This document shows positions 1 to 64,000 of a DNA stretch of 64,000 nucleotides, piece by piece. The position numbers and the translations under genes were made by a program. Below the pieces are notes generated by a model, which searched no databases, was not told where the DNA came from, and worked only from the letters and a program-made list of their open reading frames with translations. Within the stretch, counting starts at the first letter, position 1. Each line of letters starts with the position of its first letter. The stretch covers positions 186,001 to 250,000 of the forward strand of contig NZ_JAPHUF010000007.1 in the NCBI RefSeq assembly GCF_026196735.1. Reading direction: 5' to 3'. This DNA is from Sulfurimonas sp. GTDB taxonomy: Bacteria; Campylobacterota; Campylobacteria; Campylobacterales; Sulfurimonadaceae.

Positions 1-1004
1 GATAATATGAGAGGATTATAGTTTGTTTGGGTTGATAAAATATTTGTTGCATTTGTGTCATAGAGCGTTAGTTGAGACATAATCATACCACTTTTTATAA
101 TTGGTGTATTTATCATGAATGAGCCCATATTTATATCTTGATTCTCTTTTAACTGTTTTTCAAGATTTGTTTTTCTTTTTGGTATTGAAAATTTAACAAC
201 AGTTCTGTTGTTGTCTAAAAGTTCTGGTGTAGTTTTAACTTCTTCTATAACATTATTTACGAGTGTAGTGTTTACATCAACAAACTTTTTATTTTTAAAT
301 TCTTCTTCTTGATAATCTGATAGTTTTTTTCCTATATTTGACTTATCGTAAAATATCACTAAAGGTGATTCGGCTTCATTTAAGAGCAAATCACTTTGTG
401 CACGATAGTCAATACCGCCAAAGTATAAATTTTGAGATGTAGTGTTTGCATCTTTTTTATTAATTGTTGGGAAAAAGATATTTAGTTCAGGTTTGATAAT
501 TGACATTGTGTCAGAGCCTGATTGAGTTAATGGAGCTATAACATAATAAAAACCGTCGTCTTGTATTTTTTTGATTGCATTTAAAATATCTTCATGGCTC
601 TCAGTCTCTATTTTATAGCTTTTAAGCTCAAAAGGAAGGTTCTTTGCAATAAGGTATGCAAATGCGGCATTTGTTGTGGAAGCTGAGTATCTGCCTATTA
701 TTTTATATGGTAAAAGTAGGGCGATACGAAGTTTTTTGCTTATTATTCTAGATTTTAAATTTAAGGCGAATGCATACTCTTGTCTTGCAAGTTCAAGTTC
801 TTCATCATCTAGTTGAGAGTAGCTATGAGCTAAAAAAGAGAATATTTGACCATTTTCTAGATACTCTTTTAAACAATCCTCATCACACGGGTAAGGGTCT
901 AGATTTAATATTTTCGTATTTGGAAGCGGAATGTTTGATATTAAGAAACTCTGCGCAAACAGGGCAAATGGAAATAGCAAAGTAATATAAAATATTTTTT
1001 TCAT
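1..1004 (-). CDS. Hypothetical secreted (periplasmic) protein, 3' end cut by window edge
   Basis: An open frame of about 334 codons starts at ATG 1004-1002 and runs off the left edge. The amino end reads MKKIFYITLLFPFALFAQ, a clear signal peptide (basic start, hydrophobic core, cleavage after AQ), so the product should be exported. Next comes a region with CDEDC and a helical segment, then an alternating strand/helix pattern (segments such as LRIALLLPYKIIG and YYVIAPLTQSG). This is reminiscent of a periplasmic-binding-protein fold, as in LppC/LpoA-like proteins, but that is a guess from texture. The start codon overlaps a TGA that would end the uracil-DNA glycosylase frame if the inserted element were absent, so this gene was probably its downstream operon partner. 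Function unknown. Confidence 0.75.
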   Translation of the reverse strand, partial: MKKIFYITLLFPFALFAQSFLISNIPLPNTKILNLDPYPCDEDCLKEYLENGQIFSFLAHSYSQLDDEELELARQEYAFALNLKSRIISKKLRIALLLPYKIIGRYSASTTNAAFAYLIAKNLPFELKSYKIETESHEDILNAIKKIQDDGFYYVIAPLTQSGSDTMSIIKPELNIFFPTINKKDANTTSQNLYFGGIDYRAQSDLLLNEAESPLVIFYDKSNIGKKLSDYQEEEFKNKKFVDVNTTLVNNVIEEVKTTPELLDNNRTVVKFSIPKRKTNLEKQLKENQDINMGSFMINTPIIKSGMIMSQLTLYDTNATNILSTQTNYNPLIL

Positions 1005-1006
1005 AT

Positions 1007-1025
1007 GCAACTCTTTATAGTTTTT
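1007..1025. repeat. Left attachment-site repeat (attL)
   Basis: The 19-bp sequence GCAACTCTTTATAGTTTTT is identical to 41076-41094. Left of it lies chromosomal sequence (the start of the signal-peptide gene); right of it lies the element. In the reverse strand it reads the codons for KTIKSC, the carboxy terminus of the glycosylase whose body is on the far side of the element. Confidence 0.85.
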
Positions 1026-1074
1026 TGTAAATCTTATTAAAGCACCTATTTCTAGTGCTTATTGGATATATTAT

Positions 1075-1114
1075 ATCCCTACTATATTATATTTTTTTAT
1101 CATAGAGTAGGGAT
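1075..1114. promoter_or_regulatory. Inverted repeat near left end, possible integrase arm-type site
   Basis: ATCCCTACT (1075-1083) pairs with AGTAGGGAT (1106-1114) across a 22-base spacer. The same arms recur near the right end of the element (40921-40964). Sharing between the two ends suggests binding sites for the integrase or an excision factor, although either copy alone could also be read as a weak hairpin. A smaller hairpin, AAGCAC/GTGCTT at 1040-1060, lies between this repeat and the attachment site. Confidence 0.4.
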
Positions 1115-1212
1115 TTATTTATAATGTATATTATATCTGATGGAATTTAATATGAGTATAAATAGTTGAGACTATTAAAAAGTATTTTAAAATAGATATG
1201 CAAGAATTACTA

Positions 1213-1276
1213 ATGATACTATTATAAGTAATAATAGACTCATATTATGATACTATTATAGTGAATATTCGACTCA
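1213..1276. repeat. Two tandem 30-bp direct repeats with 34-bp period upstream of fic
   Basis: Both copies (1213-1242 and 1247-1276) begin with ATGATACTATTATA and end with GACTCA, with a diverged middle. The second copy ends 11 bp before the fic start codon at 1288, and an AAAAGG ribosome site follows. The position is that of a promoter or operator controlling the fic gene. Which protein binds is unknown; the Fic protein's carboxy-terminal winged-helix-like region is one possibility. Confidence 0.5.
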
Positions 1277-1287
1277 AAAGGTAAATT

Positions 1288-2427
1288 ATGGATAATACAA
1301 TTATAAAATGGATATGGCAACATAAAGATTATCCGCATTTTAAATATGATAAAACAAAACTTTCAACACTTATAAGCGAAATAGATTATCAAAGAGGTAT
1401 ACTCGATGGCATGTCTAAACTTTTTAGCCAAGATGATATTAGAGATATAGAGATAGAGACTTTAACAGATGAAGCAATAAATACATCTTTAATAGAGGGT
1501 GAAATATTTAAAAGGGAAAGTGTACACTCATCATTTAGAAAGAAACTTGATAAAGACTTTGATGGAAGAAGTGATAAGTATTCAACAGCTGCAACAGATT
1601 CTCTTGTAGAGATACTTTTAGACTGTAGTTTAAATAAAGACCCTCTGACACTAGATAGGCTTCATGGTTGGCATAACTGCCTCTTTGAAAATAGATATAG
1701 TAAGTTAGATCGAATTAATATTGCTCAATTTAGAACTCATGATGACATGGAAGTAGTCTCTGGCGCAATAGGATATGAAAAAGTACATTATAAAGCTGTA
1801 CCATTATCAAGTATGGATGAAGATATTGAAAACTTTCTAGAATATTGTAATAGCAGTGATGAAAATATTTATATTAAGTCTGCAATAGCTCATCTTTGGT
1901 TTGTATCTATCCACCCTTATGATGATGGAAATGGAAGGATATCAAGAGCAATAACTGATTCCATTTTATCTAAACAGACACTTCATACAGAGTTTAAACT
2001 CTATTCCATTTCAACCGCTATTAATAGTGACAGAAAATCTTATTATGATGTATTAGATAAAACTACAAACCTCTTTAAAAATAGAAATTTTGACATAACT
2101 TTATGGTTAGACTGGCATCTGAATACTTTAAAAAGTGCAATGATAGATGCATTGAAAAATATTGAATATCTTGTAGAAAAAACAAAATTTTGGGATTTTC
2201 ATAGGAAGCAATCTCTAAATGAAAGGCAGATAAAAGTTTTAAATAAAATACTTGATATGGGTGCAGAAAACTTTGAAGGCGGTATCAATACAAAAAAATA
2301 TATATCACTCACTAAGGTTAGTAAGGCTACAGCAGTAAGAGATATTAATCAGCTGCTAGAATTTGACTGTATTGTGCAAATAGAAGGAACTCAAGGTAGA
2401 AATGTTAGATATAGAGTGAATATCTAA
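1288..2427 (+). CDS. Fic family protein (DUF4172-type amino terminus), probable AMP transferase
   Basis: Fic enzymes transfer AMP or another nucleotide part onto hydroxyl side chains of target proteins. The signature HPYDDGNGRISR lies at residues 209-220 with the catalytic His and the DGNGR loop intact. TSLIEG at residues 66-71 fits the (S/T)xxxE(G/N) inhibitory helix, so the enzyme should be self-inhibited (class II, inhibition from the amino side). The amino terminus (WIWQHKDYPHFKYD) resembles the DUF4172 domain often fused to Fic. The carboxy end (about 300-379) looks like a winged helix (KATAVRDINQLLEF). Length 379 is normal for this subgroup. The next gene begins 2 bp after the stop, so the two are co-expressed. 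The tandem repeats just upstream suggest regulated expression. The target is unknown. Confidence 0.85.
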   Translation: MDNTIIKWIWQHKDYPHFKYDKTKLSTLISEIDYQRGILDGMSKLFSQDDIRDIEIETLTDEAINTSLIEGEIFKRESVHSSFRKKLDKDFDGRSDKYSTAATDSLVEILLDCSLNKDPLTLDRLHGWHNCLFENRYSKLDRINIAQFRTHDDMEVVSGAIGYEKVHYKAVPLSSMDEDIENFLEYCNSSDENIYIKSAIAHLWFVSIHPYDDGNGRISRAITDSILSKQTLHTEFKLYSISTAINSDRKSYYDVLDKTTNLFKNRNFDITLWLDWHLNTLKSAMIDALKNIEYLVEKTKFWDFHRKQSLNERQIKVLNKILDMGAENFEGGINTKKYISLTKVSKATAVRDINQLLEFDCIVQIEGTQGRNVRYRVNI

Positions 2428-2429
2428 AA

Positions 2430-4661
2430 ATGAATATAGTAGAAATTGGTAAGTATATAAATATAAAATTGGCATTAGAATTAGATCATCTTCCTAGAAG
2501 TAAAGAGGAAGCAAATGAATATTTTGAATTGGCAGAATATATGAGTGAAGTATATAAGAAAAATAATGGTATGACTTCTAAAAATCAAATTTATTTCGAA
2601 GAACAGAAAAAGTTAATTTATAAAAAGTACTATGATTCAAAGGATAATCTAATGAAAGAAAAACAAACTAGTCAACAAGTGGATCTTAATACCGACAACT
2701 ATAATGCTACTAGCATATATATATTTGAGGAATATTTAGAAAAAACAAAAGATAGATATGAAAAGAAAATTGATAGTTTTTTGCTTAATGAAGATGTAAA
2801 TAATTTTCAAAAAAATTATCAAATAATGAAAAATAATCAAGAATGGTCAGAAATCTTTTATTGGCAAAATTTAGTATTAGATATTTTGAATGAATGGAAT
2901 AGCTTATGGTTTGATACCAGAATTAATAAGTATTGTTTTCGTTCAAAAATTGGTGGCATTACAATATATAAAAATAAAGATCAGATAAGTGAATTATTAA
3001 CTAGAGCACTGAAAGAACAAATAATAAACTATTTAAACCAAAACAATAGTGGTTTTTTCTCTAGTTATGCGATAGAAATTGTATTAGTCTATAGGCTTAA
3101 AGGTATAAAAAAACAGCAACTAAATGCAAATGAAAAAGCATCAAATGTGATAAAAATATTGCTTTTTGAAAATGCCATTTCTTCAATTGATGATGATAGG
3201 TTTGAGATTCAATCTCCCTTAGAATTTATGAAAGGTAATAATGATTTATTTTATACACGAAATAGATTTATATCTACAAAATATCTGAAGAAAAGGTTTG
3301 AAAATGGAGGTCTTAATTACAACTATTCAAGCATTATTCAAGAAATGTTTATCAAAAATGATGATAATTATCTTTATGAGAAAAATAAACAAAACTCAGA
3401 GATAGTAACTGATTGTAAAGGTAATTCCTTTATTACACAATTTATCTTTTACCTTGTGGATGAAGATTGTCATTTATATTATTATGTAATGAATTGGTTA
3501 GCTTGTTTTTTCAATAGTTTAGAAAAAAGTGGCACGGCTTTAGTATTACTGGGTGACCAAGAAGTAATTCAAAATATTCTTTGGGATAAAATCATAAAAG
3601 AGATTTTTGGATTACAGCACTGTATTAGTATTAATGATGAGGAATGTGTAACTGCCTCATCTTTTGAGATAGCGAAAGATAAACTATTTTTTCATATTGC
3701 TGATATTACAAATCCTGCTACAAAATTTGATGATGAAACATTATATAAATTAGTGAAAGATTTGTTGACTAAGCCATCAATATCTAAAGTAAATGAAAAT
3801 AATGAGATAGATGATGTTACTGTGCATGGTCAAATGATTATTACAGCTAAAAATCCTTTTCCATATATAAAAAGAGCAATGTCAAAATGTACAATAATTA
3901 AAGTCAATGATATGGATACAATTATAGAAAAACTAGGAATACCTGATGAACTTATACTTGAGGATAAAATACAAAAAGACTTAGATAATTTTGCTGATAT
4001 ATTACGATCGTTTCAAGGAAATAATAGCCTTCCTCAATATGCACTAGATACAGAAGATAGAGGAACTATCAAAAATAATAAATCCTCTAATATAGATAAG
4101 GAAGACATTGATAATAAGATTGATGATTTTATTCAAGCGATTAAAGATCAAGATTTAAAGTATTTTGAAAAAGTTAAAGATATTGATGATGATGAAATCT
4201 ATGAACACCTGCAAATTGTTTGTAATAAACATAAAGGTTATTTTATTGGGCGAGATCTTCTTGATTATTATAATGCAATACATGAGCAAAAATTTACAAA
4301 TAAAAAACAACTTATGGATAAGCTAAAAGATAAAGATGATATGTTTAATCAAGAAACTAAGACACTAAAAATTTTAGATAAAGATCAAAAAGAGGAAGTT
4401 TTATTTCAAGCTTACCAAACATCAAAAGAAACAAAAAATAAAGAATTATATAAAATCACAGACTATAAAATGGCTAAAGATATAAAAATTCCTTATGGAG
4501 CTACTGTTATTTCTAGTCAAGAAAAACTTGAAAAATTTGCTTGTGAAGATATGGAAGATAGAGATGATTGTATTAAAAGAACAGAAGAATATAGAGTGAA
4601 AGAAAAAGAAAGAAAAGCTAAAGAAAAAGAAAGAAAAGCTAAAGAAAAAGAGCAGAAATAG
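2430..4661 (+). CDS. Large protein with degenerate SF3/D5-like helicase region
   Basis: This 743-residue protein starts 2 bp after fic. I do not recognise the amino-terminal 330 residues (charged, helical). Residues about 350-500 follow the layout of phage/plasmid D5-type SF3 helicases: YVMNWLACFFNSLEKSG, then TALVLLGD where the Walker A should be, a Walker-B-like strand (KLFFHIADI), LLTKPSISKV and MIITAKNPFPYIKRAMS resembling sensor 1 and its asparagine. The Walker A lysine-threonine is missing (GDQEVIQNI), so ATPase activity is doubtful. The carboxy tail is a highly charged, nearly repeated KEKERKA segment. It may be a decayed replication helicase or a protein that keeps the fold for binding. 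The family assignment is tentative. Confidence 0.4.
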   Translation: MNIVEIGKYINIKLALELDHLPRSKEEANEYFELAEYMSEVYKKNNGMTSKNQIYFEEQKKLIYKKYYDSKDNLMKEKQTSQQVDLNTDNYNATSIYIFEEYLEKTKDRYEKKIDSFLLNEDVNNFQKNYQIMKNNQEWSEIFYWQNLVLDILNEWNSLWFDTRINKYCFRSKIGGITIYKNKDQISELLTRALKEQIINYLNQNNSGFFSSYAIEIVLVYRLKGIKKQQLNANEKASNVIKILLFENAISSIDDDRFEIQSPLEFMKGNNDLFYTRNRFISTKYLKKRFENGGLNYNYSSIIQEMFIKNDDNYLYEKNKQNSEIVTDCKGNSFITQFIFYLVDEDCHLYYYVMNWLACFFNSLEKSGTALVLLGDQEVIQNILWDKIIKEIFGLQHCISINDEECVTASSFEIAKDKLFFHIADITNPATKFDDETLYKLVKDLLTKPSISKVNENNEIDDVTVHGQMIITAKNPFPYIKRAMSKCTIIKVNDMDTIIEKLGIPDELILEDKIQKDLDNFADILRSFQGNNSLPQYALDTEDRGTIKNNKSSNIDKEDIDNKIDDFIQAIKDQDLKYFEKVKDIDDDEIYEHLQIVCNKHKGYFIGRDLLDYYNAIHEQKFTNKKQLMDKLKDKDDMFNQETKTLKILDKDQKEEVLFQAYQTSKETKNKELYKITDYKMAKDIKIPYGATVISSQEKLEKFACEDMEDRDDCIKRTEEYRVKEKERKAKEKERKAKEKEQK

Positions 4662-5161
4662 CTTTTTTTCATATCTCAGTTATACTCTCAGGCCTTCTCA
4701 ATACCATTCTCAAGGGCATCTCATGCTAATTCTCAGACAAATATGTTATAAAAATTACTAGAACTACCTTTAGCATTATGTAGGGGTATAGCTATAGGAA
4801 ATTTTCATTCCATCTATAAGTAATAAAGAAATCGTAAAATACTCTAGCCACTTCTATTTTAATATTCCTCTCCTATAATAAAAACCAAAATGTGGACATC
4901 ATGATAATATCTTCACATGAATAAGCAAAACTATGGAACAAAGATAAAATAATTTTTTACTGTTATCTATAAGTTGAAAAGAAATAAATTTAAGAATAAC
5001 AACAATAATTCAAACTCCCTGTAAACTAGTAAAAACTTAACAAGAGTATAGTTAGGTCTTTTATAATTAATATATTATTTATATAACTAGTAATAATTGT
5101 CTATCAATGGGAGTACAGTTATAGTTGTTATTTATATTTATTTCATTAACTAAAAAGGTAG
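4662..5161. other. 500-bp non-coding stretch holding a repeat array and probable promoter
   Basis: No convincing gene is visible here. The left part holds six TCTCA repeats (4674-4735). The right part is very A+T rich and leads to the ribosome site of the possible Rep gene at 5162. A repeat array beside an A+T-rich stretch, between a helicase-like gene and a Rep-like gene, is the layout of a replication origin, but no origin has been shown. Confidence 0.35.
4674..4735. repeat. Six helically phased TCTCA repeats (iteron-like)
   Basis: TCTCA begins at 4674, 4686, 4696, 4708, 4719 and 4731, spacings of 12, 10, 12, 11 and 12 bases, so every copy lies on about the same face of the helix. All are in the same orientation. 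Short phased repeats of this type commonly bind initiator or partition proteins, or repressors. Location between a degenerate SF3-like helicase and a Rep-like gene favours an origin or a copy-control site. Confidence 0.5.
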
Positions 5162-6094
5162 ATGATAATGGAAGCAATAACAAATATAGATACTATAAAA
5201 ATACAAATTGATAGAGATGATCCTTTAGATCAATTTCAAGTTTTAAATGGACTTGTGGAGGTAATAGGAAAACTTGAATCAATATTTATTAGATTTATAG
5301 ATAAGCCAATAGGAATGGGAAGAATCTATAGAGAGCATTTTGTTTTCTACAAAGGGAAGAAGATAGCTGGTATTACTACTGGTAGTTGTAGCGTAGGAAG
5401 TATAAGAACTAATGACCTAAGACGAGTTTGGTTTATAGCGATAGAGTATGATGGTTTATTTCGCTTTCATGATATGGATAGAGGTTCTTTAGCCTGCCTA
5501 TTAGAAGTATGTATCTATTTGAATACGAGAGCTATCCCATTAAGAATTACTGCTCTTGATATATGCTTAGACCTCATAGGAGCTAAACCTAGTGAAGTGC
5601 TAGTGTTAGTAATAGAAAGACTTAAGAGAATCAAGTATCATTGGGTTACAGGTTGTCCAACATATGAAAATACTACATATGTGGAAATACAATCTTTTAA
5701 CATGCTATCTCAAGCATATTCTTACCCCAAACAGATAAAAGATAAGTGGATAAAAGAAGATATCGTTCGTTTCGAATGTAAGTTCTACCAATCATTCTTC
5801 AGAAAGCATGAAAATAGTATAAAGGCAATAGCACGTACTATAAATAATTATGCTGTTTTGTATATTGAAAATCCTATAGTCAGAAGCTCAATCATTACAC
5901 AATATAATAAGCAATCAATAGACCTTACAGCAAAGCCTATAGAACGATACAGGCTTAACATTGATATGGATTATGTAGAAGAGTTTATTAGCATGCTGAT
6001 GACAATCGATGAAGTGTTTACCTATGATTTAGTTGCTCCTGCAAGAGATAGGGTAAAGCCAACTAATGAAACTTTTTTCAAAGCAAGTATATAA
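5162..6094 (+). CDS. Possible replication initiation protein (Rep_trans-like)
   Basis: The product is 310 residues. The stretch PLRITALDICLDLIG (around 140) resembles the LDxxxD core of rolling-circle/Rep_trans initiators, and DIVRFECKFYQSFFRKH (around 200) resembles the following RxExK segment of that group. An early part (REHFVFYKGKKIAGITTGS) also fits a small beta-rich start. These are similarities of pattern, not a firm family match, and no obvious catalytic tyrosine motif stands out. Two starts are possible, 5162 and 5168 (ATG ATA ATG), both after AAAAAGG. The phased TCTCA repeats upstream support a replication role. It may equally be a phage-derived DNA-binding protein. Confidence 0.4.
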   Translation: MIMEAITNIDTIKIQIDRDDPLDQFQVLNGLVEVIGKLESIFIRFIDKPIGMGRIYREHFVFYKGKKIAGITTGSCSVGSIRTNDLRRVWFIAIEYDGLFRFHDMDRGSLACLLEVCIYLNTRAIPLRITALDICLDLIGAKPSEVLVLVIERLKRIKYHWVTGCPTYENTTYVEIQSFNMLSQAYSYPKQIKDKWIKEDIVRFECKFYQSFFRKHENSIKAIARTINNYAVLYIENPIVRSSIITQYNKQSIDLTAKPIERYRLNIDMDYVEEFISMLMTIDEVFTYDLVAPARDRVKPTNETFFKASI

Positions 6095-6125
6095 ATGATA
6101 GAAATTAATATTAAAAGGATTAAAA

Positions 6126-6812
6126 ATGTCAGTTAGTGAAAAAAGAGGACTATGTTTGAACAGTTTCTCTATGATAGTAGAGACAAAAGATAAAATTAAG
6201 AGAGAGCGTGTGTTAAAGCATCTTCCACATAGATTAACTATGTTTCCGGTAAGTATTTCAAGTATGGTATCTGAAATAAATGAGGAGAATCAAACGGTTC
6301 ACAGAAGCAAAGAGAGAATAAGGTTAATAGAGTTAGAAGATAATAAACTGCATATTCAATGCGAAGAGTACAATATCTTTATAGCAGTATGTGCTTTCTT
6401 AAATGATTGGAAGATTGACTATGAGCTAGATAGGAAAGAGAAGGTGCCCGTTGAGTACACTTTTGAGTATGCTTTAAGTGATCTTGTCAGTATATCTACA
6501 CATGAACCTGTACAGCTCATAAACGACAGCATAGATGCCATAAAAATTGTATTTGTATTTGATAGTAACTGCATTAGCAGTGGCTTAGTTGAAACTAATG
6601 CGATTATAGATTATGTTGCATCCATTGAAGCTATTCAATATGATATTGATGATGGAGATGACATCACTCTTTATGAGATTGTAAAAAGTGATATTAGCAA
6701 AATTGAGTTTACACCTTTTGCACTAAATGCAGTAGAGGATACACTTCAGAGAATTAAAAATAGATATAAAGAGATTAATGATGATAATCTTGATGAGTAC
6801 ATAGAAGATTAG
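6126..6812 (+). CDS. Hypothetical protein, co-transcribed with Rep-like gene
   Basis: This 228-residue protein follows the Rep-like gene by 31 bp, with AAAAGG before the ATG. It is soluble, acidic toward the carboxy end (ending NLDEYIED) and shows mixed strand and helix without motifs I recognise. There is no signal peptide or membrane segment. Its position between a Rep-like gene and an HTH gene suggests a role in maintenance or regulation of the element, but nothing in the sequence defines it. Confidence 0.6.
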   Translation: MSVSEKRGLCLNSFSMIVETKDKIKRERVLKHLPHRLTMFPVSISSMVSEINEENQTVHRSKERIRLIELEDNKLHIQCEEYNIFIAVCAFLNDWKIDYELDRKEKVPVEYTFEYALSDLVSISTHEPVQLINDSIDAIKIVFVFDSNCISSGLVETNAIIDYVASIEAIQYDIDDGDDITLYEIVKSDISKIEFTPFALNAVEDTLQRIKNRYKEINDDNLDEYIED

Positions 6813-6953
6813 CACTACTAGTAAAGTTATATTTTTTTATACAACATGCTTAATTGAGAGAATATGTAGCACTTGAATTATTGAAAACATTCAAGAAGAA
6901 AAAATAATGATATTGCATATATTCTTATTATAATCATACAGCAGGAACACTAA

Positions 6954-7175
6954 ATGAAATTAATAAATTTTGAAGAACTTATACCATCTGGAGTCTTATT
7001 TTCCATTAAAGATATTAATAATATGGGAATTATAAAGAGCGATATGTTACGCAAGTTGATTTATAATCGTGCTATTACCGTAGTTAAGATTGGCTCAAAA
7101 AATTTTATAGCTAGAGACACCTTGATTTCTTACTTAGAAGCTAATACGGTACCTGCTGAACTAGACATGCACTAA
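6954..7175 (+). CDS. Small HTH_17/AlpA-like DNA-binding protein
   Basis: The product is 73 residues with a helix-turn-helix and wing of the excisionase/AlpA type: GVLFSIKDINNMGIIKSDMLRKLI followed by the wing VVKIGSKNFIARDTLISYLE. Proteins of this size act as excisionases or as regulators of integrase and replication genes. It is clearly paralogous to the protein at 39363-39572 near the other end (shared IPxGVLF, DMxxKLIY and VVKxGSK). The ribosome site is weak (GCAGGAAC). It may control the adjacent Rep-like operon or act in excision. Confidence 0.65.
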   Translation: MKLINFEELIPSGVLFSIKDINNMGIIKSDMLRKLIYNRAITVVKIGSKNFIARDTLISYLEANTVPAELDMH

Positions 7176-7335
7176 TTAAAGGTACAACAATAAATTAATA
7201 AATATAAAGACATTCATAATAAAACTGCCATATTACAAGAAACATTCTGAACTATTTAAATACTCTCACAAATAAACAAAAACAACATTACACATTTTCT
7301 TATTAAAAGTAGCGATAGCTCAACTGAAAAGAACG

Positions 7336-7366
7336 CTCTAGTATAGCTTATTAGGCTATGCTAGAG
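7336..7366. terminator. Hairpin between converging HTH genes
   Basis: CTCTAGTATAGC (7336-7347) pairs with GCTATGCTAGAG (7355-7366), 12 bp with one mismatch and a 7-base loop. It lies between the end of a plus-strand gene (7175) and the end of a minus-strand gene (7412), as expected for a bidirectional terminator, although the U-runs are poor. Confidence 0.5.
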
Positions 7367-7411
7367 GGAGTATTATATACTTTTATAAAAAGAATTTAGT
7401 AACAATACTAA

Positions 7412-7615
7412 TTAAGCCTCATACAGAAAACGAGCTATCTCATCAATAGAAAACATGATTTGACCTAAAATTTTCTTAGAGCTTAATTGCCCCATTTGTC
7501 TTAATCTATCAATTGTTGCTTCACTCACATTTAGTTCTTTAGCAGTCTCTTTTTTGCTAAGTAACATTTTATTGTGATTTTCTCTAATCATAGTTAAATA
7601 ATCAAGTTGTGACAT
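7412..7615 (-). CDS. Small helix-turn-helix DNA-binding protein
   Basis: The 67-residue product has LLSKKETAKELNVSEATIDRLRQMGQLSSKKILGQIMFSIDEIARFL, a typical HTH_17/MerR-like helix-turn-helix with a short wing (residues 19-65). It is transcribed away from the helicase gene at 7732, and the 116-bp gap is probably a shared divergent control region. The start ATG at 7615 is preceded by AGGATTA. It probably represses its own or the helicase promoter. It is a different subgroup from the two AlpA-like proteins of the element. Confidence 0.65.
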   Translation of the reverse strand: MSQLDYLTMIRENHNKMLLSKKETAKELNVSEATIDRLRQMGQLSSKKILGQIMFSIDEIARFLYEA

Positions 7616-7731
7616 GGTTAATCCTTCTACTTTTTATTAATATATAAGAAGAATTATATACGAATAATATTTTTAAACAACCTACATCAATGATAGAAGT
7701 ATTAAAAAAATAAAGTTAAAAGGGATACGAA

Positions 7732-9678
7732 ATGAAAAATTTAGAAGAGCTTGAAGCAGAGAAGAAATCAGCTTCTCAAAAAGATACTGTTGAGGTGATT
7801 CTAAGACCTTATCAAAATAGTATTATTAAAAGTGTTAAAGAATCTCAAGGTTCAGTACTGATTGAAGCACCAACTGGGTCTGGAAAGAGTGTAGTAGCGT
7901 CTGAAATAGCAAAAAATGAGATACTAAAGGGTGGTAAAGTACTTATAGTTGCTCCAAAGATTATTCTTTTAGAGCAATTACAAGAGACTTTTCACAAGTT
8001 AGACCCTCAAATTATTCACGGAAAAAGAAATTATGATGAAACCCATTCAGTTTTTATTTCAACACTACAAACAGCTCATAAGCATAAGTTAGGATTTGAG
8101 CCTACTATGATAATGGTAGATGAAGTTCATTTTGGGTTTAGTGGTAAGATGATTGCAAAACTTTTAAAAGGTTTTACAGGTAGGTTGATTGGACTATCCG
8201 CAACTCCATATGACCAAAACTCTAAGCTTATTGAAGGATTTGATACCCACATTAATGAGTTTGATTTAAAATATATGCTTAAAAATAAATATTTAGTACG
8301 ACCAAAATGTTATGCACCAGTAAAAGTGGACTTGTCTAATATTAAAGTTCAAGCTGGAGACTATAATCAATCTGAATTAGATAAAGCATTTAACAACTTT
8401 GAAAGTATTACTCAACTAGTAGAAAACACTAAAGGTCTTATAGAAAATCAAAAATCTACTTTAACTTTTTGTATAAACATTTCCCATGCTAATGCCGTTG
8501 CTACTGCTTTTAATGACGCTGGTATACCTACAAAAGCAATTCACTCAAAACTCTCAAAAGAAGAGCAAAACAGTATTATGAAAGAGTACAAAAGTGGTAA
8601 GGTTAAAATGTTGGCAAACCCTATGATGTTAACGACAGGATTTGATGATCCAGCAACAGACTGTATAGTCTTAGCCCGAGCTACTAAAAGTCAAAATTTA
8701 TATCGTCAAATGGTAGGTCGAGGACTTCGTCTTTTTGAGAATAAAACACATGCAAAAATTATCGACTGTGCAGGAGTAGTAGATAATTTAGGATTACCAA
8801 CTGAATCTCAAAAAATAGATGATAAGCCACTCTCAAAACATATGACATGTTGTTCATCTTGTAAAAGTACAGATATTTATAAAGGAAAAGATGAAAATGG
8901 AAATCTTGTACGAATCTGTGCAGATTGTGGTAATTCTGAAGAAGTGAAGCGGCAAGGGTGTGAGTGCAAGTCATGTGGTCTGGTAAATGACTCAAGTGCA
9001 AGATTTATTACAAAGAATAAATCTCTTTATCTTGAATGTACAGATTGTAGCCATCACACCCTAATAAGTAGTATATCGCGAACTAAAGAGTTAGGTGAAG
9101 TATTTAGTGAAAATAAGATAAAAGAACTCCAAGAGAAGTATGCTATTGGTTATATTAGACATCTTTATTATGAGCAAAGATCAATTGATCTTCCTTTTGG
9201 AGAAGATGTTTCTAGGCATATTCGTGCTTTTCTAATATATATATCAGAAAATCCATCTGATTTTGTACATCTTAAAAGTATAGATAATATCAGAAATAAT
9301 TATAAACCTTTTTATACTTCAAGAATCGATGATTTAGAGGCGACAGGTTCATGGAGTTGGGAAAGAGATGGTCGTCTATTTAGTTTAGAATTTGAAGCAA
9401 AACTTTTTGGTACAAATACTGGAGATATTAAACAACAATTGAATGTTATTCAAGATCCCGTGGAAGCATTAAAATTGATTAATCGTCTATTAAGTTCTAA
9501 AGGTAAAGTAACCCTATCTGAAGAACAGACGCGAACACTTCTGCTCCAACTTAAAATGACAAATATGGAACATGCTGAAGTGATGTGTACAAAGCGTTTA
9601 AAGGACATTTACCATAACAATGAATCTATAGGAGATATTTTAAAATTTATACCCATGATGGAGAGTGTTATGAATTGA
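7732..9678 (+). CDS. SF2 DEAD/DEAH-type helicase with cysteine-rich insert
   Basis: This 648-residue enzyme has EAPTGSGKSVVAS (Walker A, near 45-52), DEVH (near 133), GLSATPYD (motif III) and RQMVGRGLRLF (motif VI), all the elements of a superfamily 2 ATP-dependent helicase or translocase. After the helicase core come clustered CxxC pairs (about 371-442: CCSSC, CADC, CECKSC, CTDC), probably two zinc ribbons for nucleic-acid binding, then an unrecognised carboxy domain. Such RadD/UvsW-like helicases are common in phages and integrative elements and may help replication, repair or restriction. AAAAGGG precedes the start. A perfect palindrome overlaps its stop, so it is probably transcribed alone. 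Confidence 0.85.
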   Translation: MKNLEELEAEKKSASQKDTVEVILRPYQNSIIKSVKESQGSVLIEAPTGSGKSVVASEIAKNEILKGGKVLIVAPKIILLEQLQETFHKLDPQIIHGKRNYDETHSVFISTLQTAHKHKLGFEPTMIMVDEVHFGFSGKMIAKLLKGFTGRLIGLSATPYDQNSKLIEGFDTHINEFDLKYMLKNKYLVRPKCYAPVKVDLSNIKVQAGDYNQSELDKAFNNFESITQLVENTKGLIENQKSTLTFCINISHANAVATAFNDAGIPTKAIHSKLSKEEQNSIMKEYKSGKVKMLANPMMLTTGFDDPATDCIVLARATKSQNLYRQMVGRGLRLFENKTHAKIIDCAGVVDNLGLPTESQKIDDKPLSKHMTCCSSCKSTDIYKGKDENGNLVRICADCGNSEEVKRQGCECKSCGLVNDSSARFITKNKSLYLECTDCSHHTLISSISRTKELGEVFSENKIKELQEKYAIGYIRHLYYEQRSIDLPFGEDVSRHIRAFLIYISENPSDFVHLKSIDNIRNNYKPFYTSRIDDLEATGSWSWERDGRLFSLEFEAKLFGTNTGDIKQQLNVIQDPVEALKLINRLLSSKGKVTLSEEQTRTLLLQLKMTNMEHAEVMCTKRLKDIYHNNESIGDILKFIPMMESVMN

Positions 9679-9710
9679 AGCTATGAGTAGTTTAAACTAC
9701 TCATAGCTTC
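9677..9710. terminator. Perfect 17+17-bp palindrome followed by T-run
   Basis: The sequence starting GAAGCTATGAGTAGTTT at 9677 is followed at once by its exact complement up to 9710, and a seven-T run follows within about 10 bases. It overlaps the stop codon of the helicase gene. A stem this perfect at a gene end is best read as a strong rho-independent terminator. The remaining 180 bp to rmuC hold only A+T-rich sequence and presumably the next promoter. Confidence 0.7.
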
Positions 9711-9890
9711 ATGTTCACCTTTTTTTATTAGCTGTTTATAATTTACTACTTCATCATATTTTGATATATATTTTGCCTTAATATTTATACTACTTGTAGT
9801 TATTACATTCATAATAAATTCTTTATCTACTGTACGAAATAAATAATATGCTATTATAAGATATTAAAAATTGTTTACTAGGGTAAAGTT

Positions 9891-11609
9891 ATGAATGAAA
9901 TCTTAAGTTTTGCTATTATCGCTGTTGTAGGGCTATTTAGTGTTAGTGTTTATCTGTATAGACAAAATGGTAAAAAAATAGAAGCTATTGATGAACTTAA
10001 AAATGATTTAGATAACAATAATGAGTTACTAAATACTAAAAATATAGAACTAGCAACTTATAAAGAAAAGCTTACACAGCTTGATCCTTCATTACAAAAA
10101 ATAAAAGATTTTGAAATATTAATAAATGAAAAACAAATTGAACTTTCAAATACAAAAGAGGAGTCTTCTAAGTATAAAACTTCACTTGATGAACAAAAAG
10201 AAAAATATACTGATTTTAAAATAACTAGTGATAAAAGACTTGATGAATTAAAAGAAGAACTGCAACAACAAAAGGTACAAATATCTAAATACAATGATGA
10301 AATAAAACATGATAAAGCCTTGATCTCTGAGCTAGAAACAAAGGTGCTAGAAGAGAAAAAAAGTAGTGAGAAGCTTTCTCGTGCAAAAGAGATCTACATA
10401 ACGGAACTAAAACAATCCCTTGAAACTTTAGAAGCTGATAAAAAAGAACTACAAACTCAAGTAAACCAAGACAAAGCTACAGTATCACAACTTCAAACAC
10501 AACGAGAAGAACAAAACAAAGCAATGGAAGAAAAAGTAAAGCTGCTACAAAATAGTGAAGCAAAATTAAAAACAGAGTTTGAAAATTTAGCAAATAAAAT
10601 ATTTGATAGTAATAGTAAAAAATTTACTCAGCAAAATCAAGAGAGCTTAGGACTTATACTGAATCCTATGAAACAACAGTTAACAGACTTTAAAAAGAAA
10701 GTTGAAGATGTATATGATAAAGAGGCTAAGGATAGAAGTGCATTATCAGCCGAATTAAAAATGCTAAAAGAGTTAAACCAAAAGATGACTACAGAAGCTC
10801 ACAACCTTACCAATGCATTAAAACATGACAATAAAACACAAGGTGGCTGGGGCGAAATGGTACTTGATAAAGTTCTTGAAAGTTCAGGACTTAGAGAGGG
10901 GCATGAGTTTACAAAGCAAGTTTCATTAAGAGATGATGAAGACAAGTTATTTAAACCAGATGTAGTAGTTAACTTACCAGATAATAGGCATATTATTATA
11001 GATGCAAAAACATCACTTACTGCATATAACGAATATAGGGCAGAAGCAGATGATAATTTAAAACTTATACATTTGAAAAATCATATTAAATCTGTAAAAG
11101 ACCATATAAAAGGACTGAGTAATAAAAAATATGAAGACCTTAAAAATGTAAATAGTTTAGACTTTATATTTATGTTTTTACCTATAGAAAGTGCTTTACT
11201 TCTTGCCCTTGAAAATGATGTAAACCTATATGATGAAGCATTTAAACAAAAGATTATATTGGTTAGTCCTACTACTTTACTTGTAGCCCTTAGAGCCGTT
11301 GAAAATACTTGGCGATACGAAAGACAAGCTCAAAACATAGCTGATGTATATAAACGAGCTGAAGAGTTATATAAAAAGTTTACTGGTTTTGTAGATGATC
11401 TAAAAAAGGTAGATAAAGGACTTGAGAGTGCAAGAACTAATTATGATGAAGCATTTAAAAAGTTAAGTGGTGGTAGAGGTAACCTCATAACCCAAGTAAC
11501 AATGCTTAAAAAAGTATCAAATATCAAACCTAAAAAAGAGTTAGATAGTGCTTTGGTTGAAGGGGCTATGATGGATGGTTTGGAAGATCAAAAAGAGATA
11601 GGGGAATAA
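9891..11609 (+). CDS. rmuC: RmuC family DNA recombination protein
   Basis: RmuC proteins limit DNA inversions and rearrangements and carry a restriction-endonuclease-like fold. The 572-residue product has an amino-terminal membrane anchor (residues about 4-20, LSFAIIAVVGLFSVSVYLY), a long coiled coil (about 25-300), then the conserved RmuC domain with GGWGEMVLDKVLESSGLREGHEF, FKPDVVVNLPDNRHIIIDAKTS and the VSPTTLLVALRAVENTWRYE segment. Length and layout are those of full RmuC. The next gene starts 3 bp after the stop, so it is an operon partner of the Gabija-like pair. In this setting it may be a working part of that defence unit instead of the housekeeping copy. The assignment is firm; the defence role is inferred. 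Confidence 0.9.
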   Translation: MNEILSFAIIAVVGLFSVSVYLYRQNGKKIEAIDELKNDLDNNNELLNTKNIELATYKEKLTQLDPSLQKIKDFEILINEKQIELSNTKEESSKYKTSLDEQKEKYTDFKITSDKRLDELKEELQQQKVQISKYNDEIKHDKALISELETKVLEEKKSSEKLSRAKEIYITELKQSLETLEADKKELQTQVNQDKATVSQLQTQREEQNKAMEEKVKLLQNSEAKLKTEFENLANKIFDSNSKKFTQQNQESLGLILNPMKQQLTDFKKKVEDVYDKEAKDRSALSAELKMLKELNQKMTTEAHNLTNALKHDNKTQGGWGEMVLDKVLESSGLREGHEFTKQVSLRDDEDKLFKPDVVVNLPDNRHIIIDAKTSLTAYNEYRAEADDNLKLIHLKNHIKSVKDHIKGLSNKKYEDLKNVNSLDFIFMFLPIESALLLALENDVNLYDEAFKQKIILVSPTTLLVALRAVENTWRYERQAQNIADVYKRAEELYKKFTGFVDDLKKVDKGLESARTNYDEAFKKLSGGRGNLITQVTMLKKVSNIKPKKELDSALVEGAMMDGLEDQKEIGE

Positions 11610-11612
11610 TTT

Positions 11613-13571
11613 ATGAATATTAGTGAAATTAAAATTAAAAACTTTAGGTTATTAAGAGAAAGTACTCTTGATATGAAAAATGATTTATCATTATTGATTG
11701 GTAGAAATAACAGTGGTAAGACATCATTATTAGTACTATTTGAAAAATTTTATAATAATGAAAATTTTATGTATGATGACTTTAGTTTATATTTACGAGA
11801 TGAACTTCACAATATAAATGAGCATACCAATATATTAGATTTAACAATTCAAATGATAATTGAAATAGATTACAATGAATCAGATGATTTAGAATATTTA
11901 TCAGAATTTATATTAGATCTAGACCCTGATAGTAATATTGTAAAAATACTTTTTGAAGTAACAATAAAAAAGGAAAAAATTATATCTGTTTTGTCATCTT
12001 TAGGTTCAGATGATGAAAAGACAAGATATATAAAAAAACATTTACATAGTTTTTTAACTACTACAATTTATACTTTTGAGAATGATGAAGATTTAGAAGA
12101 GGAAAATAGATATAAACTTATAAAGAAAGAGCTAAAACAGATAAAAAGTCTTATAAATTTTCAAATTATTCATGCCAAAAGAAATGTTTCTAGTTCTGAT
12201 GATAATAAAGGTAAAAAAATACTTTCCACAATGACTACAAAGTATTTTAATAAAAAGAATATTGAAGATCCGAATTTTTCTGAAATTAATAATCAAATGA
12301 TTGAAATGGATAATACTTTAAATTCAACATACGCAACTGAATTTAATGATTTTTTAAGATATGGGAAAGATTTTTTAAATATTGATACATTAAAAGTTAT
12401 ATCTGACCTAGAATCAAATGAAGTAATTCAAAGTTCTTCAAAGGTTGTTTATGGAGATAGTTCAAATTATTTACCTGAACATCTAAATGGTTTAGGTTTT
12501 ATGAACATATTGTACCTTTTATTAGATATAGAGATGAAAAAGGAAAATTTTAAAGAAGAAGTAAAAAGTATAAACCTACTTTTTATAGAAGAACCAGAAG
12601 CTCATACACACCCACAAATGCAATATAAGTTTATAGATGAAATTAAAAAAGTTTTTAGTGAAATTGAAAATTTACAAACAATTATAACAACACATTCTGC
12701 ACAAATAGTTTCAAGGTGTGATTTTAAGGATATTAGATATTTATTAGAAGATAATCAAAATATAAGAATTAAGAATTTTTATTCTGAATTAAAAGATGAA
12801 TATGGCACGGAAGAAGAGCATTTTAAGTTTATAGAACAATATTTAACTCTTCAAGCATCAGAGTTGTTTTTTGCTAATAAAATTATATTTATTGAGGGTA
12901 CTACGGAAAAAATGTTGCTACCTTACTATATAAATATGTATGATGAAGAAAATATTGGAACAACTGATTATATACCAATTTCTTCTCAAAATATTTCAAT
13001 TGTAGAAGTGGGGGCGAATGCAGAAGCATTTGATAAATTAATTAAATTTCTTAATATACAAACATTAATAATTACAGATATTGATACAACAATTAAGACA
13101 ACTAATTCTAGCGGACGGATAATCTATCCAGCAGAAAAAGTATCTGATGCTACCCATACAAGTAATGCAACAATTAAAAAATATTACAACTCTCCTGATG
13201 TAAATTCCGATGACTTTGAACCTTGGTTTATTAACCTTAAAAATGCCAATTTAACTATTACTGATACTAGTATGATTAATATCTTTTATCAAATAGAAGA
13301 AGATTCATATCATGCTAGAAGTTTTGAAGATGCATTTATAAAAGTTAATTTGTTAGAATTAATTACTAACAAAGATGATTTAAGAGGTCTGAAAAATAGA
13401 GATGAATTAATTGAAACAACTGAAATCTATGAGTTAACAGACAGGGTGTTAAATAAAAAATCAGATTTTGCATTTTCATTATTATATTTAGCATTATCAA
13501 GAAATATAGAATGGAATATGCCACAATATATTAGAAATGCTTTAGAATGGATTCAAAATGACGCCTCTTGA
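11613..13571 (+). CDS. OLD-family ATPase/TOPRIM nuclease, GajA-like
   Basis: GajA is the nucleotide-sensing endonuclease of the Gabija anti-phage system. This 652-residue protein has an ABC-type ATPase domain with Walker A GRNNSGKTSL (near 32), Walker B LLFIEEPEAHTHPQ (near 325) and TTHSAQIVSR. A TOPRIM domain follows, with glutamate in FIEGTTEKML (about 428) and ITDIDTT (about 489-491). These are the catalytic acids of class 2 OLD nucleases. The following UvrD-like gene overlaps it by 14 bp, the hallmark arrangement of GajA-GajB. It is somewhat longer than typical GajA, with inserts in the ATPase part. I am confident of the OLD family and fairly confident of Gabija type. Confidence 0.85.
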   Translation: MNISEIKIKNFRLLRESTLDMKNDLSLLIGRNNSGKTSLLVLFEKFYNNENFMYDDFSLYLRDELHNINEHTNILDLTIQMIIEIDYNESDDLEYLSEFILDLDPDSNIVKILFEVTIKKEKIISVLSSLGSDDEKTRYIKKHLHSFLTTTIYTFENDEDLEEENRYKLIKKELKQIKSLINFQIIHAKRNVSSSDDNKGKKILSTMTTKYFNKKNIEDPNFSEINNQMIEMDNTLNSTYATEFNDFLRYGKDFLNIDTLKVISDLESNEVIQSSSKVVYGDSSNYLPEHLNGLGFMNILYLLLDIEMKKENFKEEVKSINLLFIEEPEAHTHPQMQYKFIDEIKKVFSEIENLQTIITTHSAQIVSRCDFKDIRYLLEDNQNIRIKNFYSELKDEYGTEEEHFKFIEQYLTLQASELFFANKIIFIEGTTEKMLLPYYINMYDEENIGTTDYIPISSQNISIVEVGANAEAFDKLIKFLNIQTLIITDIDTTIKTTNSSGRIIYPAEKVSDATHTSNATIKKYYNSPDVNSDDFEPWFINLKNANLTITDTSMINIFYQIEEDSYHARSFEDAFIKVNLLELITNKDDLRGLKNRDELIETTEIYELTDRVLNKKSDFAFSLLYLALSRNIEWNMPQYIRNALEWIQNDAS

Positions 13572-15540
13572 AAACATTCAAAACTGTATTAAAGAAAAAA
13601 AATGTTTTGTTCTTCAAGGTGGAGCTGGTAGTGGTAAAACAGAAACTCTAAAAGAAGCTTTAAAATATATATCTGAAAATTATCCTGATAAAAGAGTAGC
13701 ATGTATTACCCATACAAATTTAGCTGTTGATGAAATAAAATCAAGAGTTGGAGATATCTATACAATTAGTACGATACATTCATTTTTAAATTCAATAATT
13801 AAAGATTATAAAAAGAATATTTTTCAATGTATTTTTGAATTGTTTAAAGTTAAAAAAATAGAACGCAACGAGATAGAATTCTATGATGGTGATGAAAAAG
13901 AGCAGAAAAAAAAAGAACATGATAAATATAAAAAAGTATATGAAAAGTATGCAAAAAAACTTTTTACCATAACTAGTGAAAGTATAGATAAACCTGAGGG
14001 TAAAAGAATTTATGATGCTAATCCTATAACATATAATACAAATTTGAATACTAGAATTGATGAGTTGAATGAAGTTATCAAAAGAGAAATAGAAGCAAAG
14101 GACTTCAATAAGATTAAATATAATGAAACACGATTTGATAGTTATAATGATTTAACTTTCGGACATGATGGATTACTAGAAATTGCTTATCAACTTTTTT
14201 CTACTTTTCCTAAAATAGGTAAAATACTTCAAGATAAATTCGACTATATTTTTATTGATGAATATCAAGACACAAATGAAAATATCATTGAAATATTTTT
14301 AAGTTATTTAGCACAATCACATACAACAACAATAGGTTTATTTGGTGATTCTATGCAAGCTATTTATGAAGATGGAATTGGTAATGTTCATAAATATGTT
14401 TCCGATGGTATTTTAGAAGAAATTATTAAAGAAGATAATTATCGATGTTCAGTTCAAGTAGTAGAATTTATTAACATGTTAAGAAATGATGGCTTAAATC
14501 AACAAGTACAGTTGAAACATACAGAATCTAGCCTTGATGAAAGACAAGGTAATGTGAACTTTTATTATTCAATAGTTGAAAACAAGCCTCATAGTCGAAG
14601 TTCTGATGGAGATAAAGCTCAATATCTTAGAAAACTAAATGAATTAATAGAATATGCGAAATCAACTCAAGATAATTATAAATTATTAATGTTAACAAAT
14701 AAATCTATTTCTCTTGAGGTAAATTTCAATAACCTATATGAGTCATTTGCACAGAGATATCAAGACCCTAAAGAATACATAGATGAAGCTTTGATTAAAC
14801 TACAACTTTTAGAGTTAGTAGAGTTTTGTCAAGCATATGAAAATGGTAATTATAATTATATATTAAGTGAATTAAAAAGAATTGGTTATCCAATAAAAAC
14901 AATAGCTGCTAAAACAAAATTAAAAAGTGATATAGAATATATATTAAACTTTGATGGTGCTGCTATTGAAGTTTTGGATTATGCATTTTCAAATAGTTTA
15001 ATTAAAAAATCTGAGATATTTGACTCATATATAGATAGAAAAGATGTATTTTTACGAAGTTTAGATAATTATGAGTATAGGACATTTAAGACAAATTATA
15101 ATGATGGTATGAACACATTCGCAAGAATGGTAAGTGGAGATGTAACTATAGAAGAAGAACAGTTTAAAGAGCTAGAAAAAGAGCTAAAAAAGGAAAGGCT
15201 ATTTACTAGTTTATTTTCACCTGCTGTAACTTTTCAAGAAGTAATTAATTACTATCTATACATAAATGAAACTACAGATTATATTACCATGCACAAAACA
15301 AAAGGTTCTAGTATTGACAATGTTATTGTTGTATTAGATGAATATTTTTGGATTAAATATGATTTTAGTAAAATTTTTGATCCCGAAATAAATGATAATA
15401 AAAAATTTGACAGCCAAAAGCTTTTTTATGTTGCTTGTTCAAGAACAAAAACCAATTTAACATGTATAAGGTTAATTAAAAGCGATGAGGAAGATTTACT
15501 AAATAATCTTTTTATAAATGCAACTAGAATAGATTTGTAA
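13558..15540 (+). CDS. UvrD/PcrA-like SF1 helicase, GajB-like
   Basis: In Gabija, GajB is an SF1 helicase-like ATPase that partners GajA. This 660-residue protein has Walker A LQGGAGSGKTE (about 20-29), AVDE and THTNLAV segments, Walker B FIDEYQDTNE (about 234), GDSMQAIYE, MHKTKGSSIDNVIVV (motif V-like) and FYVACSRTKTNLT (motif VI). Compared with classic UvrD the 1B/2B regions are divergent and short. Its start lies inside the end of the upstream nuclease gene (14-bp overlap), so translation is coupled and the proteins are presumably made in balance. A 62-bp gap with TATAAT at 15568-15573 then separates it from the restriction-modification operon. Confidence 0.85.
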   Translation: MTPLENIQNCIKEKKCFVLQGGAGSGKTETLKEALKYISENYPDKRVACITHTNLAVDEIKSRVGDIYTISTIHSFLNSIIKDYKKNIFQCIFELFKVKKIERNEIEFYDGDEKEQKKKEHDKYKKVYEKYAKKLFTITSESIDKPEGKRIYDANPITYNTNLNTRIDELNEVIKREIEAKDFNKIKYNETRFDSYNDLTFGHDGLLEIAYQLFSTFPKIGKILQDKFDYIFIDEYQDTNENIIEIFLSYLAQSHTTTIGLFGDSMQAIYEDGIGNVHKYVSDGILEEIIKEDNYRCSVQVVEFINMLRNDGLNQQVQLKHTESSLDERQGNVNFYYSIVENKPHSRSSDGDKAQYLRKLNELIEYAKSTQDNYKLLMLTNKSISLEVNFNNLYESFAQRYQDPKEYIDEALIKLQLLELVEFCQAYENGNYNYILSELKRIGYPIKTIAAKTKLKSDIEYILNFDGAAIEVLDYAFSNSLIKKSEIFDSYIDRKDVFLRSLDNYEYRTFKTNYNDGMNTFARMVSGDVTIEEEQFKELEKELKKERLFTSLFSPAVTFQEVINYYLYINETTDYITMHKTKGSSIDNVIVVLDEYFWIKYDFSKIFDPEINDNKKFDSQKLFYVACSRTKTNLTCIRLIKSDEEDLLNNLFINATRIDL

Positions 15541-15602
15541 CTAACCATTACATAACAATATTTTAAATATAATATCTTTCATAAATTAAAGGTGCAACAT
15601 AG

Positions 15603-17438
15603 ATGAAACAAAAAGAAAATGTAATGGACGAGCAGAGTATAAATGATATAAACTATGAACTTTTAAAAAAGCAATTTCCTCATGCTGTTAGTATTGATGA
15701 AGAGGGTAAATATATTATTGACCCTCAAAAGTTACAGATGAGTTTAGACCCTTCAAAGGCTGATATAAAAGAAGATGGTTATGGTTTAAACTGGGTTGGT
15801 AAAAAAGAGGCTTATCATACTGCGTTTTCTAAAAACTATAAAGTTTTAAAACCTTTAAACGATGACAATAGTAGGAACTGGGATACTACGGATAATATCC
15901 TTATTAAAGGGGATAATCTTGATGCCTTGAAGATACTTCGCCAAAACTATTTTGAAGCTATCAAGATGATATATATAGACCCACCTTACAATACTAAAAA
16001 TGATGGATTTGTTTATAACGATGATTTTACATCAAACACAGAAGAAACTCTTGAAGAGTTGGGATATGATAAAGAGTATGTTGATTATATTGAAAACATA
16101 CAAGGAGCAAAAACTCATAGCGGATGGTTGAGTTTTATGTACCCCAGACTTTTGCTTGCTAGTGATTTACTTAAAGATGATGGTGTTATTTTTATCTCTT
16201 GTGATGACAACGAAGTATCAGAATTAAAACTATTGTGTAATGAAATATTTGGTGAAGAAAATTTTATAGAACAGTTAGTATGGAAGCGTCGTTCTACTCC
16301 TCCAAATGATAGAGTTATAGGTAAAAATCATGAATATATCCTTTCATATGCTAAAAATATTGAAAATATAAAGATATTTCTTCAAAAGAGAAGTGATAAG
16401 CTTAATTCAAGATATGCAAACCCGGACAATGATCCAAGAGGTTTGTGGGTAGCTTCAGATTTAAGTGCAAACGGGAAGGGTGGTCGTTTAGCTGAATCAT
16501 GTTTGTTTGATATAGTAAATCCAACTACAAAAGATAGTTATTCTCCTCCTCAAAATAAATGTTGGTTGTATAATGAGGAGAAAGTAATTAAATTAATAAC
16601 AGATGGGCAAATTGGTTTTAGGAAAAGTACTGGTACTCCATTCTTAAAAAGGTACTTATCAGAAGTACGACAAGGATCAACATTAGCTACTATTTTAGAT
16701 AACCATGGTTTTTCACAAGATTCAGCTAAAGAGCTAAGAGATTTATTTCAAAATGATTTTTTTGATTTTCCAAAACCACTTAAATTAATTAAAACACTTT
16801 TAATAACTGCTCTTAGTAAAGATGATATAGTCCTAGACTTCTTTTCCGGAAGTGGAACAACAGCTCACGCAGTTATGGATTTAAATGCACAAGATAATGG
16901 AAGTAGAAAATTTATAGCAGTTCAATGGGCAGAAGAGACACCTGAAAAAAGTGAAGCTAAGAAAGCTGGATATGATACTGTGTTTGACATCACTCAAGAG
17001 AGAATAAAAAGAGCTGGAGATAAAATAGCTAAGGGTGATATTGGCTTCAGAACTTTTGAAATAGTCGAAGATGTAAAACAAAAGATATATCAAAAATCTT
17101 TAGAAGATGTAGATCAAAAAGATTTATTGGCATTTACTCAAAGCATAGTAGAATCAACAGAAGATATACTTTTTAATTTAATTGTAGCTGAGAGTTTACC
17201 TCTCAGCTGCAAGATAGAATCCCTTGTTGAAGATAAATTATACAAAGTGGATAATGTCGCTTTTGTACTTGGTGATTTAACAATAGATGAACTAATTAGT
17301 AAACTCAAAAGTAAAAAAGAGTTAGAATATATAACCGTATATTCTCCAAATATAAGTGATGATAAGTTTACACTTGAACTTGAAAGTGCAGTGAGTAGCA
17401 TAGGTATAAAATCTGACAAGCTTAGATTTAGAGGTTAG
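15603..17438 (+). CDS. Type III restriction-modification DNA methyltransferase (Mod)
   Basis: Mod recognises the target and transfers a methyl group from S-adenosylmethionine to adenine. The 611-residue protein has the catalytic motif DPPYNTKNDGF (from residue 126) before the AdoMet motif DFFSGSGTTAHAVMDLN (from about 412), the beta-class order of type III and related N6-adenine methylases. The central region between them is the target-recognition part. AAAGG precedes the ATG; an alternative start is residue 8 (MDEQ). The nuclease subunit gene begins 6 bp after the stop. I see no simple-sequence repeat in the coding region that would indicate phase variation. Confidence 0.92.
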   Translation: MKQKENVMDEQSINDINYELLKKQFPHAVSIDEEGKYIIDPQKLQMSLDPSKADIKEDGYGLNWVGKKEAYHTAFSKNYKVLKPLNDDNSRNWDTTDNILIKGDNLDALKILRQNYFEAIKMIYIDPPYNTKNDGFVYNDDFTSNTEETLEELGYDKEYVDYIENIQGAKTHSGWLSFMYPRLLLASDLLKDDGVIFISCDDNEVSELKLLCNEIFGEENFIEQLVWKRRSTPPNDRVIGKNHEYILSYAKNIENIKIFLQKRSDKLNSRYANPDNDPRGLWVASDLSANGKGGRLAESCLFDIVNPTTKDSYSPPQNKCWLYNEEKVIKLITDGQIGFRKSTGTPFLKRYLSEVRQGSTLATILDNHGFSQDSAKELRDLFQNDFFDFPKPLKLIKTLLITALSKDDIVLDFFSGSGTTAHAVMDLNAQDNGSRKFIAVQWAEETPEKSEAKKAGYDTVFDITQERIKRAGDKIAKGDIGFRTFEIVEDVKQKIYQKSLEDVDQKDLLAFTQSIVESTEDILFNLIVAESLPLSCKIESLVEDKLYKVDNVAFVLGDLTIDELISKLKSKKELEYITVYSPNISDDKFTLELESAVSSIGIKSDKLRFRG

Positions 17439-17444
17439 TAGTTT

Positions 17445-20390
17445 ATGAGCTTAAAAATAAAGTTTGATAGATTAGATTATCAAGAAAAAGCTGTTGATAG
17501 CATAAGTGATGTATTTAAAAATATTTCATTTAAGCCAAATGAAAATCGTAAAAGTAATCCATCGTTTGATTTACAAAGTTCTAAAACTATTTTAGTACAA
17601 AACATTACAGATACAAGAGAATCTAACAAAGTAGATATAGGAGAAATATCTATAAAAGATGAGTTAGTTATAGATACTCTTATGGAAACTGGTACTGGTA
17701 AAACTTTTACTTTTTTAGAATCTATTTATAGACTCAATCGTGACTATGGACTATCAAAATTTATCATCCTTGTGCCATCAAATCCTATACGACAAGGTAC
17801 GATAAAAAATATAAAAATCACCAAAGAGTTCTTTGTAAAAGAGTACGGTAAAAATATATCTGCATTTAACTACAGTGAAAAAACAATTTCAAATTATATC
17901 AATGCTAGTGATCAAAATATATCTGTACTAATATCTACTTATCAATCATTTAACAGTGCAAGTAACAAGATAAATAAAAAAGGTGTTGAGCAAAGCTTGA
18001 TAGGTCGTGCAAAGAGTTATATGGAAGCTATAGCATACTTGAAGCCTGTAATTATTATAGATGAGCCTCATAGGTTTGAGGGTAAGCAAACAGCAAAGTA
18101 TCTAAAAGAGTTTAATCCACTTTTTACACTTAGATTTGGAGCGACTTATAAAGGTGATGTTTATAAAAATCTAATCTATACTCTTGATAGTGTAGATGCT
18201 TTTTCACAAGGTTTAGTTAAAGCTATCACAGTTGATACAGTTGGAAATGAAAATGTTGATAATCATACAATTTTATTTAAAAAAGTAACTGGTGCAAATC
18301 AAAAAGACTATGAAGTTACTATCGAGTACAAGGATATTAACTCAAAATCTAAGAGTCTAAAACTTAAAAAAGGTGATAACTTAGGTGTGAGAGCTGACAT
18401 AGATTATCTCAATGGTTACATCATAGAAAAAATTACAAAGAGTGAAGTTCTCTTTGTTAATGGTATATCTCTACCTCTTGGAGAGAGTGAAAGTTACGGT
18501 GTCCTTTTAGATGCGATGCAGACGCAAATAGTTGACACTGCTATAAAAAACCACTTTGAGAGAGAAGAAGAACTTTTTAAGATGGATATAAAGGCTCTTT
18601 GTCTGTTCTTTATAGACAGGGTTGATAAATACCTACTAGATGATGGAAGTGCTGGAGACTTAGCTAAACTTTTTGAAAAACTATATTTGAAAAATTTAAA
18701 AGATGTACTGGCTAGAGTTGATTTAGATAGTGAATATAAGAAGTATCTCTTAAAAACAAAAGAAAGTCCAAAAGAATTGCATAGTGGGTACTTTGCAAAA
18801 TCTAAAAATCTAAAAGATGAAGAAGAAGCAATAGATCTTATACTTAATAAAAAAGAAGAGTTACTATCTTTTGATAGTAACTTGCGATTTATATTTTCTC
18901 AATGGGCTTTACAAGAGGGTTGGGATAATCCAAACGTTATGACACTTTGTAAGTTAGCACCAAGTAATTCTAAGATATCTAAACTCCAACAAATAGGTCG
19001 TGGTTTAAGACTTGCAGTCAATCAAGATGGCAAAAGAGTTACAAAAGATGATAATGATTTTGATTTTATTAATGAACTGTTTGTGGTGGTTCCATCAACT
19101 GAAAGTAACTTTGTAAGTTCTATTCAAAATGAAATAAGTGAACATAGTGTTAAACAAGTCTCTAAGTTATTCAATGAAGATATTATGGTAGAGAATGGTA
19201 TCGCTACTTCTTCAAGGTCTGCTGTTCGGCTTTTAGATGTACTAGAAGACTTAAAGTTTATAGCCATAGATGATGAAGATATGAGCGAGATAGTTATCTC
19301 TAAAGAGCAATATAGTTCAAAATCAAAAGAGCTAGAACTTTTAGATATAAAAGGCTGTGATAGTCAAAAACTTAAAGAGTATTTTGATAGTTATTTTAAA
19401 ACTACTAGCAGAATCAAAGCAAAAGATAGAAGTGGTAAAAAAGATAAGGGCAAAATAAAAATAGATAAAGATAAATTTAAAAAGTTTAAAAACCTATGGG
19501 ATACTTTAAATTATGATGCAGTAGTAAAGTATGATATTAACACTTCTGAGCTGATTGAAAAATCAGTTCAGAAGATAGACAGTGATTTTTTTATTAGTGG
19601 TCAAGATATTATAATTAAAAGAGATAGCCATGTAGAGGATGAAAATAAGCATGATAGTGAGAAAGATAGTGTGAAAGTACAAACTCACTCTATATTTACT
19701 ATCTATGAGTTCATTAAAACTCTATCTAATAATACAAAACTAAGTTTACAGACTATAGCAAGTGTGCTTCATGGCATAAAAAAAGAGAAGTTTGAACTCA
19801 TAGCAAAAAATGAAAACTTAGCACTTAAAAAGATAGAAGAACAGCTTGTTAGTGCTATATACGATACGATAATTAATAAAATATCTTACGATATAAAAGA
19901 GATAAAAACTTGTAGTACATCATTAACGGATAAAGATGGAAATGTAAAAGATTTTATAAATGTTGGAAGCTTAGGAGTAGAGACTTATAAAATAACAAAA
20001 CCAAGTATAAAAGAAAAATCTATATATGCTGAGAATTTTATGGAAGTAGATAGTAATATAGAAAAACTTACCATTGATGAGTCTGATGACAAGAAAATAA
20101 CGGTATTTGCTAAATTGCCAAAGGTTAATATTCCTACAGCTCATGGACGAAGTTATAATCCAGACTTTGGATATGTAATAAAACAAAATGATAAAAAAGA
20201 GTTGTATTTTATAGTAGAAACAAAAGGTTATGATAACTTTGACGAGATAAGTACTAAAGAAAAGCTTCAAATAAAAAGTGCTGAAGCTTTTTTTAAACAG
20301 CTAAAAGATCAAGGTGTAAATGTAGAGTATAGAACTAAGCTGAATAGTCCAGAGCTATCACAGATGATAAGTGATATTCAAAAAAAATAA
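17445..20390 (+). CDS. Type III restriction enzyme subunit (Res)
   Basis: Res is the ATP-driven translocase and nuclease that works with Mod to cut unmodified DNA. The 981-residue protein has METGTGKTFTFLES (Walker A, about 80), IIDEPHRFEG (DEPH box, about 206), SQWALQEGWDNPNV and QQIGRGLRLAV (motif VI), followed by a carboxy-terminal nuclease: PDFGYVI near 906 and FIVETKG near 925, the PD...ETK core of a PD-(D/E)XK fold. Length is normal for Res. It follows mod by 6 bp, and its TAA shares a base with the ATG of the next gene (TAATG). This ties the restriction pair translationally to the next gene, which is not a usual type III component. Confidence 0.92.
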   Translation: MSLKIKFDRLDYQEKAVDSISDVFKNISFKPNENRKSNPSFDLQSSKTILVQNITDTRESNKVDIGEISIKDELVIDTLMETGTGKTFTFLESIYRLNRDYGLSKFIILVPSNPIRQGTIKNIKITKEFFVKEYGKNISAFNYSEKTISNYINASDQNISVLISTYQSFNSASNKINKKGVEQSLIGRAKSYMEAIAYLKPVIIIDEPHRFEGKQTAKYLKEFNPLFTLRFGATYKGDVYKNLIYTLDSVDAFSQGLVKAITVDTVGNENVDNHTILFKKVTGANQKDYEVTIEYKDINSKSKSLKLKKGDNLGVRADIDYLNGYIIEKITKSEVLFVNGISLPLGESESYGVLLDAMQTQIVDTAIKNHFEREEELFKMDIKALCLFFIDRVDKYLLDDGSAGDLAKLFEKLYLKNLKDVLARVDLDSEYKKYLLKTKESPKELHSGYFAKSKNLKDEEEAIDLILNKKEELLSFDSNLRFIFSQWALQEGWDNPNVMTLCKLAPSNSKISKLQQIGRGLRLAVNQDGKRVTKDDNDFDFINELFVVVPSTESNFVSSIQNEISEHSVKQVSKLFNEDIMVENGIATSSRSAVRLLDVLEDLKFIAIDDEDMSEIVISKEQYSSKSKELELLDIKGCDSQKLKEYFDSYFKTTSRIKAKDRSGKKDKGKIKIDKDKFKKFKNLWDTLNYDAVVKYDINTSELIEKSVQKIDSDFFISGQDIIIKRDSHVEDENKHDSEKDSVKVQTHSIFTIYEFIKTLSNNTKLSLQTIASVLHGIKKEKFELIAKNENLALKKIEEQLVSAIYDTIINKISYDIKEIKTCSTSLTDKDGNVKDFINVGSLGVETYKITKPSIKEKSIYAENFMEVDSNIEKLTIDESDDKKITVFAKLPKVNIPTAHGRSYNPDFGYVIKQNDKKELYFIVETKGYDNFDEISTKEKLQIKSAEAFFKQLKDQGVNVEYRTKLNSPELSQMISDIQKK

Positions 20391-22567
20391 TGAAAAAAAT
20401 AAACTTCTGCACAACTCAAATCGTAAGAATAAAAAATCTATTAGATGTAATAGATTCAGACTTCTTCGCAAGAGTTATATCAAGAAAAATAATTGTTAGA
20501 ATTGATGATTTTATAGATATTACAAGAAGGTATAATAATTCTACTATTACAGATGGAGTATTAAAAAGAAATTTAAAAACAAAACTTAATGAACTAAATG
20601 GAGAGTTTGAAAATTTATTAAGGCTACAAAGACATAAGTTTTCAGCACATATTCAAGACTTAGAATTTGGATTGAGAGTTGATAGTTGGGCTAATATTAC
20701 ATATGAAAATATTATATTTTTTCATGATAAGATAATTGAGATATATAATCTACTAGAGCATCAAGCTGATTTTATAGTTATAAATAATGATTTATGTTTA
20801 TCATCGAAAGAAATGAAAAATATTAAAGCTGTTGTTAAAGATAAAGATATAGAAAGTAGCTTTATGATGTCTACTGATATACTGGCAATGACAAGATTAA
20901 ACAGTAGTTCAATGATACCATGCCATCCCATTCAAGATAAAGTTTTAACATTAAATAGTATTGTTATTATTTTAGATTTTGAGATAGCCTTGTATCAAGC
21001 CTTTGATGATATTCAATATAAATATATCTTACAGACATTGATTATAAATGATATTATTAGTTTTATCGACAATATTATTACTCCTGAAAATACAGACTAT
21101 ACAGGACTTGACGAACTGCTTGAAGATAAAGAGATATTAGATAATTTTTTAAACACTTTTAATTTAGATACTCTAGCCGAAATAAGAACTATTAGAAATA
21201 AAGTAGGTTCTCATATAGATAGAGATGATATATTTGAAGATATTATAAGTTTACTAGATAATAATAATTTAGAAAATACTTTATTAACTTATCAACATTT
21301 TTTAAATATTTTTTATAAAATATGTAATAATACTTTTTATCTTAAACATTTAACTTTACCACCTACAAAAATGAATGGTGTATTAGGAATGTCACATCAA
21401 CCAGATAAAACTTTTTTTGAAAATTCAATAATAACTACGGAGTTTATACATAATGATATAAATGATATTAATCTTTACAAAAACTATTTAAAGAAATTGT
21501 TTTTGTTAAAAGATGATTCCAACTATGAAGATATAAGGTATTTTTTCTATGATGCTTTAGCACATTCAGAAGTAGTAAAAATAGTCAAATTGGATAATAA
21601 AGATTTAGAATTAAAAAAAGCTCATAAGTTTTTTATTGATAAATTAAAAAGCAGTATAACATCTGATAGAAAAAGAATTATATTAAAGTTACTTAATGAT
21701 TGTTCAAATGGATACCCAAGTCAATTAACATATATCTTATTAGATACTTACAATACAAATAAACTAACAAACCTATTAAAGGAATATATAGTTTATCTAG
21801 GAAATATAGGACATGATCATAGTCAAAGTGCTATGATTATGTTAGTACAATTTTTAAATGCAAAAGATTTTAATGTTGAGTATTTTACATTATTATCATT
21901 ACTAAAAATTGATATAAAAAATAGAGGTAGTGACTGTTTTAATAAAAACTTAGTAATCGTAGAAAATGAATATTCATTAATCATCAAGGAAAGACTTAAC
22001 AAATTTAGCCCATTATTTAAAATATTTGTATCTATACTTTTAAGTTCAGAAATGATATTTAATCCTATGCTACAAACTTATCACAAATTTTTTAAAGAAT
22101 TATATTCTGAATATTTTGAAAATATTTCATTTGATAATTTACAATTATTAGATATAAACTTTTCAGATGAAGAAATTCAAACTATCAAAGATTTAAAATC
22201 TACTAATCAGTTATCAAATATCTTTATCATAATTGCAGAAAAATTAAAAAATAAAGAAGAAGCTCAATTTTTTTATCAAGCAATAGTTAATAATCTTCTA
22301 AAATTAAACTTTACACATTTACCATTTGTAGAACACCTAGCTTACTCAAATTACAAGATAGGTGATATTGATGAAGCAGTTAAAATATATAAAAGATTAG
22401 TAGATAAAAATCCTGACATTATAGAATATAGGATACAGTTAGGTCATTATTATTTAGAACAAAAAGATATTGTGGCATATAATGCTGCAATATCTTATAT
22501 AGAAATAAATTTTAATTTAAACAATGAACAACAAGAAACTTTAAACAAATTACGAGATGAAAGCTAA
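20390..22567 (+). CDS. Unknown TPR-like protein coupled to type III restriction genes
   Basis: I do not recognise this 725-residue protein. It is almost entirely helical, rich in Asn, Ile and Lys, with no membrane segment or catalytic motif. The last ~100 residues look like tetratricopeptide repeats (HLAYSNYKIGDIDEAVKIYKRLVDKNPD, then IQLGHYYLEQKDIVAYNAA). The amino part includes RTIRNKVGSHIDRDD, like the RNxxxH pattern of AbiV/HEPN-type helical domains (around residues 265-275); RxxxxH is the HEPN ribonuclease motif, so a HEPN-like domain is a possibility to test. Its ATG overlaps the Res stop, and its own end overlaps the RecQ/UvrD gene by 11 bp. Its place suggests a scaffold or sensor in a composite defence unit. 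Confidence 0.65.
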   Translation: MKKINFCTTQIVRIKNLLDVIDSDFFARVISRKIIVRIDDFIDITRRYNNSTITDGVLKRNLKTKLNELNGEFENLLRLQRHKFSAHIQDLEFGLRVDSWANITYENIIFFHDKIIEIYNLLEHQADFIVINNDLCLSSKEMKNIKAVVKDKDIESSFMMSTDILAMTRLNSSSMIPCHPIQDKVLTLNSIVIILDFEIALYQAFDDIQYKYILQTLIINDIISFIDNIITPENTDYTGLDELLEDKEILDNFLNTFNLDTLAEIRTIRNKVGSHIDRDDIFEDIISLLDNNNLENTLLTYQHFLNIFYKICNNTFYLKHLTLPPTKMNGVLGMSHQPDKTFFENSIITTEFIHNDINDINLYKNYLKKLFLLKDDSNYEDIRYFFYDALAHSEVVKIVKLDNKDLELKKAHKFFIDKLKSSITSDRKRIILKLLNDCSNGYPSQLTYILLDTYNTNKLTNLLKEYIVYLGNIGHDHSQSAMIMLVQFLNAKDFNVEYFTLLSLLKIDIKNRGSDCFNKNLVIVENEYSLIIKERLNKFSPLFKIFVSILLSSEMIFNPMLQTYHKFFKELYSEYFENISFDNLQLLDINFSDEEIQTIKDLKSTNQLSNIFIIIAEKLKNKEEAQFFYQAIVNNLLKLNFTHLPFVEHLAYSNYKIGDIDEAVKIYKRLVDKNPDIIEYRIQLGHYYLEQKDIVAYNAAISYIEINFNLNNEQQETLNKLRDES

Positions 22568-25500
22568 AAGTTTAAATAATAAAATGGAGAACAGCCATAG
22601 TATGAGTTTAGAACCTATTTATATAGATATAGAAGCTACTTTTAATGAAGATATACAAGAAGTAGGTTTAGTTTATAAAGAGGATGAATTAAAAACTAGT
22701 TCCATTAAGGAAGCTTTTGAATATATTCAAGCTACACCTACTAAGTACATCGCTGGTCATAATATTATTGCTTTTGATAAAAAAATATTAGAAACAAGCT
22801 CGATTGGTACTTTGCTACAAAACAAAACATTTATAGATACTCTTCCTGTTTCACTACTACTTTTCAATGAAAAAACATTTCATAATCTTCCTAAGAACTA
22901 CAAAAGTGAAGATAATTTTTTAAACAATCCAGTTAAGGATGCTAAGCTTTCTAAAGAACTATTATTGCGATCCATAGAGAAGTTTAAAACACTACCAACA
23001 CTACAACGAAATATCCTATATACATTACTCAAAGATGAAGAAGTATTTAAAGGTTTTTTTGAGTTCATAGTTCATGAAAATATATTTGAAGAGCTGAGTG
23101 CTATTGTATTACAAGGGTCAATTCTTAATATATTTAAGACTATTATTAGAAATACTGATGTTTTAAAAGAAGCATTAGAACTTCATAGGATTGAACTTGC
23201 TTTTATCTTAGCTATTAGAATGCCAGAGCTTGAAGTAAATGCTCAACCACCTAAGGTTCTTTATGATTATAAAGAGATAACATCACTACAATCACGACTA
23301 TGTTTTGATTATGACAGCTCTGTAAATGAACTAAGCTCTACTGCCAAAGATATTTTTGGGTTTGGTACATTTAGAGATTTTCCAAGGCAAGATGCTACTC
23401 TTGAAACAGGTGCAATAATTTCTCAAAAAGAGATAGTAACTGCAGCTTTAAAGAATGAATCATTTCTTGCCATATTGCCAACTGGTGGAGGAAAGACTTT
23501 CACATTTTGGCTTCCATCAATTATAAAAGCAAAATCACTAAAAACACTTACCGTAGTTATCTCCCCACTTCAAGCACTTATAAAAGATCATATGGATAGT
23601 TTTCATGAAACAGTTGCCAACTATAAGGCTGTCGCACTTAGTGGATATATGTCCCCCAGTGAGAGAGCCGATTCAATGGAAAAAGTAGTAAATGGGGATG
23701 CTGATATATTATATATAGCGCCAGAGAGTCTTAGAGCTAACTCAGTATTTAATTTACTAAAAAACCGTGTAATAGAAAGGTTTGTAATTGATGAAGCTCA
23801 CTGTCTTTCAACATGGGGAAATGATTTTCGACATGATTATTTCTATATTGGTGCATTTATCAACGACTTATTAAAAGAAAAACCATTCCAAGACCATATT
23901 CCAGTATCTTGTTTTACTGCAACAGCGAAACCAAAAGTAATGGATGATATTACAGATTATATAGAGTCTGCTTTAAATCTAAAAATGAATCGTTATATCG
24001 CAGTACCAGAGAGAAAAAATCTTGATTATGAAGGATATGAACTTAATAGTGATAAAGCTAAATATACAAGTTTGTTAGAGCTCATAAATACGAAAGAGGG
24101 TTCTACTCTTATATATATTCCATCATCAACGAAAAAGTGTGATGAAGTTGCAGAGCAACTAGCTTTAGATACTGGTAAAAATGTTAAATCATTTCATTCT
24201 AAGCTAGATACTGATATTAAAATGCAAATCTTAAGAGAATATATAGATGATGATGTAGATATTGTTGTAGCGACTACTGCTTTCGGAATGGGAGTTGATA
24301 AGCCAAACATAAAGAATGTAATTCACTATGAGATATCAGAATCATTAGAAAACTACTCTCAAGAAGCAGGTAGGGGTGCAAGAGATCAAAATATTAGAGC
24401 TTCATGTCCATTACTGTTTTCTCAAAGTGATTTAGATAAGCATTTTACTACCTTAACTCGTTCAAAAATAAATCCAGATGAGATCAATGCTATTTTCAGA
24501 GTATTAAAAAATGATGGTCGTAATCCAGTTACATTAACAACTAGAGAGATAGCTTCACAAGCTGGTTGGGATACCGAAGATAAGTCTAGTGATTATGATA
24601 TGAAAGTAAAAACAGCTTTACTAGAACTTGAGAGAGAGGATTATTTAGAGCGCTCAAGAAATAGAGTACAGTATTATGCTGACGCAGTAGCAAAGGATTC
24701 TTTGGAAATTTTACAAGAAGAGTATAAAACTAAAGAGTATAGTGAAGATTCAAAGATTAGATTGTCTCGTGTATTGCAAACTCTATTAGGAAGTGGAAAA
24801 CCTGAAGCTGTTCAACTAGATGAACTAACTGAGATACTAGGCTATTCTCATGAAGTAGTTACACAGTCAGTATTAGAACTAAAAGAGATGAATATTATTT
24901 CAGATGCAAAAGATTTGAGTTTAAAATTAAGTAGAGAGAATATAAACTTGTATCAAAGTTATTGTCAAATTGAAAAGATATTGTACGAGTATTTAATCAA
25001 AGAGCATAGTCATACAGTTCGGATGAGCGAATTAAATCAAATACTCTTTGATGATTCAACTCTGAATATTAAAAATGAAAATATTAGCTCTACAATCAAG
25101 GTATTGCTTAAAAGCTGGATTGGGTATAAGCATCAATTTAAATTTAATCGACTTGATAGACAAAAAGATCTTTGGTACTTTGAGTTTATAGATGCTAAGA
25201 GAGTAAAAACTATAATTGATTATAAGCATTATATAGGATTGAAGACTCTTGAGTATTTATCAACAAATCTTTCCCAAAAGAAAGCTACTACAAAAGAAAC
25301 AGTTGAATTTTCTATGCTTGAACTTCAAAAGGCATTAAATCTAAAAGAGGAACAAAGTTCAAAAATTATTGATAAAGCACTACTGCACCTACATGAACTA
25401 AGGATATTGGAACTAGGTAATGGTCGGTTTATCTATTATGCACCAATGAATATTAAGAAGATGGATAAGATGCTCGCTCCAAATAAAAAATATACAAAGC

Positions 25501-27416
25501 TTGAGTATAAATCTAGACTTGAACCATACTACCAGAGAAAAATGGAGTCTATTCATATAGTTGGTGAATATTCTGAAAGACTTATCAAAAATTCCAAACA
25601 AGCACAAACTTTCATGAAAGATTATTTTACACTTTCGTACATAATGTTTGTTAATAAGTATGGTGAGTTAAAAGAAAAATTTAAAAGACCTATGACAGAG
25701 TATCGTTACAATAAAGTTTTCAACAGTCTTTCGGATGAACAGAAGAAAGTTATAGATGATAAAGAATCTCAAGCAATGATGATCCTAGCTGGACCTGGAA
25801 GTGGGAAAACAAAAGTACTAGTTCATAAGATAGCTTCTCTCATCTTACAAGAGGATATTAAAGCTGATCAATTTCTTATGTTGACATATTCTCGTACTGC
25901 TATGATGGAATTTAAATCTAGACTGTTTGAGTTGATTGGTCAACTTGCTTACGATATAGATATATTTACATTTCATGGATTCTCTCTTCAATTGATAGGT
26001 AGAGAAGCTAGTAGTAATAAGGATATACTTCATAATGTTGTATCTTTAGCTGCACAACAAATTAACGAGAACAAGATAGATATACCTTTTAAAACGGTTG
26101 TAGTGCTAGATGAGTATCAAGACATTAATGCAGATGGATTTGAGTTAATAAAAGCACTATCTAATGCTCACGAGAATAAAAAACGGCTTATTGCAGTTGG
26201 TGATGATGACCAGTGTATCTTATCTAATGTTAATGGTGCAGATATAAAGTTTATCCAAGAATTTGAAACAGAGTTTGGACTTAATGATGAAGAGGAAAAA
26301 TCATATGCTCAGTATGAACTTTTAACTAATTTTAGAAGTACTCAAAACATCGTAGAATACTCAAATAAATTTATTCATAATGTTCCTATAAGATACAAAC
26401 AACACCCTCTAATATCTCATTCTAAATATCAAGGTGAAGTTATAATAATCAATTGTGATTCACAGTATCTACAACAGCCAGCAGTTGAACAAGTTAAAGA
26501 GCATATAGAAGCCAAGAAAAGCCTTGCTGTATTAGCTTTTAGCAATAACGAAGTAGCAGATATTTATGCTTTACTTCATGATGAAAATATTGCTGTAAAC
26601 TACTTATTAGATAATGATGGCTTCAAATTAAATAGCTTAGTAGAAATTAGGTTTTTAGATACACTATTAAAAGATAAAGAGCTTAATGAAAATCTTCTAT
26701 GGGAATCATATGAAAAAGTAAAACAGCGATACAGTGGGTCTAAAAATCTATCTATACTCTACAAGATAGTTAAAGGATTTATAGATGACCATGAAGTATA
26801 TACACCATCTCTATGGCATATATACTTGGATGAAATATCTTCAGAACAGCTTATATCTACTTACAATAAGGTTTTAGTATCTACTATACATAAAGCAAAA
26901 GGTAAAGAGTTTGACACAGTTGTTTTAGTTGCTCATAAGATGCTACTGAATGATGATTTCATCAGACTTTTTTATGTTGGAATGACACGAGCAAAGAAAA
27001 AGCTAATTATTGTTACTGATAATGAATATTTCAAATCTAACTCAACTGCATCAGTTGAAAATATAGTAAATAATAAACAGTATATAGAACCAAGTAAAAA
27101 AACTTTTGTAATGGGCTTATCAGATTTATATATGAGTTTCCAATCTCAGCATGATTCACAAAATATTGACCTAATTGCAGGCTCACAGGTATATGTACAA
27201 GAGCTAACAAAGAATAAACCGTATTGTCTCATTCAAAATAATATATTAATCGCTCAGCTATCTAAAAAGATGCAAAATACTATTCTTACTCATGAAGCAC
27301 AAGGCTATTCATTATCAGATGTCACTATTGAAAATGTTATTGAGTGGTTTGATGAAAAATCTGGAAGTTATAGACAGCTTCCATTGTGTAAGATATCAAT
27401 GAGTAAATTGTCTTGA
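22557..27416 (+). CDS. DEDD exonuclease–RecQ helicase–UvrD helicase fusion protein
   Basis: One 1619-residue polypeptide carries three machines. Residues about 18-160 have YIDIEATF, AGHNIIAFDKKIL and a later KDAKLSKELL, matching Exo I-III of a DnaQ-like 3'-5' exonuclease. Residues about 285-620 are a RecQ core: ILPTGGGKT (Walker A, 308), VIDEAHCLSTWG (412), FTATAKPKVM, TTAFGMGVDKPNI and SQEAGRGARDQ. Winged-helix-like segments follow. From about 1060 comes a UvrD module: ILAGPGSGKTKV (1079), LDEYQDINADG (1185), VGDDDQCI, STIHKAKGKEFDTVV and YVGMTRAKKKL. Start choice is uncertain: 22557 (overlapping the previous gene) or 22602 (MSLEP). Fusions like this recur in defence islands. Here it is the last gene of the Mod-Res operon. 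Confidence 0.88.
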   Translation: MKAKSLNNKMENSHSMSLEPIYIDIEATFNEDIQEVGLVYKEDELKTSSIKEAFEYIQATPTKYIAGHNIIAFDKKILETSSIGTLLQNKTFIDTLPVSLLLFNEKTFHNLPKNYKSEDNFLNNPVKDAKLSKELLLRSIEKFKTLPTLQRNILYTLLKDEEVFKGFFEFIVHENIFEELSAIVLQGSILNIFKTIIRNTDVLKEALELHRIELAFILAIRMPELEVNAQPPKVLYDYKEITSLQSRLCFDYDSSVNELSSTAKDIFGFGTFRDFPRQDATLETGAIISQKEIVTAALKNESFLAILPTGGGKTFTFWLPSIIKAKSLKTLTVVISPLQALIKDHMDSFHETVANYKAVALSGYMSPSERADSMEKVVNGDADILYIAPESLRANSVFNLLKNRVIERFVIDEAHCLSTWGNDFRHDYFYIGAFINDLLKEKPFQDHIPVSCFTATAKPKVMDDITDYIESALNLKMNRYIAVPERKNLDYEGYELNSDKAKYTSLLELINTKEGSTLIYIPSSTKKCDEVAEQLALDTGKNVKSFHSKLDTDIKMQILREYIDDDVDIVVATTAFGMGVDKPNIKNVIHYEISESLENYSQEAGRGARDQNIRASCPLLFSQSDLDKHFTTLTRSKINPDEINAIFRVLKNDGRNPVTLTTREIASQAGWDTEDKSSDYDMKVKTALLELEREDYLERSRNRVQYYADAVAKDSLEILQEEYKTKEYSEDSKIRLSRVLQTLLGSGKPEAVQLDELTEILGYSHEVVTQSVLELKEMNIISDAKDLSLKLSRENINLYQSYCQIEKILYEYLIKEHSHTVRMSELNQILFDDSTLNIKNENISSTIKVLLKSWIGYKHQFKFNRLDRQKDLWYFEFIDAKRVKTIIDYKHYIGLKTLEYLSTNLSQKKATTKETVEFSMLELQKALNLKEEQSSKIIDKALLHLHELRILELGNGRFIYYAPMNIKKMDKMLAPNKKYTKLEYKSRLEPYYQRKMESIHIVGEYSERLIKNSKQAQTFMKDYFTLSYIMFVNKYGELKEKFKRPMTEYRYNKVFNSLSDEQKKVIDDKESQAMMILAGPGSGKTKVLVHKIASLILQEDIKADQFLMLTYSRTAMMEFKSRLFELIGQLAYDIDIFTFHGFSLQLIGREASSNKDILHNVVSLAAQQINENKIDIPFKTVVVLDEYQDINADGFELIKALSNAHENKKRLIAVGDDDQCILSNVNGADIKFIQEFETEFGLNDEEEKSYAQYELLTNFRSTQNIVEYSNKFIHNVPIRYKQHPLISHSKYQGEVIIINCDSQYLQQPAVEQVKEHIEAKKSLAVLAFSNNEVADIYALLHDENIAVNYLLDNDGFKLNSLVEIRFLDTLLKDKELNENLLWESYEKVKQRYSGSKNLSILYKIVKGFIDDHEVYTPSLWHIYLDEISSEQLISTYNKVLVSTIHKAKGKEFDTVVLVAHKMLLNDDFIRLFYVGMTRAKKKLIIVTDNEYFKSNSTASVENIVNNKQYIEPSKKTFVMGLSDLYMSFQSQHDSQNIDLIAGSQVYVQELTKNKPYCLIQNNILIAQLSKKMQNTILTHEAQGYSLSDVTIENVIEWFDEKSGSYRQLPLCKISMSKLS

Positions 27417-27430
27417 AAATGCTAGAATGT

Positions 27431-27450
27431 ATCTATTCAAAAAAATAGAT
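27431..27450. terminator. Small hairpin between RecQ/UvrD gene and DUF262 gene
   Basis: ATCTATT (27431-27437) pairs with AATAGAT (27444-27450). It sits just after the stop of the large helicase gene and just before an A+T-rich promoter-like stretch (CTATAAAT) for the DUF262 gene. It could be a weak terminator or an operator. Confidence 0.35.
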
Positions 27451-27488
27451 TAAAATACTATAAATATAAAATTTGAGGAAAAGAGAAT

Positions 27489-29237
27489 ATGCAAGCGTTT
27501 GAACCAAAAACATTAACAATAGCAGAACTATTTGGTAATCAAGATAGTTTATATAAAATTCCGAGATACCAAAGACCATATAAGTGGGAAGGTGATCAAG
27601 TTGAACAACTTTGGGATGATATATACTCTGCGTATGAAGACAATATAAGCAACTATTTCTTAGGTTCAATCATTACGGCGAAGGATGGTAGTTCAATAGA
27701 TATTATTGATGGTCAACAGCGTATGACAACATTAATGATTTTCTTTTGTGTTTTAAGAGATGTTTTTCCAAATATTAATGAAGATACAGATAACCCAGAT
27801 GCAATTGATAAAGACACTATTGAAAATTTTATTTACTATAAAAAGAAATTTGAGCGATTAACACTACTAACCGACCCTCAGCATAGAGGTGATTTAGAAA
27901 ATTTAATTATCAAAGGTTCAGTTTATGATCTAAAAAAACCTTATAAATATGAAATAAAAATAGATGAAAAGCCTAAATATAAATTTATGAATACTGCCTT
28001 AATATTTAAAGAAAAATTAGAAGAAATTGGTGAAGAGAATATAGGCGAATTTATTAATTATTTGTTTAATAATGTATCAATAATCAGAATAGATTGTATT
28101 GACAGAGGCTTTGCTATAAAATTATTTCAAGTACTAAATGACAGAGGTATGGATTTGACATCGTCAGATTTAATCAAAAGCTTTTTACTTCAAAAGATCG
28201 AAGATAAGTATAAAAATGAAGAAGATGATACTGGAAGAAAAGATGAAGAGGATCAGTTTATTTCTGAGTGGAGGAAAGCAGAAAATATTTTATTAGATAC
28301 TGATTTAAGTATGAACGATATGTTTATAGTTTATGAATATTATTTACTTGCTCAAAATCCTAAAAAATCATTATCTGATGAACTACAGGAACAGTTTAAA
28401 GATGGTGACGCAAATACCATATTGCATGATTTTGTGGAGTTTTCTGAAATATATAGAGATGATATTTGCAATAAAGAAGACAAAGTGATCTATTCATTTT
28501 GGTATCTTAGATGGAGCGTATATTGGAAGTCTATACTATTAGCTTCTCTACACAATAACTATAGTGAACATGAAAAACTATTAATAATTTTAAGACGCTT
28601 TTACTATCTTTATTGGATTGCTGGTAAAACATTATCTAAAGTAAAACAACTTTCATTTAATATTATTAAATGGGTTAAAGAAAACAAGTCTATTGATTTC
28701 ATAGAAAATGAAATTAATGTAAAACTAAAAGCTGATAATATTATAAATTTAGCAAAAGATAACTTGTCATCAGACGATATATATAATACAGCTTGGAGCA
28801 AGCCTCTTATTTTATTAATTGAGTATGGTATTACGGATGATAGTAAATTGTCTTTTATCGGATTAAGTAAAGATTTGCATCTGGAACATATACTTCCCAA
28901 AAAATATAAAAGTTTTCCAGAATGGGATCATATAACAGATGAAGTTGCTTTAGAATGGTTAAATAGTGCTGGGAATCTTACACTATTAAGTGGTAAAAAA
29001 AATATCGAAGCTAGTAATAACCCTTTTGATCAGAAAATCAGTATTTACAGAGGTAAAGGAAAATATAAAGATAAAGATACTTCTATCACAGCTTTTGAGA
29101 TGACAAAACAAATAGTTAGTGACTTTGAACAAAACAAATATAATAAAGAATGGACAGAACAAGCTATTGAAGATAGATATGATTGGTTTTGTGAGAAAGT
29201 AACAGATATTTTAGATATCTCATGTGAAGATCAATAA
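27489..29237 (+). CDS. DUF262/DUF1524 protein, GmrSD-like type IV restriction nuclease
   Basis: The GmrSD/BrxU group cuts DNA carrying modified bases, using a ParB-like nucleotidase domain (DUF262) and a His-Me finger nuclease (DUF1524). In this 582-residue single-chain form, the DUF262 signature is plain at the amino end: YKIPRYQRPYKWE (about 22-34), YFLGSII and IIDGQQRMTTL (about 76-86). The nuclease signature is LHLEHILPKKY (His near 464-466) followed by NSAGNLTLLSGKKNIEASNNPF (about 495-515). A charged linker (EDDTGRKDEEDQ) joins the domains. AGGAAAAG precedes the start. It stands in its own transcription unit, 19 bp before the membrane-protein gene of the NACHT operon, with which it may share a transcript. 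Confidence 0.88.
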   Translation: MQAFEPKTLTIAELFGNQDSLYKIPRYQRPYKWEGDQVEQLWDDIYSAYEDNISNYFLGSIITAKDGSSIDIIDGQQRMTTLMIFFCVLRDVFPNINEDTDNPDAIDKDTIENFIYYKKKFERLTLLTDPQHRGDLENLIIKGSVYDLKKPYKYEIKIDEKPKYKFMNTALIFKEKLEEIGEENIGEFINYLFNNVSIIRIDCIDRGFAIKLFQVLNDRGMDLTSSDLIKSFLLQKIEDKYKNEEDDTGRKDEEDQFISEWRKAENILLDTDLSMNDMFIVYEYYLLAQNPKKSLSDELQEQFKDGDANTILHDFVEFSEIYRDDICNKEDKVIYSFWYLRWSVYWKSILLASLHNNYSEHEKLLIILRRFYYLYWIAGKTLSKVKQLSFNIIKWVKENKSIDFIENEINVKLKADNIINLAKDNLSSDDIYNTAWSKPLILLIEYGITDDSKLSFIGLSKDLHLEHILPKKYKSFPEWDHITDEVALEWLNSAGNLTLLSGKKNIEASNNPFDQKISIYRGKGKYKDKDTSITAFEMTKQIVSDFEQNKYNKEWTEQAIEDRYDWFCEKVTDILDISCEDQ

Positions 29238-29256
29238 AAGCATAAGAAGGTAGAAA

Positions 29257-29499
29257 ATGGATCAGGATTTAAATATTACCGAAACAGCAGCCAATACAAT
29301 AGCTGTAAATGTAAATACGGCTTTTATTGTAATTAGTACTGCTATTGTTTTTGCTCTTGCTATATGGGGATATAAAAAATATAAAGGTATGAATATAATT
29401 AAGAAGACTATTAATGAATTTGGTGAAATTAGTCAAAACGGTAAAGACAATATTATTGATGATGTAGATAATACTAACGGAAAAATAAGTCAAAGTTAA
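29257..29499 (+). CDS. Small single-span membrane protein, first gene of NACHT–radical SAM operon
   Basis: The 80-residue product has one hydrophobic segment (about 22-40, TAFIVISTAIVFALAIWGY) followed by basic KKYKG, so the amino end should face out and the polar, Asn/Asp-rich tail should lie in the cytoplasm. There is no signal cleavage site. AGAAGG lies 6 bp upstream. Its stop is immediately followed by the ATG of the NACHT ATPase gene. No effector domain is recognisable in that ATPase, so this membrane protein could be its effector (for example membrane disruption) or its anchor; that is inference from position only. Confidence 0.7.
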   Translation: MDQDLNITETAANTIAVNVNTAFIVISTAIVFALAIWGYKKYKGMNIIKKTINEFGEISQNGKDNIIDDVDNTNGKISQS

Positions 29500-32046
29500 A
29501 TGAGTAACATAGTAAAAGATACAGATAATCGTTGGGGTGTAATTAATCAAACTACAATTAGAAATTATTTGATTTTTAAACCAAAAAAGTGGCTAAAAAA
29601 AACATTCCAAAAAGATAAATACTATCAAAGTTTACATCTAATATTGAGACATCAATTAAATAAAAAAGTACAAACTTTTAAAGACAATAAAAAGTATATT
29701 CCTGATATTTTTTTAGAGCTTGATGATGTAAAAGAAAAGCTTAGATATATCACACAACCAATACTGTTTTATAAAAAAAACATAGATGAAATTAAGAATG
29801 TAGAGTTTTATTTTTTTAATGAAGTATTAGAAAATCTTGGCATTACTAAAAAAAACCTTGATATCTCAATAAGGTATTCAAGTCCTAAAACACAAAGTGA
29901 ACTAAATGAAACAATAGAACAATTGATGAATGATTTTTTAAAGTTTAAAGAATCTATACCAAACTTTGATGATAGAAAAGAAATGGAGAATAAGCTTTCA
30001 GAAGAAAAATATAAGTTACTCATTAAAGAACAAGGACTTAACCATAGATTTGGACGGTTTTTAGACAATTTTGAAAAAAAATTTAGACTACTTCAAAAGC
30101 AGTTTATATTACTAACTGAACAAGCAGGACAAGGTAAAACAAATCTAGTATGTGACTTTGTAGAGAATGTAATGTTAAAAAAGAATCTATTAGGAGTTAT
30201 GTTTACTGGCAATGAATTCAATAATTTACATAGAGATAAAATTGAAGATATTATTTTAAAAGAAATATATGGTTTTGAATCAGGTATAGAGTTTAATGAA
30301 TTTTTTGATGATATTGAATACTTATGTAAATCTAATAACACTACTTTTACAATAATCATAGATGGTCTAAATGAAAATATTAATATAAAATATTTTTCTA
30401 AAGAGCTCTATTCATTTGTTGAAGAAATATTGAAAAAAGATTTTATTAGATTGATTTTTACTTGTCGTTCTGAATACTTTGATGATAGGTTTAAAAACTT
30501 TAAAGAACCATCATTTTTAAATAAGATGGAAATGCAAGAAAGTTTTATGAATCGATATAAAAGGTATAGAGAAGAGTTTCCTGAACACTTAGAAGACAGG
30601 CTAATTTCTTCATATATGAAATTTTTTCAAATAAAAAGTACACTATCCCCTAATGTACGTGCTACACTAGCTAATAACTTTTTATTACTAAGAATGTTTA
30701 GTGAAGTATATGGCACAAAAGACAATCCAACTGCCCCTGTGGAACAAGTATATAATATATATAAAGATGATTTATTTAAAAAATATTTTGAGTTCAAACA
30801 TGAACAAATAAACGTCAAAACTAAATACGGTTCAACAGAGTTGAAAAAATTATTTGAATCTATCCTGAAGTATATGGTTGAGACTAATATCTACACAAAT
30901 ATATCATTAGACAACATTGAAGATATTGATTTGGAACTACTAGAACATATTATTGACGAAGATATATTTTTTAGAAAAGATTTAATTAAAGATGAAAGTA
31001 GTATATATGCAAACAGTGAAGTTCTGAATTTTACATTTGATGAGTTTAGAGATTATTTATTAGCTGATTATATAGTAAATAATGAGAAGATTGATCCAAA
31101 AATATTCTTAGAGTCTATTGATGAAAATATGACAATTAGAGAGGGTGTTGAAAGATACTTATTTTTTAAATCAAGAAAAAAAATGTATAAAGTTAAGCTG
31201 CAATTTTTAGAAGAGTTAGAATATTATGATAATCTATTCTTGAGTAATATATTTTCTGTTAGTGACGAAGATATTAATGATGATGACATTCATAAAATAA
31301 AAGATTTGTTTATTCAAGATGTTGTTTTTTCAAAAAAAATTATTAATCATCTGATGTATAGACATATTACGAGGCACTATATAAAACTTAATATATTTAC
31401 TTTATTTGATATTATTTTATCATTAAATGATGATGAGTATAGTACATTTGTTAGTGAAAAGTATAAAATAAAATATGATTATTATAGCTATCAAAGAGAA
31501 AGAAAAGGAGGCTTTTTACAGCTACTAGAAGACTTATATGGTATTTTAGAAACTAGAAATTTTTCAAAAGAATATCAACTACACAATGTTTTTGAGTTTA
31601 TGTTTTTGCTTTTAGGTGTAACAGACGAAACAGCTTATGGTTCTTCTGTATATGAACTAACTGAACTTTTAGAAAATTATATAGATAAATATCCAGAAAA
31701 TGCAAAAAAAATATTATTGAAATATGAAGATATAAATATAGAAAAAATAAAACTTGAAATATGGAAATTATTGAATTATTATATAAATAAGCAGATAGAC
31801 TTTGATAATGAGTTTTATAAAGAAACCTTTAAAAAATTTATTGGCTTAGAAGATGGAATTTTAAAAAATAATATATTGAGATTTCTAGAAAAATGTTATA
31901 AATTAGATAGTAGTTGGTGCACTTCTGAAGAGCATAGTTTTTTTAAAGATTTAGAAAATGAAGAAAAAACGAGAATGCAGTTTTTTCGTGATGTAGCTGA
32001 TGGAAAGGCAGATTTATCTGAATTATTAGAGGATCTTGATATATGA
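29500..32046 (+). CDS. NACHT/STAND-family NTPase, candidate anti-phage sensor
   Basis: STAND ATPases are signalling switches; in bacteria many sense phage and trigger an effector. The 848-residue protein has Walker A TEQAGQGKTNL (about 205-213), Walker B FTIIIDGLNEN (about 283-293, DGLNE in place of DGLDE) and the arginine/sensor strand IFTCRSEYFDDRF. The later LNFTFDEFRDYLLADYIV (about 508-526) is the segment typical of NACHT winged-helix regions. The amino 200 residues are helical and basic, with no recognised effector domain. The carboxy 300 are helical and probably form the sensor. It begins right after the small membrane-protein gene and overlaps the next gene by ATGA, so all five genes should be co-translated. 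Confidence 0.8.
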   Translation: MSNIVKDTDNRWGVINQTTIRNYLIFKPKKWLKKTFQKDKYYQSLHLILRHQLNKKVQTFKDNKKYIPDIFLELDDVKEKLRYITQPILFYKKNIDEIKNVEFYFFNEVLENLGITKKNLDISIRYSSPKTQSELNETIEQLMNDFLKFKESIPNFDDRKEMENKLSEEKYKLLIKEQGLNHRFGRFLDNFEKKFRLLQKQFILLTEQAGQGKTNLVCDFVENVMLKKNLLGVMFTGNEFNNLHRDKIEDIILKEIYGFESGIEFNEFFDDIEYLCKSNNTTFTIIIDGLNENINIKYFSKELYSFVEEILKKDFIRLIFTCRSEYFDDRFKNFKEPSFLNKMEMQESFMNRYKRYREEFPEHLEDRLISSYMKFFQIKSTLSPNVRATLANNFLLLRMFSEVYGTKDNPTAPVEQVYNIYKDDLFKKYFEFKHEQINVKTKYGSTELKKLFESILKYMVETNIYTNISLDNIEDIDLELLEHIIDEDIFFRKDLIKDESSIYANSEVLNFTFDEFRDYLLADYIVNNEKIDPKIFLESIDENMTIREGVERYLFFKSRKKMYKVKLQFLEELEYYDNLFLSNIFSVSDEDINDDDIHKIKDLFIQDVVFSKKIINHLMYRHITRHYIKLNIFTLFDIILSLNDDEYSTFVSEKYKIKYDYYSYQRERKGGFLQLLEDLYGILETRNFSKEYQLHNVFEFMFLLLGVTDETAYGSSVYELTELLENYIDKYPENAKKILLKYEDINIEKIKLEIWKLLNYYINKQIDFDNEFYKETFKKFIGLEDGILKNNILRFLEKCYKLDSSWCTSEEHSFFKDLENEEKTRMQFFRDVADGKADLSELLEDLDI

Positions 32047-32450
32047 TAATTAATAGCAATGATAAAAGTCATTTAGTTCTTTTGCCTAAAAAAATATCTA
32101 AAGATAAGTTTTTACTTCAAGCTAAAGTTCGTAAAGGTAGTTACTTTTATAAAAGGTTAGAAAGTATATATGTTTCTTTGACATCATCTACAACTAATCT
32201 AGAAGAAGAATATAAACTATACTACACTGAGTATGAAAGTTTTGAAGAATTTTTATATCATAAATACCCTCATTTAGACGAAAAAAGCCTGGATTTAATC
32301 AACAATAGTTTATGTACTAAGCAGTATAATTTTGTACGAGGATACATGTATGAACTAAGTGATTATCAATTACATATGCTTATTGATTACTCTGATGAAT
32401 TTATAGGAAAAATTAATAATTTACTTAAGGCTGAATTATATGAAAATTAA
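32043..32450 (+). CDS. Small unknown protein in NACHT–radical SAM operon
   Basis: This 135-residue protein overlaps the NACHT stop (ATGA) and itself overlaps the next gene by 11 bp. I recognise no family. It begins with a strand-rich part (HLVLLPKKISKDKFLLQAKVRKGSYFYKRLE) and continues with acidic helices rich in Tyr and Leu. No membrane segment. Possible roles are an adaptor between the ATPase and the small NSSST protein, or a carrier that presents a peptide to the radical SAM enzyme, but there is no clear RRE-type motif to support the latter. Confidence 0.65.
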   Translation: MIINSNDKSHLVLLPKKISKDKFLLQAKVRKGSYFYKRLESIYVSLTSSTTNLEEEYKLYYTEYESFEEFLYHKYPHLDEKSLDLINNSLCTKQYNFVRGYMYELSDYQLHMLIDYSDEFIGKINNLLKAELYEN

Positions 32451-32856
32451 AACTGACTTTGTTACAAATAGCTCATCTACATCATTTATTATAATGACAA
32501 AAGATGACTGGAATAAAGATGACTTTATAAGTTTAATGGGTGTAGAGAAAGACTCTGATTTCTATGAGATGATGAATGGGTTATATCACACACTAAGTGA
32601 TGCAATGGAAGATATTGAAGTAGCTATTGCAAGTGAATATTGGAGAGATGCATATAAAACTATTGAAGAATTTATTACCAAAGAATATTCAAAAGAAGTA
32701 TATGAAAAATATTTGCTTGCTAAAAAAGAGAATAAAAAAATTTATGTAGGTAGATTAAGTAGTGATGATGAAGCTTTCGCAGCATATATTTGTGTTGATT
32801 ATTTTGAAGAAGAAGATGAGAAAATTTATTTTAACTATACAAATTGTTATTGGTAA
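32440..32856 (+). CDS. Small protein with DFVTNSSSTSF amino terminus, possible radical SAM substrate
   Basis: The 138-residue protein opens MKIKTDFVTNSSSTSFIIM. This conserved start (often with five serines) recurs at the head of many otherwise unrelated uncharacterised bacterial proteins, as far as I recall. The rest is acidic and helical, ending in a beta-like YFEEEDEKIYFNYTNCYW. The invariant N-terminal Asn/Ser/Thr block is unlikely to be there for folding alone and could be a recognition or modification site. The radical SAM/SPASM gene starts 3 bp after the stop, the arrangement of a precursor and its modifying enzyme. The substrate role is a hypothesis; the motif and spacing are seen directly. 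Confidence 0.65.
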   Translation: MKIKTDFVTNSSSTSFIIMTKDDWNKDDFISLMGVEKDSDFYEMMNGLYHTLSDAMEDIEVAIASEYWRDAYKTIEEFITKEYSKEVYEKYLLAKKENKKIYVGRLSSDDEAFAAYICVDYFEEEDEKIYFNYTNCYW

Positions 32857-32859
32857 ATT

Positions 32860-33894
32860 ATGAATTCAGTTATATTTAAAAATTATCCAGAAGAGAAATA
32901 TAAAATCATATTTAATCAAAAAACTGGATTTTTTGCTAGAGTTGAAGAAAAAGATACACCTGAAATATTTTGGGCTAAAAGTGGTCCAGAACTTTTAGAT
33001 ATATCTATTACTAATTGGTGTGATAAAGAATGTTCTTTTTGTTACAGAAACTCAAATGAAGATGGCAAGCATATAACGATAGAAGATTATGAAACTATAA
33101 TGCTAGAAGCATCCAAAAACAATGTTTTACAAGTAGCTTTAGGTGGAGGTAATCCTAATCAACATCCAGACTTTATAAAGCTTATTCAACTAACCAGAGA
33201 TAAATATAACATAGTCCCTTCCTATACAACTAATGGAAGAGGTTTGAGTAAAGAAGTATTAGAAGCTACAAAAAAATACTGTGGTGCCGTTGCTGTGAGT
33301 GCATACGAACCATTTGATGAAACAAGACGAGCTGTATTTAGACTATCAGATCACAATATTAAAGTAAATCTTCATTATGTATTAGATAGCCAATCTATAG
33401 AAAGAGCTATAGATTGGCTAGAAAATGGTCATCCTATTCTTGATATGTGTAATGCTATTATTTTTCTCAATTACAAACCAGTAGGAAAAGACAAAGACTA
33501 TAGTTTACTTTTAAAGTATAGTCCTCTACTAAAGAAATTCTTTGATTTGGTAGATAATAATGTAAATTCTTTTAAAATAGGATTTGATAGCTGTATGGTC
33601 TCAGGAATAGTTCAAAATATGAAAAATATAAATTTGACTTCACTTGAGCCATGTGACGCAGGAAGATTCTCTGCTTATATTTCAGAGGACTTAAAAATGT
33701 ATCCTTGCTCATTTATGATGGAGCATTATGAAGGTGAAAGTTTAAGAGAAAAATCCTTTATGGATATATGGAATAATTCAAATTCATTTAAAGAAATACA
33801 AAATAATTTGGGTGGAAGTAGGTGTGAAAGTTGTATGCAAAAAAATAATTGTTTAAATGGCTGTCCATTTTTGAGAGAAATTGATTTGTGTTAG
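32860..33894 (+). CDS. Radical SAM enzyme with SPASM domain
   Basis: The 344-residue enzyme has the [4Fe-4S] motif CDKECSFC (C54, C58, C61), then GGGNP in the position of the usual GGE SAM-binding motif. The carboxy end carries a full SPASM pattern for auxiliary clusters: C265, C283, C322, C325, C331, C335 and the last residue C344 (CESCMQKNNCLNGC). SPASM enzymes mostly modify peptides or proteins, for example by forming thioether or carbon-carbon links. It follows the NSSST-protein gene by 3 bp and ends the five-gene operon. An A+T-rich imperfect hairpin at about 33900-33940 separates it from the converging phosphoesterase gene. The family is firm; the substrate is inferred. Confidence 0.88.
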   Translation: MNSVIFKNYPEEKYKIIFNQKTGFFARVEEKDTPEIFWAKSGPELLDISITNWCDKECSFCYRNSNEDGKHITIEDYETIMLEASKNNVLQVALGGGNPNQHPDFIKLIQLTRDKYNIVPSYTTNGRGLSKEVLEATKKYCGAVAVSAYEPFDETRRAVFRLSDHNIKVNLHYVLDSQSIERAIDWLENGHPILDMCNAIIFLNYKPVGKDKDYSLLLKYSPLLKKFFDLVDNNVNSFKIGFDSCMVSGIVQNMKNINLTSLEPCDAGRFSAYISEDLKMYPCSFMMEHYEGESLREKSFMDIWNNSNSFKEIQNNLGGSRCESCMQKNNCLNGCPFLREIDLC

Positions 33895-33976
33895 ATTACT
33901 AAATATGATGATTTTTTATAAAATAAAATCTATCATTTAGCCTGTCTTTTAATATCATTATAAAAATTTGTAGTTG

Positions 33977-34819
33977 TCATAGACTTATCTCAAAACTTTT
34001 CATATTAATATTATCTCCATACTGGCTCTCATTTGGATAACCAAGTGGGTTACATAAAAATTTAACATCTTCCATCTCATACTCTATAGAATCATGCGTA
34101 TGACCAAATATCCAATACTTCATAGAACTATTTTTATAAAATTTACTACCGTCAAATGTGAAAAATGTATTAATAGGACTATTGTGATATTTTTCGTTAA
34201 TATGCTCTTCATCAAATGATGGATTGACATGAGTAATCATAACATCACAGTTTTGATATATTTGTTCAAGCTTTACCATCTCTAATTTAGCAATATCATC
34301 AAACCTACTAATCCCTTTGATTAGTCTACTATCGTTGATATTTCTATTCCACAGTAAATTAATATGGTTGCTATCAAACTGAGTATAATATTTTTTTACA
34401 TAACTTCCATCATACCAACTATCTGCTCCAGCAAATCTAATTCCCTCTATCTCAATGATTTTACCATCTAAACAGTACATATTTTTTTCTTGATTTATGA
34501 GTTTTCGCATATCTTCAACTCGTTTAAAAGAGTCATTTTCAAAAGCGTACTTTGATTCACTGTCTACAAGGTAATAGTCATGATTTCCCAATACACAAAT
34601 GATGTATTTATAAAACTTTTTTTGAAAAGTTTTTAAGACTTCTATATTTTGCTCATTGTAGTGTCCTATATCGCCAGCTATAATTAAAACATTACCAATT
34701 TCTCTAGTGCAATTGTCTGTAAAAATCTGTGTAAATAAAGATATAACATTTTCACTTGTAGTTAAATGTGGTTTGAAATAAAAATCAAGATGTAAATCGC
34801 TTAAAATATCAACTGTCAT
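33977..34819 (-). CDS. Calcineurin-like metallophosphoesterase, third gene of toxin-antitoxin operon
   Basis: The 280-residue enzyme has all the metal-binding motifs of the family in order: DILSDLHLD (DxH, residue about 4), IIAGDIGHY (GD), CVLGNHDYYL (GNHD), MITHVNPS (H) and WIFGHTHDSIE (GHTH). Such enzymes hydrolyse phosphomono- or diesters, including cyclic nucleotides and nucleic acids. Its ATG directly follows the stop of the nucleotidyltransferase toxin gene, so the two are translated together. In this position it could reverse or process a nucleotide added by the toxin, or be an independent effector. The enzyme class is firm, the substrate unknown. Confidence 0.85.
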   Translation of the reverse strand: MTVDILSDLHLDFYFKPHLTTSENVISLFTQIFTDNCTREIGNVLIIAGDIGHYNEQNIEVLKTFQKKFYKYIICVLGNHDYYLVDSESKYAFENDSFKRVEDMRKLINQEKNMYCLDGKIIEIEGIRFAGADSWYDGSYVKKYYTQFDSNHINLLWNRNINDSRLIKGISRFDDIAKLEMVKLEQIYQNCDVMITHVNPSFDEEHINEKYHNSPINTFFTFDGSKFYKNSSMKYWIFGHTHDSIEYEMEDVKFLCNPLGYPNESQYGDNINMKSFEISL

Positions 34820-35497
34820 TTATACTTCCAATCTATTTATCAATTGCAAGACTCTTGTTTTGATTTCATTAAATGATAAGTGAGACTGCTCTTTTTCATC
34901 TAAATAAACTGTTTCATCATTTAGAGGTTGTACCTTGGTATCTATAAACTCAACTAGAGACTCTTTAGTCTCTAGTTGAGTTAGTTTTTTGGCTATTTCT
35001 AATATTTCGTCTATAGATAGAACATTATTATCTAGTATCGCTCCAAAATCAAAAAGATCTCTAGACTTATCTCTTGAAAATAGTGCTACAATTTTTAATT
35101 TAGCAATTGACTTTAAATCTAGTATCTTAATATTTGAATTTTCAAACTGCGTAAATGATGATTGCTCTAGTATTTCTAATTGTAGAGTTCTACTAGCTTT
35201 AAAGAATTCTACTTTTACACCATCTAAATTGAATTTCAACATATGCTCATCTGGAAACAGACCTGCTAACCTTAGAGCAAATACATTTTCATCTTTGACT
35301 TTGTTAGCATTGATGGATAACATTGATGAGATTATTGCTTTATGGTTGAGTATATTGGTACTTACGACATCTATATCTTCAGATATTCTGTGATTTATGT
35401 AGTATGAGAGTGCAGTACCACCGATAAAATACAAATCATCGTTGAACAAATCTAAATTTTTGATTTTTTTGAGTGTTTTGATTACATTAGCAGTCAT
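34820..35497 (-). CDS. AbiEii/AbiGii-type nucleotidyltransferase toxin
   Basis: AbiEii-like toxins belong to the DNA polymerase beta nucleotidyltransferase fold and stop growth by adding nucleotides to tRNA or similar targets. The 225-residue protein shows FIGGTALSYYINHRISEDIDVVS (about 24-46), the GGTAL and SxDID motifs that bind metal and nucleotide. A later segment, AKLKIVALFSRDKSRDLFDFGAIL (about 130-155), gives the conserved Lys and RDxxD motif of the family. Length fits the short AbiEii-like group. Its start overlaps the end of the HTH gene by 11 bp, the usual antitoxin-then-toxin order. The phosphoesterase gene follows at once. Confidence 0.85.
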   Translation of the reverse strand: MTANVIKTLKKIKNLDLFNDDLYFIGGTALSYYINHRISEDIDVVSTNILNHKAIISSMLSINANKVKDENVFALRLAGLFPDEHMLKFNLDGVKVEFFKASRTLQLEILEQSSFTQFENSNIKILDLKSIAKLKIVALFSRDKSRDLFDFGAILDNNVLSIDEILEIAKKLTQLETKESLVEFIDTKVQPLNDETVYLDEKEQSHLSFNEIKTRVLQLINRLEV

Positions 35498-35936
35498 TGA
35501 TTATCCTAGAGAGTTCTTTGTACATCTCACTTTTATTGTAGCTACCGCTTAGTTGGATATCCATACCACCAGTGCTTATATAGCCTTTATCGTACATTTT
35601 TTTGTATTTATCATTTAGTACATACCTGACAAGTGATTTTCCATACTCTTTACATATCTGCTTTATGTCACTAACATCCATCAAAGATAAGTAATTGTAG
35701 ATAATAGAATAAACTGTTTGACTACTTGTTTCATTCGTCTGCCAAAAACAGTTAGTAGTGTACTTCTCAGGATTAAATATTACAACATCATTTGTATCTT
35801 GAAATGACTGCTTCTCTTTAATTTCATCATAATCAAGAGATTCTAATACATCATAAAGTCTACTTCTATTCTTCTTCCAATCCCTAAGTGTTCTATCTGG
35901 AATATCTAATAATCTACTAATCTCTTGTTGAGTCAT
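35487..35936 (-). CDS. HTH antitoxin-like protein paired with AbiEii-like toxin
   Basis: The 149-residue product begins with a helix-turn-helix (MTQQEISRLLDIPDRTLRDWKKNR, residues 1-24). The rest is helical with RYVLNDKYKKMYDKGYI and ends in basic and polar residues. It lies first in the operon, overlapping the toxin gene, and its own promoter contains a palindromic operator, as expected of an autoregulating antitoxin. It is not clearly the classic AbiEi wing-helix protein. It resembles other antitoxins that accompany nucleotidyltransferase toxins only in order and HTH. AAGAGG is the ribosome site. Confidence 0.7.
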   Translation of the reverse strand: MTQQEISRLLDIPDRTLRDWKKNRSRLYDVLESLDYDEIKEKQSFQDTNDVVIFNPEKYTTNCFWQTNETSSQTVYSIIYNYLSLMDVSDIKQICKEYGKSLVRYVLNDKYKKMYDKGYISTGGMDIQLSGSYNKSEMYKELSRIINDC

Positions 35937-35954
35937 AATAATCCTCTTTTTATA

Positions 35955-35983
35955 ATTATAGGCGAATACCGCCTAATTGTCAA
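35955..35983 (-). promoter_or_regulatory. Promoter with palindromic operator for the toxin-antitoxin operon
   Basis: Reading the minus strand, TTGACA (35983-35978) is followed after exactly 17 bases by TATAAT (35960-35955), a consensus sigma-70 promoter. The spacer carries the inverted repeat TAGGCG-gtatt-CGCCTA (35975-35959). A protein bound there would block RNA polymerase. The HTH antitoxin gene begins about 20 bp downstream, so autorepression is the natural reading. Confidence 0.75.
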
Positions 35984-36169
35984 ATCTTCTACATACTAAT
36001 AAATTAACTTCTAAATTTTTACAACCACATATTATTAACATAGTCAAAGTACAAAGATACTTTGAAAATCAGTAGATCTAAATATAGGAGCATGTGTGCG
36101 AAAAAAATTACAAGAGTTTAGATTCTTTACTAAGTCTCAAAAGCTTATCCAAACATTAATAGGATTCAA

Positions 36170-36247
36170 ATGTTACCCATAGGTCAAATTCTGACAATTG
36201 TGATTGCAGTTGGAACAGTAATAAAAGAAACACTGGATGAAGATTAG
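36170..36247 (+). CDS. Possible 25-residue hydrophobic peptide
   Basis: An ATG preceded by AGGA at good spacing opens a 25-codon frame reading MLPIGQILTIVIAVGTVIKE and ending LDED. It has a hydrophobic core of about 15 residues and an acidic end, like small membrane peptides or type I toxins. The rest of this gap (35984-36304) contains an inverted repeat AAAGTA-N6-TACTTT (36046-36063) and no other credible frame. The peptide is too short to be confident that it is made. Confidence 0.3.
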   Translation: MLPIGQILTIVIAVGTVIKETLDED

Positions 36248-36304
36248 TCAATTAGTCTTAAAGACTTTTAACCAAAAATAAAACATAAAAATAAAGGTTA
36301 TACT

Positions 36305-37114
36305 ATGTCAAAACTACCACTTACAATACAACAGTTACAAGAACAAGCACCAGTACTCTTTACAGAGCAACCACATTTCCAAACTAGCGACAAGTACCAT
36401 TTTGTTTCATCAATAGACGTCATAAATGAATTAAAGTCTCATAATTGGCATCCCGTTTCAGTGCAAATTTCATCTGTAAAAGACGAAGATAAAGAAGGCT
36501 ACCAGCGTCACGTTGTACGTTTTCGTCATTTCGATGATCTGCTTAGTCCAAAAGAGAATGCAGTTGAGCTTTTGCTGTTTAACAGCCATGACAGAAGCAC
36601 GGCTTTTAGTATATCTGCTGGAATATTTAGGTATGTATGCTCAAATGGTTTAATAATATCAGATAATATTTTTAGTAGTTATAAAATAAAGCACATAGGA
36701 GATAGAGCAAACGACATCCATATAGCGATAAATAAGATAACATCTTTTAAGCCACAGCTTGAACATAAAATCAATACACTTGAATCTATCAAGCTATCAA
36801 CTGGTGAAAAAGAAGCGTTCGCTAAATCTAGTTTAGAGCTAAGATTTCCGAAACACCTAGAGGTTGACTACAAAGACCTACTTGTACCACACCGTGATGA
36901 AGATCAAAAAGATGACCTCTATACGACACTAAACATAATACAAGAGAACCTATTATCAGGAAATGTATCAGGTGTTAACAAAGAGACAGGCAGACGTTTT
37001 ACATCTCGCGAGATTACATCTATAGCAAAAGATAAAGATATTAATCAGGGACTATGGGAAATAGCAGAACGCATTAGTTCTATAAAAGTGCCAGATATGG
37101 CATTAGCTGCTTAA
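36305..37114 (+). CDS. DUF932 family phage/plasmid-like protein
   Basis: The 269-residue protein matches the DUF932 pattern: SDKYHFVSSIDVINELKSHNWHPVSVQ, then RHVVRFRH, AVELLLFNSHDRSTAFSISAGIFRYVCSNGLII and a helical carboxy half with KLSTGEKEAFAKSSLELRF. Members occur in phages, plasmids and integrative elements; no biochemical role is established. AAAGG is the ribosome site. It leads a run of closely spaced small recombination genes (37126 to 39327), so it is presumably expressed with the Gp157-like and Rad52-like genes during replication or transfer of the element. Confidence 0.75.
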   Translation: MSKLPLTIQQLQEQAPVLFTEQPHFQTSDKYHFVSSIDVINELKSHNWHPVSVQISSVKDEDKEGYQRHVVRFRHFDDLLSPKENAVELLLFNSHDRSTAFSISAGIFRYVCSNGLIISDNIFSSYKIKHIGDRANDIHIAINKITSFKPQLEHKINTLESIKLSTGEKEAFAKSSLELRFPKHLEVDYKDLLVPHRDEDQKDDLYTTLNIIQENLLSGNVSGVNKETGRRFTSREITSIAKDKDINQGLWEIAERISSIKVPDMALAA

Positions 37115-37125
37115 TCTATTCTCTT

Positions 37126-37371
37126 ATGCAAAATATACACAAAACACTAGAGAGCATCATAATAGAGATAAAGTTAATTCAACTACAGCTACACCTAGCT
37201 AAAAAGAGTGCTAAGAAAATATATACACTTCAAAGCACTCCATCAAAAGTTCAACTACACATTGAGCATTCACTCCATAGTCTTAATCATCTGATAGCTC
37301 ATATAGATGATTTAAAAATAGATGCAGAATTAAAACATTCTGCTCGTCACCGAACAAAGGAAATACAATGA
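37126..37371 (+). CDS. Small helical hypothetical protein
   Basis: The 81-residue product starts 11 bp after the DUF932 gene and overlaps the next gene by 4 bp (ATGA). It is a single helical chain with heptad-like leucine and isoleucine spacing (ESIIIEIKLIQLQLHLAKKSAKK) and many His residues toward the end (HSLHSLNHLIAHIDD). No family recognised. Its tight coupling to the Gp157-like gene suggests a shared role in the recombination module. Confidence 0.5.
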   Translation: MQNIHKTLESIIIEIKLIQLQLHLAKKSAKKIYTLQSTPSKVQLHIEHSLHSLNHLIAHIDDLKIDAELKHSARHRTKEIQ

Positions 37372-37961
37372 AAATGACAAATTACCGTTTACAGACAGAA
37401 ATTGAAAATATCAATGTAAATAAACAAGAGTGGTTTAAAAACTACGTTAGACAGGTGCTTGAGAGCAATAAGCCATATCACGCAAAGGCTGACTATATTG
37501 GTCTTAGTATAAAAGAGTTAGATAATAAAATAAGTTATATAGCAGAAGATATCAAAGAGCTACAAGCACTTAAGAAAAACCTTACAAGTGCTAAATCAGT
37601 AGCACTAGAAGCTACAGCTTCTGTATTGGCAGAGTACGGAATTGATAGATTAGACGGTACATCAATCTCTTCTATAACAATCACACCAAAAAAGACAACA
37701 CTCACAGAGACTTTTAAAATAAAAGATTCAGGAGTAGATGCTCTTATAAAACTTGGATTTTATACAGTGATTGTAGATGAAAATAGTGTAAAAGAAGCTA
37801 TGAAAACTTTGGATGGTATGAATGAGATAGATGAGTTTGTAGAAGTTGGTGTAACAAAACAAGAGGTGCCAGCTCGTATAAAAGTTAATGCTAGACGTTC
37901 TAGTCAAAATAATCAAGCCACAGAACTACTAAATTTAGTAGATTCGCAAGAAGCGGCATAA
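37368..37961 (+). CDS. Gp157-like phage recombination-module protein
   Basis: The 197-residue protein has an amino-terminal helical part with coiled-coil features (KELDNKISYIAEDIKELQALKKNLTSAK, about 45-72) and then a strand-rich part (ISSITITPKKTTLTETFKI). The ending FVEVGVTKQEVPARIKVNARR resembles the Gp157 family, usually encoded beside single-strand annealing proteins. The match is by layout and local motifs. It precedes the Rad52-like gene by 10 bp with AAAGGAG between. Confidence 0.5.
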   Translation: MKMTNYRLQTEIENINVNKQEWFKNYVRQVLESNKPYHAKADYIGLSIKELDNKISYIAEDIKELQALKKNLTSAKSVALEATASVLAEYGIDRLDGTSISSITITPKKTTLTETFKIKDSGVDALIKLGFYTVIVDENSVKEAMKTLDGMNEIDEFVEVGVTKQEVPARIKVNARRSSQNNQATELLNLVDSQEAA

Positions 37962-37971
37962 AGGAGATAAA

Positions 37972-38676
37972 ATGCTATCAGAAAATCAAATAAAAGCACT
38001 TTCGTATAACCTTGATGAAAGTCGTGTTAAGACTATAGACAAAGCAGGGATGAGCTTTAAGTATATTGAGACTTATGACTCTATTAATGTTGCAAACACC
38101 ATATTCAGCTATATGTGGGACTATACTATTACAAGGCTTGAAGAAGTAAACCGTGAAATTAACCAAAACTCAAACCACGTTATTACATTCAGTGCCATTG
38201 TAAAAGTAAAGATTTATGATAATCAGCGAAATTGTATAGAGCGTGAAGATACTGGTGTAGGTATAGGAACAGCTCGCTCAATTGGTGAAGCTATAGATAA
38301 TGCAAGCAAAAGTGCAGTAAGTGATTCACTCAAACGTGCTTTACGCTCAATGGGTGCTCAATTTGGAAATAATTTGTATTCAAAAACACCTACTACAAGC
38401 AAAAATCAACAACAAAACTATCAACAACCTACACAGTTACAACAGCCACAGCAATACTCACAACAAAATCAACAGCAGACACAACCATTTCATAATCCAA
38501 ATGATTTTTCATCCCTTTATTCTATTGGGCTTACGATAATGGAACAAGGTCAAAATCTCGTAATTATCGGTGATGATATATTCAGCAAGAAAGATAGTAT
38601 TAAAGCTTGTGGTTTCCGTTGGAGCGGGGAAAATAAGATGTGGTATAAGCCTATTGAGCAGCAACAAGCTGCATAG
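37972..38676 (+). CDS. Rad52/22-type single-strand annealing protein
   Basis: Rad52-family proteins bind single-stranded DNA and anneal complementary strands during phage or element recombination. In this 234-residue protein, residues 20-140 carry the family signature: KAGMSFKYIETYDSI, ITFSAIVKVKIY, CIEREDTGVGIGTARSIGEA and SAVSDSLKRALRSMGAQFGNNLY. A glutamine-rich linker (about 143-182, mostly CAA/CAG codons) joins this to a short carboxy domain reading SKKDSIKACGFRWSGENKMWYKP, which resembles the DUF5710-type motif. AAAGGAG precedes the ATG at ideal distance. It probably serves replication or repair of the element, and could also drive gene exchange with related elements. Confidence 0.85.
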   Translation: MLSENQIKALSYNLDESRVKTIDKAGMSFKYIETYDSINVANTIFSYMWDYTITRLEEVNREINQNSNHVITFSAIVKVKIYDNQRNCIEREDTGVGIGTARSIGEAIDNASKSAVSDSLKRALRSMGAQFGNNLYSKTPTTSKNQQQNYQQPTQLQQPQQYSQQNQQQTQPFHNPNDFSSLYSIGLTIMEQGQNLVIIGDDIFSKKDSIKACGFRWSGENKMWYKPIEQQQAA

Positions 38677-38689
38677 GATGGTGCTTAAT

Positions 38690-38791
38690 ATGTGTACAAA
38701 ACCTTTAAAGAAAAACTCTTTAGTTATCTGTTTGATTATAGGCTTAGCTATAGGAGTATTAAAATGTAAGGAAGAAATTTGCTATGAGTAA
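38690..38791 (+). CDS. Possible micro-protein with one membrane span
   Basis: A 33-codon frame (or 37 codons from ATG 38678) reads MCTKPLKKNSLVICLIIGLA and continues IGVLKCKEEICYE. It has a basic start, a hydrophobic stretch of about 13 residues and three cysteines. It fills the gap between the Rad52-like gene and the gene at 38784, overlapping that gene's start by 8 bp, so the position favours a real gene. The ribosome site is weak (AGGA, 11 bp upstream). Confidence 0.35.
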   Translation: MCTKPLKKNSLVICLIIGLAIGVLKCKEEICYE

Positions 38792-39101
38792 ACTTATCCC
38801 ACAAACACTACTAAATAATATACCAGACATATACGGGACAGAAGGTTCTTTAAATCCCACCTGTTATGTCAAGCTATTTACACCAGATAGTAATTGGACT
38901 TGGTACATCATAGAGATATCTAAAACTGATAGTACATGCTATGGCTATGTTAAAGGAGTTGATAGTGAACTTGGCTATTTTGATTTCTCAGAAATCGAGT
39001 TACTTCGCGGACCACTAGGGCTTGCGGTTGAGCTAGACTCATCCTTTATACCTATCCCATTCGCTACTGTTAAAAAGAACGAAGATGACAGTTCTAGCTA
39101 A
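38784..39101 (+). CDS. Hypothetical protein
   Basis: The 105-residue product carries TCYVKLFTPDSNWTWYIIEISKTDSTCYGYVKGVDSELGYFDFSEIELLRGPLG. This resembles the small DUF2958-type protein common in plasmids and integrative elements (DSNWTWY, GYFxxSELExxRGPxGLxxERD-like). The match fits well by eye: F-SE-E---RGPLGL-VE-D. Its function is unknown even where it is common. It overlaps the next gene by 17 bp. Its presence supports a plasmid-like ancestry for this end of the element. Confidence 0.7.
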   Translation: MSKLIPQTLLNNIPDIYGTEGSLNPTCYVKLFTPDSNWTWYIIEISKTDSTCYGYVKGVDSELGYFDFSEIELLRGPLGLAVELDSSFIPIPFATVKKNEDDSSS

Positions 39102-39327
39102 AAACAAAATCAATTCATTAGCTAGAATATTAAAAAATGAAAATAATGTTGAGTTTAAACATAATGGGCTTTACTATGAAGTGTTTGAATCTGCCGACAG
39201 TGGGTTTATGGTAAACCTTTACTCTAGTGATGAGAAAGATCTTGATGGTGAATATATAGAAGCTAATCTTGTAGATGGAGGTTTATGTAGTGGTGGTACA
39301 AAGGATGCCATAGAATTTATGCTATAG
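39085..39327 (+). CDS. Small hypothetical protein
   Basis: The 80-residue product overlaps the DUF2958-like gene. It reads as a compact alpha/beta protein (FKHNGLYYEVFESADSGFMVNLYSSDEKDL; ending CSGGTKDAIEFML). I recognise no family with confidence. The last residues (GGLCSGGTKDAIEFM) resemble small element-encoded proteins with a single carboxy helix. Overlap and strand place it in the recombination operon. Confidence 0.55.
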   Translation: MTVLAKNKINSLARILKNENNVEFKHNGLYYEVFESADSGFMVNLYSSDEKDLDGEYIEANLVDGGLCSGGTKDAIEFML

Positions 39328-39362
39328 ATTAAATAGATATCATAATATAATAGGAGAATAGA

Positions 39363-39572
39363 ATGACGACTAACTACGATGCTTTAATACCTAAAGGGGT
39401 ATTATTCAACTTGCAAGAAATTCAGAATATGAAATTACTAAAAATAGATATGGCTAAAAAACTAATTTACAAAGGTAAAATTGAAGTTGTTAAGGTTGGT
39501 TCTAAAATACATGTATCCAGATCTGAACTTATAAGGTATCTTGAAGAAAATACATTTGCTGTAGCAAGTTAA
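39363..39572 (+). CDS. Xis/AlpA-like HTH_17 protein near integrase
   Basis: The 69-residue product is a winged helix-turn-helix: IPKGVLFNLQEIQNMKLLKIDMAKKLI and the wing VVKVGSKIHVSRSELIRYLEENT. It is a paralogue of the protein at 6954-7175. It lies 38 bp from the end of the converging integrase gene, where excisionase (recombination directionality factor) genes are often found, and its size and fold suit that role. GGAG precedes the start. Regulation of the recombination operon is an alternative. Confidence 0.7.
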   Translation: MTTNYDALIPKGVLFNLQEIQNMKLLKIDMAKKLIYKGKIEVVKVGSKIHVSRSELIRYLEENTFAVAS

Positions 39573-39609
39573 TATAGTTCCTTTAATATAAAGGAATTAC
39601 ATGATTTAA

Positions 39610-40911
39610 CTACTCTAATTTCATCATTTTCATTACTTGTTTGATTTTATCATCACTAGCATTTGGATATAACTTTTTTAATGCTGTATATTCATCTTCA
39701 ATTATTTCAACATCTATTGCATTATTTGGTGCATCTATAACAGCTGCAAAGGTATCTTGTGCTTCTGCTGCTTGTTTGGTATCATCATTAAGATAATTTG
39801 ATTGTGTGGTGCTTAACAGCTTATGGGAAAGCATTTTAGATACAGCATATATATCTGCACCATTTCGTAGTGCAACTACCGCCACCATTGAACGAAGATC
39901 ATGCATAACCATACTAATAACACCAATACTTTCCATCGCAAGTTTCCAATGATAATGTACCGATATAGCTTTTAAATCAAAGATTTTACCCGAAGTGGTT
40001 TTTTGTATCTTGATAGCATTTAGAAGTAGGGGAGTTAAAGCATAAGTAACTTCTGTATTAGTTTTAGTATTTTCTTTAGGTAGCATGAAAGACCCATAAG
40101 GATATTGCTCTGTTTTTTTATAGTTGATATGAGAATGCTCCATCAACATTGTTTCGTTAATTCTTCTACCACTAAGTAAAAATGAAAATACACCTCTGGC
40201 TATTGGATGCTTATACTCAAGCAGTGTTCTAGCTATAAGTGTGGCTTTTTCATCATCTCCACTAAATTTTTCTTTAGACTTTATTTTCGGTAATATGATT
40301 TTTTTCCAATTTAAAATTACATCATTTGTATCTAGTAATGGCTTGAGTACAGCCTTTACTATAGTGATGGTTTTTGGTTTTTTCCCTTTCGATATCATCT
40401 CATTTATAAGGTTTTGAATATCATCTTCTGTAATTTCATCTATAATTTTATTATCTAGTTTTTTAATCCAAACATTATAAGATCCGTTATACATTCTTAC
40501 CGTACTAGCACTAACTTCGATTGATTTACGAGTTATCCAAGCACTATATACAGATTTGAATTTTCTATCTGTAGTATCTATCTTTGGAATAATTTTTTTT
40601 TCAATTTTTAAGGTACCTTTGGATTTAAGAGTATTTTTAATTTCTTCACGCTTACCAAGCAATGATCCAACAGCTTTAGATATACTAGTACCTTTAGCTA
40701 TTGTAAATGTTTCTTTACCTCTAGCTCTCTTATGATTATGCATAGCCTCCACGGCTACTTCAATCTTGTAACTTCTATTTGGTGGTTTCGTTTCATTATC
40801 TTTTGTATAATTTATTTCATTGTGACTAATCAGAATATACATTCCCGAAGCTGTACCATTGTTTAGTTTGATTTTTACTGGCTTATACTCTGAAACACCC
40901 ATTAACAGCAC
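39610..40911 (-). CDS. int: Tyrosine recombinase (site-specific integrase)
   Basis: The integrase cuts and rejoins the 19-bp repeats at the element's ends. The 433-residue protein has a strand-rich arm-binding amino part, a core-binding SAM-like domain (about 115-200) and a catalytic domain with FLLSGRRINE (Arg 249/250), HDLR (H337, R340), LSHKLLS (H363) and nucleophile Y373 in QSNYL. All are present, so it should be active. It reads inward from the right attachment site, with an inverted repeat (40921-40964) directly upstream that may be its own binding site. A carboxy extension after Y373 of about 60 residues ends in KQVMKMMKLE. An earlier in-frame ATG choice (M4) is possible. Confidence 0.95.
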   Translation of the reverse strand: MLLMGVSEYKPVKIKLNNGTASGMYILISHNEINYTKDNETKPPNRSYKIEVAVEAMHNHKRARGKETFTIAKGTSISKAVGSLLGKREEIKNTLKSKGTLKIEKKIIPKIDTTDRKFKSVYSAWITRKSIEVSASTVRMYNGSYNVWIKKLDNKIIDEITEDDIQNLINEMISKGKKPKTITIVKAVLKPLLDTNDVILNWKKIILPKIKSKEKFSGDDEKATLIARTLLEYKHPIARGVFSFLLSGRRINETMLMEHSHINYKKTEQYPYGSFMLPKENTKTNTEVTYALTPLLLNAIKIQKTTSGKIFDLKAISVHYHWKLAMESIGVISMVMHDLRSMVAVVALRNGADIYAVSKMLSHKLLSTTQSNYLNDDTKQAAEAQDTFAAVIDAPNNAIDVEIIEDEYTALKKLYPNASDDKIKQVMKMMKLE

Positions 40912-40920
40912 CTTTGCTTT

Positions 40921-40964
40921 AAATCCCTACTTTTAGCTAAAAAACATACAAATAGTAGGGATTT
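40921..40964. promoter_or_regulatory. Inverted repeat upstream of integrase, possible arm-type site
   Basis: AAATCCCTACT (40921-40931) pairs with AGTAGGGATTT (40954-40964). The nine-base core of each arm is the same as in the repeat at 1075-1114 near the other end. It begins 10 bp upstream of the integrase start, so binding there would also regulate integrase expression. Between it and the attachment site is only A+T-rich sequence. Confidence 0.45.
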
Positions 40965-41069
40965 TTGTAGTAATATGTAAAAAGTATAACAAGTTGTAGT
41001 TAATATGTAGCTTTAAAAGTACTTTAAATAGGGGAACTATAGATAAATATAGTGAGATGTAATTAGATT

Positions 41070-41741
41070 CTAGAGGCAACTCTTTATAGTTTTTAAATCA
41101 TTTAGTGCTATTTTTTTGTCATCTGGGTTTCTAAGCAGATGATTCGGATGGAAAATAGGGACAAGTTTATACTCCTTGAAGTCTATAACATGACCACGAA
41201 CACTTTGAAAATTTTCATTCTCCGATGTAACTTTAGCATAAGCATCTTTACCTAAGGTAACGACTACTTTTGGTTTAACAAAATCAATCTGAGAAAATAG
41301 ATAGTCTTTGCATGAATCCCATTCAGAACTTGATGGAGTATTTGAATTCAGGGGCTTGCATTTTATAGCATGTGTAAAATAAACATCTTCAATTTTTAAA
41401 CCTAAAACATTATTTATCATATTAGTTAAAATTTCACCTGAACGACCACTATAGTAAGAATTTGTACTGTCTTCATTAAGAGATACGCTATAGTCGATTA
41501 TCATTATATCTGCATTTTCATTGCCAAAACCACTCATACTTTGAGATCTTGATTTACTAAGGTCGCATAGATGACATGTAGATATATTTTTAGTTAGTTC
41601 TTCCAAGTTGTGAGGTTTTTCATGAGAAGTTTTATGGTTAACAGAAAAAGTGTCGCTATATTCAAAACCTAGAGCTTTTAGCCGATATAGATTCTGCAGG
41701 AGAAGTAAGTTTTGAAAAGACCTCAATAATATACCTTTCAT
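41070..41741 (-). CDS. Uracil-DNA glycosylase, family 4-like; integration target of the element
   Basis: The enzyme removes uracil from DNA to start base-excision repair. I choose ATG 41741 (MKGILLRSF), giving 223 residues, normal for the family; a longer frame to 41831 has no supported start. Visible motifs: CHLCDLSKSR (one cluster-Cys pair), a motif-1-like DIMIIDYSVSLNEDSTNSYYSGRSGEIL, FTHAIKCKPLNSNTPSSSEWDSCKDYL (second pair of cluster cysteines) and VPIFHPNHLLRNP (motif 2). The usual GEAPG is replaced by IIDYSVS, so the water-activating motif 1 is atypical and activity is less certain. The last codons are the att repeat. It diverges from the signalling gene at 41833. Confidence 0.8.
   Translation of the reverse strand: MKGILLRSFQNLLLLQNLYRLKALGFEYSDTFSVNHKTSHEKPHNLEELTKNISTCHLCDLSKSRSQSMSGFGNENADIMIIDYSVSLNEDSTNSYYSGRSGEILTNMINNVLGLKIEDVYFTHAIKCKPLNSNTPSSSEWDSCKDYLFSQIDFVKPKVVVTLGKDAYAKVTSENENFQSVRGHVIDFKEYKLVPIFHPNHLLRNPDDKKIALNDLKTIKSCL
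41076..41094. repeat. Right attachment-site repeat (attR) inside glycosylase 3' end
   Basis: GCAACTCTTTATAGTTTTT is identical to 1007-1025. In the minus strand it encodes the final KTIKSC of the uracil-DNA glycosylase. The element supplies CTC TAG afterwards (Leu, stop), where the ancestral locus would have had ATA TGA (Ile, stop). Confidence 0.85.
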
Positions 41742-41832
41742 ATGTAATATGGCTCTTAGTATATAGAAAATGTGGTTAAATTCTACTTTATAATTTTGTG
41801 ATAAAATATGAAAAGTATGATTGGAGTGCAAT

Positions 41833-43416
41833 TTGCCCTTAAATAGCGATATATTAGAAATAAAAAATTTTACATTAACTTCATCAACAGCAATATCGGC
41901 AGTAATTGATGATTTTGAAAAATTTCAAGAGGCAAATGTTTTAGTACACATTGTATCTGTAATACACAACACTGTTTTGGTTCAAAATTTAAAAAATGAA
42001 ATAAAAAAAGTGTTGCCAAATGCAAAAGTTGTTTTACTAAAACACAACGACAGAACAAATACAAATTTAACAATATATAATATAAAGAAAAACATTGATG
42101 TTGCAAATATAAACGATGAAATACTTAATGAATTATATAAAGATAGTTCAATAAAAGATGCAAGTATTGCAAAATATAGAAATAAACTATTTAGTAGATA
42201 TTTTACAGATCACCTAACAAATCTTCCAAATGTGTATAAACTTAGAAATGATTTAGAAGAGCATGAAGATTATGCTTTAGTGATTTTTAATATAGATAAT
42301 TTTCAAACAATTAATAATTTTTATGGTTTTATGGTTGGGGATTATGTAATTGAAAAAGTTGGCAAGTATTTAAAAGAAAATATTCCAGAGTCTGATATTT
42401 ATAGACTCTCAGGTGATGAATTTGCATTTGTTTTAAATCGAGATATGGGCTTTTATGAACTAAAAGAGTATTTGAACAATCTTCATAGCAGAATAAATAA
42501 TATTGTTGTTGAGTATCAAGGGATAAATATATATGTAAATTTCACATTAGCTTCGTGTACCAATAAAGATAGAGACAATAAAAATATATTCTCTAAAGTA
42601 GCAATGGCATTAAAATACGCTAAAGAAACAGGAGAACTTTTTTGGATTTATGAAGATAAGATGAATTTTGAGAATGAATATGAGAGAAATTTGAAGCTAT
42701 CGGGAATAGTGAGAGAAGCTGTAGAAAACTCAAAAATAATCCCATATTATCAAGCTATCGTTGATACCAAAACTTATGAAGTTAAGAAGTATGAGTGTTT
42801 GGCAAGGTTAGTAGATAAAAATGAAAAAATTTTATCTCCACTTCTTTTTATACCTGTAGCAAAAAATATTAAACTTTATAATGAAATTACTAAAATTATT
42901 ATTAATAAATCATTTGAAACATTTAAAGATAATGACTTTGAATTTAGCATCAATTTATCTATTGATGACATAATGAGTCATGAGATATTTAGCTTTATTA
43001 TAAATAAGTTAAAAAATTCAGAGTCATCACATAGAGTAATATTTGAACTACTTGAGTCCGATGCAATTGAGGACTTTAAAAAAGTTGAGCGTTTTATCTC
43101 TGAGGTAAAAAGATGTGGTGCTAAGATAGCAATAGATGACTTTGGAAGCGGGTATTCTAATTTTGCTTATCTGACTAAGATGAGCGCTGATTTTATTAAG
43201 ATAGACGGTGCTCTTATCCGAGATATGGATGTGGACAACAATGCATATATTGTAGTAGAGACTATCGTTTCATTTGCAAAAAGACTTGGCATAAAAACGA
43301 TAGCAGAGTATGTTCATTCCAGCACTGTTATGGATAAAGTAAAAGAGTTAGAGATTGATTATTGTCAGGGATTTTATCTAGATGAACCATCCATTAGTTT
43401 AGGTAATGGCTCATAA
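41833..43416 (+). CDS. GGDEF–EAL protein (cyclic-di-GMP signalling), copy 1
   Basis: I choose TTG 41833 as the start: it follows GGAG at good spacing and lines the protein up with its paralogue at 44146-45711. That gives 527 residues. The amino part (1-125) is a small alpha/beta domain (VHIVSVIHNTVLVQNL..LPNAKVVLLKH) slightly like a truncated FIST domain. The GGDEF domain reads LSGDEF (193-197), first Gly replaced by Ser. The EAL domain has ECLARL (from 321, Ala replaced by Cys), INLSIDD, FELLESDAIED, DDFGSGYSN (from 435) and KIDG, so metal-binding residues are kept. Phosphodiesterase activity is likely; cyclase activity is uncertain. The beta-lactamase gene starts 18 bp downstream. Confidence 0.85.
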   Translation: MPLNSDILEIKNFTLTSSTAISAVIDDFEKFQEANVLVHIVSVIHNTVLVQNLKNEIKKVLPNAKVVLLKHNDRTNTNLTIYNIKKNIDVANINDEILNELYKDSSIKDASIAKYRNKLFSRYFTDHLTNLPNVYKLRNDLEEHEDYALVIFNIDNFQTINNFYGFMVGDYVIEKVGKYLKENIPESDIYRLSGDEFAFVLNRDMGFYELKEYLNNLHSRINNIVVEYQGINIYVNFTLASCTNKDRDNKNIFSKVAMALKYAKETGELFWIYEDKMNFENEYERNLKLSGIVREAVENSKIIPYYQAIVDTKTYEVKKYECLARLVDKNEKILSPLLFIPVAKNIKLYNEITKIIINKSFETFKDNDFEFSINLSIDDIMSHEIFSFIINKLKNSESSHRVIFELLESDAIEDFKKVERFISEVKRCGAKIAIDDFGSGYSNFAYLTKMSADFIKIDGALIRDMDVDNNAYIVVETIVSFAKRLGIKTIAEYVHSSTVMDKVKELEIDYCQGFYLDEPSISLGNGS

Positions 43417-43434
43417 ACAAATTTAAAGCGCAAA

Positions 43435-44154
43435 ATGATTAAATATATAATTGTCTTTATCTCTATATACTCTTTACTTTTTTCTAGTGAACTTAATTTT
43501 GGCAAATTTGACGGTAGTGGTGTTATTTTTGACCTTAATAGTTCAAAAAAAGAGATATTTGGTTCTCGCACGGATGAACGCTTAAGTCCATGTTCTACAT
43601 TTAAAATTCTCAATAGTATGATTGCATTAGACCTAAAAGTTGTTAAAGATGAAAATGAAACACTTTTGTGGGATAAAAAAGTCCGTGCCTATGAAGTATG
43701 GAACAAAAATCACTCAATGCGTAGTGCCATAGGTGTTTCAACAGTGTGGTTTTATCAAGAGATGGCAAAACGAGTTGGAACGGTACGAATGCAAGATATG
43801 CTAAAGAGAGTAAATTATGGAAATGCTGATATGTCTCACTCTTTGACTGATTTTTGGCTTGGTGATGGAAGTTTAAAAATCTCAGTAAATGAACAGATAA
43901 AATTTTTAACTAAGCTAATGCGTAATGAATTGCCATTTTCAAATAATTCAACAAATACTTTAAAAGATATTATTACACTTGAAAAACAGCCCAATTATAC
44001 ACTTGCAGGCAAAACTGGCAGTTGTGGAGGTGTTGGATGGTTTGTTGGCTTTGTTGAGCATAATAACTCAACAAGAGTTTTTGCTTTTAATATTAAAGGA
44101 GATGGTGCCAGTGGCGCTGAAATAAAAAAAATTGTTATTGAGTATTTAAGGTAA
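43435..44154 (+). CDS. Class D (OXA-type) beta-lactamase
   Basis: Class D enzymes are periplasmic serine hydrolases that open beta-lactam rings. The 239-residue product has a signal peptide (MIKYIIVFISIYSLLFSSE). All class D motifs are present: S54-T-F-K57 with the catalytic serine and the carboxylated lysine, S102-T-V104, Y128-G-N130 and K193-T-G195. Length fits OXA enzymes of Campylobacterota. There is no insertion sequence, integron site or other mobility signal next to it, and it sits outside the integrated element between two chromosomal signalling genes, so it is probably an intrinsic gene of the lineage. Its end overlaps the converging paralogue gene by 9 bp. Confidence 0.93.
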   Translation: MIKYIIVFISIYSLLFSSELNFGKFDGSGVIFDLNSSKKEIFGSRTDERLSPCSTFKILNSMIALDLKVVKDENETLLWDKKVRAYEVWNKNHSMRSAIGVSTVWFYQEMAKRVGTVRMQDMLKRVNYGNADMSHSLTDFWLGDGSLKISVNEQIKFLTKLMRNELPFSNNSTNTLKDIITLEKQPNYTLAGKTGSCGGVGWFVGFVEHNNSTRVFAFNIKGDGASGAEIKKIVIEYLR

Positions 44155-45711
44155 ATGAGATGGTCTATCTATGTAATATCCTTGAGAGTAATCTATAGAG
44201 AGCTCCTTAGCTTTACTCATAATTTCACTAGAGTACACATACTCCGCAATAGTCTTGATTCCAAGTTTTTTTGCAAATGAAACGATAGTCTCTACTACAA
44301 TATATGCATTTTTGTCTATATCTATGTTTTTAACAAGTGAGCCATCTATTTTAATATAATCAGCTTTTATCTTGGTTAGGTATGAGAAGTTTGAATAACC
44401 GCTTCCAAAGTCATCTATTGCTATCTTAGCACCATGCCTTTTTGCTTCAAAAATAAAACGCTCAACTTTTTTAAAGTCCTCAATTGCATCGGACTCAAGT
44501 ATTTCAAAAGTAACCATATGCGATACTCTGGAGTTTTTTAATTTATTCATAATGAAGTTAAACATATCTTTATTTATGACATCTTCAATAGATAGATTGA
44601 TACTAAATTCAAGATTAATGCTTTCAAATGTCTCAAATGATTTATCAATAATAGTTTTTGTAACAATATGATAATTTTTTATTTTTTTTGTTATAGGTAT
44701 AAAATCTAAAGGGGACAGTATTTGTCCGTTGCTGTCGATTAATCTTGCTAAACATTCATACTTTTTTATTTTAGAAGTTTTAGTGTCTATAATAGCCTGA
44801 AAATATGGAATAATCCTTAGGTTATTCACAGCCTCTCTTACAACCTCGGATAGCTGTAAAGTTTTTTCATAATTATTTTCAAAATTCATCTTATCTTCAT
44901 AAATCCAAAAAGGCGCACCTATTTCTTTTGCATGTTTTAGTGCCATTGAAACCTTTGAATATATATTTGTTTTATCTATATTTGAGGATGAAGCTAGTGT
45001 AATATCAATAAATATATTGGTACCACGATAATTAACTACAATATCTTTCATACGCTGATAAAGATCATTTAAATGCTCTTTTAGAGCATAAAAAAACATA
45101 TTTTCATTGATAACCAATGCAAATTCATCACCGGATAATCTATAAATTTTATGATCAGGTATGTTTTCTTTAATATATTTTCCAACTTCTTCAATTATAT
45201 AATCACCGGCAAGAAAGCCATAAAAGTTATTAACGATTTGAAAGTTATCAATATTAATAATAATCAAACTAAACTCTTCATTCTCTTGCAAATCTAATCT
45301 TAGTTGATATACATTTGGAAGATTTGTTAAATTATCAATGAAGTACCTACTAAAGAGTTTGTTTCTGTAATCTTCAATTTTACTATCTTTATCTGCGGTA
45401 TCTTTATATAATTTATTTAGTACTTCATTGCTGAGATCTTTAGTAACCATATCTTTTTGTAAAGTATAAACAGTTAAGGATACTTTGGAGTGTTTATCAT
45501 GTTTTAAGAGGATTATGCTTGCATGAGGGAGTGTAGTGCTTAGTTCGCTTTTTAGGTTTTGAAACAGTTCTGTATTATGTAAAAAAGAGAATAAATGGAT
45601 AACTATATTGTTATTTTTTAAAGTTTTTAGATACTCAACTATGTTTGGAATCTCATATTCAGATGTAACAGAAAAAGTATTAGTGTCTAATATTTTACTG
45701 TCAAATTCCAT
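44146..45711 (-). CDS. GGDEF–EAL protein (cyclic-di-GMP signalling), copy 2
   Basis: This is a close paralogue of the protein at 41833-43416, sharing the amino-terminal domain (VIHLFSFLHNTELFQNL), LSGDEF, ECLARL, INLSIEDV, FEILESDAIEDFKKVERF and DDFGSGYSNF. I choose ATG 45711 (MEFDSKIL), with GGAGA just upstream, giving 521 residues; a longer frame to 45747 lacks a ribosome site. The two copies converge on the beta-lactamase gene, probably after a local duplication with inversion. The EAL metal residues are kept; the GGDEF site has Ser for the first Gly. The substrate-sensing input is unknown and there is no membrane segment. Confidence 0.88.
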   Translation of the reverse strand: MEFDSKILDTNTFSVTSEYEIPNIVEYLKTLKNNNIVIHLFSFLHNTELFQNLKSELSTTLPHASIILLKHDKHSKVSLTVYTLQKDMVTKDLSNEVLNKLYKDTADKDSKIEDYRNKLFSRYFIDNLTNLPNVYQLRLDLQENEEFSLIIINIDNFQIVNNFYGFLAGDYIIEEVGKYIKENIPDHKIYRLSGDEFALVINENMFFYALKEHLNDLYQRMKDIVVNYRGTNIFIDITLASSSNIDKTNIYSKVSMALKHAKEIGAPFWIYEDKMNFENNYEKTLQLSEVVREAVNNLRIIPYFQAIIDTKTSKIKKYECLARLIDSNGQILSPLDFIPITKKIKNYHIVTKTIIDKSFETFESINLEFSINLSIEDVINKDMFNFIMNKLKNSRVSHMVTFEILESDAIEDFKKVERFIFEAKRHGAKIAIDDFGSGYSNFSYLTKIKADYIKIDGSLVKNIDIDKNAYIVVETIVSFAKKLGIKTIAEYVYSSEIMSKAKELSIDYSQGYYIDRPSHLP

Positions 45712-45792
45712 ACATTCTCCATAAATACTTTGTGTAATTATACACAAGCAAAAAATGTACCAAAACCCCTTGAGTGTGGATGTTTTAAATTG

Positions 45793-46608
45793 TTATTTCT
45801 TGCTTAGGAGAGTCTCGATTCTATCTAGTTTAAGTTCTAATGCTTTGTTTTTTTCTAATATTTCTAGCATAACTTCTTTGTCTTCATCTATTCTTACTTG
45901 CTCTACTTTTTTGTGTTCTTCGTTTAGTGTGTCTAAGATAATACCGATAATCATATTTAAAAATGTAAATGTTGTTAAAAAGATAAATGTCAGATAGTAT
46001 AACCAGCTCCAAGGATGTATTTCCATTGTTTCGTACATAACATCTGTCCAGTCTTCAAATGTCATAACTCTAAAGAGAGTAAGCAGTGCTATACCAACAT
46101 CTCTCCATAAGCCAGATTCAACCTTTTCAAACAGTATAGTACCTACGACTGCAAAAACATAAAATATTATAAACATAAGAACCATTACATAGCCGATTGA
46201 TTTTGCTGATTTAAAAAGTGCTCCTATAATGACTTTGAGTTCAGGCAGCAGTGTAATTAATCGCAGCATTCTAAAGATTCTAATTAATCTTGCCGTATTT
46301 GCATAGTTATTATCAATAGGAATCAAACTAACAGCTACAATTATAAAATCAAAAACATTCCATCCGTCTTTAAAGAAATCTAGGGGCTTTTTTTCTGCAG
46401 CAATACGAACAGTAATCTCTATAACAAAAATAATAGTAATTACATAATCAAGGTAAAAAAGTACATTTTCAACTACAGGATCAATATCAAAAGTATGAAT
46501 TCCTATAACAAGTGCCGAGAAAATAATCACAGCCATCATAGTAAATTCAAAACGCTTATCTTTTGTGATTATAAAAAGTTTATCTCTAAGTTTTCGTGCT
46601 TTAATCAA
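45793..46608 (-). CDS. Single-domain voltage-gated cation channel (BacNav/CaV-like)
   Basis: The 271-residue protein has six membrane segments. S4 reads ARLIRIFRMLRLI (arginines 107, 110, 113, 116), one charge every third residue, so it should sense voltage. The pore helix and filter read VMTFEDWTD (181-189). S6 (FIFLTTFTFLNMIIGIILDTL) is followed by a carboxy coiled coil (about 235-271), as in tetrameric bacterial sodium channels. Canonical sodium filters read TLESWS; here Asp follows the Glu and another Asp ends the filter, as in engineered calcium-selective NavAb. Calcium permeation is therefore plausible. The gene stands alone. Possible physiological links are motility or pH response. Confidence 0.88.
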   Translation of the reverse strand: MIKARKLRDKLFIITKDKRFEFTMMAVIIFSALVIGIHTFDIDPVVENVLFYLDYVITIIFVIEITVRIAAEKKPLDFFKDGWNVFDFIIVAVSLIPIDNNYANTARLIRIFRMLRLITLLPELKVIIGALFKSAKSIGYVMVLMFIIFYVFAVVGTILFEKVESGLWRDVGIALLTLFRVMTFEDWTDVMYETMEIHPWSWLYYLTFIFLTTFTFLNMIIGIILDTLNEEHKKVEQVRIDEDKEVMLEILEKNKALELKLDRIETLLSKK

Positions 46609-46789
46609 GCTAATATCCTTAAGTATTTTTTCGGAATTCTAGCAAACTAAAAATAATGAACAAGTTGGAAATATAAATAATAAAAAAAGAGTGTTAAAAA
46701 ATAGTTACTAAAGAAGATTTGAGTATGGTTTTTTAAAAAGTATGTAGTGCAACTAAAGGCTTAAAAGCCCTTAATTGTGAAGTCTATAA

Positions 46790-47176
46790 CTACTCAGTTA
46801 CAGTAACTTCTTTTTCAGTTGATTCCCAAACACCGTGTTTAGTACAGTATGCTTGAGCAGTTAATTTAAGTTTTTTGCCAGTTGGAACAATGTGAAATGT
46901 TACTGTTGCGTGAGATTTTACATTACCTAATGCACCTGGAGTAAAGTCAGCACGAGCTAAAAGTTGCTCACCGTTGAAAAGTGACATGTTAGCAATGTAG
47001 TGATCAAAATCATCCGGATGAGTATATTCGTTACCCATTTTTACAGTAATTGCAAACATTTCACCAGCTTTTGCTGTATCTTCACAGTGGATAAACGGAG
47101 AGTGACGGTCAATCAAATCTTTCTTTGCTTCACGCTCTACAGTGTCTATATCTACATATTTATTAATCTTTGGCAT
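46790..47176 (-). CDS. Superoxide reductase-like (neelaredoxin/desulfoferrodoxin family) protein
   Basis: These enzymes reduce superoxide to hydrogen peroxide at a mononuclear iron held by four histidines and one cysteine. The 128-residue protein has the single-domain (class II) layout with H25, H53 (YTHPDDF), H59 (DHYI), C111 and H114 (CTKHGVWE). The usual EKH sequence before the first histidine is DRH here, so the catalytic Glu and Lys are replaced by Asp and Arg. No amino-terminal rubredoxin-like desulforedoxin domain. AAGGA is well placed before the ATG. An imperfect hairpin near 46756-46775 could end the transcript. Superoxide reductase fits a microaerophilic or anaerobic lifestyle. Confidence 0.85.
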   Translation of the reverse strand: MPKINKYVDIDTVEREAKKDLIDRHSPFIHCEDTAKAGEMFAITVKMGNEYTHPDDFDHYIANMSLFNGEQLLARADFTPGALGNVKSHATVTFHIVPTGKKLKLTAQAYCTKHGVWESTEKEVTVTE

Positions 47177-47289
47177 ATTTTGTTCCTTGTTTATTTAATT
47201 TGTATGACATTGTAACTATAATAACTTTATATGTAAACATAAATAAGAGGATATTCATCTTCTATAAGAATAGTTTAAAATATGATTTT

Positions 47290-48741
47290 TTATCTTATAT
47301 GTTTTACCTCATTAGATGTGTGTTTTTTGGCAGCAGGGCTATGGTTGTGAGCAGACTTTTTTGCACCGTATGTTTTAAAGGCATAAACTTTGTAAGCATT
47401 TAAAAACAAGTAAAAGATTATTAAACTTGAAGCAAACACAAATGCTACTGATTTAGCCACTTTTGAAGCAGTAAAAAAGTTTATTCTTTTAGCCATAATT
47501 ATAAATGCCCAAATCACAGCAATATAATTTAACAGGGTAAAAATTTTCAGCCAGCCGTCTTTTCTACTTGCAAGCGCTTGGACTTTGTCAGCGTCTATAA
47601 AAAAACCTTGCATAAATCCATTTGCAATATCACTATAATGATGTACAAAAAAGAACTCATAAGTATGAGAAAGCCCACCTATTATAAAGATAGGAGCAAA
47701 GGCATAACCTAAGGTGTAAAATACTTTTTTAAAATCCTCGTTTAAAACCTTAGAAGCTACATACATACCGCTGTATACCAAAGAGATTGTTATCAGCATT
47801 GCAAAAAAGAGTGCGCTTATGCCTATGTAGTCAAGTCCAATAATAGCAATTTTTTCTTGCAAAAACATACCAAATTTTGACCAAATATATTCATCTGCAA
47901 TTGCTACGCGTCCTAGAGCATGATGAAAACTCATGGTTATTGATATGGCAGCAGTTATTAGTATAAATGCCCATACTTCCGCTTTTTGGATTTGAAATTT
48001 TTTAAAAAGAGAGTGTGATGGTTTAACCAATTTAAAGCTGACTGCTTCACATGCATCGCTACAATCCATACAAAGAGTACAATCAACCATATTTGCTCGT
48101 TTATCAAAAGTAAAAGGTTTGAGGTTATATGAGCATGCATCAGCACACTCAAATGTTGTACAGCTTTTACATGTCTCTTCGTAAGTTCCAAGCGTTGTAA
48201 AAGAGACCTTCCCAAATCCTCCCATCATTGTTCCAATCGGGCATATTGACTTACAGTAGCCCATATCTTTGTAAATATAAAAAAATACTATCGAGATTGC
48301 TGTTAGTATGATAAAAAATATTGCTGCGGCTATAGGAGTTTTATAGGCCTGCGGATATATGTAGTAAACAAGCCAAAAACCTATAACAAGCAATAAAACG
48401 CCGACAATAGGGTTCGCAAACACTTTTGGCATCTTTTTTTTGAGACCAAATTTAGTTATGTATTTTCCCATAAACCCATGAGGGCAGATTCCGCAAAAAA
48501 CTCTGCCAAATGTTGATAGAGTCACAACCACAAAAAATGGCCAAAACAGCGACCAAAATACTACAGTTGTAAATATATTTTCTTCCTTTGTGGGATACAT
48601 GATTCCAAAAACAATAGCATAGATAAAAAGGGCTAGCACTCCAACTCTAAGAGTCATTATAAATGTCTGATTTTTAAATAAAAACCCTAAAACAGGAATA
48701 TTAAAAATGTCATTTTTATCTCTTTTTTGATAATCAACCAT
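47290..48741 (-). CDS. Membrane polyferredoxin (NosR/NapH/CcoG-like 4Fe-4S protein)
   Basis: The 483-residue protein has about ten hydrophobic segments with iron-sulfur motifs between them: FCGICPHGFMGKY (CxxCP) and CKSICPIGTMMGG (CxxxCP), as in NapH/NosR/RdxA. Two ferredoxin-type clusters follow (CKSCTTFECADAC and CTLCMDCSDAC), then four or more spans and a His-rich carboxy end (HNHSPAAKKHTSNEVKHIR). Such proteins move electrons across the membrane or reduce a metal for uptake. It follows the TonB receptor by 8 bp on the same strand, so it probably reduces or handles the metal or siderophore that receptor imports. The metal is not identifiable. Confidence 0.8.
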   Translation of the reverse strand: MVDYQKRDKNDIFNIPVLGFLFKNQTFIMTLRVGVLALFIYAIVFGIMYPTKEENIFTTVVFWSLFWPFFVVVTLSTFGRVFCGICPHGFMGKYITKFGLKKKMPKVFANPIVGVLLLVIGFWLVYYIYPQAYKTPIAAAIFFIILTAISIVFFYIYKDMGYCKSICPIGTMMGGFGKVSFTTLGTYEETCKSCTTFECADACSYNLKPFTFDKRANMVDCTLCMDCSDACEAVSFKLVKPSHSLFKKFQIQKAEVWAFILITAAISITMSFHHALGRVAIADEYIWSKFGMFLQEKIAIIGLDYIGISALFFAMLITISLVYSGMYVASKVLNEDFKKVFYTLGYAFAPIFIIGGLSHTYEFFFVHHYSDIANGFMQGFFIDADKVQALASRKDGWLKIFTLLNYIAVIWAFIIMAKRINFFTASKVAKSVAFVFASSLIIFYLFLNAYKVYAFKTYGAKKSAHNHSPAAKKHTSNEVKHIR

Positions 48742-48749
48742 ATTAACTC

Positions 48750-50843
48750 CTAAAATTTATAACTGTATGTCAGCATAGCGCTTATAGGCGCTGCTGCTTT
48801 GTAAGATACATTTGCATATACATCTTTTAAAGCTTCCATCGCATAATATTGATTTGTTATGTTTTTGACATTTAACTGAATATTATGGTCTTGATACTCA
48901 TAACCTAGCATCAAGTCAGTAACAAACTTATATCCTTCATATTTTTGCGTATTGGCATTATCCATATAGTAACTGCCCCAACTTTTTGTAGTTATTCTAG
49001 ATTTGAAGCCATTTTGCATATTAAATGCAGCAAATAGTGAGTATTGATTTTTTGGAATATATGGCAGATAGTTATCATTTCTTGATACTACCGAAGCGCC
49101 AACTTTTTCGCTAAATTTTACAAATTTAAAATCACTGTATGCATAGCTAGCTCCCAAGTCTAAATTTTGTGTTAATTTATAAACCGTGTTAAACTCTAAG
49201 CCTCTTTTTTGAGTTGTTCCCGCATTATCATAGATAGAGTTGCCGCCGGCATCTAAAATCTGAATAATCTCATCACTCACATCATTTTGATAAATAGCTA
49301 AATCATAAGAGATGTTTTTTGCTCTTGTTTTGATGCCTATCTCATAGTTTACACTGGTTGATTTCTTTAAGGATTCGTTTTCGCCAAGTTCACTTGTTGT
49401 TGGAGCTTGATTTGCTGTTGCTGCTGACATGTAGATGTTTGTTGTGTCTGTAAACTTATATATAGTTCCAAATTTTGCAGAAAAAAGTGTGTATGATTTG
49501 TCAATATTATAAACTCCTGCTCCTGCTACATAGTTTTTAGAAGCATAATCATAATCTGTGATTTCATTTCCGCTTATATCAAAACTAAGTTTATCGACTC
49601 TTGTGCTAATGTCAAAGGTTAAATCTTTTGTAGGTGAGAATGTCTCCATCATATATCCACCATACAGAGTAGTTCTACTATCTTCTACTTGTGCTAAATC
49701 ACCTTTGTTGTCTGAAAGTGTTTCGCTAATATATGGTGTAAATGGCCATCCGGCTGATAAGAGAGTATTGTAATCAGCATATTTATATTTTTTAGCATCA
49801 TTTGTAATGTCTGTTTTGTAAGTAACTCCGGCAACTAAAGAGGCATCATTACCAAAAAGTTTATGAGCGTAGTTTAATTCTAAGTCGGTTCCGTAAACAC
49901 TGTTGTCATCACTATCGTTTATCATACCTGTTACGGGATGAAAATGCTCCCAAGTATTAAAATAAAATCTTGGTTTATAAGTTATATCTCCAACTTCTTT
50001 TTCATACTTGGCATTAAGAGCAAATATTTTTGAATCTCTTGAACTATGTTGCCATTGATAAACCGTGTCGTACTGTTTACCTGTACTCTCAAAAGTTGCA
50101 AACTCGTCCGCTGTCATAGAAGCAGGTATCTTCATGTTTGATTCAGTATAAGAAAATTCTGTTTCAATTGATGAATCATCTTCAAAGAGATGACCGTATT
50201 TTAGACTAAACTGGGTAGCATCAAATTCATTGTTGTCTCTCCACTCATTATCTATCTTCCTTGTACTAAAGGTAACTGATGCAAAATCGTTTTCACTAAG
50301 AGCACCTCTGACTTTTAAATTGAGATTTCTTTGCCCGTCATCACCTACGCCAATTTTTACTCTGTTTTTATCCTCTTCAAATACAGACTTGGTTATAAGC
50401 TGAATAACCCCGCCAACAGCATTTGCCGCATTGATAGAGCCTGGCCCTTTTTGCACTTCAAGAGAAGATACATCTTGCATATCTATAAAGTCAAATCTTG
50501 TAAATGAATCCGGATCAGTAAGGGGAACACCATCTTTCATAACCATAACTTCTCTTACTCCGTATCTGGCTTTAAGTCCAGCTCCCCTTATGATAAGTCT
50601 AGGACTGGGAGAATTTGTTGAAGATTCTGCATTTACGCCGGGGATATTTTCTATGGCTTCTTGAATGTTTAAGATGTTTTTATCTTCGACCGTTTTTTCA
50701 TCTACGACTGCTATGGATTGTGATATATCTTTAGTTGCTGTTGAGATTTTTGTTGCTGTAACACTTATGGAGTCCAGACTTATTTCTTGCGCATTTAGAG
50801 ATGATATAGCTAGCAGAGCAGCTAGAGAGTATTTAATTTTCAT
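48750..50843 (-). CDS. TonB-dependent outer-membrane receptor
   Basis: The 697-residue protein has a signal peptide (MKIKYSLAALLAISSLNAQ), a TonB box (ISLDSISVTATK), a plug domain (NIQEAIENIPGVN..PRLIIRGAGLKARYG, VQKGPGSINAANAVGGVIQLITK) and a beta-barrel ending in aromatic YSYKF, as required for insertion by Bam. It imports a metal complex or similar ligand driven by TonB-ExbBD. Its operon partner is the polyferredoxin immediately downstream, which suggests reductive handling of iron or copper. An inverted repeat at 50887-50904 lies 44 bp upstream and may be its operator. Substrate not determined. Confidence 0.92.
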   Translation of the reverse strand: MKIKYSLAALLAISSLNAQEISLDSISVTATKISTATKDISQSIAVVDEKTVEDKNILNIQEAIENIPGVNAESSTNSPSPRLIIRGAGLKARYGVREVMVMKDGVPLTDPDSFTRFDFIDMQDVSSLEVQKGPGSINAANAVGGVIQLITKSVFEEDKNRVKIGVGDDGQRNLNLKVRGALSENDFASVTFSTRKIDNEWRDNNEFDATQFSLKYGHLFEDDSSIETEFSYTESNMKIPASMTADEFATFESTGKQYDTVYQWQHSSRDSKIFALNAKYEKEVGDITYKPRFYFNTWEHFHPVTGMINDSDDNSVYGTDLELNYAHKLFGNDASLVAGVTYKTDITNDAKKYKYADYNTLLSAGWPFTPYISETLSDNKGDLAQVEDSRTTLYGGYMMETFSPTKDLTFDISTRVDKLSFDISGNEITDYDYASKNYVAGAGVYNIDKSYTLFSAKFGTIYKFTDTTNIYMSAATANQAPTTSELGENESLKKSTSVNYEIGIKTRAKNISYDLAIYQNDVSDEIIQILDAGGNSIYDNAGTTQKRGLEFNTVYKLTQNLDLGASYAYSDFKFVKFSEKVGASVVSRNDNYLPYIPKNQYSLFAAFNMQNGFKSRITTKSWGSYYMDNANTQKYEGYKFVTDLMLGYEYQDHNIQLNVKNITNQYYAMEALKDVYANVSYKAAAPISAMLTYSYKF

Positions 50844-50886
50844 GATTTACCTATCTTATAAATTAATTGCTTTATTTAAGGGAACT

Positions 50887-50915
50887 TTAACAAGTAAATG
50901 TTAATTTTGTGTTAA
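50887..50915. promoter_or_regulatory. TTAACA-N6-TGTTAA inverted repeat plus third half-site
   Basis: TTAACA (50887-50892) and TGTTAA (50899-50904) form an 18-bp palindrome, and TGTTAA recurs at 50910-50915, 11 bp along. The site lies between the divergent TonB receptor and glyS genes. It is a plausible repressor site controlling the receptor; it does not look like a standard Fur box. Confidence 0.35.
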
Positions 50916-51019
50916 ACTATACTCATTTTAGAGACATTTATAAAAGAAGCTGCAAAAGCACTTTTTAACCAAAAAATAGATAGAATCGCGTCAATAATAT
51001 AAAATAAAGAGTTTATGAC

Positions 51020-53041
51020 ATGTTAAAACCATTACTAATCGAGATAGGCGTAGAAGAGCTTCCAGCAGTTCCACTTTTAAAAGAGTTAAATAATATTGAA
51101 AAAAAGTACGCTGATATTTTGCAAAATTACTCTCTTTTAGGTGAATTTGAGTTTTATTATACTCCTCGTCGTTTAGTTATTTGGCATCCAGAGTTTAAGA
51201 CAAAGCAAGATGATAGTGTAGAAGAGTTTTACGGAGCACCTTTAGCAGTTGCTTACAAAGATGGTGAAGCAACACCTGCTGCAATTGGTTTTGCAAAGAA
51301 ATGCGGTGTTTCACTTGATGAGATTGGCAAAGCACAAAAGGGCGCTAAAGAGGTTCTTTACTACAAAAAAGATGTAAAAGGTAAGGACTCGACCGAGCTT
51401 CTTTTGGATATTATTGAGACATGGATTAAGTCACTTGATTTTGGCAAATCTATGAGATGGGGAAGCTTAAGTGAAAGTTTTATAAGACCTATTCGCTGGG
51501 TGAATGTACTTCTTGGAGATGAACTGGTTGATGTTGAGCTTTTTGGCGTTAAATCTAAAAAAGAGACTTTTGTTCATCGTATCAGTAATTTTGATGCTGT
51601 AAGTATTAAAGGAGCAAAAGAGTATTTTGAAGCTTTAGAAAATGGCGGAGTTACACTTTTTCCCCAGCAAAGACGAGAAAATATTTTAAAAGATTTTGCT
51701 TTACTTGAAAAAGATAATGGCATAAAAATTGAGATTGACGAATATCTTCTTGATGAAGTTGTAGCAATAACTGAACATCCTACTGCACTTTTAGGCTCAT
51801 TTGATGAAGAGTTTTTAAGACTTCCTCCTGAGGTTATCATCACCTCTATGAAAGAGCATCAGAGATATTTTCCTGTATTTAAAGACGGCAAGTTAATCAA
51901 TAAATTTTGTGTTGTCTCAAATGCACTTACAGATGATTTTTCTAAAGTAATTGAGGGAAATGAGAGAGTGCTTCGTCCTCGATTGGCTGATGGACTTTTC
52001 TTTTATGACAATGACTTGAAAAACGGGTTAAGTACAGATGGACTTGAAAAAGTTGTTTTTATGAAAGGTCTTGGAACAGTAGCTGACAAGATTGAGCGTG
52101 AGAAAAAGATAGCAAATGCTCTCTTTGACATGTACTCTTTAAATGAGATGGATAAAGAGATATTAAACCGTGCAATAAGTCTTGCAAAAGCTGACCTTAT
52201 GAGTGAGATGGTTTATGAGTTTACAGAGCTTCAAGGTCTTATGGGTGGTTATTATGCAATAGAGCAGGGCGAAAAGCAAGAAGTAGCTACATGTATAAAA
52301 GAGCAGTACCTTCCGGATGGAGAAGATAGTGAACTTCCATCTTCAAAAGTAAGTGCAATAGTTGCTATGAGTATAAAGCTTGATACTCTTTTAGCTCTGT
52401 TTAGTGTAAATCAAATACCGACAGGCTCTCGTGACCCGTTTGCTCTTCGTCGTGCAGTAAACGGTCTTATTAGAATCACAAAAGAGCATAACTTGGAGTT
52501 TGACATAGTTAAGACTATGAAAAAACTAGCAACAGGATATGCAGAGTTTGACATGTCAAAACTTGAGGCTTTCTTTTTAGAGAGAGTTAAGCAGTACTTT
52601 AAAGTCAATCCTTCTATTGTAGAGGCAGTTTTAGCTTCAGGAGAGAGAGAACTTTTAGCTATGGGTAAAAAGATTGAAGCCTTGGAGACTATGGTTAACT
52701 CTGAAGGTTTTAGTGAATCATTTTCTACATTTAAGCGTGTTGCAAATATCACTAAAGATATCGACATGTCAAATGATATGCTTGTCGATAACAAACTTTT
52801 TGAAGAAGAAGCAGAAAAAGTTTTACATGTAAGATTTATAGAAGTTTCTACATGTAAATATAACTCTTATGAAGAAGAGCTAGATGCTCTGCTTGGTCTA
52901 AAACCGGAGCTGGATAAATTTTTTGAAGATGTTATGGTTAATGCTGAAAATGAAAGTGTTAAAAATAACAGAAAATCTTTGGTAGCTTCTATTTATAAAA
53001 GTATTTTAAATATTGCAGATATAAAAGAGGTAAGCATCTAA
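51020..53041 (+). CDS. glyS: Glycyl-tRNA synthetase beta subunit
   Basis: The enzyme charges tRNA-Gly; bacteria of this group use the alpha2beta2 form, with the alpha subunit gene elsewhere. The 673-residue protein has the family opening LLIEIGVEELPA, YYTPRRLVIW, MRWGSLSESFIRPIRW, VVAITEHPTALLGSF, EVIITSMKEHQRYFPV, ERVLRPRLADGLFFYDND and GSRDPFALRRAVNGLIRI. Length matches other epsilonproteobacterial GlyS. It diverges from the TonB receptor gene. The next gene converges and starts 1 bp after its stop. Confidence 0.96.
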   Translation: MLKPLLIEIGVEELPAVPLLKELNNIEKKYADILQNYSLLGEFEFYYTPRRLVIWHPEFKTKQDDSVEEFYGAPLAVAYKDGEATPAAIGFAKKCGVSLDEIGKAQKGAKEVLYYKKDVKGKDSTELLLDIIETWIKSLDFGKSMRWGSLSESFIRPIRWVNVLLGDELVDVELFGVKSKKETFVHRISNFDAVSIKGAKEYFEALENGGVTLFPQQRRENILKDFALLEKDNGIKIEIDEYLLDEVVAITEHPTALLGSFDEEFLRLPPEVIITSMKEHQRYFPVFKDGKLINKFCVVSNALTDDFSKVIEGNERVLRPRLADGLFFYDNDLKNGLSTDGLEKVVFMKGLGTVADKIEREKKIANALFDMYSLNEMDKEILNRAISLAKADLMSEMVYEFTELQGLMGGYYAIEQGEKQEVATCIKEQYLPDGEDSELPSSKVSAIVAMSIKLDTLLALFSVNQIPTGSRDPFALRRAVNGLIRITKEHNLEFDIVKTMKKLATGYAEFDMSKLEAFFLERVKQYFKVNPSIVEAVLASGERELLAMGKKIEALETMVNSEGFSESFSTFKRVANITKDIDMSNDMLVDNKLFEEEAEKVLHVRFIEVSTCKYNSYEEELDALLGLKPELDKFFEDVMVNAENESVKNNRKSLVASIYKSILNIADIKEVSI

Positions 53042-53042
53042 G

Positions 53043-54563
53043 CTATTTAATATTTACCTCTTCTAGAGGTATTTTTTTTGAAGTCAGTGCTTTAATAAGT
53101 GAGTTTTTTATTGACATGTACGCTTCTTTATTTTGAGCCAATATAACTTCTTCTCTTCTTTCTTGCCTTACTAAAGCATCCATCTCTGTTTTTAAACTGG
53201 TGTATTGAGCTAAATCATTTTTATTTATCAGCTTGGAAGTCAAGCGGTCTTTTTCATCTTTTTGTGCTTGAATATCCTTCTTCATTAGTATAAAATCATC
53301 TTTTAAGACTTTTTTTGTACTTTCATCTTTAGCTGAATCAATCATATCTGCATGTATATTTAGCCTCTTCATACCATGATTTATGTCTACAGTCAATTTA
53401 TTGATTGCCTTGTTTATAGTGCTGTTATACTCAACAGGTGAAATTCCGCCGGCATTAAATTTTGAAATTGCTTTGCTTAATTCAGCTTTTTGTATTTTGA
53501 TTTCTTTAATAGACATGTCCATTTTGGTGTATATTTTCACAATTGATATCATAGAGGCAACATTCCATTTTAAGCCATTTTTAGCTTCTATTTCCGGAAC
53601 TTTGTATTTTATGCCATTTTGCACAACAATATCTAGGGAGTAATACTTTAAAAAATCCATCATATATCTGTTTGAAGTACTTATTTCCAGCAATACCAAA
53701 TCTGCTATGTAACCAAATACCTCTTTAAAGTGCAATCTAAATATATACCCTGAAAATCCTTTGAAAAATTCATAATTGTGATCAAAAGTTTCAACTAAAA
53801 GCTCAGTAGTTATTGACTGTATAAAGGAAAAAACATATTTTTCGTAAGTTACATTGTTAATTTTTTTATCTATAAAAAACATATTGACAAAGTCTTCTGC
53901 CACAAAATAAAAGAAATCTTTGTTTTCTGTTTTACTGAATATATCATCATGGAATGATTTAAGGTCTTTTTCATTGATGCCGTTAAATCTATTTGCTATA
54001 GTGTTTTTTTCATCTTCAGCTACTTCACGAATAGTGCTTTCATCAAACAGCTTTATTAGTATCTGATTGTTTCTAATAGCAATTATATCACTGCTTATTA
54101 GCCCAAATGCTTCTCTGATGGCAAAATTTATAAGTTCTTTTTTATTTACAATTTCATCCGTTATATTGTTGGTTAATGCAATTACACCTTGTGATAACGC
54201 TTCAGGAATCAATATTAGATCTTCTTTACCTCGGTAGTCGTACTCGACTAAGTGGTCATTGTCTTCTAACATGTCAATAATGCTATCAATATGTTTACTC
54301 TCTTGGATTGGTATATATTCTTTAATCTTTAGAGTGATGTTTTTCTCTGTAATCTTTAGTTGAGCTTCTCCCACAGATTCAAAATGCTCACTAAAAGCTT
54401 GTTTTATTTTTAGTTCATTTTCTTCATCTGAAATAGAAATTTTAGGAAAATTTTCTTTTAAAAAGTAAAGTAGTTTTTTACTATCTTCGCTAGTCCACTC
54501 ATAATCAATAGATGGCTTAGGAATATTTGTTTTTAAGTAATTTTTTACTTTATAGTGAATCAT
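53043..54563 (-). CDS. Hypothetical protein with carboxy-terminal coiled coil
   Basis: I do not recognise this 506-residue protein. It is cytoplasmic and charged, with strand-rich amino parts (ITEKNITLKIKEYIPI) and a long helical carboxy third (about 360-495, DSAKDESTKKVLKDDFILMKKDIQAQKDEKDRL) that should form a coiled coil. There is no signal peptide, membrane span or catalytic motif. It stands alone between glyS and the unknown gene at 54783, with about 220 bp of A+T-rich, apparently gene-free sequence upstream. The composition matches its chromosomal neighbours, so it is probably a conserved protein of the lineage. Confidence 0.65.
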   Translation of the reverse strand: MIHYKVKNYLKTNIPKPSIDYEWTSEDSKKLLYFLKENFPKISISDEENELKIKQAFSEHFESVGEAQLKITEKNITLKIKEYIPIQESKHIDSIIDMLEDNDHLVEYDYRGKEDLILIPEALSQGVIALTNNITDEIVNKKELINFAIREAFGLISSDIIAIRNNQILIKLFDESTIREVAEDEKNTIANRFNGINEKDLKSFHDDIFSKTENKDFFYFVAEDFVNMFFIDKKINNVTYEKYVFSFIQSITTELLVETFDHNYEFFKGFSGYIFRLHFKEVFGYIADLVLLEISTSNRYMMDFLKYYSLDIVVQNGIKYKVPEIEAKNGLKWNVASMISIVKIYTKMDMSIKEIKIQKAELSKAISKFNAGGISPVEYNSTINKAINKLTVDINHGMKRLNIHADMIDSAKDESTKKVLKDDFILMKKDIQAQKDEKDRLTSKLINKNDLAQYTSLKTEMDALVRQERREEVILAQNKEAYMSIKNSLIKALTSKKIPLEEVNIK

Positions 54564-54782
54564 TCTAGTTTTTCCTAGCTGTTAAAATAATATTATGAAG
54601 TGCATTGTTGAGGAAAACATAGTTAATAATTGCAACTCGACCATCTTTTATAAAAAGACTCGTAACTTTCCGTCCCTACTTCACAATAGGTTTAGCTTTA
54701 TTCTTAATACACTATTCTACAATATGATATTTAAATATAGGTAAAATTTTAAAAATTAAGTCTTAGGCTTAATTATAGTAGC

Positions 54783-55517
54783 TTAACCTATTTTTATTGT
54801 TGTTGGAGGATTTGTAGAGAAAGCTTTTTTAAATGCATTTGCTCTGATGTCTCTAAGTTTTCCACTCGCTGTTGGCGGTAGAAAATACGCTCTTTCTTGG
54901 CTCTCTTTGGCATCATAATTGTTATCATGCATAAATACAATCTCTTTTCCAAGCTTACTTACTTGTTCTGAAAGTGCTCTGGCATAAGCAATAATCGCTT
55001 TATGGTGTCTGTCAAATTTGTTTCCTGAGGCAAAAAAAACAAACTTGCCGTTAAGTCTTATGTTTGAAATATCAATATAGTTTAACTCTTTAGAGTAGCG
55101 TGTTAGTTGATTGGAAGTATATTTATCCAAATCAGCATCAAACTCTTCTAAGATGGGAGTAGGCTCTATGTTTGGTTTGTTTAGCCCAAAAAGATATTTA
55201 ATCTCTAAAAGTTTTCCTCTGTATCCATCTTTGATGGCAGATGAAAAAAGTCCACAGTTTTTGTCAAATTCCAGTTCGACAAAGTTACCGTCAAACTCAT
55301 AACCTTGAGATGCTAAACCGGCATCATCTCTGTATCCAAGAGGTGCTATTGTCGGATTATATAAAAATATAGTTCCAGCAATAGTCTTACGCCTCTTTTT
55401 AAGCATCTGCTCTAGTTGATTTGTGTCTATTGTCTCGTTGTCTTCTTGTATGTAAATATACTGTTCAACAACATAGTCTAAATCGAATTTTGTTGAAAAT
55501 TTTCCAAATGCTTGCAT
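54783..55517 (-). CDS. Conserved hypothetical protein
   Basis: The 244-residue protein is soluble, without signal peptide or membrane span. Segments such as GKFVFFASGNKFDRHHKAIIAYARALSEQVSKLGKEIVFMHDNNYDAKESQERAYF give an alpha/beta impression with possible His and Asp ligands (DRHH, MHDNN), but no family comes to mind. It is divergent from the hydrolase gene at 55575, with about 57 bp between the starts, so the two may share a control region. Confidence 0.6.
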   Translation of the reverse strand: MQAFGKFSTKFDLDYVVEQYIYIQEDNETIDTNQLEQMLKKRRKTIAGTIFLYNPTIAPLGYRDDAGLASQGYEFDGNFVELEFDKNCGLFSSAIKDGYRGKLLEIKYLFGLNKPNIEPTPILEEFDADLDKYTSNQLTRYSKELNYIDISNIRLNGKFVFFASGNKFDRHHKAIIAYARALSEQVSKLGKEIVFMHDNNYDAKESQERAYFLPPTASGKLRDIRANAFKKAFSTNPPTTIKIG

Positions 55518-55574
55518 AAAAATCCTATAATAATTGTATGGAATTATACTATAATTAGCTCAATAAAGGTACTT

Positions 55575-56357
55575 ATGATTTATATAATTTTTCTATTTTT
55601 TACATTTGGAGTTTTGGCTTTTGCATTTTATCATTGGCAGCATTTTATGTTTTTTTCTCCAATATATCACAGGGTAGATGAACTTGATGAAAATTTTGAG
55701 ACATTAAGCATAAAAACTGATGATGGTATAGAGCTTGAAGGTGTGGTATATGAGCCAAAAAGCTTAGATAAAAAATCATCTGACAAAGATTCAACACTGC
55801 TTTTTTTTGGAGGACGCAAACATGACAGTGTTGGTTTGATAAAAAAGCTCTCATTATCATTTTCACACACTAGGATCATTACTTTTAATTATCGTTCTTA
55901 CGGCAGAAGCGGTGGAAAAATTAGTGAAAAAAATATGCTAAATGACGGACTTAAAATAGCTCGAATTATTCAAAAAAACTATGGTGATTTTTATGTTTTA
56001 GGTTTTTCAATAGGCACAAGTGTAGCTTCATTTGTAGCAAGCAGGGTGCATGTTTTGGGAGTTTTTTTAGTCGCTCCTTTTGACTCGGCTGCATTACTTG
56101 TAAAAGAGAAATATAAAGTTCATGTACCATGGCTGCTAAGATATAAGTTCGATAAAAGAAAATCGGTAAAAGAGATTGATGCTAAGACATATATTTTTGC
56201 CAGTAAAAGTGATAGTGTTACATATGTACAAAATGCTAGAAATTTAAAGCAACATGTAAAAAATCTAACTCTTTACAAAGAGTTTGATGAGTTGTCACAT
56301 AACGACCTTCTTTGGGATAAAGAGGTTGTAAATATAATAAACGGAGTATTGCGGTAA
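55575..56357 (+). CDS. Membrane-anchored alpha/beta hydrolase
   Basis: I choose ATG 55575 (MIYIIFLFF), preceded by AAAGG, giving 260 residues; an upstream frame to 55512 lacks a ribosome site. It opens with an uncleaved hydrophobic anchor (about 1-20). It continues with the pattern of BEM46/YqkD-like serine hydrolases: FFGGRKHD (oxyanion region), FNYRSYGRSGG, the nucleophile elbow GFSIGTSVA with serine in G-x-S-x-G, FASKSDSVTY (Asp) and ELSHNDLLW (His). The active site should face the periplasm. The next gene shares a base with its stop (TAATG). Confidence 0.8.
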   Translation: MIYIIFLFFTFGVLAFAFYHWQHFMFFSPIYHRVDELDENFETLSIKTDDGIELEGVVYEPKSLDKKSSDKDSTLLFFGGRKHDSVGLIKKLSLSFSHTRIITFNYRSYGRSGGKISEKNMLNDGLKIARIIQKNYGDFYVLGFSIGTSVASFVASRVHVLGVFLVAPFDSAALLVKEKYKVHVPWLLRYKFDKRKSVKEIDAKTYIFASKSDSVTYVQNARNLKQHVKNLTLYKEFDELSHNDLLWDKEVVNIINGVLR

Positions 56358-57094
56358 TGGAGATAGGATTTTTTTTAAAGAAGTTTATAACTTTTTTTGT
56401 TGAGCCTTTTGGAATGATTTTCTCACTGTTTATCATAGGTTTTTATTTTTTATTTAAAAAACAATATAAGTATGCAAAAGTCTTGTTAAGTACAGCATTT
56501 GGTCTGTTTTTGCTATTGTCATATCCACCTTTTTCAAATTTTTTAGTTGAAAACTTAGAGAACAAGTACCCAAAATACGATTATAAACATGACATAAAAT
56601 ATATACATGTACTAGGTTCAGGACACAATACTGATAAGTCTCAGCCATTGTCGTCGCAAATTAGTGGTATACAAAGAATTTTAGAAGGTGTAATAATTCA
56701 TAAACAAGTTAGTGGTTCTAAATTAATACTTACCGGATATAAAGGTGACACAAATATATCAAATGCTCAGATGAACGCTAATCTGGCAATGGCCCTTGGT
56801 GTAGATGAGCAAAATATCATAATTAGCGATAAACCAAAAGATACAAAAGAAGAAGCTATCTTCACCAGAAGTTTACTTGATGAGGAGAAGTTTGTTTTGG
56901 TGACATCTGCAACTCATATGCCAAGGGCAATAAAGCTTTTTAAATCTCTTGGGTTAAACCCAATTCCTGCACCTACGGATTTTAATAAAAGAGAAATTGA
57001 TACATATTTAAAATTACCAGATGGTTTATTGCGAGCTTCAACTATAGCAATTCATGAATACATAGGAATTTTATGGAATATGATTAGAAGTTAA
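56357..57094 (+). CDS. YdcF/SanA/ElyC family membrane protein (DUF218)
   Basis: The 245-residue protein has two amino-terminal membrane spans (about 9-30 and 38-58) and a DUF218 domain: IHVLGSGHNT, the conserved SKLILTGYKGDTNISNAQMN (about 115-135), DKPKDTKEEA and LVTSATHMPRAIKLF. ElyC and SanA act in envelope and peptidoglycan integrity. It is translationally coupled to the hydrolase gene, so a joint envelope function is likely. The exact member of the family is not decided. Confidence 0.85.
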   Translation: MEIGFFLKKFITFFVEPFGMIFSLFIIGFYFLFKKQYKYAKVLLSTAFGLFLLLSYPPFSNFLVENLENKYPKYDYKHDIKYIHVLGSGHNTDKSQPLSSQISGIQRILEGVIIHKQVSGSKLILTGYKGDTNISNAQMNANLAMALGVDEQNIIISDKPKDTKEEAIFTRSLLDEEKFVLVTSATHMPRAIKLFKSLGLNPIPAPTDFNKREIDTYLKLPDGLLRASTIAIHEYIGILWNMIRS

Positions 57095-57145
57095 GTCTTA
57101 TTTTTATAAGATACGAATAATTATAACTAGAAGGTTTTTTTTATT

Positions 57146-58963
57146 ATGTATAGATTTTTTTTAGCTAGATTTTTTGTTCTACTATTTGTATTTCTAGTCC
57201 CTCAAATAGGCGCTGTTGATGTTGTGAAAGTCAATAAAAATACGGATAAGATCAATTTGTCCCCAAATTCTGAGATTTTTTTAGACTCTGAGGATTATTT
57301 TAAATACGAAGATGTGTCACAAGAGATATTTAATGAAAATTTTACTTCTGTAGAATCAAAATCAGTTTCTGCAGGGTATACAAGTGATGTAATATGGATA
57401 AGATTTAAGATAAGTAATGAAGAGTATCAACCCTTTAAGGCAAAACTTGAGATTCCGATACCTTGGATAAGTGAATTAGATTTTTACATCAAAACAGATG
57501 AAGAACTTATCGTTAAAAAACTTGGTGCAAACTTTACCTTTATAGAACGAGACATAAGTTCAAGGTCTTTTTTTATTCCCATAACTATTGAACCAAAACA
57601 AACTACAACGGTTTACATAAAAGCCCAAGGCTCTGATGCAATAACCCTTGCTCCTTACTTATACTCAGAAAAAGAATCAACTAAGCGTCTCTCTTATATA
57701 GCAGTATTTAGCGGCGTATTAATCGGTATGATCTTAATAATGATTATTTATCATCTCAATAGATACATAGTACTTAAAGATGATAATTATCTCTATTTTA
57801 TTTTATATTTGACAGGTTTAGTATTTTTTATGGGCATATACTACGGTTATAATGCCCAGTTTTTTTGGACAGAGAGCCCTGTGCTAAATGAGAGAATTTC
57901 TTTTCCAATTGTAGCATTTAGCTTCTTTACGGGCTTGCTATTTAGTAGAAATTTTTTAAATACAAGTAAAAACTTCCCAAAAAGTGATCGATACCTCACT
58001 GTACTTATGTACTCTTTTATACCGCTAGGGATTTTTAGTTTTTTTGTAGATAGTAAGTTGACTATGTTTTATTTTACATCGTTTTTTGCATTTTTATACT
58101 CTATAGGACTGATATATATATCTGTGCGTTCTTTTAAAAAGAAAATCTCAGGTAGCACTGATTTTTTATTGGCATGGTCTCTATCGTCATTTTCCCTATT
58201 TTTATCCTCAATGATGCTTCAAGGTTTTATAGATTATAGTCATTTTCTTTATGAATTCCACGCTCCTATAGTTATACTGCATATATTGCTGCTTTCATTC
58301 GCTTTGGTCTCTCGCAGTAATGACATGAGAACACAAAAAGAGATTGAGATAGAAAAAGAACACAAAATAGCAGATAGTCTGGGTAAATCAAAAGAGAAGC
58401 TAATACGCTTAAATGAAAAACTTGAAAGAAAAATTGCTATGCAAGAAGCACAATTATCACAAAGAGATGAAGAGTATGAAAAATATTCTACCAAAGATAA
58501 GTTGACTCAACTCTACAATAGAGCAAAGCTTGAAGAGTTACTTGCAAATGAACTACATCGTTCCAAAAGGTATCTTGATGATTTTAGTTTGATAATTATA
58601 AATATTGATAATATGGGCTCTATAAACGATAAGCATAGCTTTCAAGTTGGAGATTCTGTTATAAAAGAGCTCGCAGACATATTGATAAAGAATATTCGTT
58701 ATATTGATACAGTTGGCCGCTGGAGTGAGAGTGAGTATCTAATTATATGTCCTAAAACAAATGCTAAGCAAGCACAAATTGCCTCTAAACATATTCAAGA
58801 AGTAATTGAAAATTATAAATTCTTTTTTGTAGGAAAAGTGACAGTCAGTTTTGGAGTCACAGCCTGTTTACCAACTGATTCTGGGCAAGATATCATAGCA
58901 AGAGTTTTTGATGCTCTTGCTACAGCTAAAGAAAATGGCAAAAATAGGATTGAAGTGATATAA
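57146..58963 (+). CDS. 7TM sensor protein (7TMR-DISM) with degenerate GGDEF domain
   Basis: The 605-residue protein has a signal peptide (ending IGA), a periplasmic 7TMR-DISMED2-like domain (about 30-175, YTSDVIWIRFKI), seven membrane segments (about 180-390), a short coiled coil (400-445) and a GGDEF-fold domain (TKDKLTQLYNRAKLEELL, IIINIDNMGSIND). The active-site loop reads RWSESEYLIIC where GGDEF/GGEEF should be, so it is unlikely to make cyclic-di-GMP and may instead bind GTP or act as a receptor. The periplasmic module typically senses a small carbohydrate-like ligand. It is preceded by 51 bp with AGAAGG. Confidence 0.85.
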   Translation: MYRFFLARFFVLLFVFLVPQIGAVDVVKVNKNTDKINLSPNSEIFLDSEDYFKYEDVSQEIFNENFTSVESKSVSAGYTSDVIWIRFKISNEEYQPFKAKLEIPIPWISELDFYIKTDEELIVKKLGANFTFIERDISSRSFFIPITIEPKQTTTVYIKAQGSDAITLAPYLYSEKESTKRLSYIAVFSGVLIGMILIMIIYHLNRYIVLKDDNYLYFILYLTGLVFFMGIYYGYNAQFFWTESPVLNERISFPIVAFSFFTGLLFSRNFLNTSKNFPKSDRYLTVLMYSFIPLGIFSFFVDSKLTMFYFTSFFAFLYSIGLIYISVRSFKKKISGSTDFLLAWSLSSFSLFLSSMMLQGFIDYSHFLYEFHAPIVILHILLLSFALVSRSNDMRTQKEIEIEKEHKIADSLGKSKEKLIRLNEKLERKIAMQEAQLSQRDEEYEKYSTKDKLTQLYNRAKLEELLANELHRSKRYLDDFSLIIINIDNMGSINDKHSFQVGDSVIKELADILIKNIRYIDTVGRWSESEYLIICPKTNAKQAQIASKHIQEVIENYKFFFVGKVTVSFGVTACLPTDSGQDIIARVFDALATAKENGKNRIEVI

Positions 58964-58968
58964 ACCTT

Positions 58969-59433
58969 TTAGTTGATGTAAGCAGATTCTTTAGGCCATT
59001 TGTTTACTGTAAGTTTTGAGAACTTATCAAGATAATCCCAAAAGTCATCTTTGATTTTTTGCTCAATCTCTAACTCTTCCAACACGGTTCTAAATGTTCC
59101 TAACCACTCATCGCGTGATTTTAAATATATTGAAAAATCCTTGTGAATGTCTATCATATATTGGTCAAGATCCTTGCCTTTCATCTCTTCATCGTAGATT
59201 GAAGGTCCGCCGCAGATTTGAATAAAAAACTTTGTGTTTTTCTTTTTAACTTCTTCAAATTCTTCATGGTCTTGCGGGAAAAAGTGAGCAATATCACTAT
59301 CGTATATCCTGTCATAAAATTTATACATCAGCTCCTGCATGCCATCGTAACCTAAAGCATTATAAAAGGCAGGATCAGGGCTTTTAAATTTTACATCTTC
59401 GTCTTTTACAGCTTTTGTTATCTCATAACTCAT
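58969..59433 (-). CDS. Truncated (2-on-2) haemoglobin, group II-like
   Basis: These globins bind oxygen or nitric oxide through haem. The 154-residue protein has LMYKFYDRIYDSDIAHFFP (B helix with Tyr), ICGGPSIYDEE (the GGP-x-x-Y pattern of group II), IDIHKDFSI with the likely proximal His, and RDEWLGTFRTVLEEL with the G8 Trp. The carboxy tail extends slightly. It stands alone, with a Shine-Dalgarno AGGAAT just upstream. The presence of a G8 Trp and CD Tyr favours group II over the group III Ctb of Campylobacter, but this was judged by eye. Confidence 0.8.
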   Translation of the reverse strand: MSYEITKAVKDEDVKFKSPDPAFYNALGYDGMQELMYKFYDRIYDSDIAHFFPQDHEEFEEVKKKNTKFFIQICGGPSIYDEEMKGKDLDQYMIDIHKDFSIYLKSRDEWLGTFRTVLEELEIEQKIKDDFWDYLDKFSKLTVNKWPKESAYIN

Positions 59434-59511
59434 TTTTATTCCTATTGTTTATTCATTTAAGTGAGCATAATATTAACAAAAAAAAATGTATATTTTGCTA
59501 AGTAATTGAAA

Positions 59512-60222
59512 CTAGTATTTAATTTTTGCCAAATATAAACCATTGCACTTTGCAGGTTTTATTTTATAATTATTTCTGCATTCTAGCTGCTCTAAAATCT
59601 CTTTTTCATTTAGGTTTAAAAGAGCTCCAACCATAAGTCTGATTTGACTTCTTAAAAATCCGTTTGCTTCAAAAGTAAGTACAATATACCCTTTGTGTTT
59701 ATATGCAAATGCTTTATAAACAGTTCTACATGTAGAGTTTATATCACTACCTGTTTTCATAAAATATTTGAAGTCGTATGTGCCACAAAAAAGTTTGATA
59801 TTTTTTTCTATTTTAAGAAAATTCACATCGTCTAAAAATGTTATAAAATCATCCTCAAAGGGGTTGCTCTGAGCCTCTTTTATAATGTATCTGTAGAGTC
59901 GTTTTTTAGCACTGTATCTTGCGTGAAACCCATCATCTACCTCTTTTATGCTTTTTACATGTATAGATTTTGGAAGCATCTCATTTAAAACTTTTTTGAG
60001 TTTTGCTAAATCATTCCAAAACTCAGGTAAATCTATATGACAGACTTGGCCGGTGGCATGAACACCTTTATCTGTTCTGCCGCTTGCTATAACTTTGCAC
60101 TCAATATTTATCTCACGCAGAACATATTCAAGCTGTCCAAGTATTGTATTATTTGAGCTTTTTTGCGTTTGTGAACCTAAGAAATGTGTGCCATTATAGG
60201 AAATAGTTAAAGAGCATCTCAT
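59512..60222 (-). CDS. truA: tRNA pseudouridine(38-40) synthase
   Basis: TruA converts uridines 38-40 in the anticodon stem to pseudouridine. The 236-residue protein has ISYNGTHFLGSQTQ, the catalytic ASGRTDKGVHATGQV (Asp about 53), HARYSAKKRLYRYII, and FLRSQIRLMVGALL. All signature blocks are present. Its ATG directly follows the stop of the LptG-like gene, so it is the last gene of the coaBC operon. Length matches the short epsilonproteobacterial form. Confidence 0.95.
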   Translation of the reverse strand: MRCSLTISYNGTHFLGSQTQKSSNNTILGQLEYVLREINIECKVIASGRTDKGVHATGQVCHIDLPEFWNDLAKLKKVLNEMLPKSIHVKSIKEVDDGFHARYSAKKRLYRYIIKEAQSNPFEDDFITFLDDVNFLKIEKNIKLFCGTYDFKYFMKTGSDINSTCRTVYKAFAYKHKGYIVLTFEANGFLRSQIRLMVGALLNLNEKEILEQLECRNNYKIKPAKCNGLYLAKIKY

Positions 60223-61242
60223 TTAAAACTTGGCAACAATTGTTTTTTTATAAAGTATATATGTAGCACTCAGCCAACCGATGAGTAAAACAGGAATAGT
60301 ATAAAAAGACAGAGGACCTTCAAGTCCTAAAATAAGGGCATAATAAGCTAAAATACCCAAAAATAGATATAGGTATACTTTTGCTTTTTGGTGTCTTACA
60401 TGTACTATCCCGATACTTGCAATTAAAAACAGGCTCATAAGAGGAAAAATACTAAACAAAAAATCTAAGGTAAACATCTTGATTCGTCTATCACGAAAAT
60501 TTTTATCAAGCCAAAAGCCGATTGTTGATTTGTACTCATATAAATCAGCTTGCATAATGTCATTTATGTACATATTTTCAAAATCTATTTGTGTGAATTT
60601 TTCTTCAGAGTAGCTATAGCCCTCTCCAGTCGTTAGTTTAAGTCGTAAAATTCCGGAGTCATTTATTATCTCTGCTTTTTTTGCTCCTATTAGAACTTCT
60701 TCTTCTTTGTTTTTGTTAAAAAGAATTACATCGCCATATGTTTCATCTAAGTTCTCTTTACCGATATATAGTAGCCAGTCACCAAACTTATGACCAAATT
60801 CAGAAGCTGAAATATTAAATTTTGCTTCACTTTTTTTATAAATAATGAAATTTTTTGACATGATTTTCGTATGAGGAAAGAGTACAAAAAAGTTGATTAA
60901 GAGTATTATTGATAAAAACAAAGCAGGCTTAAACAGGGCTCTGAGTATAAGTTTAGGTCGGATACCAAGTGCAAATAAAACTACTATCTCATTGTCATTT
61001 GAGAGCTTAAAGAGCGTTAATGTCGATGCTACAAAGAATGATATAGGAAGTGTGTAAAAAAGAAGCTCAGGGACTATAAAAAAGTATAGTTTTGCCATTT
61101 CCCATAAAGATAGCTGTATTACCGCTGTATATGTAGCTAGTTTTATTAAAAAAACGATAGAGGCAATAGAAAAAAGTGGTAAAAAGATAGATAAAAATAT
61201 AATTGACAGAGAATCTCTTATATATTTTTTTAATATTTTCAT
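60223..61242 (-). CDS. LptF/LptG-type permease (YjgP/YjgQ family)
   Basis: LptF and LptG form the membrane part of the lipopolysaccharide export machine with LptB. The 339-residue protein has the family's three amino spans (about 14-40, 55-85, 95-120), a periplasmic beta domain (about 135-255: KSEAKFNISASEFGHKFGDWLLYIG, GEGYSYSEEKF) and three carboxy spans (about 270-335). The segment LSNDNEIVVLFALGIRP is a family hallmark. LptF versus LptG cannot be settled by eye. Its ends overlap or abut the neighbours (start shares a base with the prepilin peptidase stop). Confidence 0.85.
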   Translation of the reverse strand: MKILKKYIRDSLSIIFLSIFLPLFSIASIVFLIKLATYTAVIQLSLWEMAKLYFFIVPELLFYTLPISFFVASTLTLFKLSNDNEIVVLFALGIRPKLILRALFKPALFLSIILLINFFVLFPHTKIMSKNFIIYKKSEAKFNISASEFGHKFGDWLLYIGKENLDETYGDVILFNKNKEEEVLIGAKKAEIINDSGILRLKLTTGEGYSYSEEKFTQIDFENMYINDIMQADLYEYKSTIGFWLDKNFRDRRIKMFTLDFLFSIFPLMSLFLIASIGIVHVRHQKAKVYLYLFLGILAYYALILGLEGPLSFYTIPVLLIGWLSATYILYKKTIVAKF

Positions 61243-62057
61243 TAGTAATTTGCCTTGATATAATCTAAAATAGGGCTGTCAAATATATACACAATAAATG
61301 TAGCCATTACTAAAAATGGTACAAAAGGAACCGTTACTCTCTCTTTTGATCTACTCGTTAAAACCATCATTACAGGTAAGGCTAAAATAGCCGATAAAAA
61401 TATAGCAACTAGAGTGAGTTTTACACCTAAAAGTGCGCCCATTGTAGCTGCAACCATGATATCACCTTCTCCGAGTGCTTCTATAAAAGGGTAGGTGTGG
61501 TAGTTTTTTGTCCATGGAGTTATGGTTTTGTTTGCATGTCTGTGTGCAGATGAAGTTAACATGTATGACATTGCAAATCTAAGAAGAGTAAACCCCCCGG
61601 CAAAAAGCAGTGCATTTTGAAAATTTGTAAATACTCCAGGAATGCTCCATGCTCCAAATATTGCAAAAGTCATAGCTAAAAGGTTCAAAGAGTCTGGAAC
61701 CATTTTGTACCTAAAGTCTATAACAGAAAGTGAGAGAAGCATAAAAAAACTAAAAACAATCAAAATCACAGGAAATGAAAAGCCAAACTTATTTACCAAC
61801 ACTAAAAATATCAGACCGGAAATCAACTCCACTAAAGGGTACTGAATAGATATTTTGGCCTTACAAAAAGAACATTTTCCTCTTAAGAAAACCCAAGACA
61901 AAAGAGGTATGTTATGCCAAGGTTTTAAAGGAGTATTACATTTAGTACAGTGTGAACCTCCAAACACTATGCTTTCATCTTTTGGGATGCGTAAAATAAT
62001 CACATTTAAAAACGAGCCAATAGCTACACCAAGTATAAAAGCAATAGTCAGTTCCAT
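61242..62057 (-). CDS. Prepilin peptidase (A24A family)
   Basis: The enzyme cleaves and usually methylates type IV prepilin-like proteins. The 271-residue protein has IGSFLNVIILRIP, two zinc-binding CxxC pairs (CTKCNTPLKPWHNIPLLSWVFLRGKCSFC), the first catalytic aspartate in DFRYKMVPD and the second in GEGDIMV. The second motif is usually GxGDxK; here GEGDIM keeps the Asp. Eight membrane segments are visible. It lies between uppS and the LptG-like gene with shared bases at both junctions. Confidence 0.9.
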   Translation of the reverse strand: MELTIAFILGVAIGSFLNVIILRIPKDESIVFGGSHCTKCNTPLKPWHNIPLLSWVFLRGKCSFCKAKISIQYPLVELISGLIFLVLVNKFGFSFPVILIVFSFFMLLSLSVIDFRYKMVPDSLNLLAMTFAIFGAWSIPGVFTNFQNALLFAGGFTLLRFAMSYMLTSSAHRHANKTITPWTKNYHTYPFIEALGEGDIMVAATMGALLGVKLTLVAIFLSAILALPVMMVLTSRSKERVTVPFVPFLVMATFIVYIFDSPILDYIKANY

Positions 62058-62734
62058 TATTTCAATCCTCCAAATCTTCTCTCTATTTTAGTGAAATTTT
62101 TGATAATTTTTTCCAATTCATTGGTTGTAAAGTCTGGCCAAAGCGTATCTGTGAAAAAGAGTTCAGCATAAGCAGATTGCCAAAGTAAAAAGTTGGACAA
62201 TCTATGGTCTCCACCTGTTCTGATTAGTAAATCTACATTGTGCTTACAGTCAAGTGCATTGCCAAGCATTGCTTCTGTAATGTCTTTTTCAGAGTTTTTT
62301 ATGCTATTTACGGCTCTTAGTATTTCATCATGTGCACCATAGTTGAGTGCTAGAGATTGTACCAAGCCATCGCAGTGAGAAGTTTTTTCTTCAACATCAT
62401 GTACGGTTTTTTGTAGAGGTTTTGAGAATGCTCTTATATCGCCAATTGCTTCAAATTTAATATTGTTTTTGAGGTAATTTGGTAGCTCGTCTTTTAAATG
62501 CTTATCTAAAAGTTTCATCAAAAACTCAACTTCCAAGCGAGGTCTTTTCCAGTTTTCAGTAGAAAAAGCATAAAGTGTCAGTCTCTCTATATCCTTGTTG
62601 CTGGCACAATATGCAGTTATTTCTTTAACAACTTTTGCACCAGCCTCATGCCCTTTAACTCTTTTTTTATTTTCAAGCTCAGCCCAACGGCCATTTCCGT
62701 CCATAATTATTGCTATATGCCTTGCTTGATTCAT
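62057..62734 (-). CDS. uppS: Undecaprenyl diphosphate synthase
   Basis: UppS condenses isopentenyl diphosphates in cis to make the lipid carrier for peptidoglycan and surface polysaccharides. The 225-residue protein begins HIAIIMDGNGRWAE (catalytic Asp in MDGNGRW), then KRVKGHEAG, LTLYAFSTENWKRP, LNYGAHDEI, DLLIRTGGDHRLSNFLLWQSAYAELFFTDTLWPDF and the terminal ERRFGG. The usual GGExRxSNF reads GGDHRLSNF. It starts 1 bp after the coaBC stop and shares a base with the following prepilin peptidase gene. Confidence 0.96.
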   Translation of the reverse strand: MNQARHIAIIMDGNGRWAELENKKRVKGHEAGAKVVKEITAYCASNKDIERLTLYAFSTENWKRPRLEVEFLMKLLDKHLKDELPNYLKNNIKFEAIGDIRAFSKPLQKTVHDVEEKTSHCDGLVQSLALNYGAHDEILRAVNSIKNSEKDITEAMLGNALDCKHNVDLLIRTGGDHRLSNFLLWQSAYAELFFTDTLWPDFTTNELEKIIKNFTKIERRFGGLK

Positions 62735-62735
62735 A

Positions 62736-64000
62736 CTAGTTTAGACCCTTTGCATGCTCTAAAATCTCAAATGAAACACTTAGTTTATCAGATTGCGGTA
62801 TTGCTTCTATCCTGTCTGGAAGTATAAAATCTACAGTGTTTGTGTCCGCACCAAAACTTGAAGAGTCTTTTAAAATATTTAGACACACAGCGTCAACATT
62901 TTTGTTGTCTATCATTTTAGAAGCGTTTTTTAGGGCATGTTCTTCATCTATCTCTGCTTTAAAACCGATGGTTGTGATATCTGTTTTATCAATAGAATCC
63001 AATATATCTACATTTTGTTTTAGCTTCAAGTCCCACTCAGACCCGAGTGTCTCTTTTTTGAGTTTTCCCTCTTGTGCAAAAGCAGGCACATAGTCGCTGA
63101 TAGCTGCAGCCATAAACAAATAAGGCTTTTTCTGGATAAGGTGTATCTGCTCATCTCGCATAAGTGTTGCTTTTGAGAGTTTTCCTTTTTTGGCGATACG
63201 AATAGAGTCGTTAAGATACTCAAGCATTTCATCTGTACTCTGGACATCTATGGTATATAAATCTTGTGGTAAATCTGCATCAAATTTTGTTGAAATTAGG
63301 TTTACATCTGCACCCTTACAGTAAAGAGCCGTAGCTAAAGATGAAGCCATTTTTCCGCTTGAGTAGTTAGATAAAAATCGAACATCATCTATCTTCTCAA
63401 CTGTCCCGCCGCCAGTGACTATAACTCGTCTATCTGTCCAAAATTCATCTTTTAGCAGAGCTTTTGCGCAGTGCCAAAAAACCTCTAGTGGTTCAGCCAT
63501 AGCACCGTCACCTGTTGTTTTACATGCAAGCTCTTTAGTCTGTGTATCTATTGTTTCGTAATTAGAGATAGAGAGCATTTTCAAGTTTGCTTTTGTGATA
63601 GGATTGTGCAGCATATTTGTATTTGCAGATGGTGCAAGTACTTTGACATGTGGATATGCTAAAGCACATTGAAGCAGCATGTTGTCAGCTATTGCATTTG
63701 CAAGTTTTGCTATTGTATTTGCAGTTGCAGGAGCTATGACAAATAAGTCTGCCCACTCTCCGGCTTTGATGTGGTTATGCTCACTTACCCATGATTCGTT
63801 GGTGTCATCTAGAACTTGGTTTGAAGTAAGCGTCTCAAAAGTAAGAGGAGTGACAAATTTTTTAGCCGCCTCAGTCATTACAACCTTAACCTCTGCACCC
63901 GCTTTTACAAATAGTCTCACCAAATCAAACGATTTATATACTGCAATTGAACCTGTAACACCTAAAAGTATTTTTTTATTTTTTAATAAATCTGTCGGAA
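62736..64000 (-). CDS. coaBC: Bifunctional CoaBC (phosphopantothenoylcysteine decarboxylase/synthetase), start beyond window
   Basis: CoaBC makes phosphopantetheine, two steps of coenzyme A synthesis. The frame stays open to the right edge, reading PTDLLKNKKILLGVTGSIAVYKSFDLVRLF; no in-frame ATG falls before residue MTEAAKK upstream, so the true start is just outside. The decarboxylase part has GVTGSIAVYK, the SANTNML segment and CKTTGDGAMAEP. The synthetase part has VTGGGTVEKIDDVRFLSNYSSGKM, AAAISDYVP and KLKQNVDIL..IGFKAE. Usual EPID reads EKID here. It heads the operon that continues with uppS, prepilin peptidase, the LptG-like gene and truA. Confidence 0.93.
   Translation of the reverse strand, partial: PTDLLKNKKILLGVTGSIAVYKSFDLVRLFVKAGAEVKVVMTEAAKKFVTPLTFETLTSNQVLDDTNESWVSEHNHIKAGEWADLFVIAPATANTIAKLANAIADNMLLQCALAYPHVKVLAPSANTNMLHNPITKANLKMLSISNYETIDTQTKELACKTTGDGAMAEPLEVFWHCAKALLKDEFWTDRRVIVTGGGTVEKIDDVRFLSNYSSGKMASSLATALYCKGADVNLISTKFDADLPQDLYTIDVQSTDEMLEYLNDSIRIAKKGKLSKATLMRDEQIHLIQKKPYLFMAAAISDYVPAFAQEGKLKKETLGSEWDLKLKQNVDILDSIDKTDITTIGFKAEIDEEHALKNASKMIDNKNVDAVCLNILKDSSSFGADTNTVDFILPDRIEAIPQSDKLSVSFEILEHAKGLN

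Follow-up and report, generated by a model that had tools for sequence, protein, structure and literature searches.

Probable separate modules on a Sulfurimonas mobile defence island: a type III restriction pair, a tandem-HEPN protein and a DEDD-RecQ-UvrD fusion

Gene content of the locus and its island

The locus is composed of four co-directional genes in a window of 64,000 nucleotides (the whole stretch of DNA analysed) from a Sulfurimonas genome. As the first-pass annotation had described, these are open reading frames for proteins of 611 (Mod), 981 (Res) and 725 amino acids, followed by one ending at 27416 (Table 1). Mod and Res are spaced by 6 bp, and the Res stop and the start of the third gene share one base (TAATG; -1 bp); both gaps had been read correctly. 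Regarding regulatory signals, promoter and terminator scans of the locus performed no better than shuffles.

Mod matches the PADLOC model MTase_III (5.9e-172), PDB 6k0w (1.2e-97) and, over at least most of its length, the EcoP15I Mod structure 4zcf_A (5.2e-79), and its translation contains DPPY and FSGSGTT, so that DPPY, FxGxG and type III Mod homology are all present. Res has a full-length match to EcoP15I Res (4zcf_C, 9e-103) and a match to PRK15483 (1.9e-167); its METGTGKT, DEPHRF and PD...ETK nuclease motif align with those of EcoP15I Res and provide both the SF2 motor motifs and the C-terminal PD-(D/E)XK nuclease. The earlier assignment of the two genes to type III is confirmed by PADLOC, by homology to PDB 4zcf and by these motifs. 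Judged from their sequences, Mod and Res are an ordinary, intact-looking EcoP15I-type pair, in which Mod would methylate and recognise sites and Res would translocate and cut unmodified DNA. Both subunits are homologous to those of EcoP15I, with the motor and PD-(D/E)XK motifs kept in Res, and the system in the window differs from EcoP15I by the extra genes downstream of Res.

All four genes are carried on a segment of approximately 40 kb enclosed by 19-bp direct repeats (GCAACTCTTTATAGTTTTT), with an integrase gene at its right end. In another genome of the same genus (G009), the two flank genes are adjacent, and a single near-copy of the repeat lies between them (L110 around 14670). The segment also carries Gabija (GajA/GajB), GmrSD-like, Avs2-like, AbiEii and Fic genes. 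The repeats, the integrase and the other defence genes together indicate that the four genes are neighbours on a mobile defence island.

Other gene arrangements were seen on the same island. At 9891-15540, an RmuC-family gene lies 3 bp ahead of the Gabija genes GajA and GajB, the three sharing one orientation, and it also scores against the PADLOC model of DRT-associated RmuC. A GmrSD-like type IV restriction protein with N- and C-terminal domains is encoded 72 bp past the fusion (27489-29237) and has HEC-06 as its best PADLOC match. At 29500-33894, the gene for an Avs2-like protein of 848 amino acids (about half of Avs2) overlaps two small ORFs and is followed by a radical SAM/SPASM gene with a weak match to pVip models; this region is a possible unrecognised cluster.

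Table 1. Features of the locus, of the island that carries it and of related loci
Feature	Position	Strand	Basis
Left 19-bp direct repeat, att-like	1007..1025	+	second copy at 41076
mod, type III DNA methyltransferase, 611 aa	15603..17438	+	PADLOC MTase_III, PDB matches, motifs
res, type III restriction subunit, 981 aa	17445..20390	+	EcoP15I Res match, PRK15483
Tandem-HEPN (AbiU2-like) and helical/TPR protein, 725 aa, probable RNase effector	20390..22567	+	Pfam HEPN_AbiU2, TPR_6
First HEPN_AbiU2 match, aa 58-125, RHKFSAH at aa 81-87	20561..20764	+	genome-level profile scan
Second HEPN_AbiU2 match, aa 242-285, RNKVGSH at aa 269-275	21113..21244	+	genome-level profile scan
TPR repeat of the 725-aa protein, aa 650-676	22337..22417	+	Pfam; consensus TPR structures matched
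DEDD exonuclease-RecQ-UvrD fusion, ~1604 aa	22602..27416	+	RecQ/UvrD profiles; blastn boundaries, N-terminal alignment
DEDD exonuclease domain	22602..23054	+	conserved residues, AlphaFold model, fold match
RecQ-type SF2 helicase domain, aa 289-640	23421..24476	+	TIGR01389 3.3e-74; Walker A, DEAH, motif VI conserved
UvrD-type SF1 helicase domain, aa 1056-1500	25722..27056	+	PF00580 2.5e-30, PF13361 1e-16; motifs conserved
Tyrosine integrase of the element	39610..40911	-	Pfam Phage_integrase 8.7e-7
Right 19-bp direct repeat, att-like	41076..41094	+	near-copy in G009
Methyltransferase/HNH gene near fusion	L041:12425-14138, L054:13010-14755, L063:6975-8717

The 725-residue tandem-HEPN/TPR protein

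The Pfam family HEPN_AbiU2 matches the whole 725-residue protein at 1.9e-8 (34.4 bits, cut-off 26.8) in two stretches, each of which falls singly below the cut-off in the genome-level scan, and TPR_6 matches at 5.2e-6. Each stretch carries one RX5H motif, and the catalytic RX4-6H pattern of HEPN proteins is thus found twice; the two halves of the protein can be aligned with the motifs in register, the match being weak (E 0.13). The first-pass annotation had pointed to one HEPN motif. The second motif, RNKVGSH, is the real counterpart of that claim, but the count of one was wrong, since RHKFSAH had been missed. The AlphaFold model of the protein is all-helical and of low confidence (pLDDT 45.5).

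The gene is nearly an orphan. Its sole long homologue is a remnant of 386 residues in one genome (G058, 48% identity), standing alone between hemH-like and rnz-like genes (names read from translations), and a second trace of 27 residues lies in G504, away from Mod/Res. Searches of 397 genomes of the phylum, 200 of the family, plasmids, phages, viral contigs and genome contigs, the last scanned with short peptide patterns that would miss distant relatives, gave no further convincing homologue and no intact second copy of the gene. The R and H of both RX5H motifs are unchanged between the protein in the window and the G058 homologue, and R269, N270, K271 and H275 of the second motif are invariant.

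The presence of HEPN genes in restriction-modification (R-M) operons is known from Anantharaman et al. (2013, PMC3710099), who listed AbiU2 HEPN genes in such operons, linked at least 16 HEPN clades to R-M, and proposed that R-M restrains HEPN RNases, which a neutralised R-M system releases in a PrrC-like manner. The earlier idea that the third gene encodes an RNase effector fits this published pattern and gains support from the two HEPN_AbiU2 stretches with their RX5H motifs, the activity itself being predicted. The domains could instead be non-nuclease, RNA-binding or structural, in a protein that serves the restriction complex as a TPR scaffold, and the low-confidence model would be compatible with such a role. 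However, the proteins of the window and of G058 have both RX5H motifs intact and unchanged, and the R is followed by a polar residue, a trait of active HEPN families (PMC3710099), so a scaffold is highly unlikely. From its motifs, we regard the 725-residue protein as a probable RNase and a candidate for abortive infection, which joins the restriction-linked RNase candidates.

Among known systems, the protein resembles AbiU2-family HEPN proteins and the PrrC–EcoprrI pair in having an HEPN RX4-6H domain encoded beside restriction genes and, probably, in a second-line attack on RNA; it differs from them in combining two HEPN domains with a TPR C-terminus. A further difference from PrrC–EcoprrI is that the system in the window is type III and not type Ic, and that PrrC's NTPase sensor domain is absent. 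LA2681-type proteins (listed in PMC3710099) also join HEPN to TPR, whereas the Pfam match of the protein described here is AbiU2 and not LA2681.

Since the third gene starts on the last base of the Res stop, it is plausibly co-expressed with the restriction pair, and, appended behind Res, it may depend on the operon. Alternatively, it could be an autonomous abortive-infection gene whose place behind Res is due to chance, with an incidental TAATG and no regulation by Mod/Res. The G058 and G504 remnants, without Mod/Res nearby, and a distinctly lower G+C content (22.7%, against 31.3% in Mod, 29.2% in Res and 30.9% in the fusion) are in its favour, while the AbiU2 HEPN genes reported in R-M operons (PMC3710099) and the overlap that ties its expression to the operon argue against it; on balance we hold a chance landing to be rather unlikely. 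For a gene appended to the operon, we infer an RNase activity and its trigger along the following lines. The two AbiU2-like HEPN domains would probably form a composite RNase site, which the helical/TPR part would keep silent and then trigger, perhaps via Mod/Res by analogy with PrrC–EcoprrI. After failed restriction, the RNase would degrade RNA and arrest the cell as a second line.

The DEDD-RecQ-UvrD fusion

The identity of the fourth gene as a DEDD–RecQ–UvrD fusion, as first annotated, is upheld by profiles, conserved residues and the fold match of the DEDD domain. Walker A, Walker B and motif VI are present in each of the two motors, and the helicase motifs are conserved across 26 aligned fusion sequences. 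The start of the gene had to be revised. In three congeneric genomes (G015, G333 and G327), the DNA homology, at identities of 87%, 77% and 75%, begins exactly at the in-frame ATG at 22602 and extends to about 27407 (blastn), the flanks being unrelated; most fusion homologues also begin near this ATG in the alignment, for example with MISEPIYMDIE or MNIEPLYIDIE. The homology and the homologue starts give a fusion of about 1604 residues and a gap of +34 bp to the third gene. The start at 22557 (1619 residues) was rejected as a first-ATG artefact, and the -11 bp overlap reported earlier between the third and fourth genes falls with it.

Four acidic residues of the N-terminal domain (D24, E26, D74 and D128, in the numbering from 22557) are conserved across 26 fusion sequences and provide the D-E-D-D signature. 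The AlphaFold model of the domain, made without sequences from plasmid records, has a pLDDT of 86.8, and over model residues ~2-151 it superposes with Z 11-12 on the Pol II exonuclease, S. aureus DinG and the TREX1 homologue Plex9.1 (VIA-align). The domain differs from DEDDh exonucleases, in which a His stands five residues before the last Asp: this position is occupied by Asn123 (same numbering; window 22923-22925), invariant in 26 aligned homologues and paired with the His of a TREX-like exonuclease in a sequence-based alignment only. With Asn123 in place of His, exonuclease activity of the fusion is likely, not certain.

The joining of an N-terminal DEDD exonuclease to a helicase is shared with WRN and S. 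aureus DinG, and the exonuclease region of the latter superposes on the fusion domain at Z 12; the fusion differs from both in that a single polypeptide combines RecQ with another motor, of UvrD type. Its RecQ core scores against the models of RecQ-type defence helicases (PsyrT/RqlH, DpdF), whereas the architecture is other than theirs and no Dpd or PsyrA partner was seen. No description of RecQ-UvrD fusions, and no paper combining a type III R-M system with HEPN and RecQ, was found in the open-access literature. We take the fusion to be an independent helicase-nuclease and not a subunit of the restriction system; it would unwind DNA and trim it by itself, any substrate assigned to it being presumptive.

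Linkage of the four genes in other genomes

The partnership proposed earlier for the fourth gene was subjected to a preset linkage test, namely whether genes three and four belong with Mod/Res. Fusion homologues were identified in 24 of 397 Campylobacterota genomes and also on a number of plasmids, whose sources range from Arcobacter relatives to Bacteroides, cyanobacteria and proteobacteria. At the 29 loci compared (24 from other Campylobacterota and five from plasmids, a few of the contigs having short flanks), the fusion was never found alongside Mod/Res or the HEPN gene; it behaves as a single-gene module, and the proposed partnership failed. Conversely, none of 20 Res loci has gene three or gene four, and the third gene offers to this test just its two remnants, neither near Mod/Res. 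Conserved linkage of the four genes is thus absent throughout (0/29 fusion, 0/20 Res, 0/2 HEPN). Fusion and Res occur together in six other genomes, against 5.05 expected (Fisher p=0.39), and in these they are always unlinked. In the blastn comparison, the Mod-Res homology blocks of four genomes break off with the stop codon of Res, and homology restarts at the ATG of the fusion.

These results bear on the composite restriction system first proposed for the locus, in which Mod/Res would recruit the HEPN protein and the fusion, so that DNA is cut, its ends are unwound and degraded by the DEDD-RecQ-UvrD protein, and RNA is destroyed by the HEPN arm. If true, such joint action would make one lineage-specific type III system that attacks both DNA and RNA. 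All four genes run in one direction at close spacing (6, -1 and +34 bp), and no terminators were predicted between them in a scan no better than chance; all four may be co-transcribed. However, of the 35 pairs of adjacent genes in the window that share a direction, 17 have gaps of at most 10 bp, including GajA/GajB just upstream, and with close spacing so common the short gaps are weak evidence for joint function. The fusion stands without Mod/Res at all 29 loci and co-occurs with Res at chance level, Res loci carry other passengers, and the homology blocks break at the gene boundaries. A four-part machine is therefore not supported, and both the composite system and joint action of the four products appear very improbable. 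This removes a tempting but unsupported machine from the locus. We consider it fairly probable that the four genes form separate modules on the island: the type III pair, an appended HEPN RNase candidate and an independent helicase-nuclease. The contrast in G+C content of the HEPN gene with the other three is consistent with separate modules.

The passengers of related type III operons are themselves of interest. Among close Res relatives (72-80%), those between mod and res are an MNT-HepT pair, RhuM and YhcG, and the more distant Res of G009 has a KAP NTPase in this position. In Campylobacterota type III operons, the mod–res gap is a place where defence genes have repeatedly been inserted, and these operons serve as landing sites for such genes in the phylum. 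Variable passengers between mod and res were observed in the Campylobacterota type III operons at L094, L095, L096, L097 and L110.

The widespread DEDD-RecQ-UvrD protein merits separate study. Mod/Res was rejected as its regular partner, and its few recurrent neighbours are other genes. A DUF2779 gene overlaps the fusion start in two different genomes (L042:12483-13973 and L044:6368-7849) and is a better candidate partner than Mod/Res. At three loci (Table 1), the gene found no more than 342 bp from the fusion encodes a class I methyltransferase that includes an HNH-like part.

What the first reader, a model, noticed from the sequence alone, without database searches (positions are those of the whole stretch)
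29257..33894. Five-gene operon joining a NACHT ATPase to a radical SAM/SPASM enzyme and a possible peptide substrate
Seen: a one-span membrane protein, a STAND/NACHT ATPase (Walker A near 207, DGLNE near 288, FDEFRDYLLADY), two small proteins and a SPASM radical SAM enzyme, all overlapping or within 3 bp. Known: NACHT/STAND proteins are bacterial immune sensors; SPASM enzymes mostly modify peptides. Inference: a defence system in which a modified small protein is the trigger, effector or licence of the ATPase, and the membrane protein may execute killing. I know of no described anti-phage system with this set. It lies inside an element full of other defence genes.
Basis: partly seen in the sequence, partly recalled or inferred. 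Interest (0 to 1): 0.92.

Follow-up and report, generated by a model that had tools for sequence, protein, structure and literature searches.

The report
Bacterial immune receptor with modified partner protein
A bacterial relative of our NLR immune sensors travels as a fixed gene set with a small protein carrying an unusual front tail and an enzyme that probably alters that tail; many phages carry a related tail-and-enzyme pair on otherwise unrelated proteins, so this looks like an undescribed protein-modification system shared by phages and one kind of immune system.

Summary
The operon is real. Four of its genes (STAND/NACHT ATPase, a 'mid' protein, a protein starting MKIKxDFV[TS]NSSSTSF, a radical SAM/SPASM enzyme) stand in the same order in all 12 STAND-bearing loci fetched. 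Plasmid searches with rSAM, NSSST and STAND each returned the same 7 of 72,556 records. The fifth gene (membrane protein) was seen only in the window; 10 relatives instead have an N-terminal SMEK (Mrr-type) nuclease, one another domain: effectors change, the core stays. Mid is a diverged paralogue of NSSST without the tail. The pair also exists without STAND: virus-labelled contigs hold up to seven NSSS-tailed proteins per stretch with a related rSAM, and phages RB16 and Lw1 and the Vibrio phage D479 record carry tail and rSAM. Among neighbouring tailed genes only 10 of 257 body pairs match, so the tail is probably what the rSAM recognises or modifies. Best reading: an Avs-like defence system whose sensor or adaptor subunit is tail-modified. 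Defence activity, chemistry and trigger are inferred. Nine searches of open-licence papers found no description of the NSSS-rSAM pair; a related idea (FxSxx peptide, rSAM, AP-ATPase) is in print.

The parts
29257..29499 (+). 80-aa protein with one transmembrane span; seen only in the window; possible effector in trans where relatives have an N-terminal domain
   Evidence: upstream of STAND in 10 of 11 relatives no ORF of similar hydropathy (maximum 1.47 against 2.14); L030 starts at the contig end and could not be checked
29500..32046 (+). STAND/NACHT NTPase, 848 aa, Avs2-like NTPase core, no recognised N-terminal effector domain
   Evidence: NCBIfam Avs2 5.8e-17 and PADLOC Avs2 3.4e-22, far below the Avs2 cut-off; motifs; model nearest NLRC4 and Avs4
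30124..30141 (+). Walker A, residues 209-214 AGQGKT
32043..32450 (+). mid protein, 135 aa, paralogue of the NSSST protein without the tail motif
   Evidence: hhalign score 46.4 against at most 18.6 in 200 column shuffles; mid profile finds the window NSSST protein at E 1.8e-4
32440..32856 (+). NSSST protein, 138 aa, probable rSAM substrate
   Evidence: tail residues M1 K2 D6 N10 S11 S12 T14 S15 invariant in 11 aligned sequences, the window included; model pLDDT 87.3 with residues 1-9 under 50
32455..32487 (+). tail motif DFVTNSSSTSF, residues 6-16: probable recognition or modification site
32860..33894 (+). radical SAM/SPASM enzyme, 344 aa
   Evidence: family alignments; trees
33019..33042 (+). 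CxxxCxxC radical SAM cluster motif, residues 54-61
   Evidence: C54 and C61 in 97 of 97, C58 in 83 of 97

Best explanation
It is a mobile, Avs-like STAND/NACHT defence system with a dedicated protein-modification step. The rSAM/SPASM enzyme alters the disordered N-terminal tail (core [TS]-N-S-S-[ST]) of the NSSST protein. The modified NSSST protein, probably paired with its tail-less paralogue (mid), is the sensor or adaptor subunit that gates the ATPase. On infection the ATPase assembles and fires an exchangeable effector: an N-terminal SMEK/Mrr-type nuclease in 10 of 12 loci, another N-terminal domain in one, and in the window probably the separate one-span membrane protein. SHOWN by sequence: the conserved four-gene unit, the change of N-terminal domain, the paralogy of the two small proteins, the association of tail and rSAM, and the defence-gene neighbourhood of the window. 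INFERRED: that the tail is modified, that the product gates STAND, that the system stops phage, and the role of the membrane protein.
For: Four genes in the same order in the 12 STAND-bearing loci fetched (window, L024, L025, L221, L026, L027, L030, L032, L034, L036, L054, L055). The same 7 of 72,556 plasmid records found by rSAM, NSSST and STAND. Tail and rSAM: 61 of 119 NSSS stretches of virus-labelled contigs hold the rSAM, 61 of 61 with all these genes on one strand, 34 of 61 within 28 bp; from the rSAM side 66 of 80 loci (strict motif; reversed-ORF control 0 of 3,209) or 69 of 80 (relaxed; control 5 of 3,209) hold NSSS genes. Bodies match in only 10 of 257 pairs of tailed neighbours. Paralogy of mid and NSSST. 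SMEK: PF21941 E 2e-33 to 5e-45 in the 4 STAND proteins scanned; STAND profile matches a solved Mrr domain at 3.6e-42. Defence neighbours: GajA/GajB, type III RM, GmrSD, AbiEii.
Against: No experiment. Eleven of the 12 loci came from searches with the rSAM or the tail, so their completeness is partly by selection; only starts from STAND. The pair occurs without STAND on many viral contigs and in two MAG contigs, so its own role need not be defence; in MAG contig L022 the NSSS genes lie on the strand opposite to the rSAM. 11 of 80 rSAM loci lack a recognisable NSSS gene; 22 of 50 whole viral records with NSSS lack a detected rSAM (many are fragments). The six NSSTE-type rSAMs have lost the SPASM cysteines, and more than half of 97 rSAMs lack the last three cysteines, so one common chemistry is not assured. 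The membrane protein has no seen relative. No effector domain was recognised in the window's own STAND.
Confidence: 0.5

Rival explanations
1. Bait or mimic: the STAND system keeps its own version of a phage-type NSSS-rSAM module so that phages carrying such proteins, or proteins that act on them, trip the receptor.
For: Related pairs are common on virus-labelled contigs and occur in RB16, Lw1 and the Vibrio phage D479 record. The STAND-linked rSAMs are a separate clade, as an old captured module would be.
Against: No link seen between any phage module and any STAND system; I did not find the STAND-linked NSSST body in phage NSSS proteins, and mostly their bodies differ even from each other.
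Confidence: 0.2
2. The modified NSSST protein is the toxin or effector itself and STAND controls its release or maturation.
For: Small protein beside a maturase; predicted peptide toxins or signals with rSAM in FxSxx systems (PMC7159879 section 24).
Against: It is modelled as a folded protein after the tail, has a tail-less paralogue, and most STAND relatives already carry a nuclease domain. No peptidase among the five genes.
Confidence: 0.12
3. The rSAM makes a small antiviral molecule (viperin-like) or modifies STAND; the NSSST protein is a carrier or chaperone.
For: Weak matches to viperin models (40.6 bits NCBIfam, 43.3 bits PADLOC).
Against: The NCBIfam viperin cut-off is 180 bits, and mycofactocin, WgkB and NirJ2 models score higher, though also below their cut-offs; the tail association holds without STAND.
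Confidence: 0.07
4. Hitch-hiking: a selfish or anti-defence NSSS-rSAM module merely linked to a STAND gene.
For: The module is widespread on viral contigs without STAND.
Against: All 12 loci keep the four genes with near-constant overlaps in the 7 measured, the window included; rSAM, NSSST and STAND return the same 7 plasmid records.
Confidence: 0.06

Closest known systems
Avs2 and Avs4 (AVAST) STAND defence proteins
   Same: STAND NTPase core; profile hits to Avs2 and fold hits to Avs4; changing N-terminal effector (for Avs recalled)
   Different: 848 aa against profile lengths of 1317 (NCBIfam) and 1375-1576 (PADLOC); far below the Avs2 cut-off; partners mid, NSSST and rSAM
FxSxx peptide, rSAM/SPASM and AP-ATPase systems (predicted; Kaur et al. 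2020, PMC7159879, passages and section 24)
   Same: rSAM/SPASM enzyme, small variable protein and a STAND-class ATPase in one conflict system
   Different: There a metallopeptidase releases a C-terminal FxSxx peptide, in VMAP or standalone systems; here the conserved motif is N-terminal, no peptidase gene is in the unit and the protein is modelled as folded
bNACHT25, for which host DnaJ mediates phage sensing (PMC12169576; only title and start of abstract seen)
   Same: A NACHT protein that senses through a partner protein
   Different: DnaJ is a host protein; here the partners are encoded in the operon
rSAM/SPASM peptide maturases: 5v1q (listed as Radical SAM; SuiB by recall), PqqE, SkfB
   Same: Radical SAM plus SPASM; best solved relatives
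   Different: The likely substrate here is the tail of proteins of 62-310 aa; many family members lack part or all of SPASM
One maturase with many precursors sharing a leader, such as ProcM and prochlorosins (recalled, no call)
   Same: One enzyme, several neighbouring substrates with a common N-terminal part and different remainders
   Different: Lanthipeptide chemistry and cleaved peptides; here a radical enzyme and apparently folded proteins
SMEK nuclease domain of short Argonaute systems (PMC10810196, SMEK passages)
   Same: N-terminal domain of 10 of 12 STAND proteins
   Different: Fused to STAND, not APAZ; absent in the window

Membership tests
Avs2 (AVAST type 2) | NCBIfam NF041813 score of at least 1000 bits | tested here: not met
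   60.9 bits
Avs2 (AVAST type 2) | Shared STAND NTPase core | tested here: met
   solved Avs2 9o4e E 1.1e-11 with the family profile
STAND/NACHT NTPase | Walker A and acidic Walker B conserved across the family | tested here: met
   AGxGKT and DGxNE columns invariant in 10 sequences
STAND/NACHT NTPase | Pfam NACHT gathering score (26.7 bits) | tested here: inconclusive
   no NACHT row for the window protein; five relatives 18.4-26.1 bits
Radical SAM/SPASM enzymes | PF04055 and PF13186 over cut-off, CxxxCxxC | tested here: met
   57 and 29.5 bits; C54, C61 in 97 of 97, C58 in 83 of 97
FxSxx peptide-processing system | C-terminal FxSxx motif and a metallopeptidase gene | tested here: not met
   P0004 ends NCYW; no peptidase family over cut-off among the five proteins or the four neighbours scanned
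Prokaryotic viperin | NCBIfam viperin_w_prok cut-off of 180 bits | tested here: not met
   40.6 bits
RiPP precursor and maturase | Leader-core precursor, modified and cleaved | not testable with these tools
   needs mass spectrometry; the model shows a folded body after the tail
Anti-phage defence system | Protection against phage | not testable with these tools
   context only: defence genes around the window operon

The most novel reading that the evidence does not exclude
NSSS-rSAM is an undescribed, mainly phage-borne protein-modification system: one radical SAM enzyme puts the same radical-chemistry mark on a shared N-terminal tail of many otherwise unrelated small proteins (up to seven in a fetched stretch; also in T4-like phages RB16 and Lw1). 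One clade of bacterial NLR-like receptors has captured it and uses a tail-marked protein with a tail-less paralogue as the tripwire of a STAND ATPase, possibly as bait for phages that use the same mark.
Probability: 0.35. Interest if true: 0.97.

Novelty: new variant of a known kind. Interest (0 to 1): 0.9.

Why it matters
If right, it adds post-translational radical chemistry as a component of an NLR-like immune receptor, and it gives one handle (the NSSS tail and its enzyme) on a large set of hypothetical phage proteins. Tail and rSAM are both encoded by phage Lw1, found on E. coli BL21(DE3) (PMC3861415, listing only), so the modification can be looked for directly by mass spectrometry in a laboratory strain.

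Tried and rejected
Rejected: (1) the membrane protein as part of the core: no ORF of similar hydropathy upstream of STAND in 10 of 11 relatives; L030 not checkable. (2) Avs2 membership. (3) Viperin. (4) A known fold for the NSSST body: no PDB or BFVD match at E <= 0.001, best VIA-align Z 3.9, rmsd 4.9, 84 residues; this does not show a new fold. (5) C141 as universal hydrogen donor (an epimerase idea from recall): 18 of 18 rows but 87 of 97 in the wider set, left open. (6) Two of the ten stretches of the rSAM DNA pattern (L029, L037) were chance, and one of two hits in the window's phylum sample (G112) reads NRSSW, not NSSS. (7) A solved relative for the N-terminal domain of L054 STAND: none convincing.

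Led nowhere: the genome-contig scan with the rSAM gave 2 loci; among 99 relatives the rSAM gave, besides the window, one match under 1e-18 (G058, no NSSS gene in its 2-kb stretch) and otherwise weak matches (2.2e-6 or worse); an NSSS protein of L021 against plasmids gave nothing; an NSSTE protein against phages gave one weak RNA-polymerase match in two records.

Literature: searches listed no paper that I recognised as describing the NSSS tail or a STAND-NSSST-rSAM unit; I saw only the listed rows. One search gave one unrelated hit (hemp seeds). The library holds open-licence PMC papers only. PMC9960720 (passages) names the rSAM of phage Rpl1 a predicted peptide-modifying enzyme; PMC7824862 and PMC10853773 (term searches) gave nothing on this.

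Full report
Observation. The five ORFs are present as described, on one strand, with gaps of 0, -4, -11 and +3 bp. The 848-aa protein carries STAND motifs that are invariant in an alignment of ten sequences, the window included, and resembles Avs2 by profile (5.8e-17 NCBIfam, 3.4e-22 PADLOC) without reaching the Avs2 cut-off. Its model (mean pLDDT 67.9) matches NLRC4 and Avs4 best. The 344-aa protein is a radical SAM/SPASM enzyme. The two small proteins match no Pfam or NCBIfam family over cut-off.

A conserved four-gene unit. tblastn of 72,556 plasmid records with the rSAM (E <= 1e-20), with an Agrobacterium NSSST protein (E <= 0.01) and with the window STAND protein (E <= 1e-5) each returned the same seven records. 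I opened four of the seven; the other three encode the same NSSST protein as the first (100% identity). The four near-identical Agrobacterium records count once; L025 and L221 are near-copies (848 of 888 STAND residues); the STAND gene of L026 is interrupted; the rSAM of L036 is cut by the end of the stretch. Apart from the plasmid search with STAND, these loci were found through the rSAM or the tail, so completeness is partly by selection. Overlaps are nearly constant in the six relatives measured: -4 throughout, -11 (L032 -17), 0 to +7. The STAND-linked rSAMs form one clade (11 rows, UFBoot 95, SH-aLRT 90, in a 45-row tree with viral rows chosen from a larger quick tree), next to the rSAMs of two MAG arrays. 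In a sample of 397 genomes of the window's phylum the tail pattern had two exact hits, of which one, in the window's own genome, is real (variants of the pattern would be missed), so the unit was probably acquired horizontally. In 297 genomes of the phylum of G458 (the L021 genome) three had hits: G458, G550 and G691.

Effector exchange. Ten of 12 STAND proteins begin with a SMEK domain: by Pfam for the four relatives scanned that have it (L024, L036, L034, L030), by record annotation for L024-L027, by alignment for L032 and L055, and by 170 of 180 identical N-terminal residues to L025 for L221. A profile of the STAND alignment matches the solved Mrr domain of an Mrr-APAZ Argonaute system at E 3.6e-42, and PADLOC calls the region a pAgo-associated REase (three of three SMEK proteins scanned). 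SMEK is treated as a nuclease domain in PMC10810196 (passages). L054 has a different N-terminal domain (no Pfam match there; weak PADLOC match 9.3e-5; no solved relative). The window has no recognised one, and its first residues are poorly modelled, but it has the extra one-span membrane gene directly in front; no similar ORF precedes STAND in 10 of 11 relatives. That this gene replaces the nuclease is an inference.

Two paralogues, one with the tail. Profile comparison of mid and NSSST gives probability 93.9 and score 46.4; 200 column-shuffled controls reach 18.6 at most, the reversed control 12.8, and without the first 20 columns of the NSSST alignment the score is still 41.7. A mid profile finds the window's NSSST protein at E 1.8e-4. 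So each system holds one copy with and one without the tail. The NSSST model (pLDDT 87.3) has residues 1-9 under 50, a strand from residue 13, and a last strand just before the C-terminal aromatic residue, which is nearly invariant.

The tail and the enzyme go together widely. Of the other 58 I submitted 54; 50 records were searched whole and 28 have an rSAM match in the record, a few of them partial or broken; many records are fragments. A second tail type (D[VI]ITNSSTE) was found in 11 stretches, 8 with an rSAM match in the stretch and one more (L061) from the contig of L023, which has it. From the other side, of 80 rSAM loci (the best 80 of 217, four of them STAND systems) 66 hold a strict and 69 a relaxed NSSS gene; reversed-ORF controls gave 0 and 5 of 3,209. 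The two samples share contigs and are not independent. The 11 without include a group with a different neighbour protein. In 44 loci with three or more NSSS genes only 10 of 257 pairs have bodies that match by BLAST, while the 18-residue tails are 73% identical; the tail figure is partly by construction, because genes were picked by the motif. The informative part is that neighbours sharing the tail share little else. So I take the tail as the enzyme's recognition or modification site. This is inference; no modification has been seen.

Phages. RB16 encodes two proteins that begin MKIRSGFVSNSSSSSF (RB16p106, RB16p111) and a distant family rSAM (RB16p156). Lw1 has the same tails and an rSAM. tblastn of RB16p106 hits 174 phage records with nearly the same organism-name counts as the rSAM search (Klebsiella 114 and 108, Enterobacter 20 and 20, Cronobacter 14 and 14, Citrobacter 11 and 11, Escherichia 9 and 9); the rSAM search also hits six Thermus phages, which this protein does not, and record-by-record overlap was not computed. 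The record of Vibrio phage D479 has five NSSS proteins in the parts read and an rSAM. In RB16 the rSAM lies about 20 kb from the NSSS genes, so adjacency is not universal.

Chemistry. C54 and C61 of the radical SAM cluster are in 97 of 97 sequences and C58 in 83; C245, C265, C283 and C325, which could bind an auxiliary cluster, are in 91; the last three cysteines are in 43 or 44. The six NSSTE rows lack the SPASM cysteines. The reaction cannot be named from sequence. Nearest solved enzymes by sequence are 5v1q (SuiB by recall), PqqE and SkfB.

Context. The neighbourhood holds an RmuC protein (9891), GajA/GajB (11613-15540), a type III restriction-modification pair (15603-20390), a helicase (22557), GmrSD (27489) and an AbiEii homologue (34820). 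Three relatives (L030, L034, L036) lie on virus-labelled contigs beside ORFs that I read as integrase or recombination genes without a family search; four lie on plasmids.

Comparison and novelty. The closest published idea is the association of FxSxx peptide, rSAM/SPASM and AP-ATPase predicted by Kaur et al. 2020 (passages and section 24). It shares the logic of an rSAM-modified small protein in a STAND-class system, but its defining C-terminal motif and metallopeptidase are absent here. One enzyme serving many substrates with a common leader is known from lanthipeptides (recalled). So I file the system as a new variant; the NSSS-rSAM family itself, one tail on many proteins, was not described in any paper that my nine searches listed (open-licence PMC only), and no tested member matches a curated Pfam or NCBIfam family by its tail or body over cut-off; PHROGs holds part of it as phrog_7397 and phrog_7293, both of unknown function.

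Verdict. The gene-set claim is strong; that the rSAM acts on the tail is likely (about 0.85 in my judgement); that the modified protein gates STAND in defence is the best guess (0.5).

Noticed in passing
L275 (phage RB16, NC_014467.1 66000-72000), L277 (phage Lw1): Two NSSS-tailed proteins lie on either side of a vWA-like protein (RB16p109, phrog_2426) in T4-like phages; RB16p106 also matches phrog_132 (head-tail adaptor) at 3.3e-10.
   Followed up: partly
L225, L232, L258, L260: Viral family rSAMs without NSSS neighbours; L225, L232 and L258 sit beside proteins with an NMN(E/D)D(N/D)xED(F/H/S)-like stretch, perhaps another substrate.
   Followed up: no
L021 5369-9131, L022 4966-9001: Two MAG contigs (titled Deltaproteobacteria, labelled Myxococcota by the tree) carry 3 and 4 NSSS genes near a family rSAM with no STAND gene in the fetched stretch; in L022 the NSSS genes are on the opposite strand.
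   Followed up: partly
292 NSSS proteins of the fetched loci: The last residue is strongly enriched for H (51), G (48), Y (33) and W (15); some loci overlap, so copies repeat.
   Followed up: no
L023 6398-8684: The rSAM gene of this viral contig appears split by an intein-like insert and an HNH-type ORF (my reading).
   Followed up: no
L026 4566-7179: The STAND gene of Rhizobium sophoriradicis pCC511_3 is split into two overlapping ORFs while mid, NSSST and rSAM are open.
   Followed up: no
window 9891-35936: Dense defence island: RmuC, Gabija, type III RM, helicase, GmrSD, AbiEii homologue and a calcineurin-like phosphoesterase around the operon.
   Followed up: partly
window 36305-38676: A DUF932 protein and a Rad52/22-family protein downstream; such genes often lie on mobile elements (recalled).
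   Followed up: no
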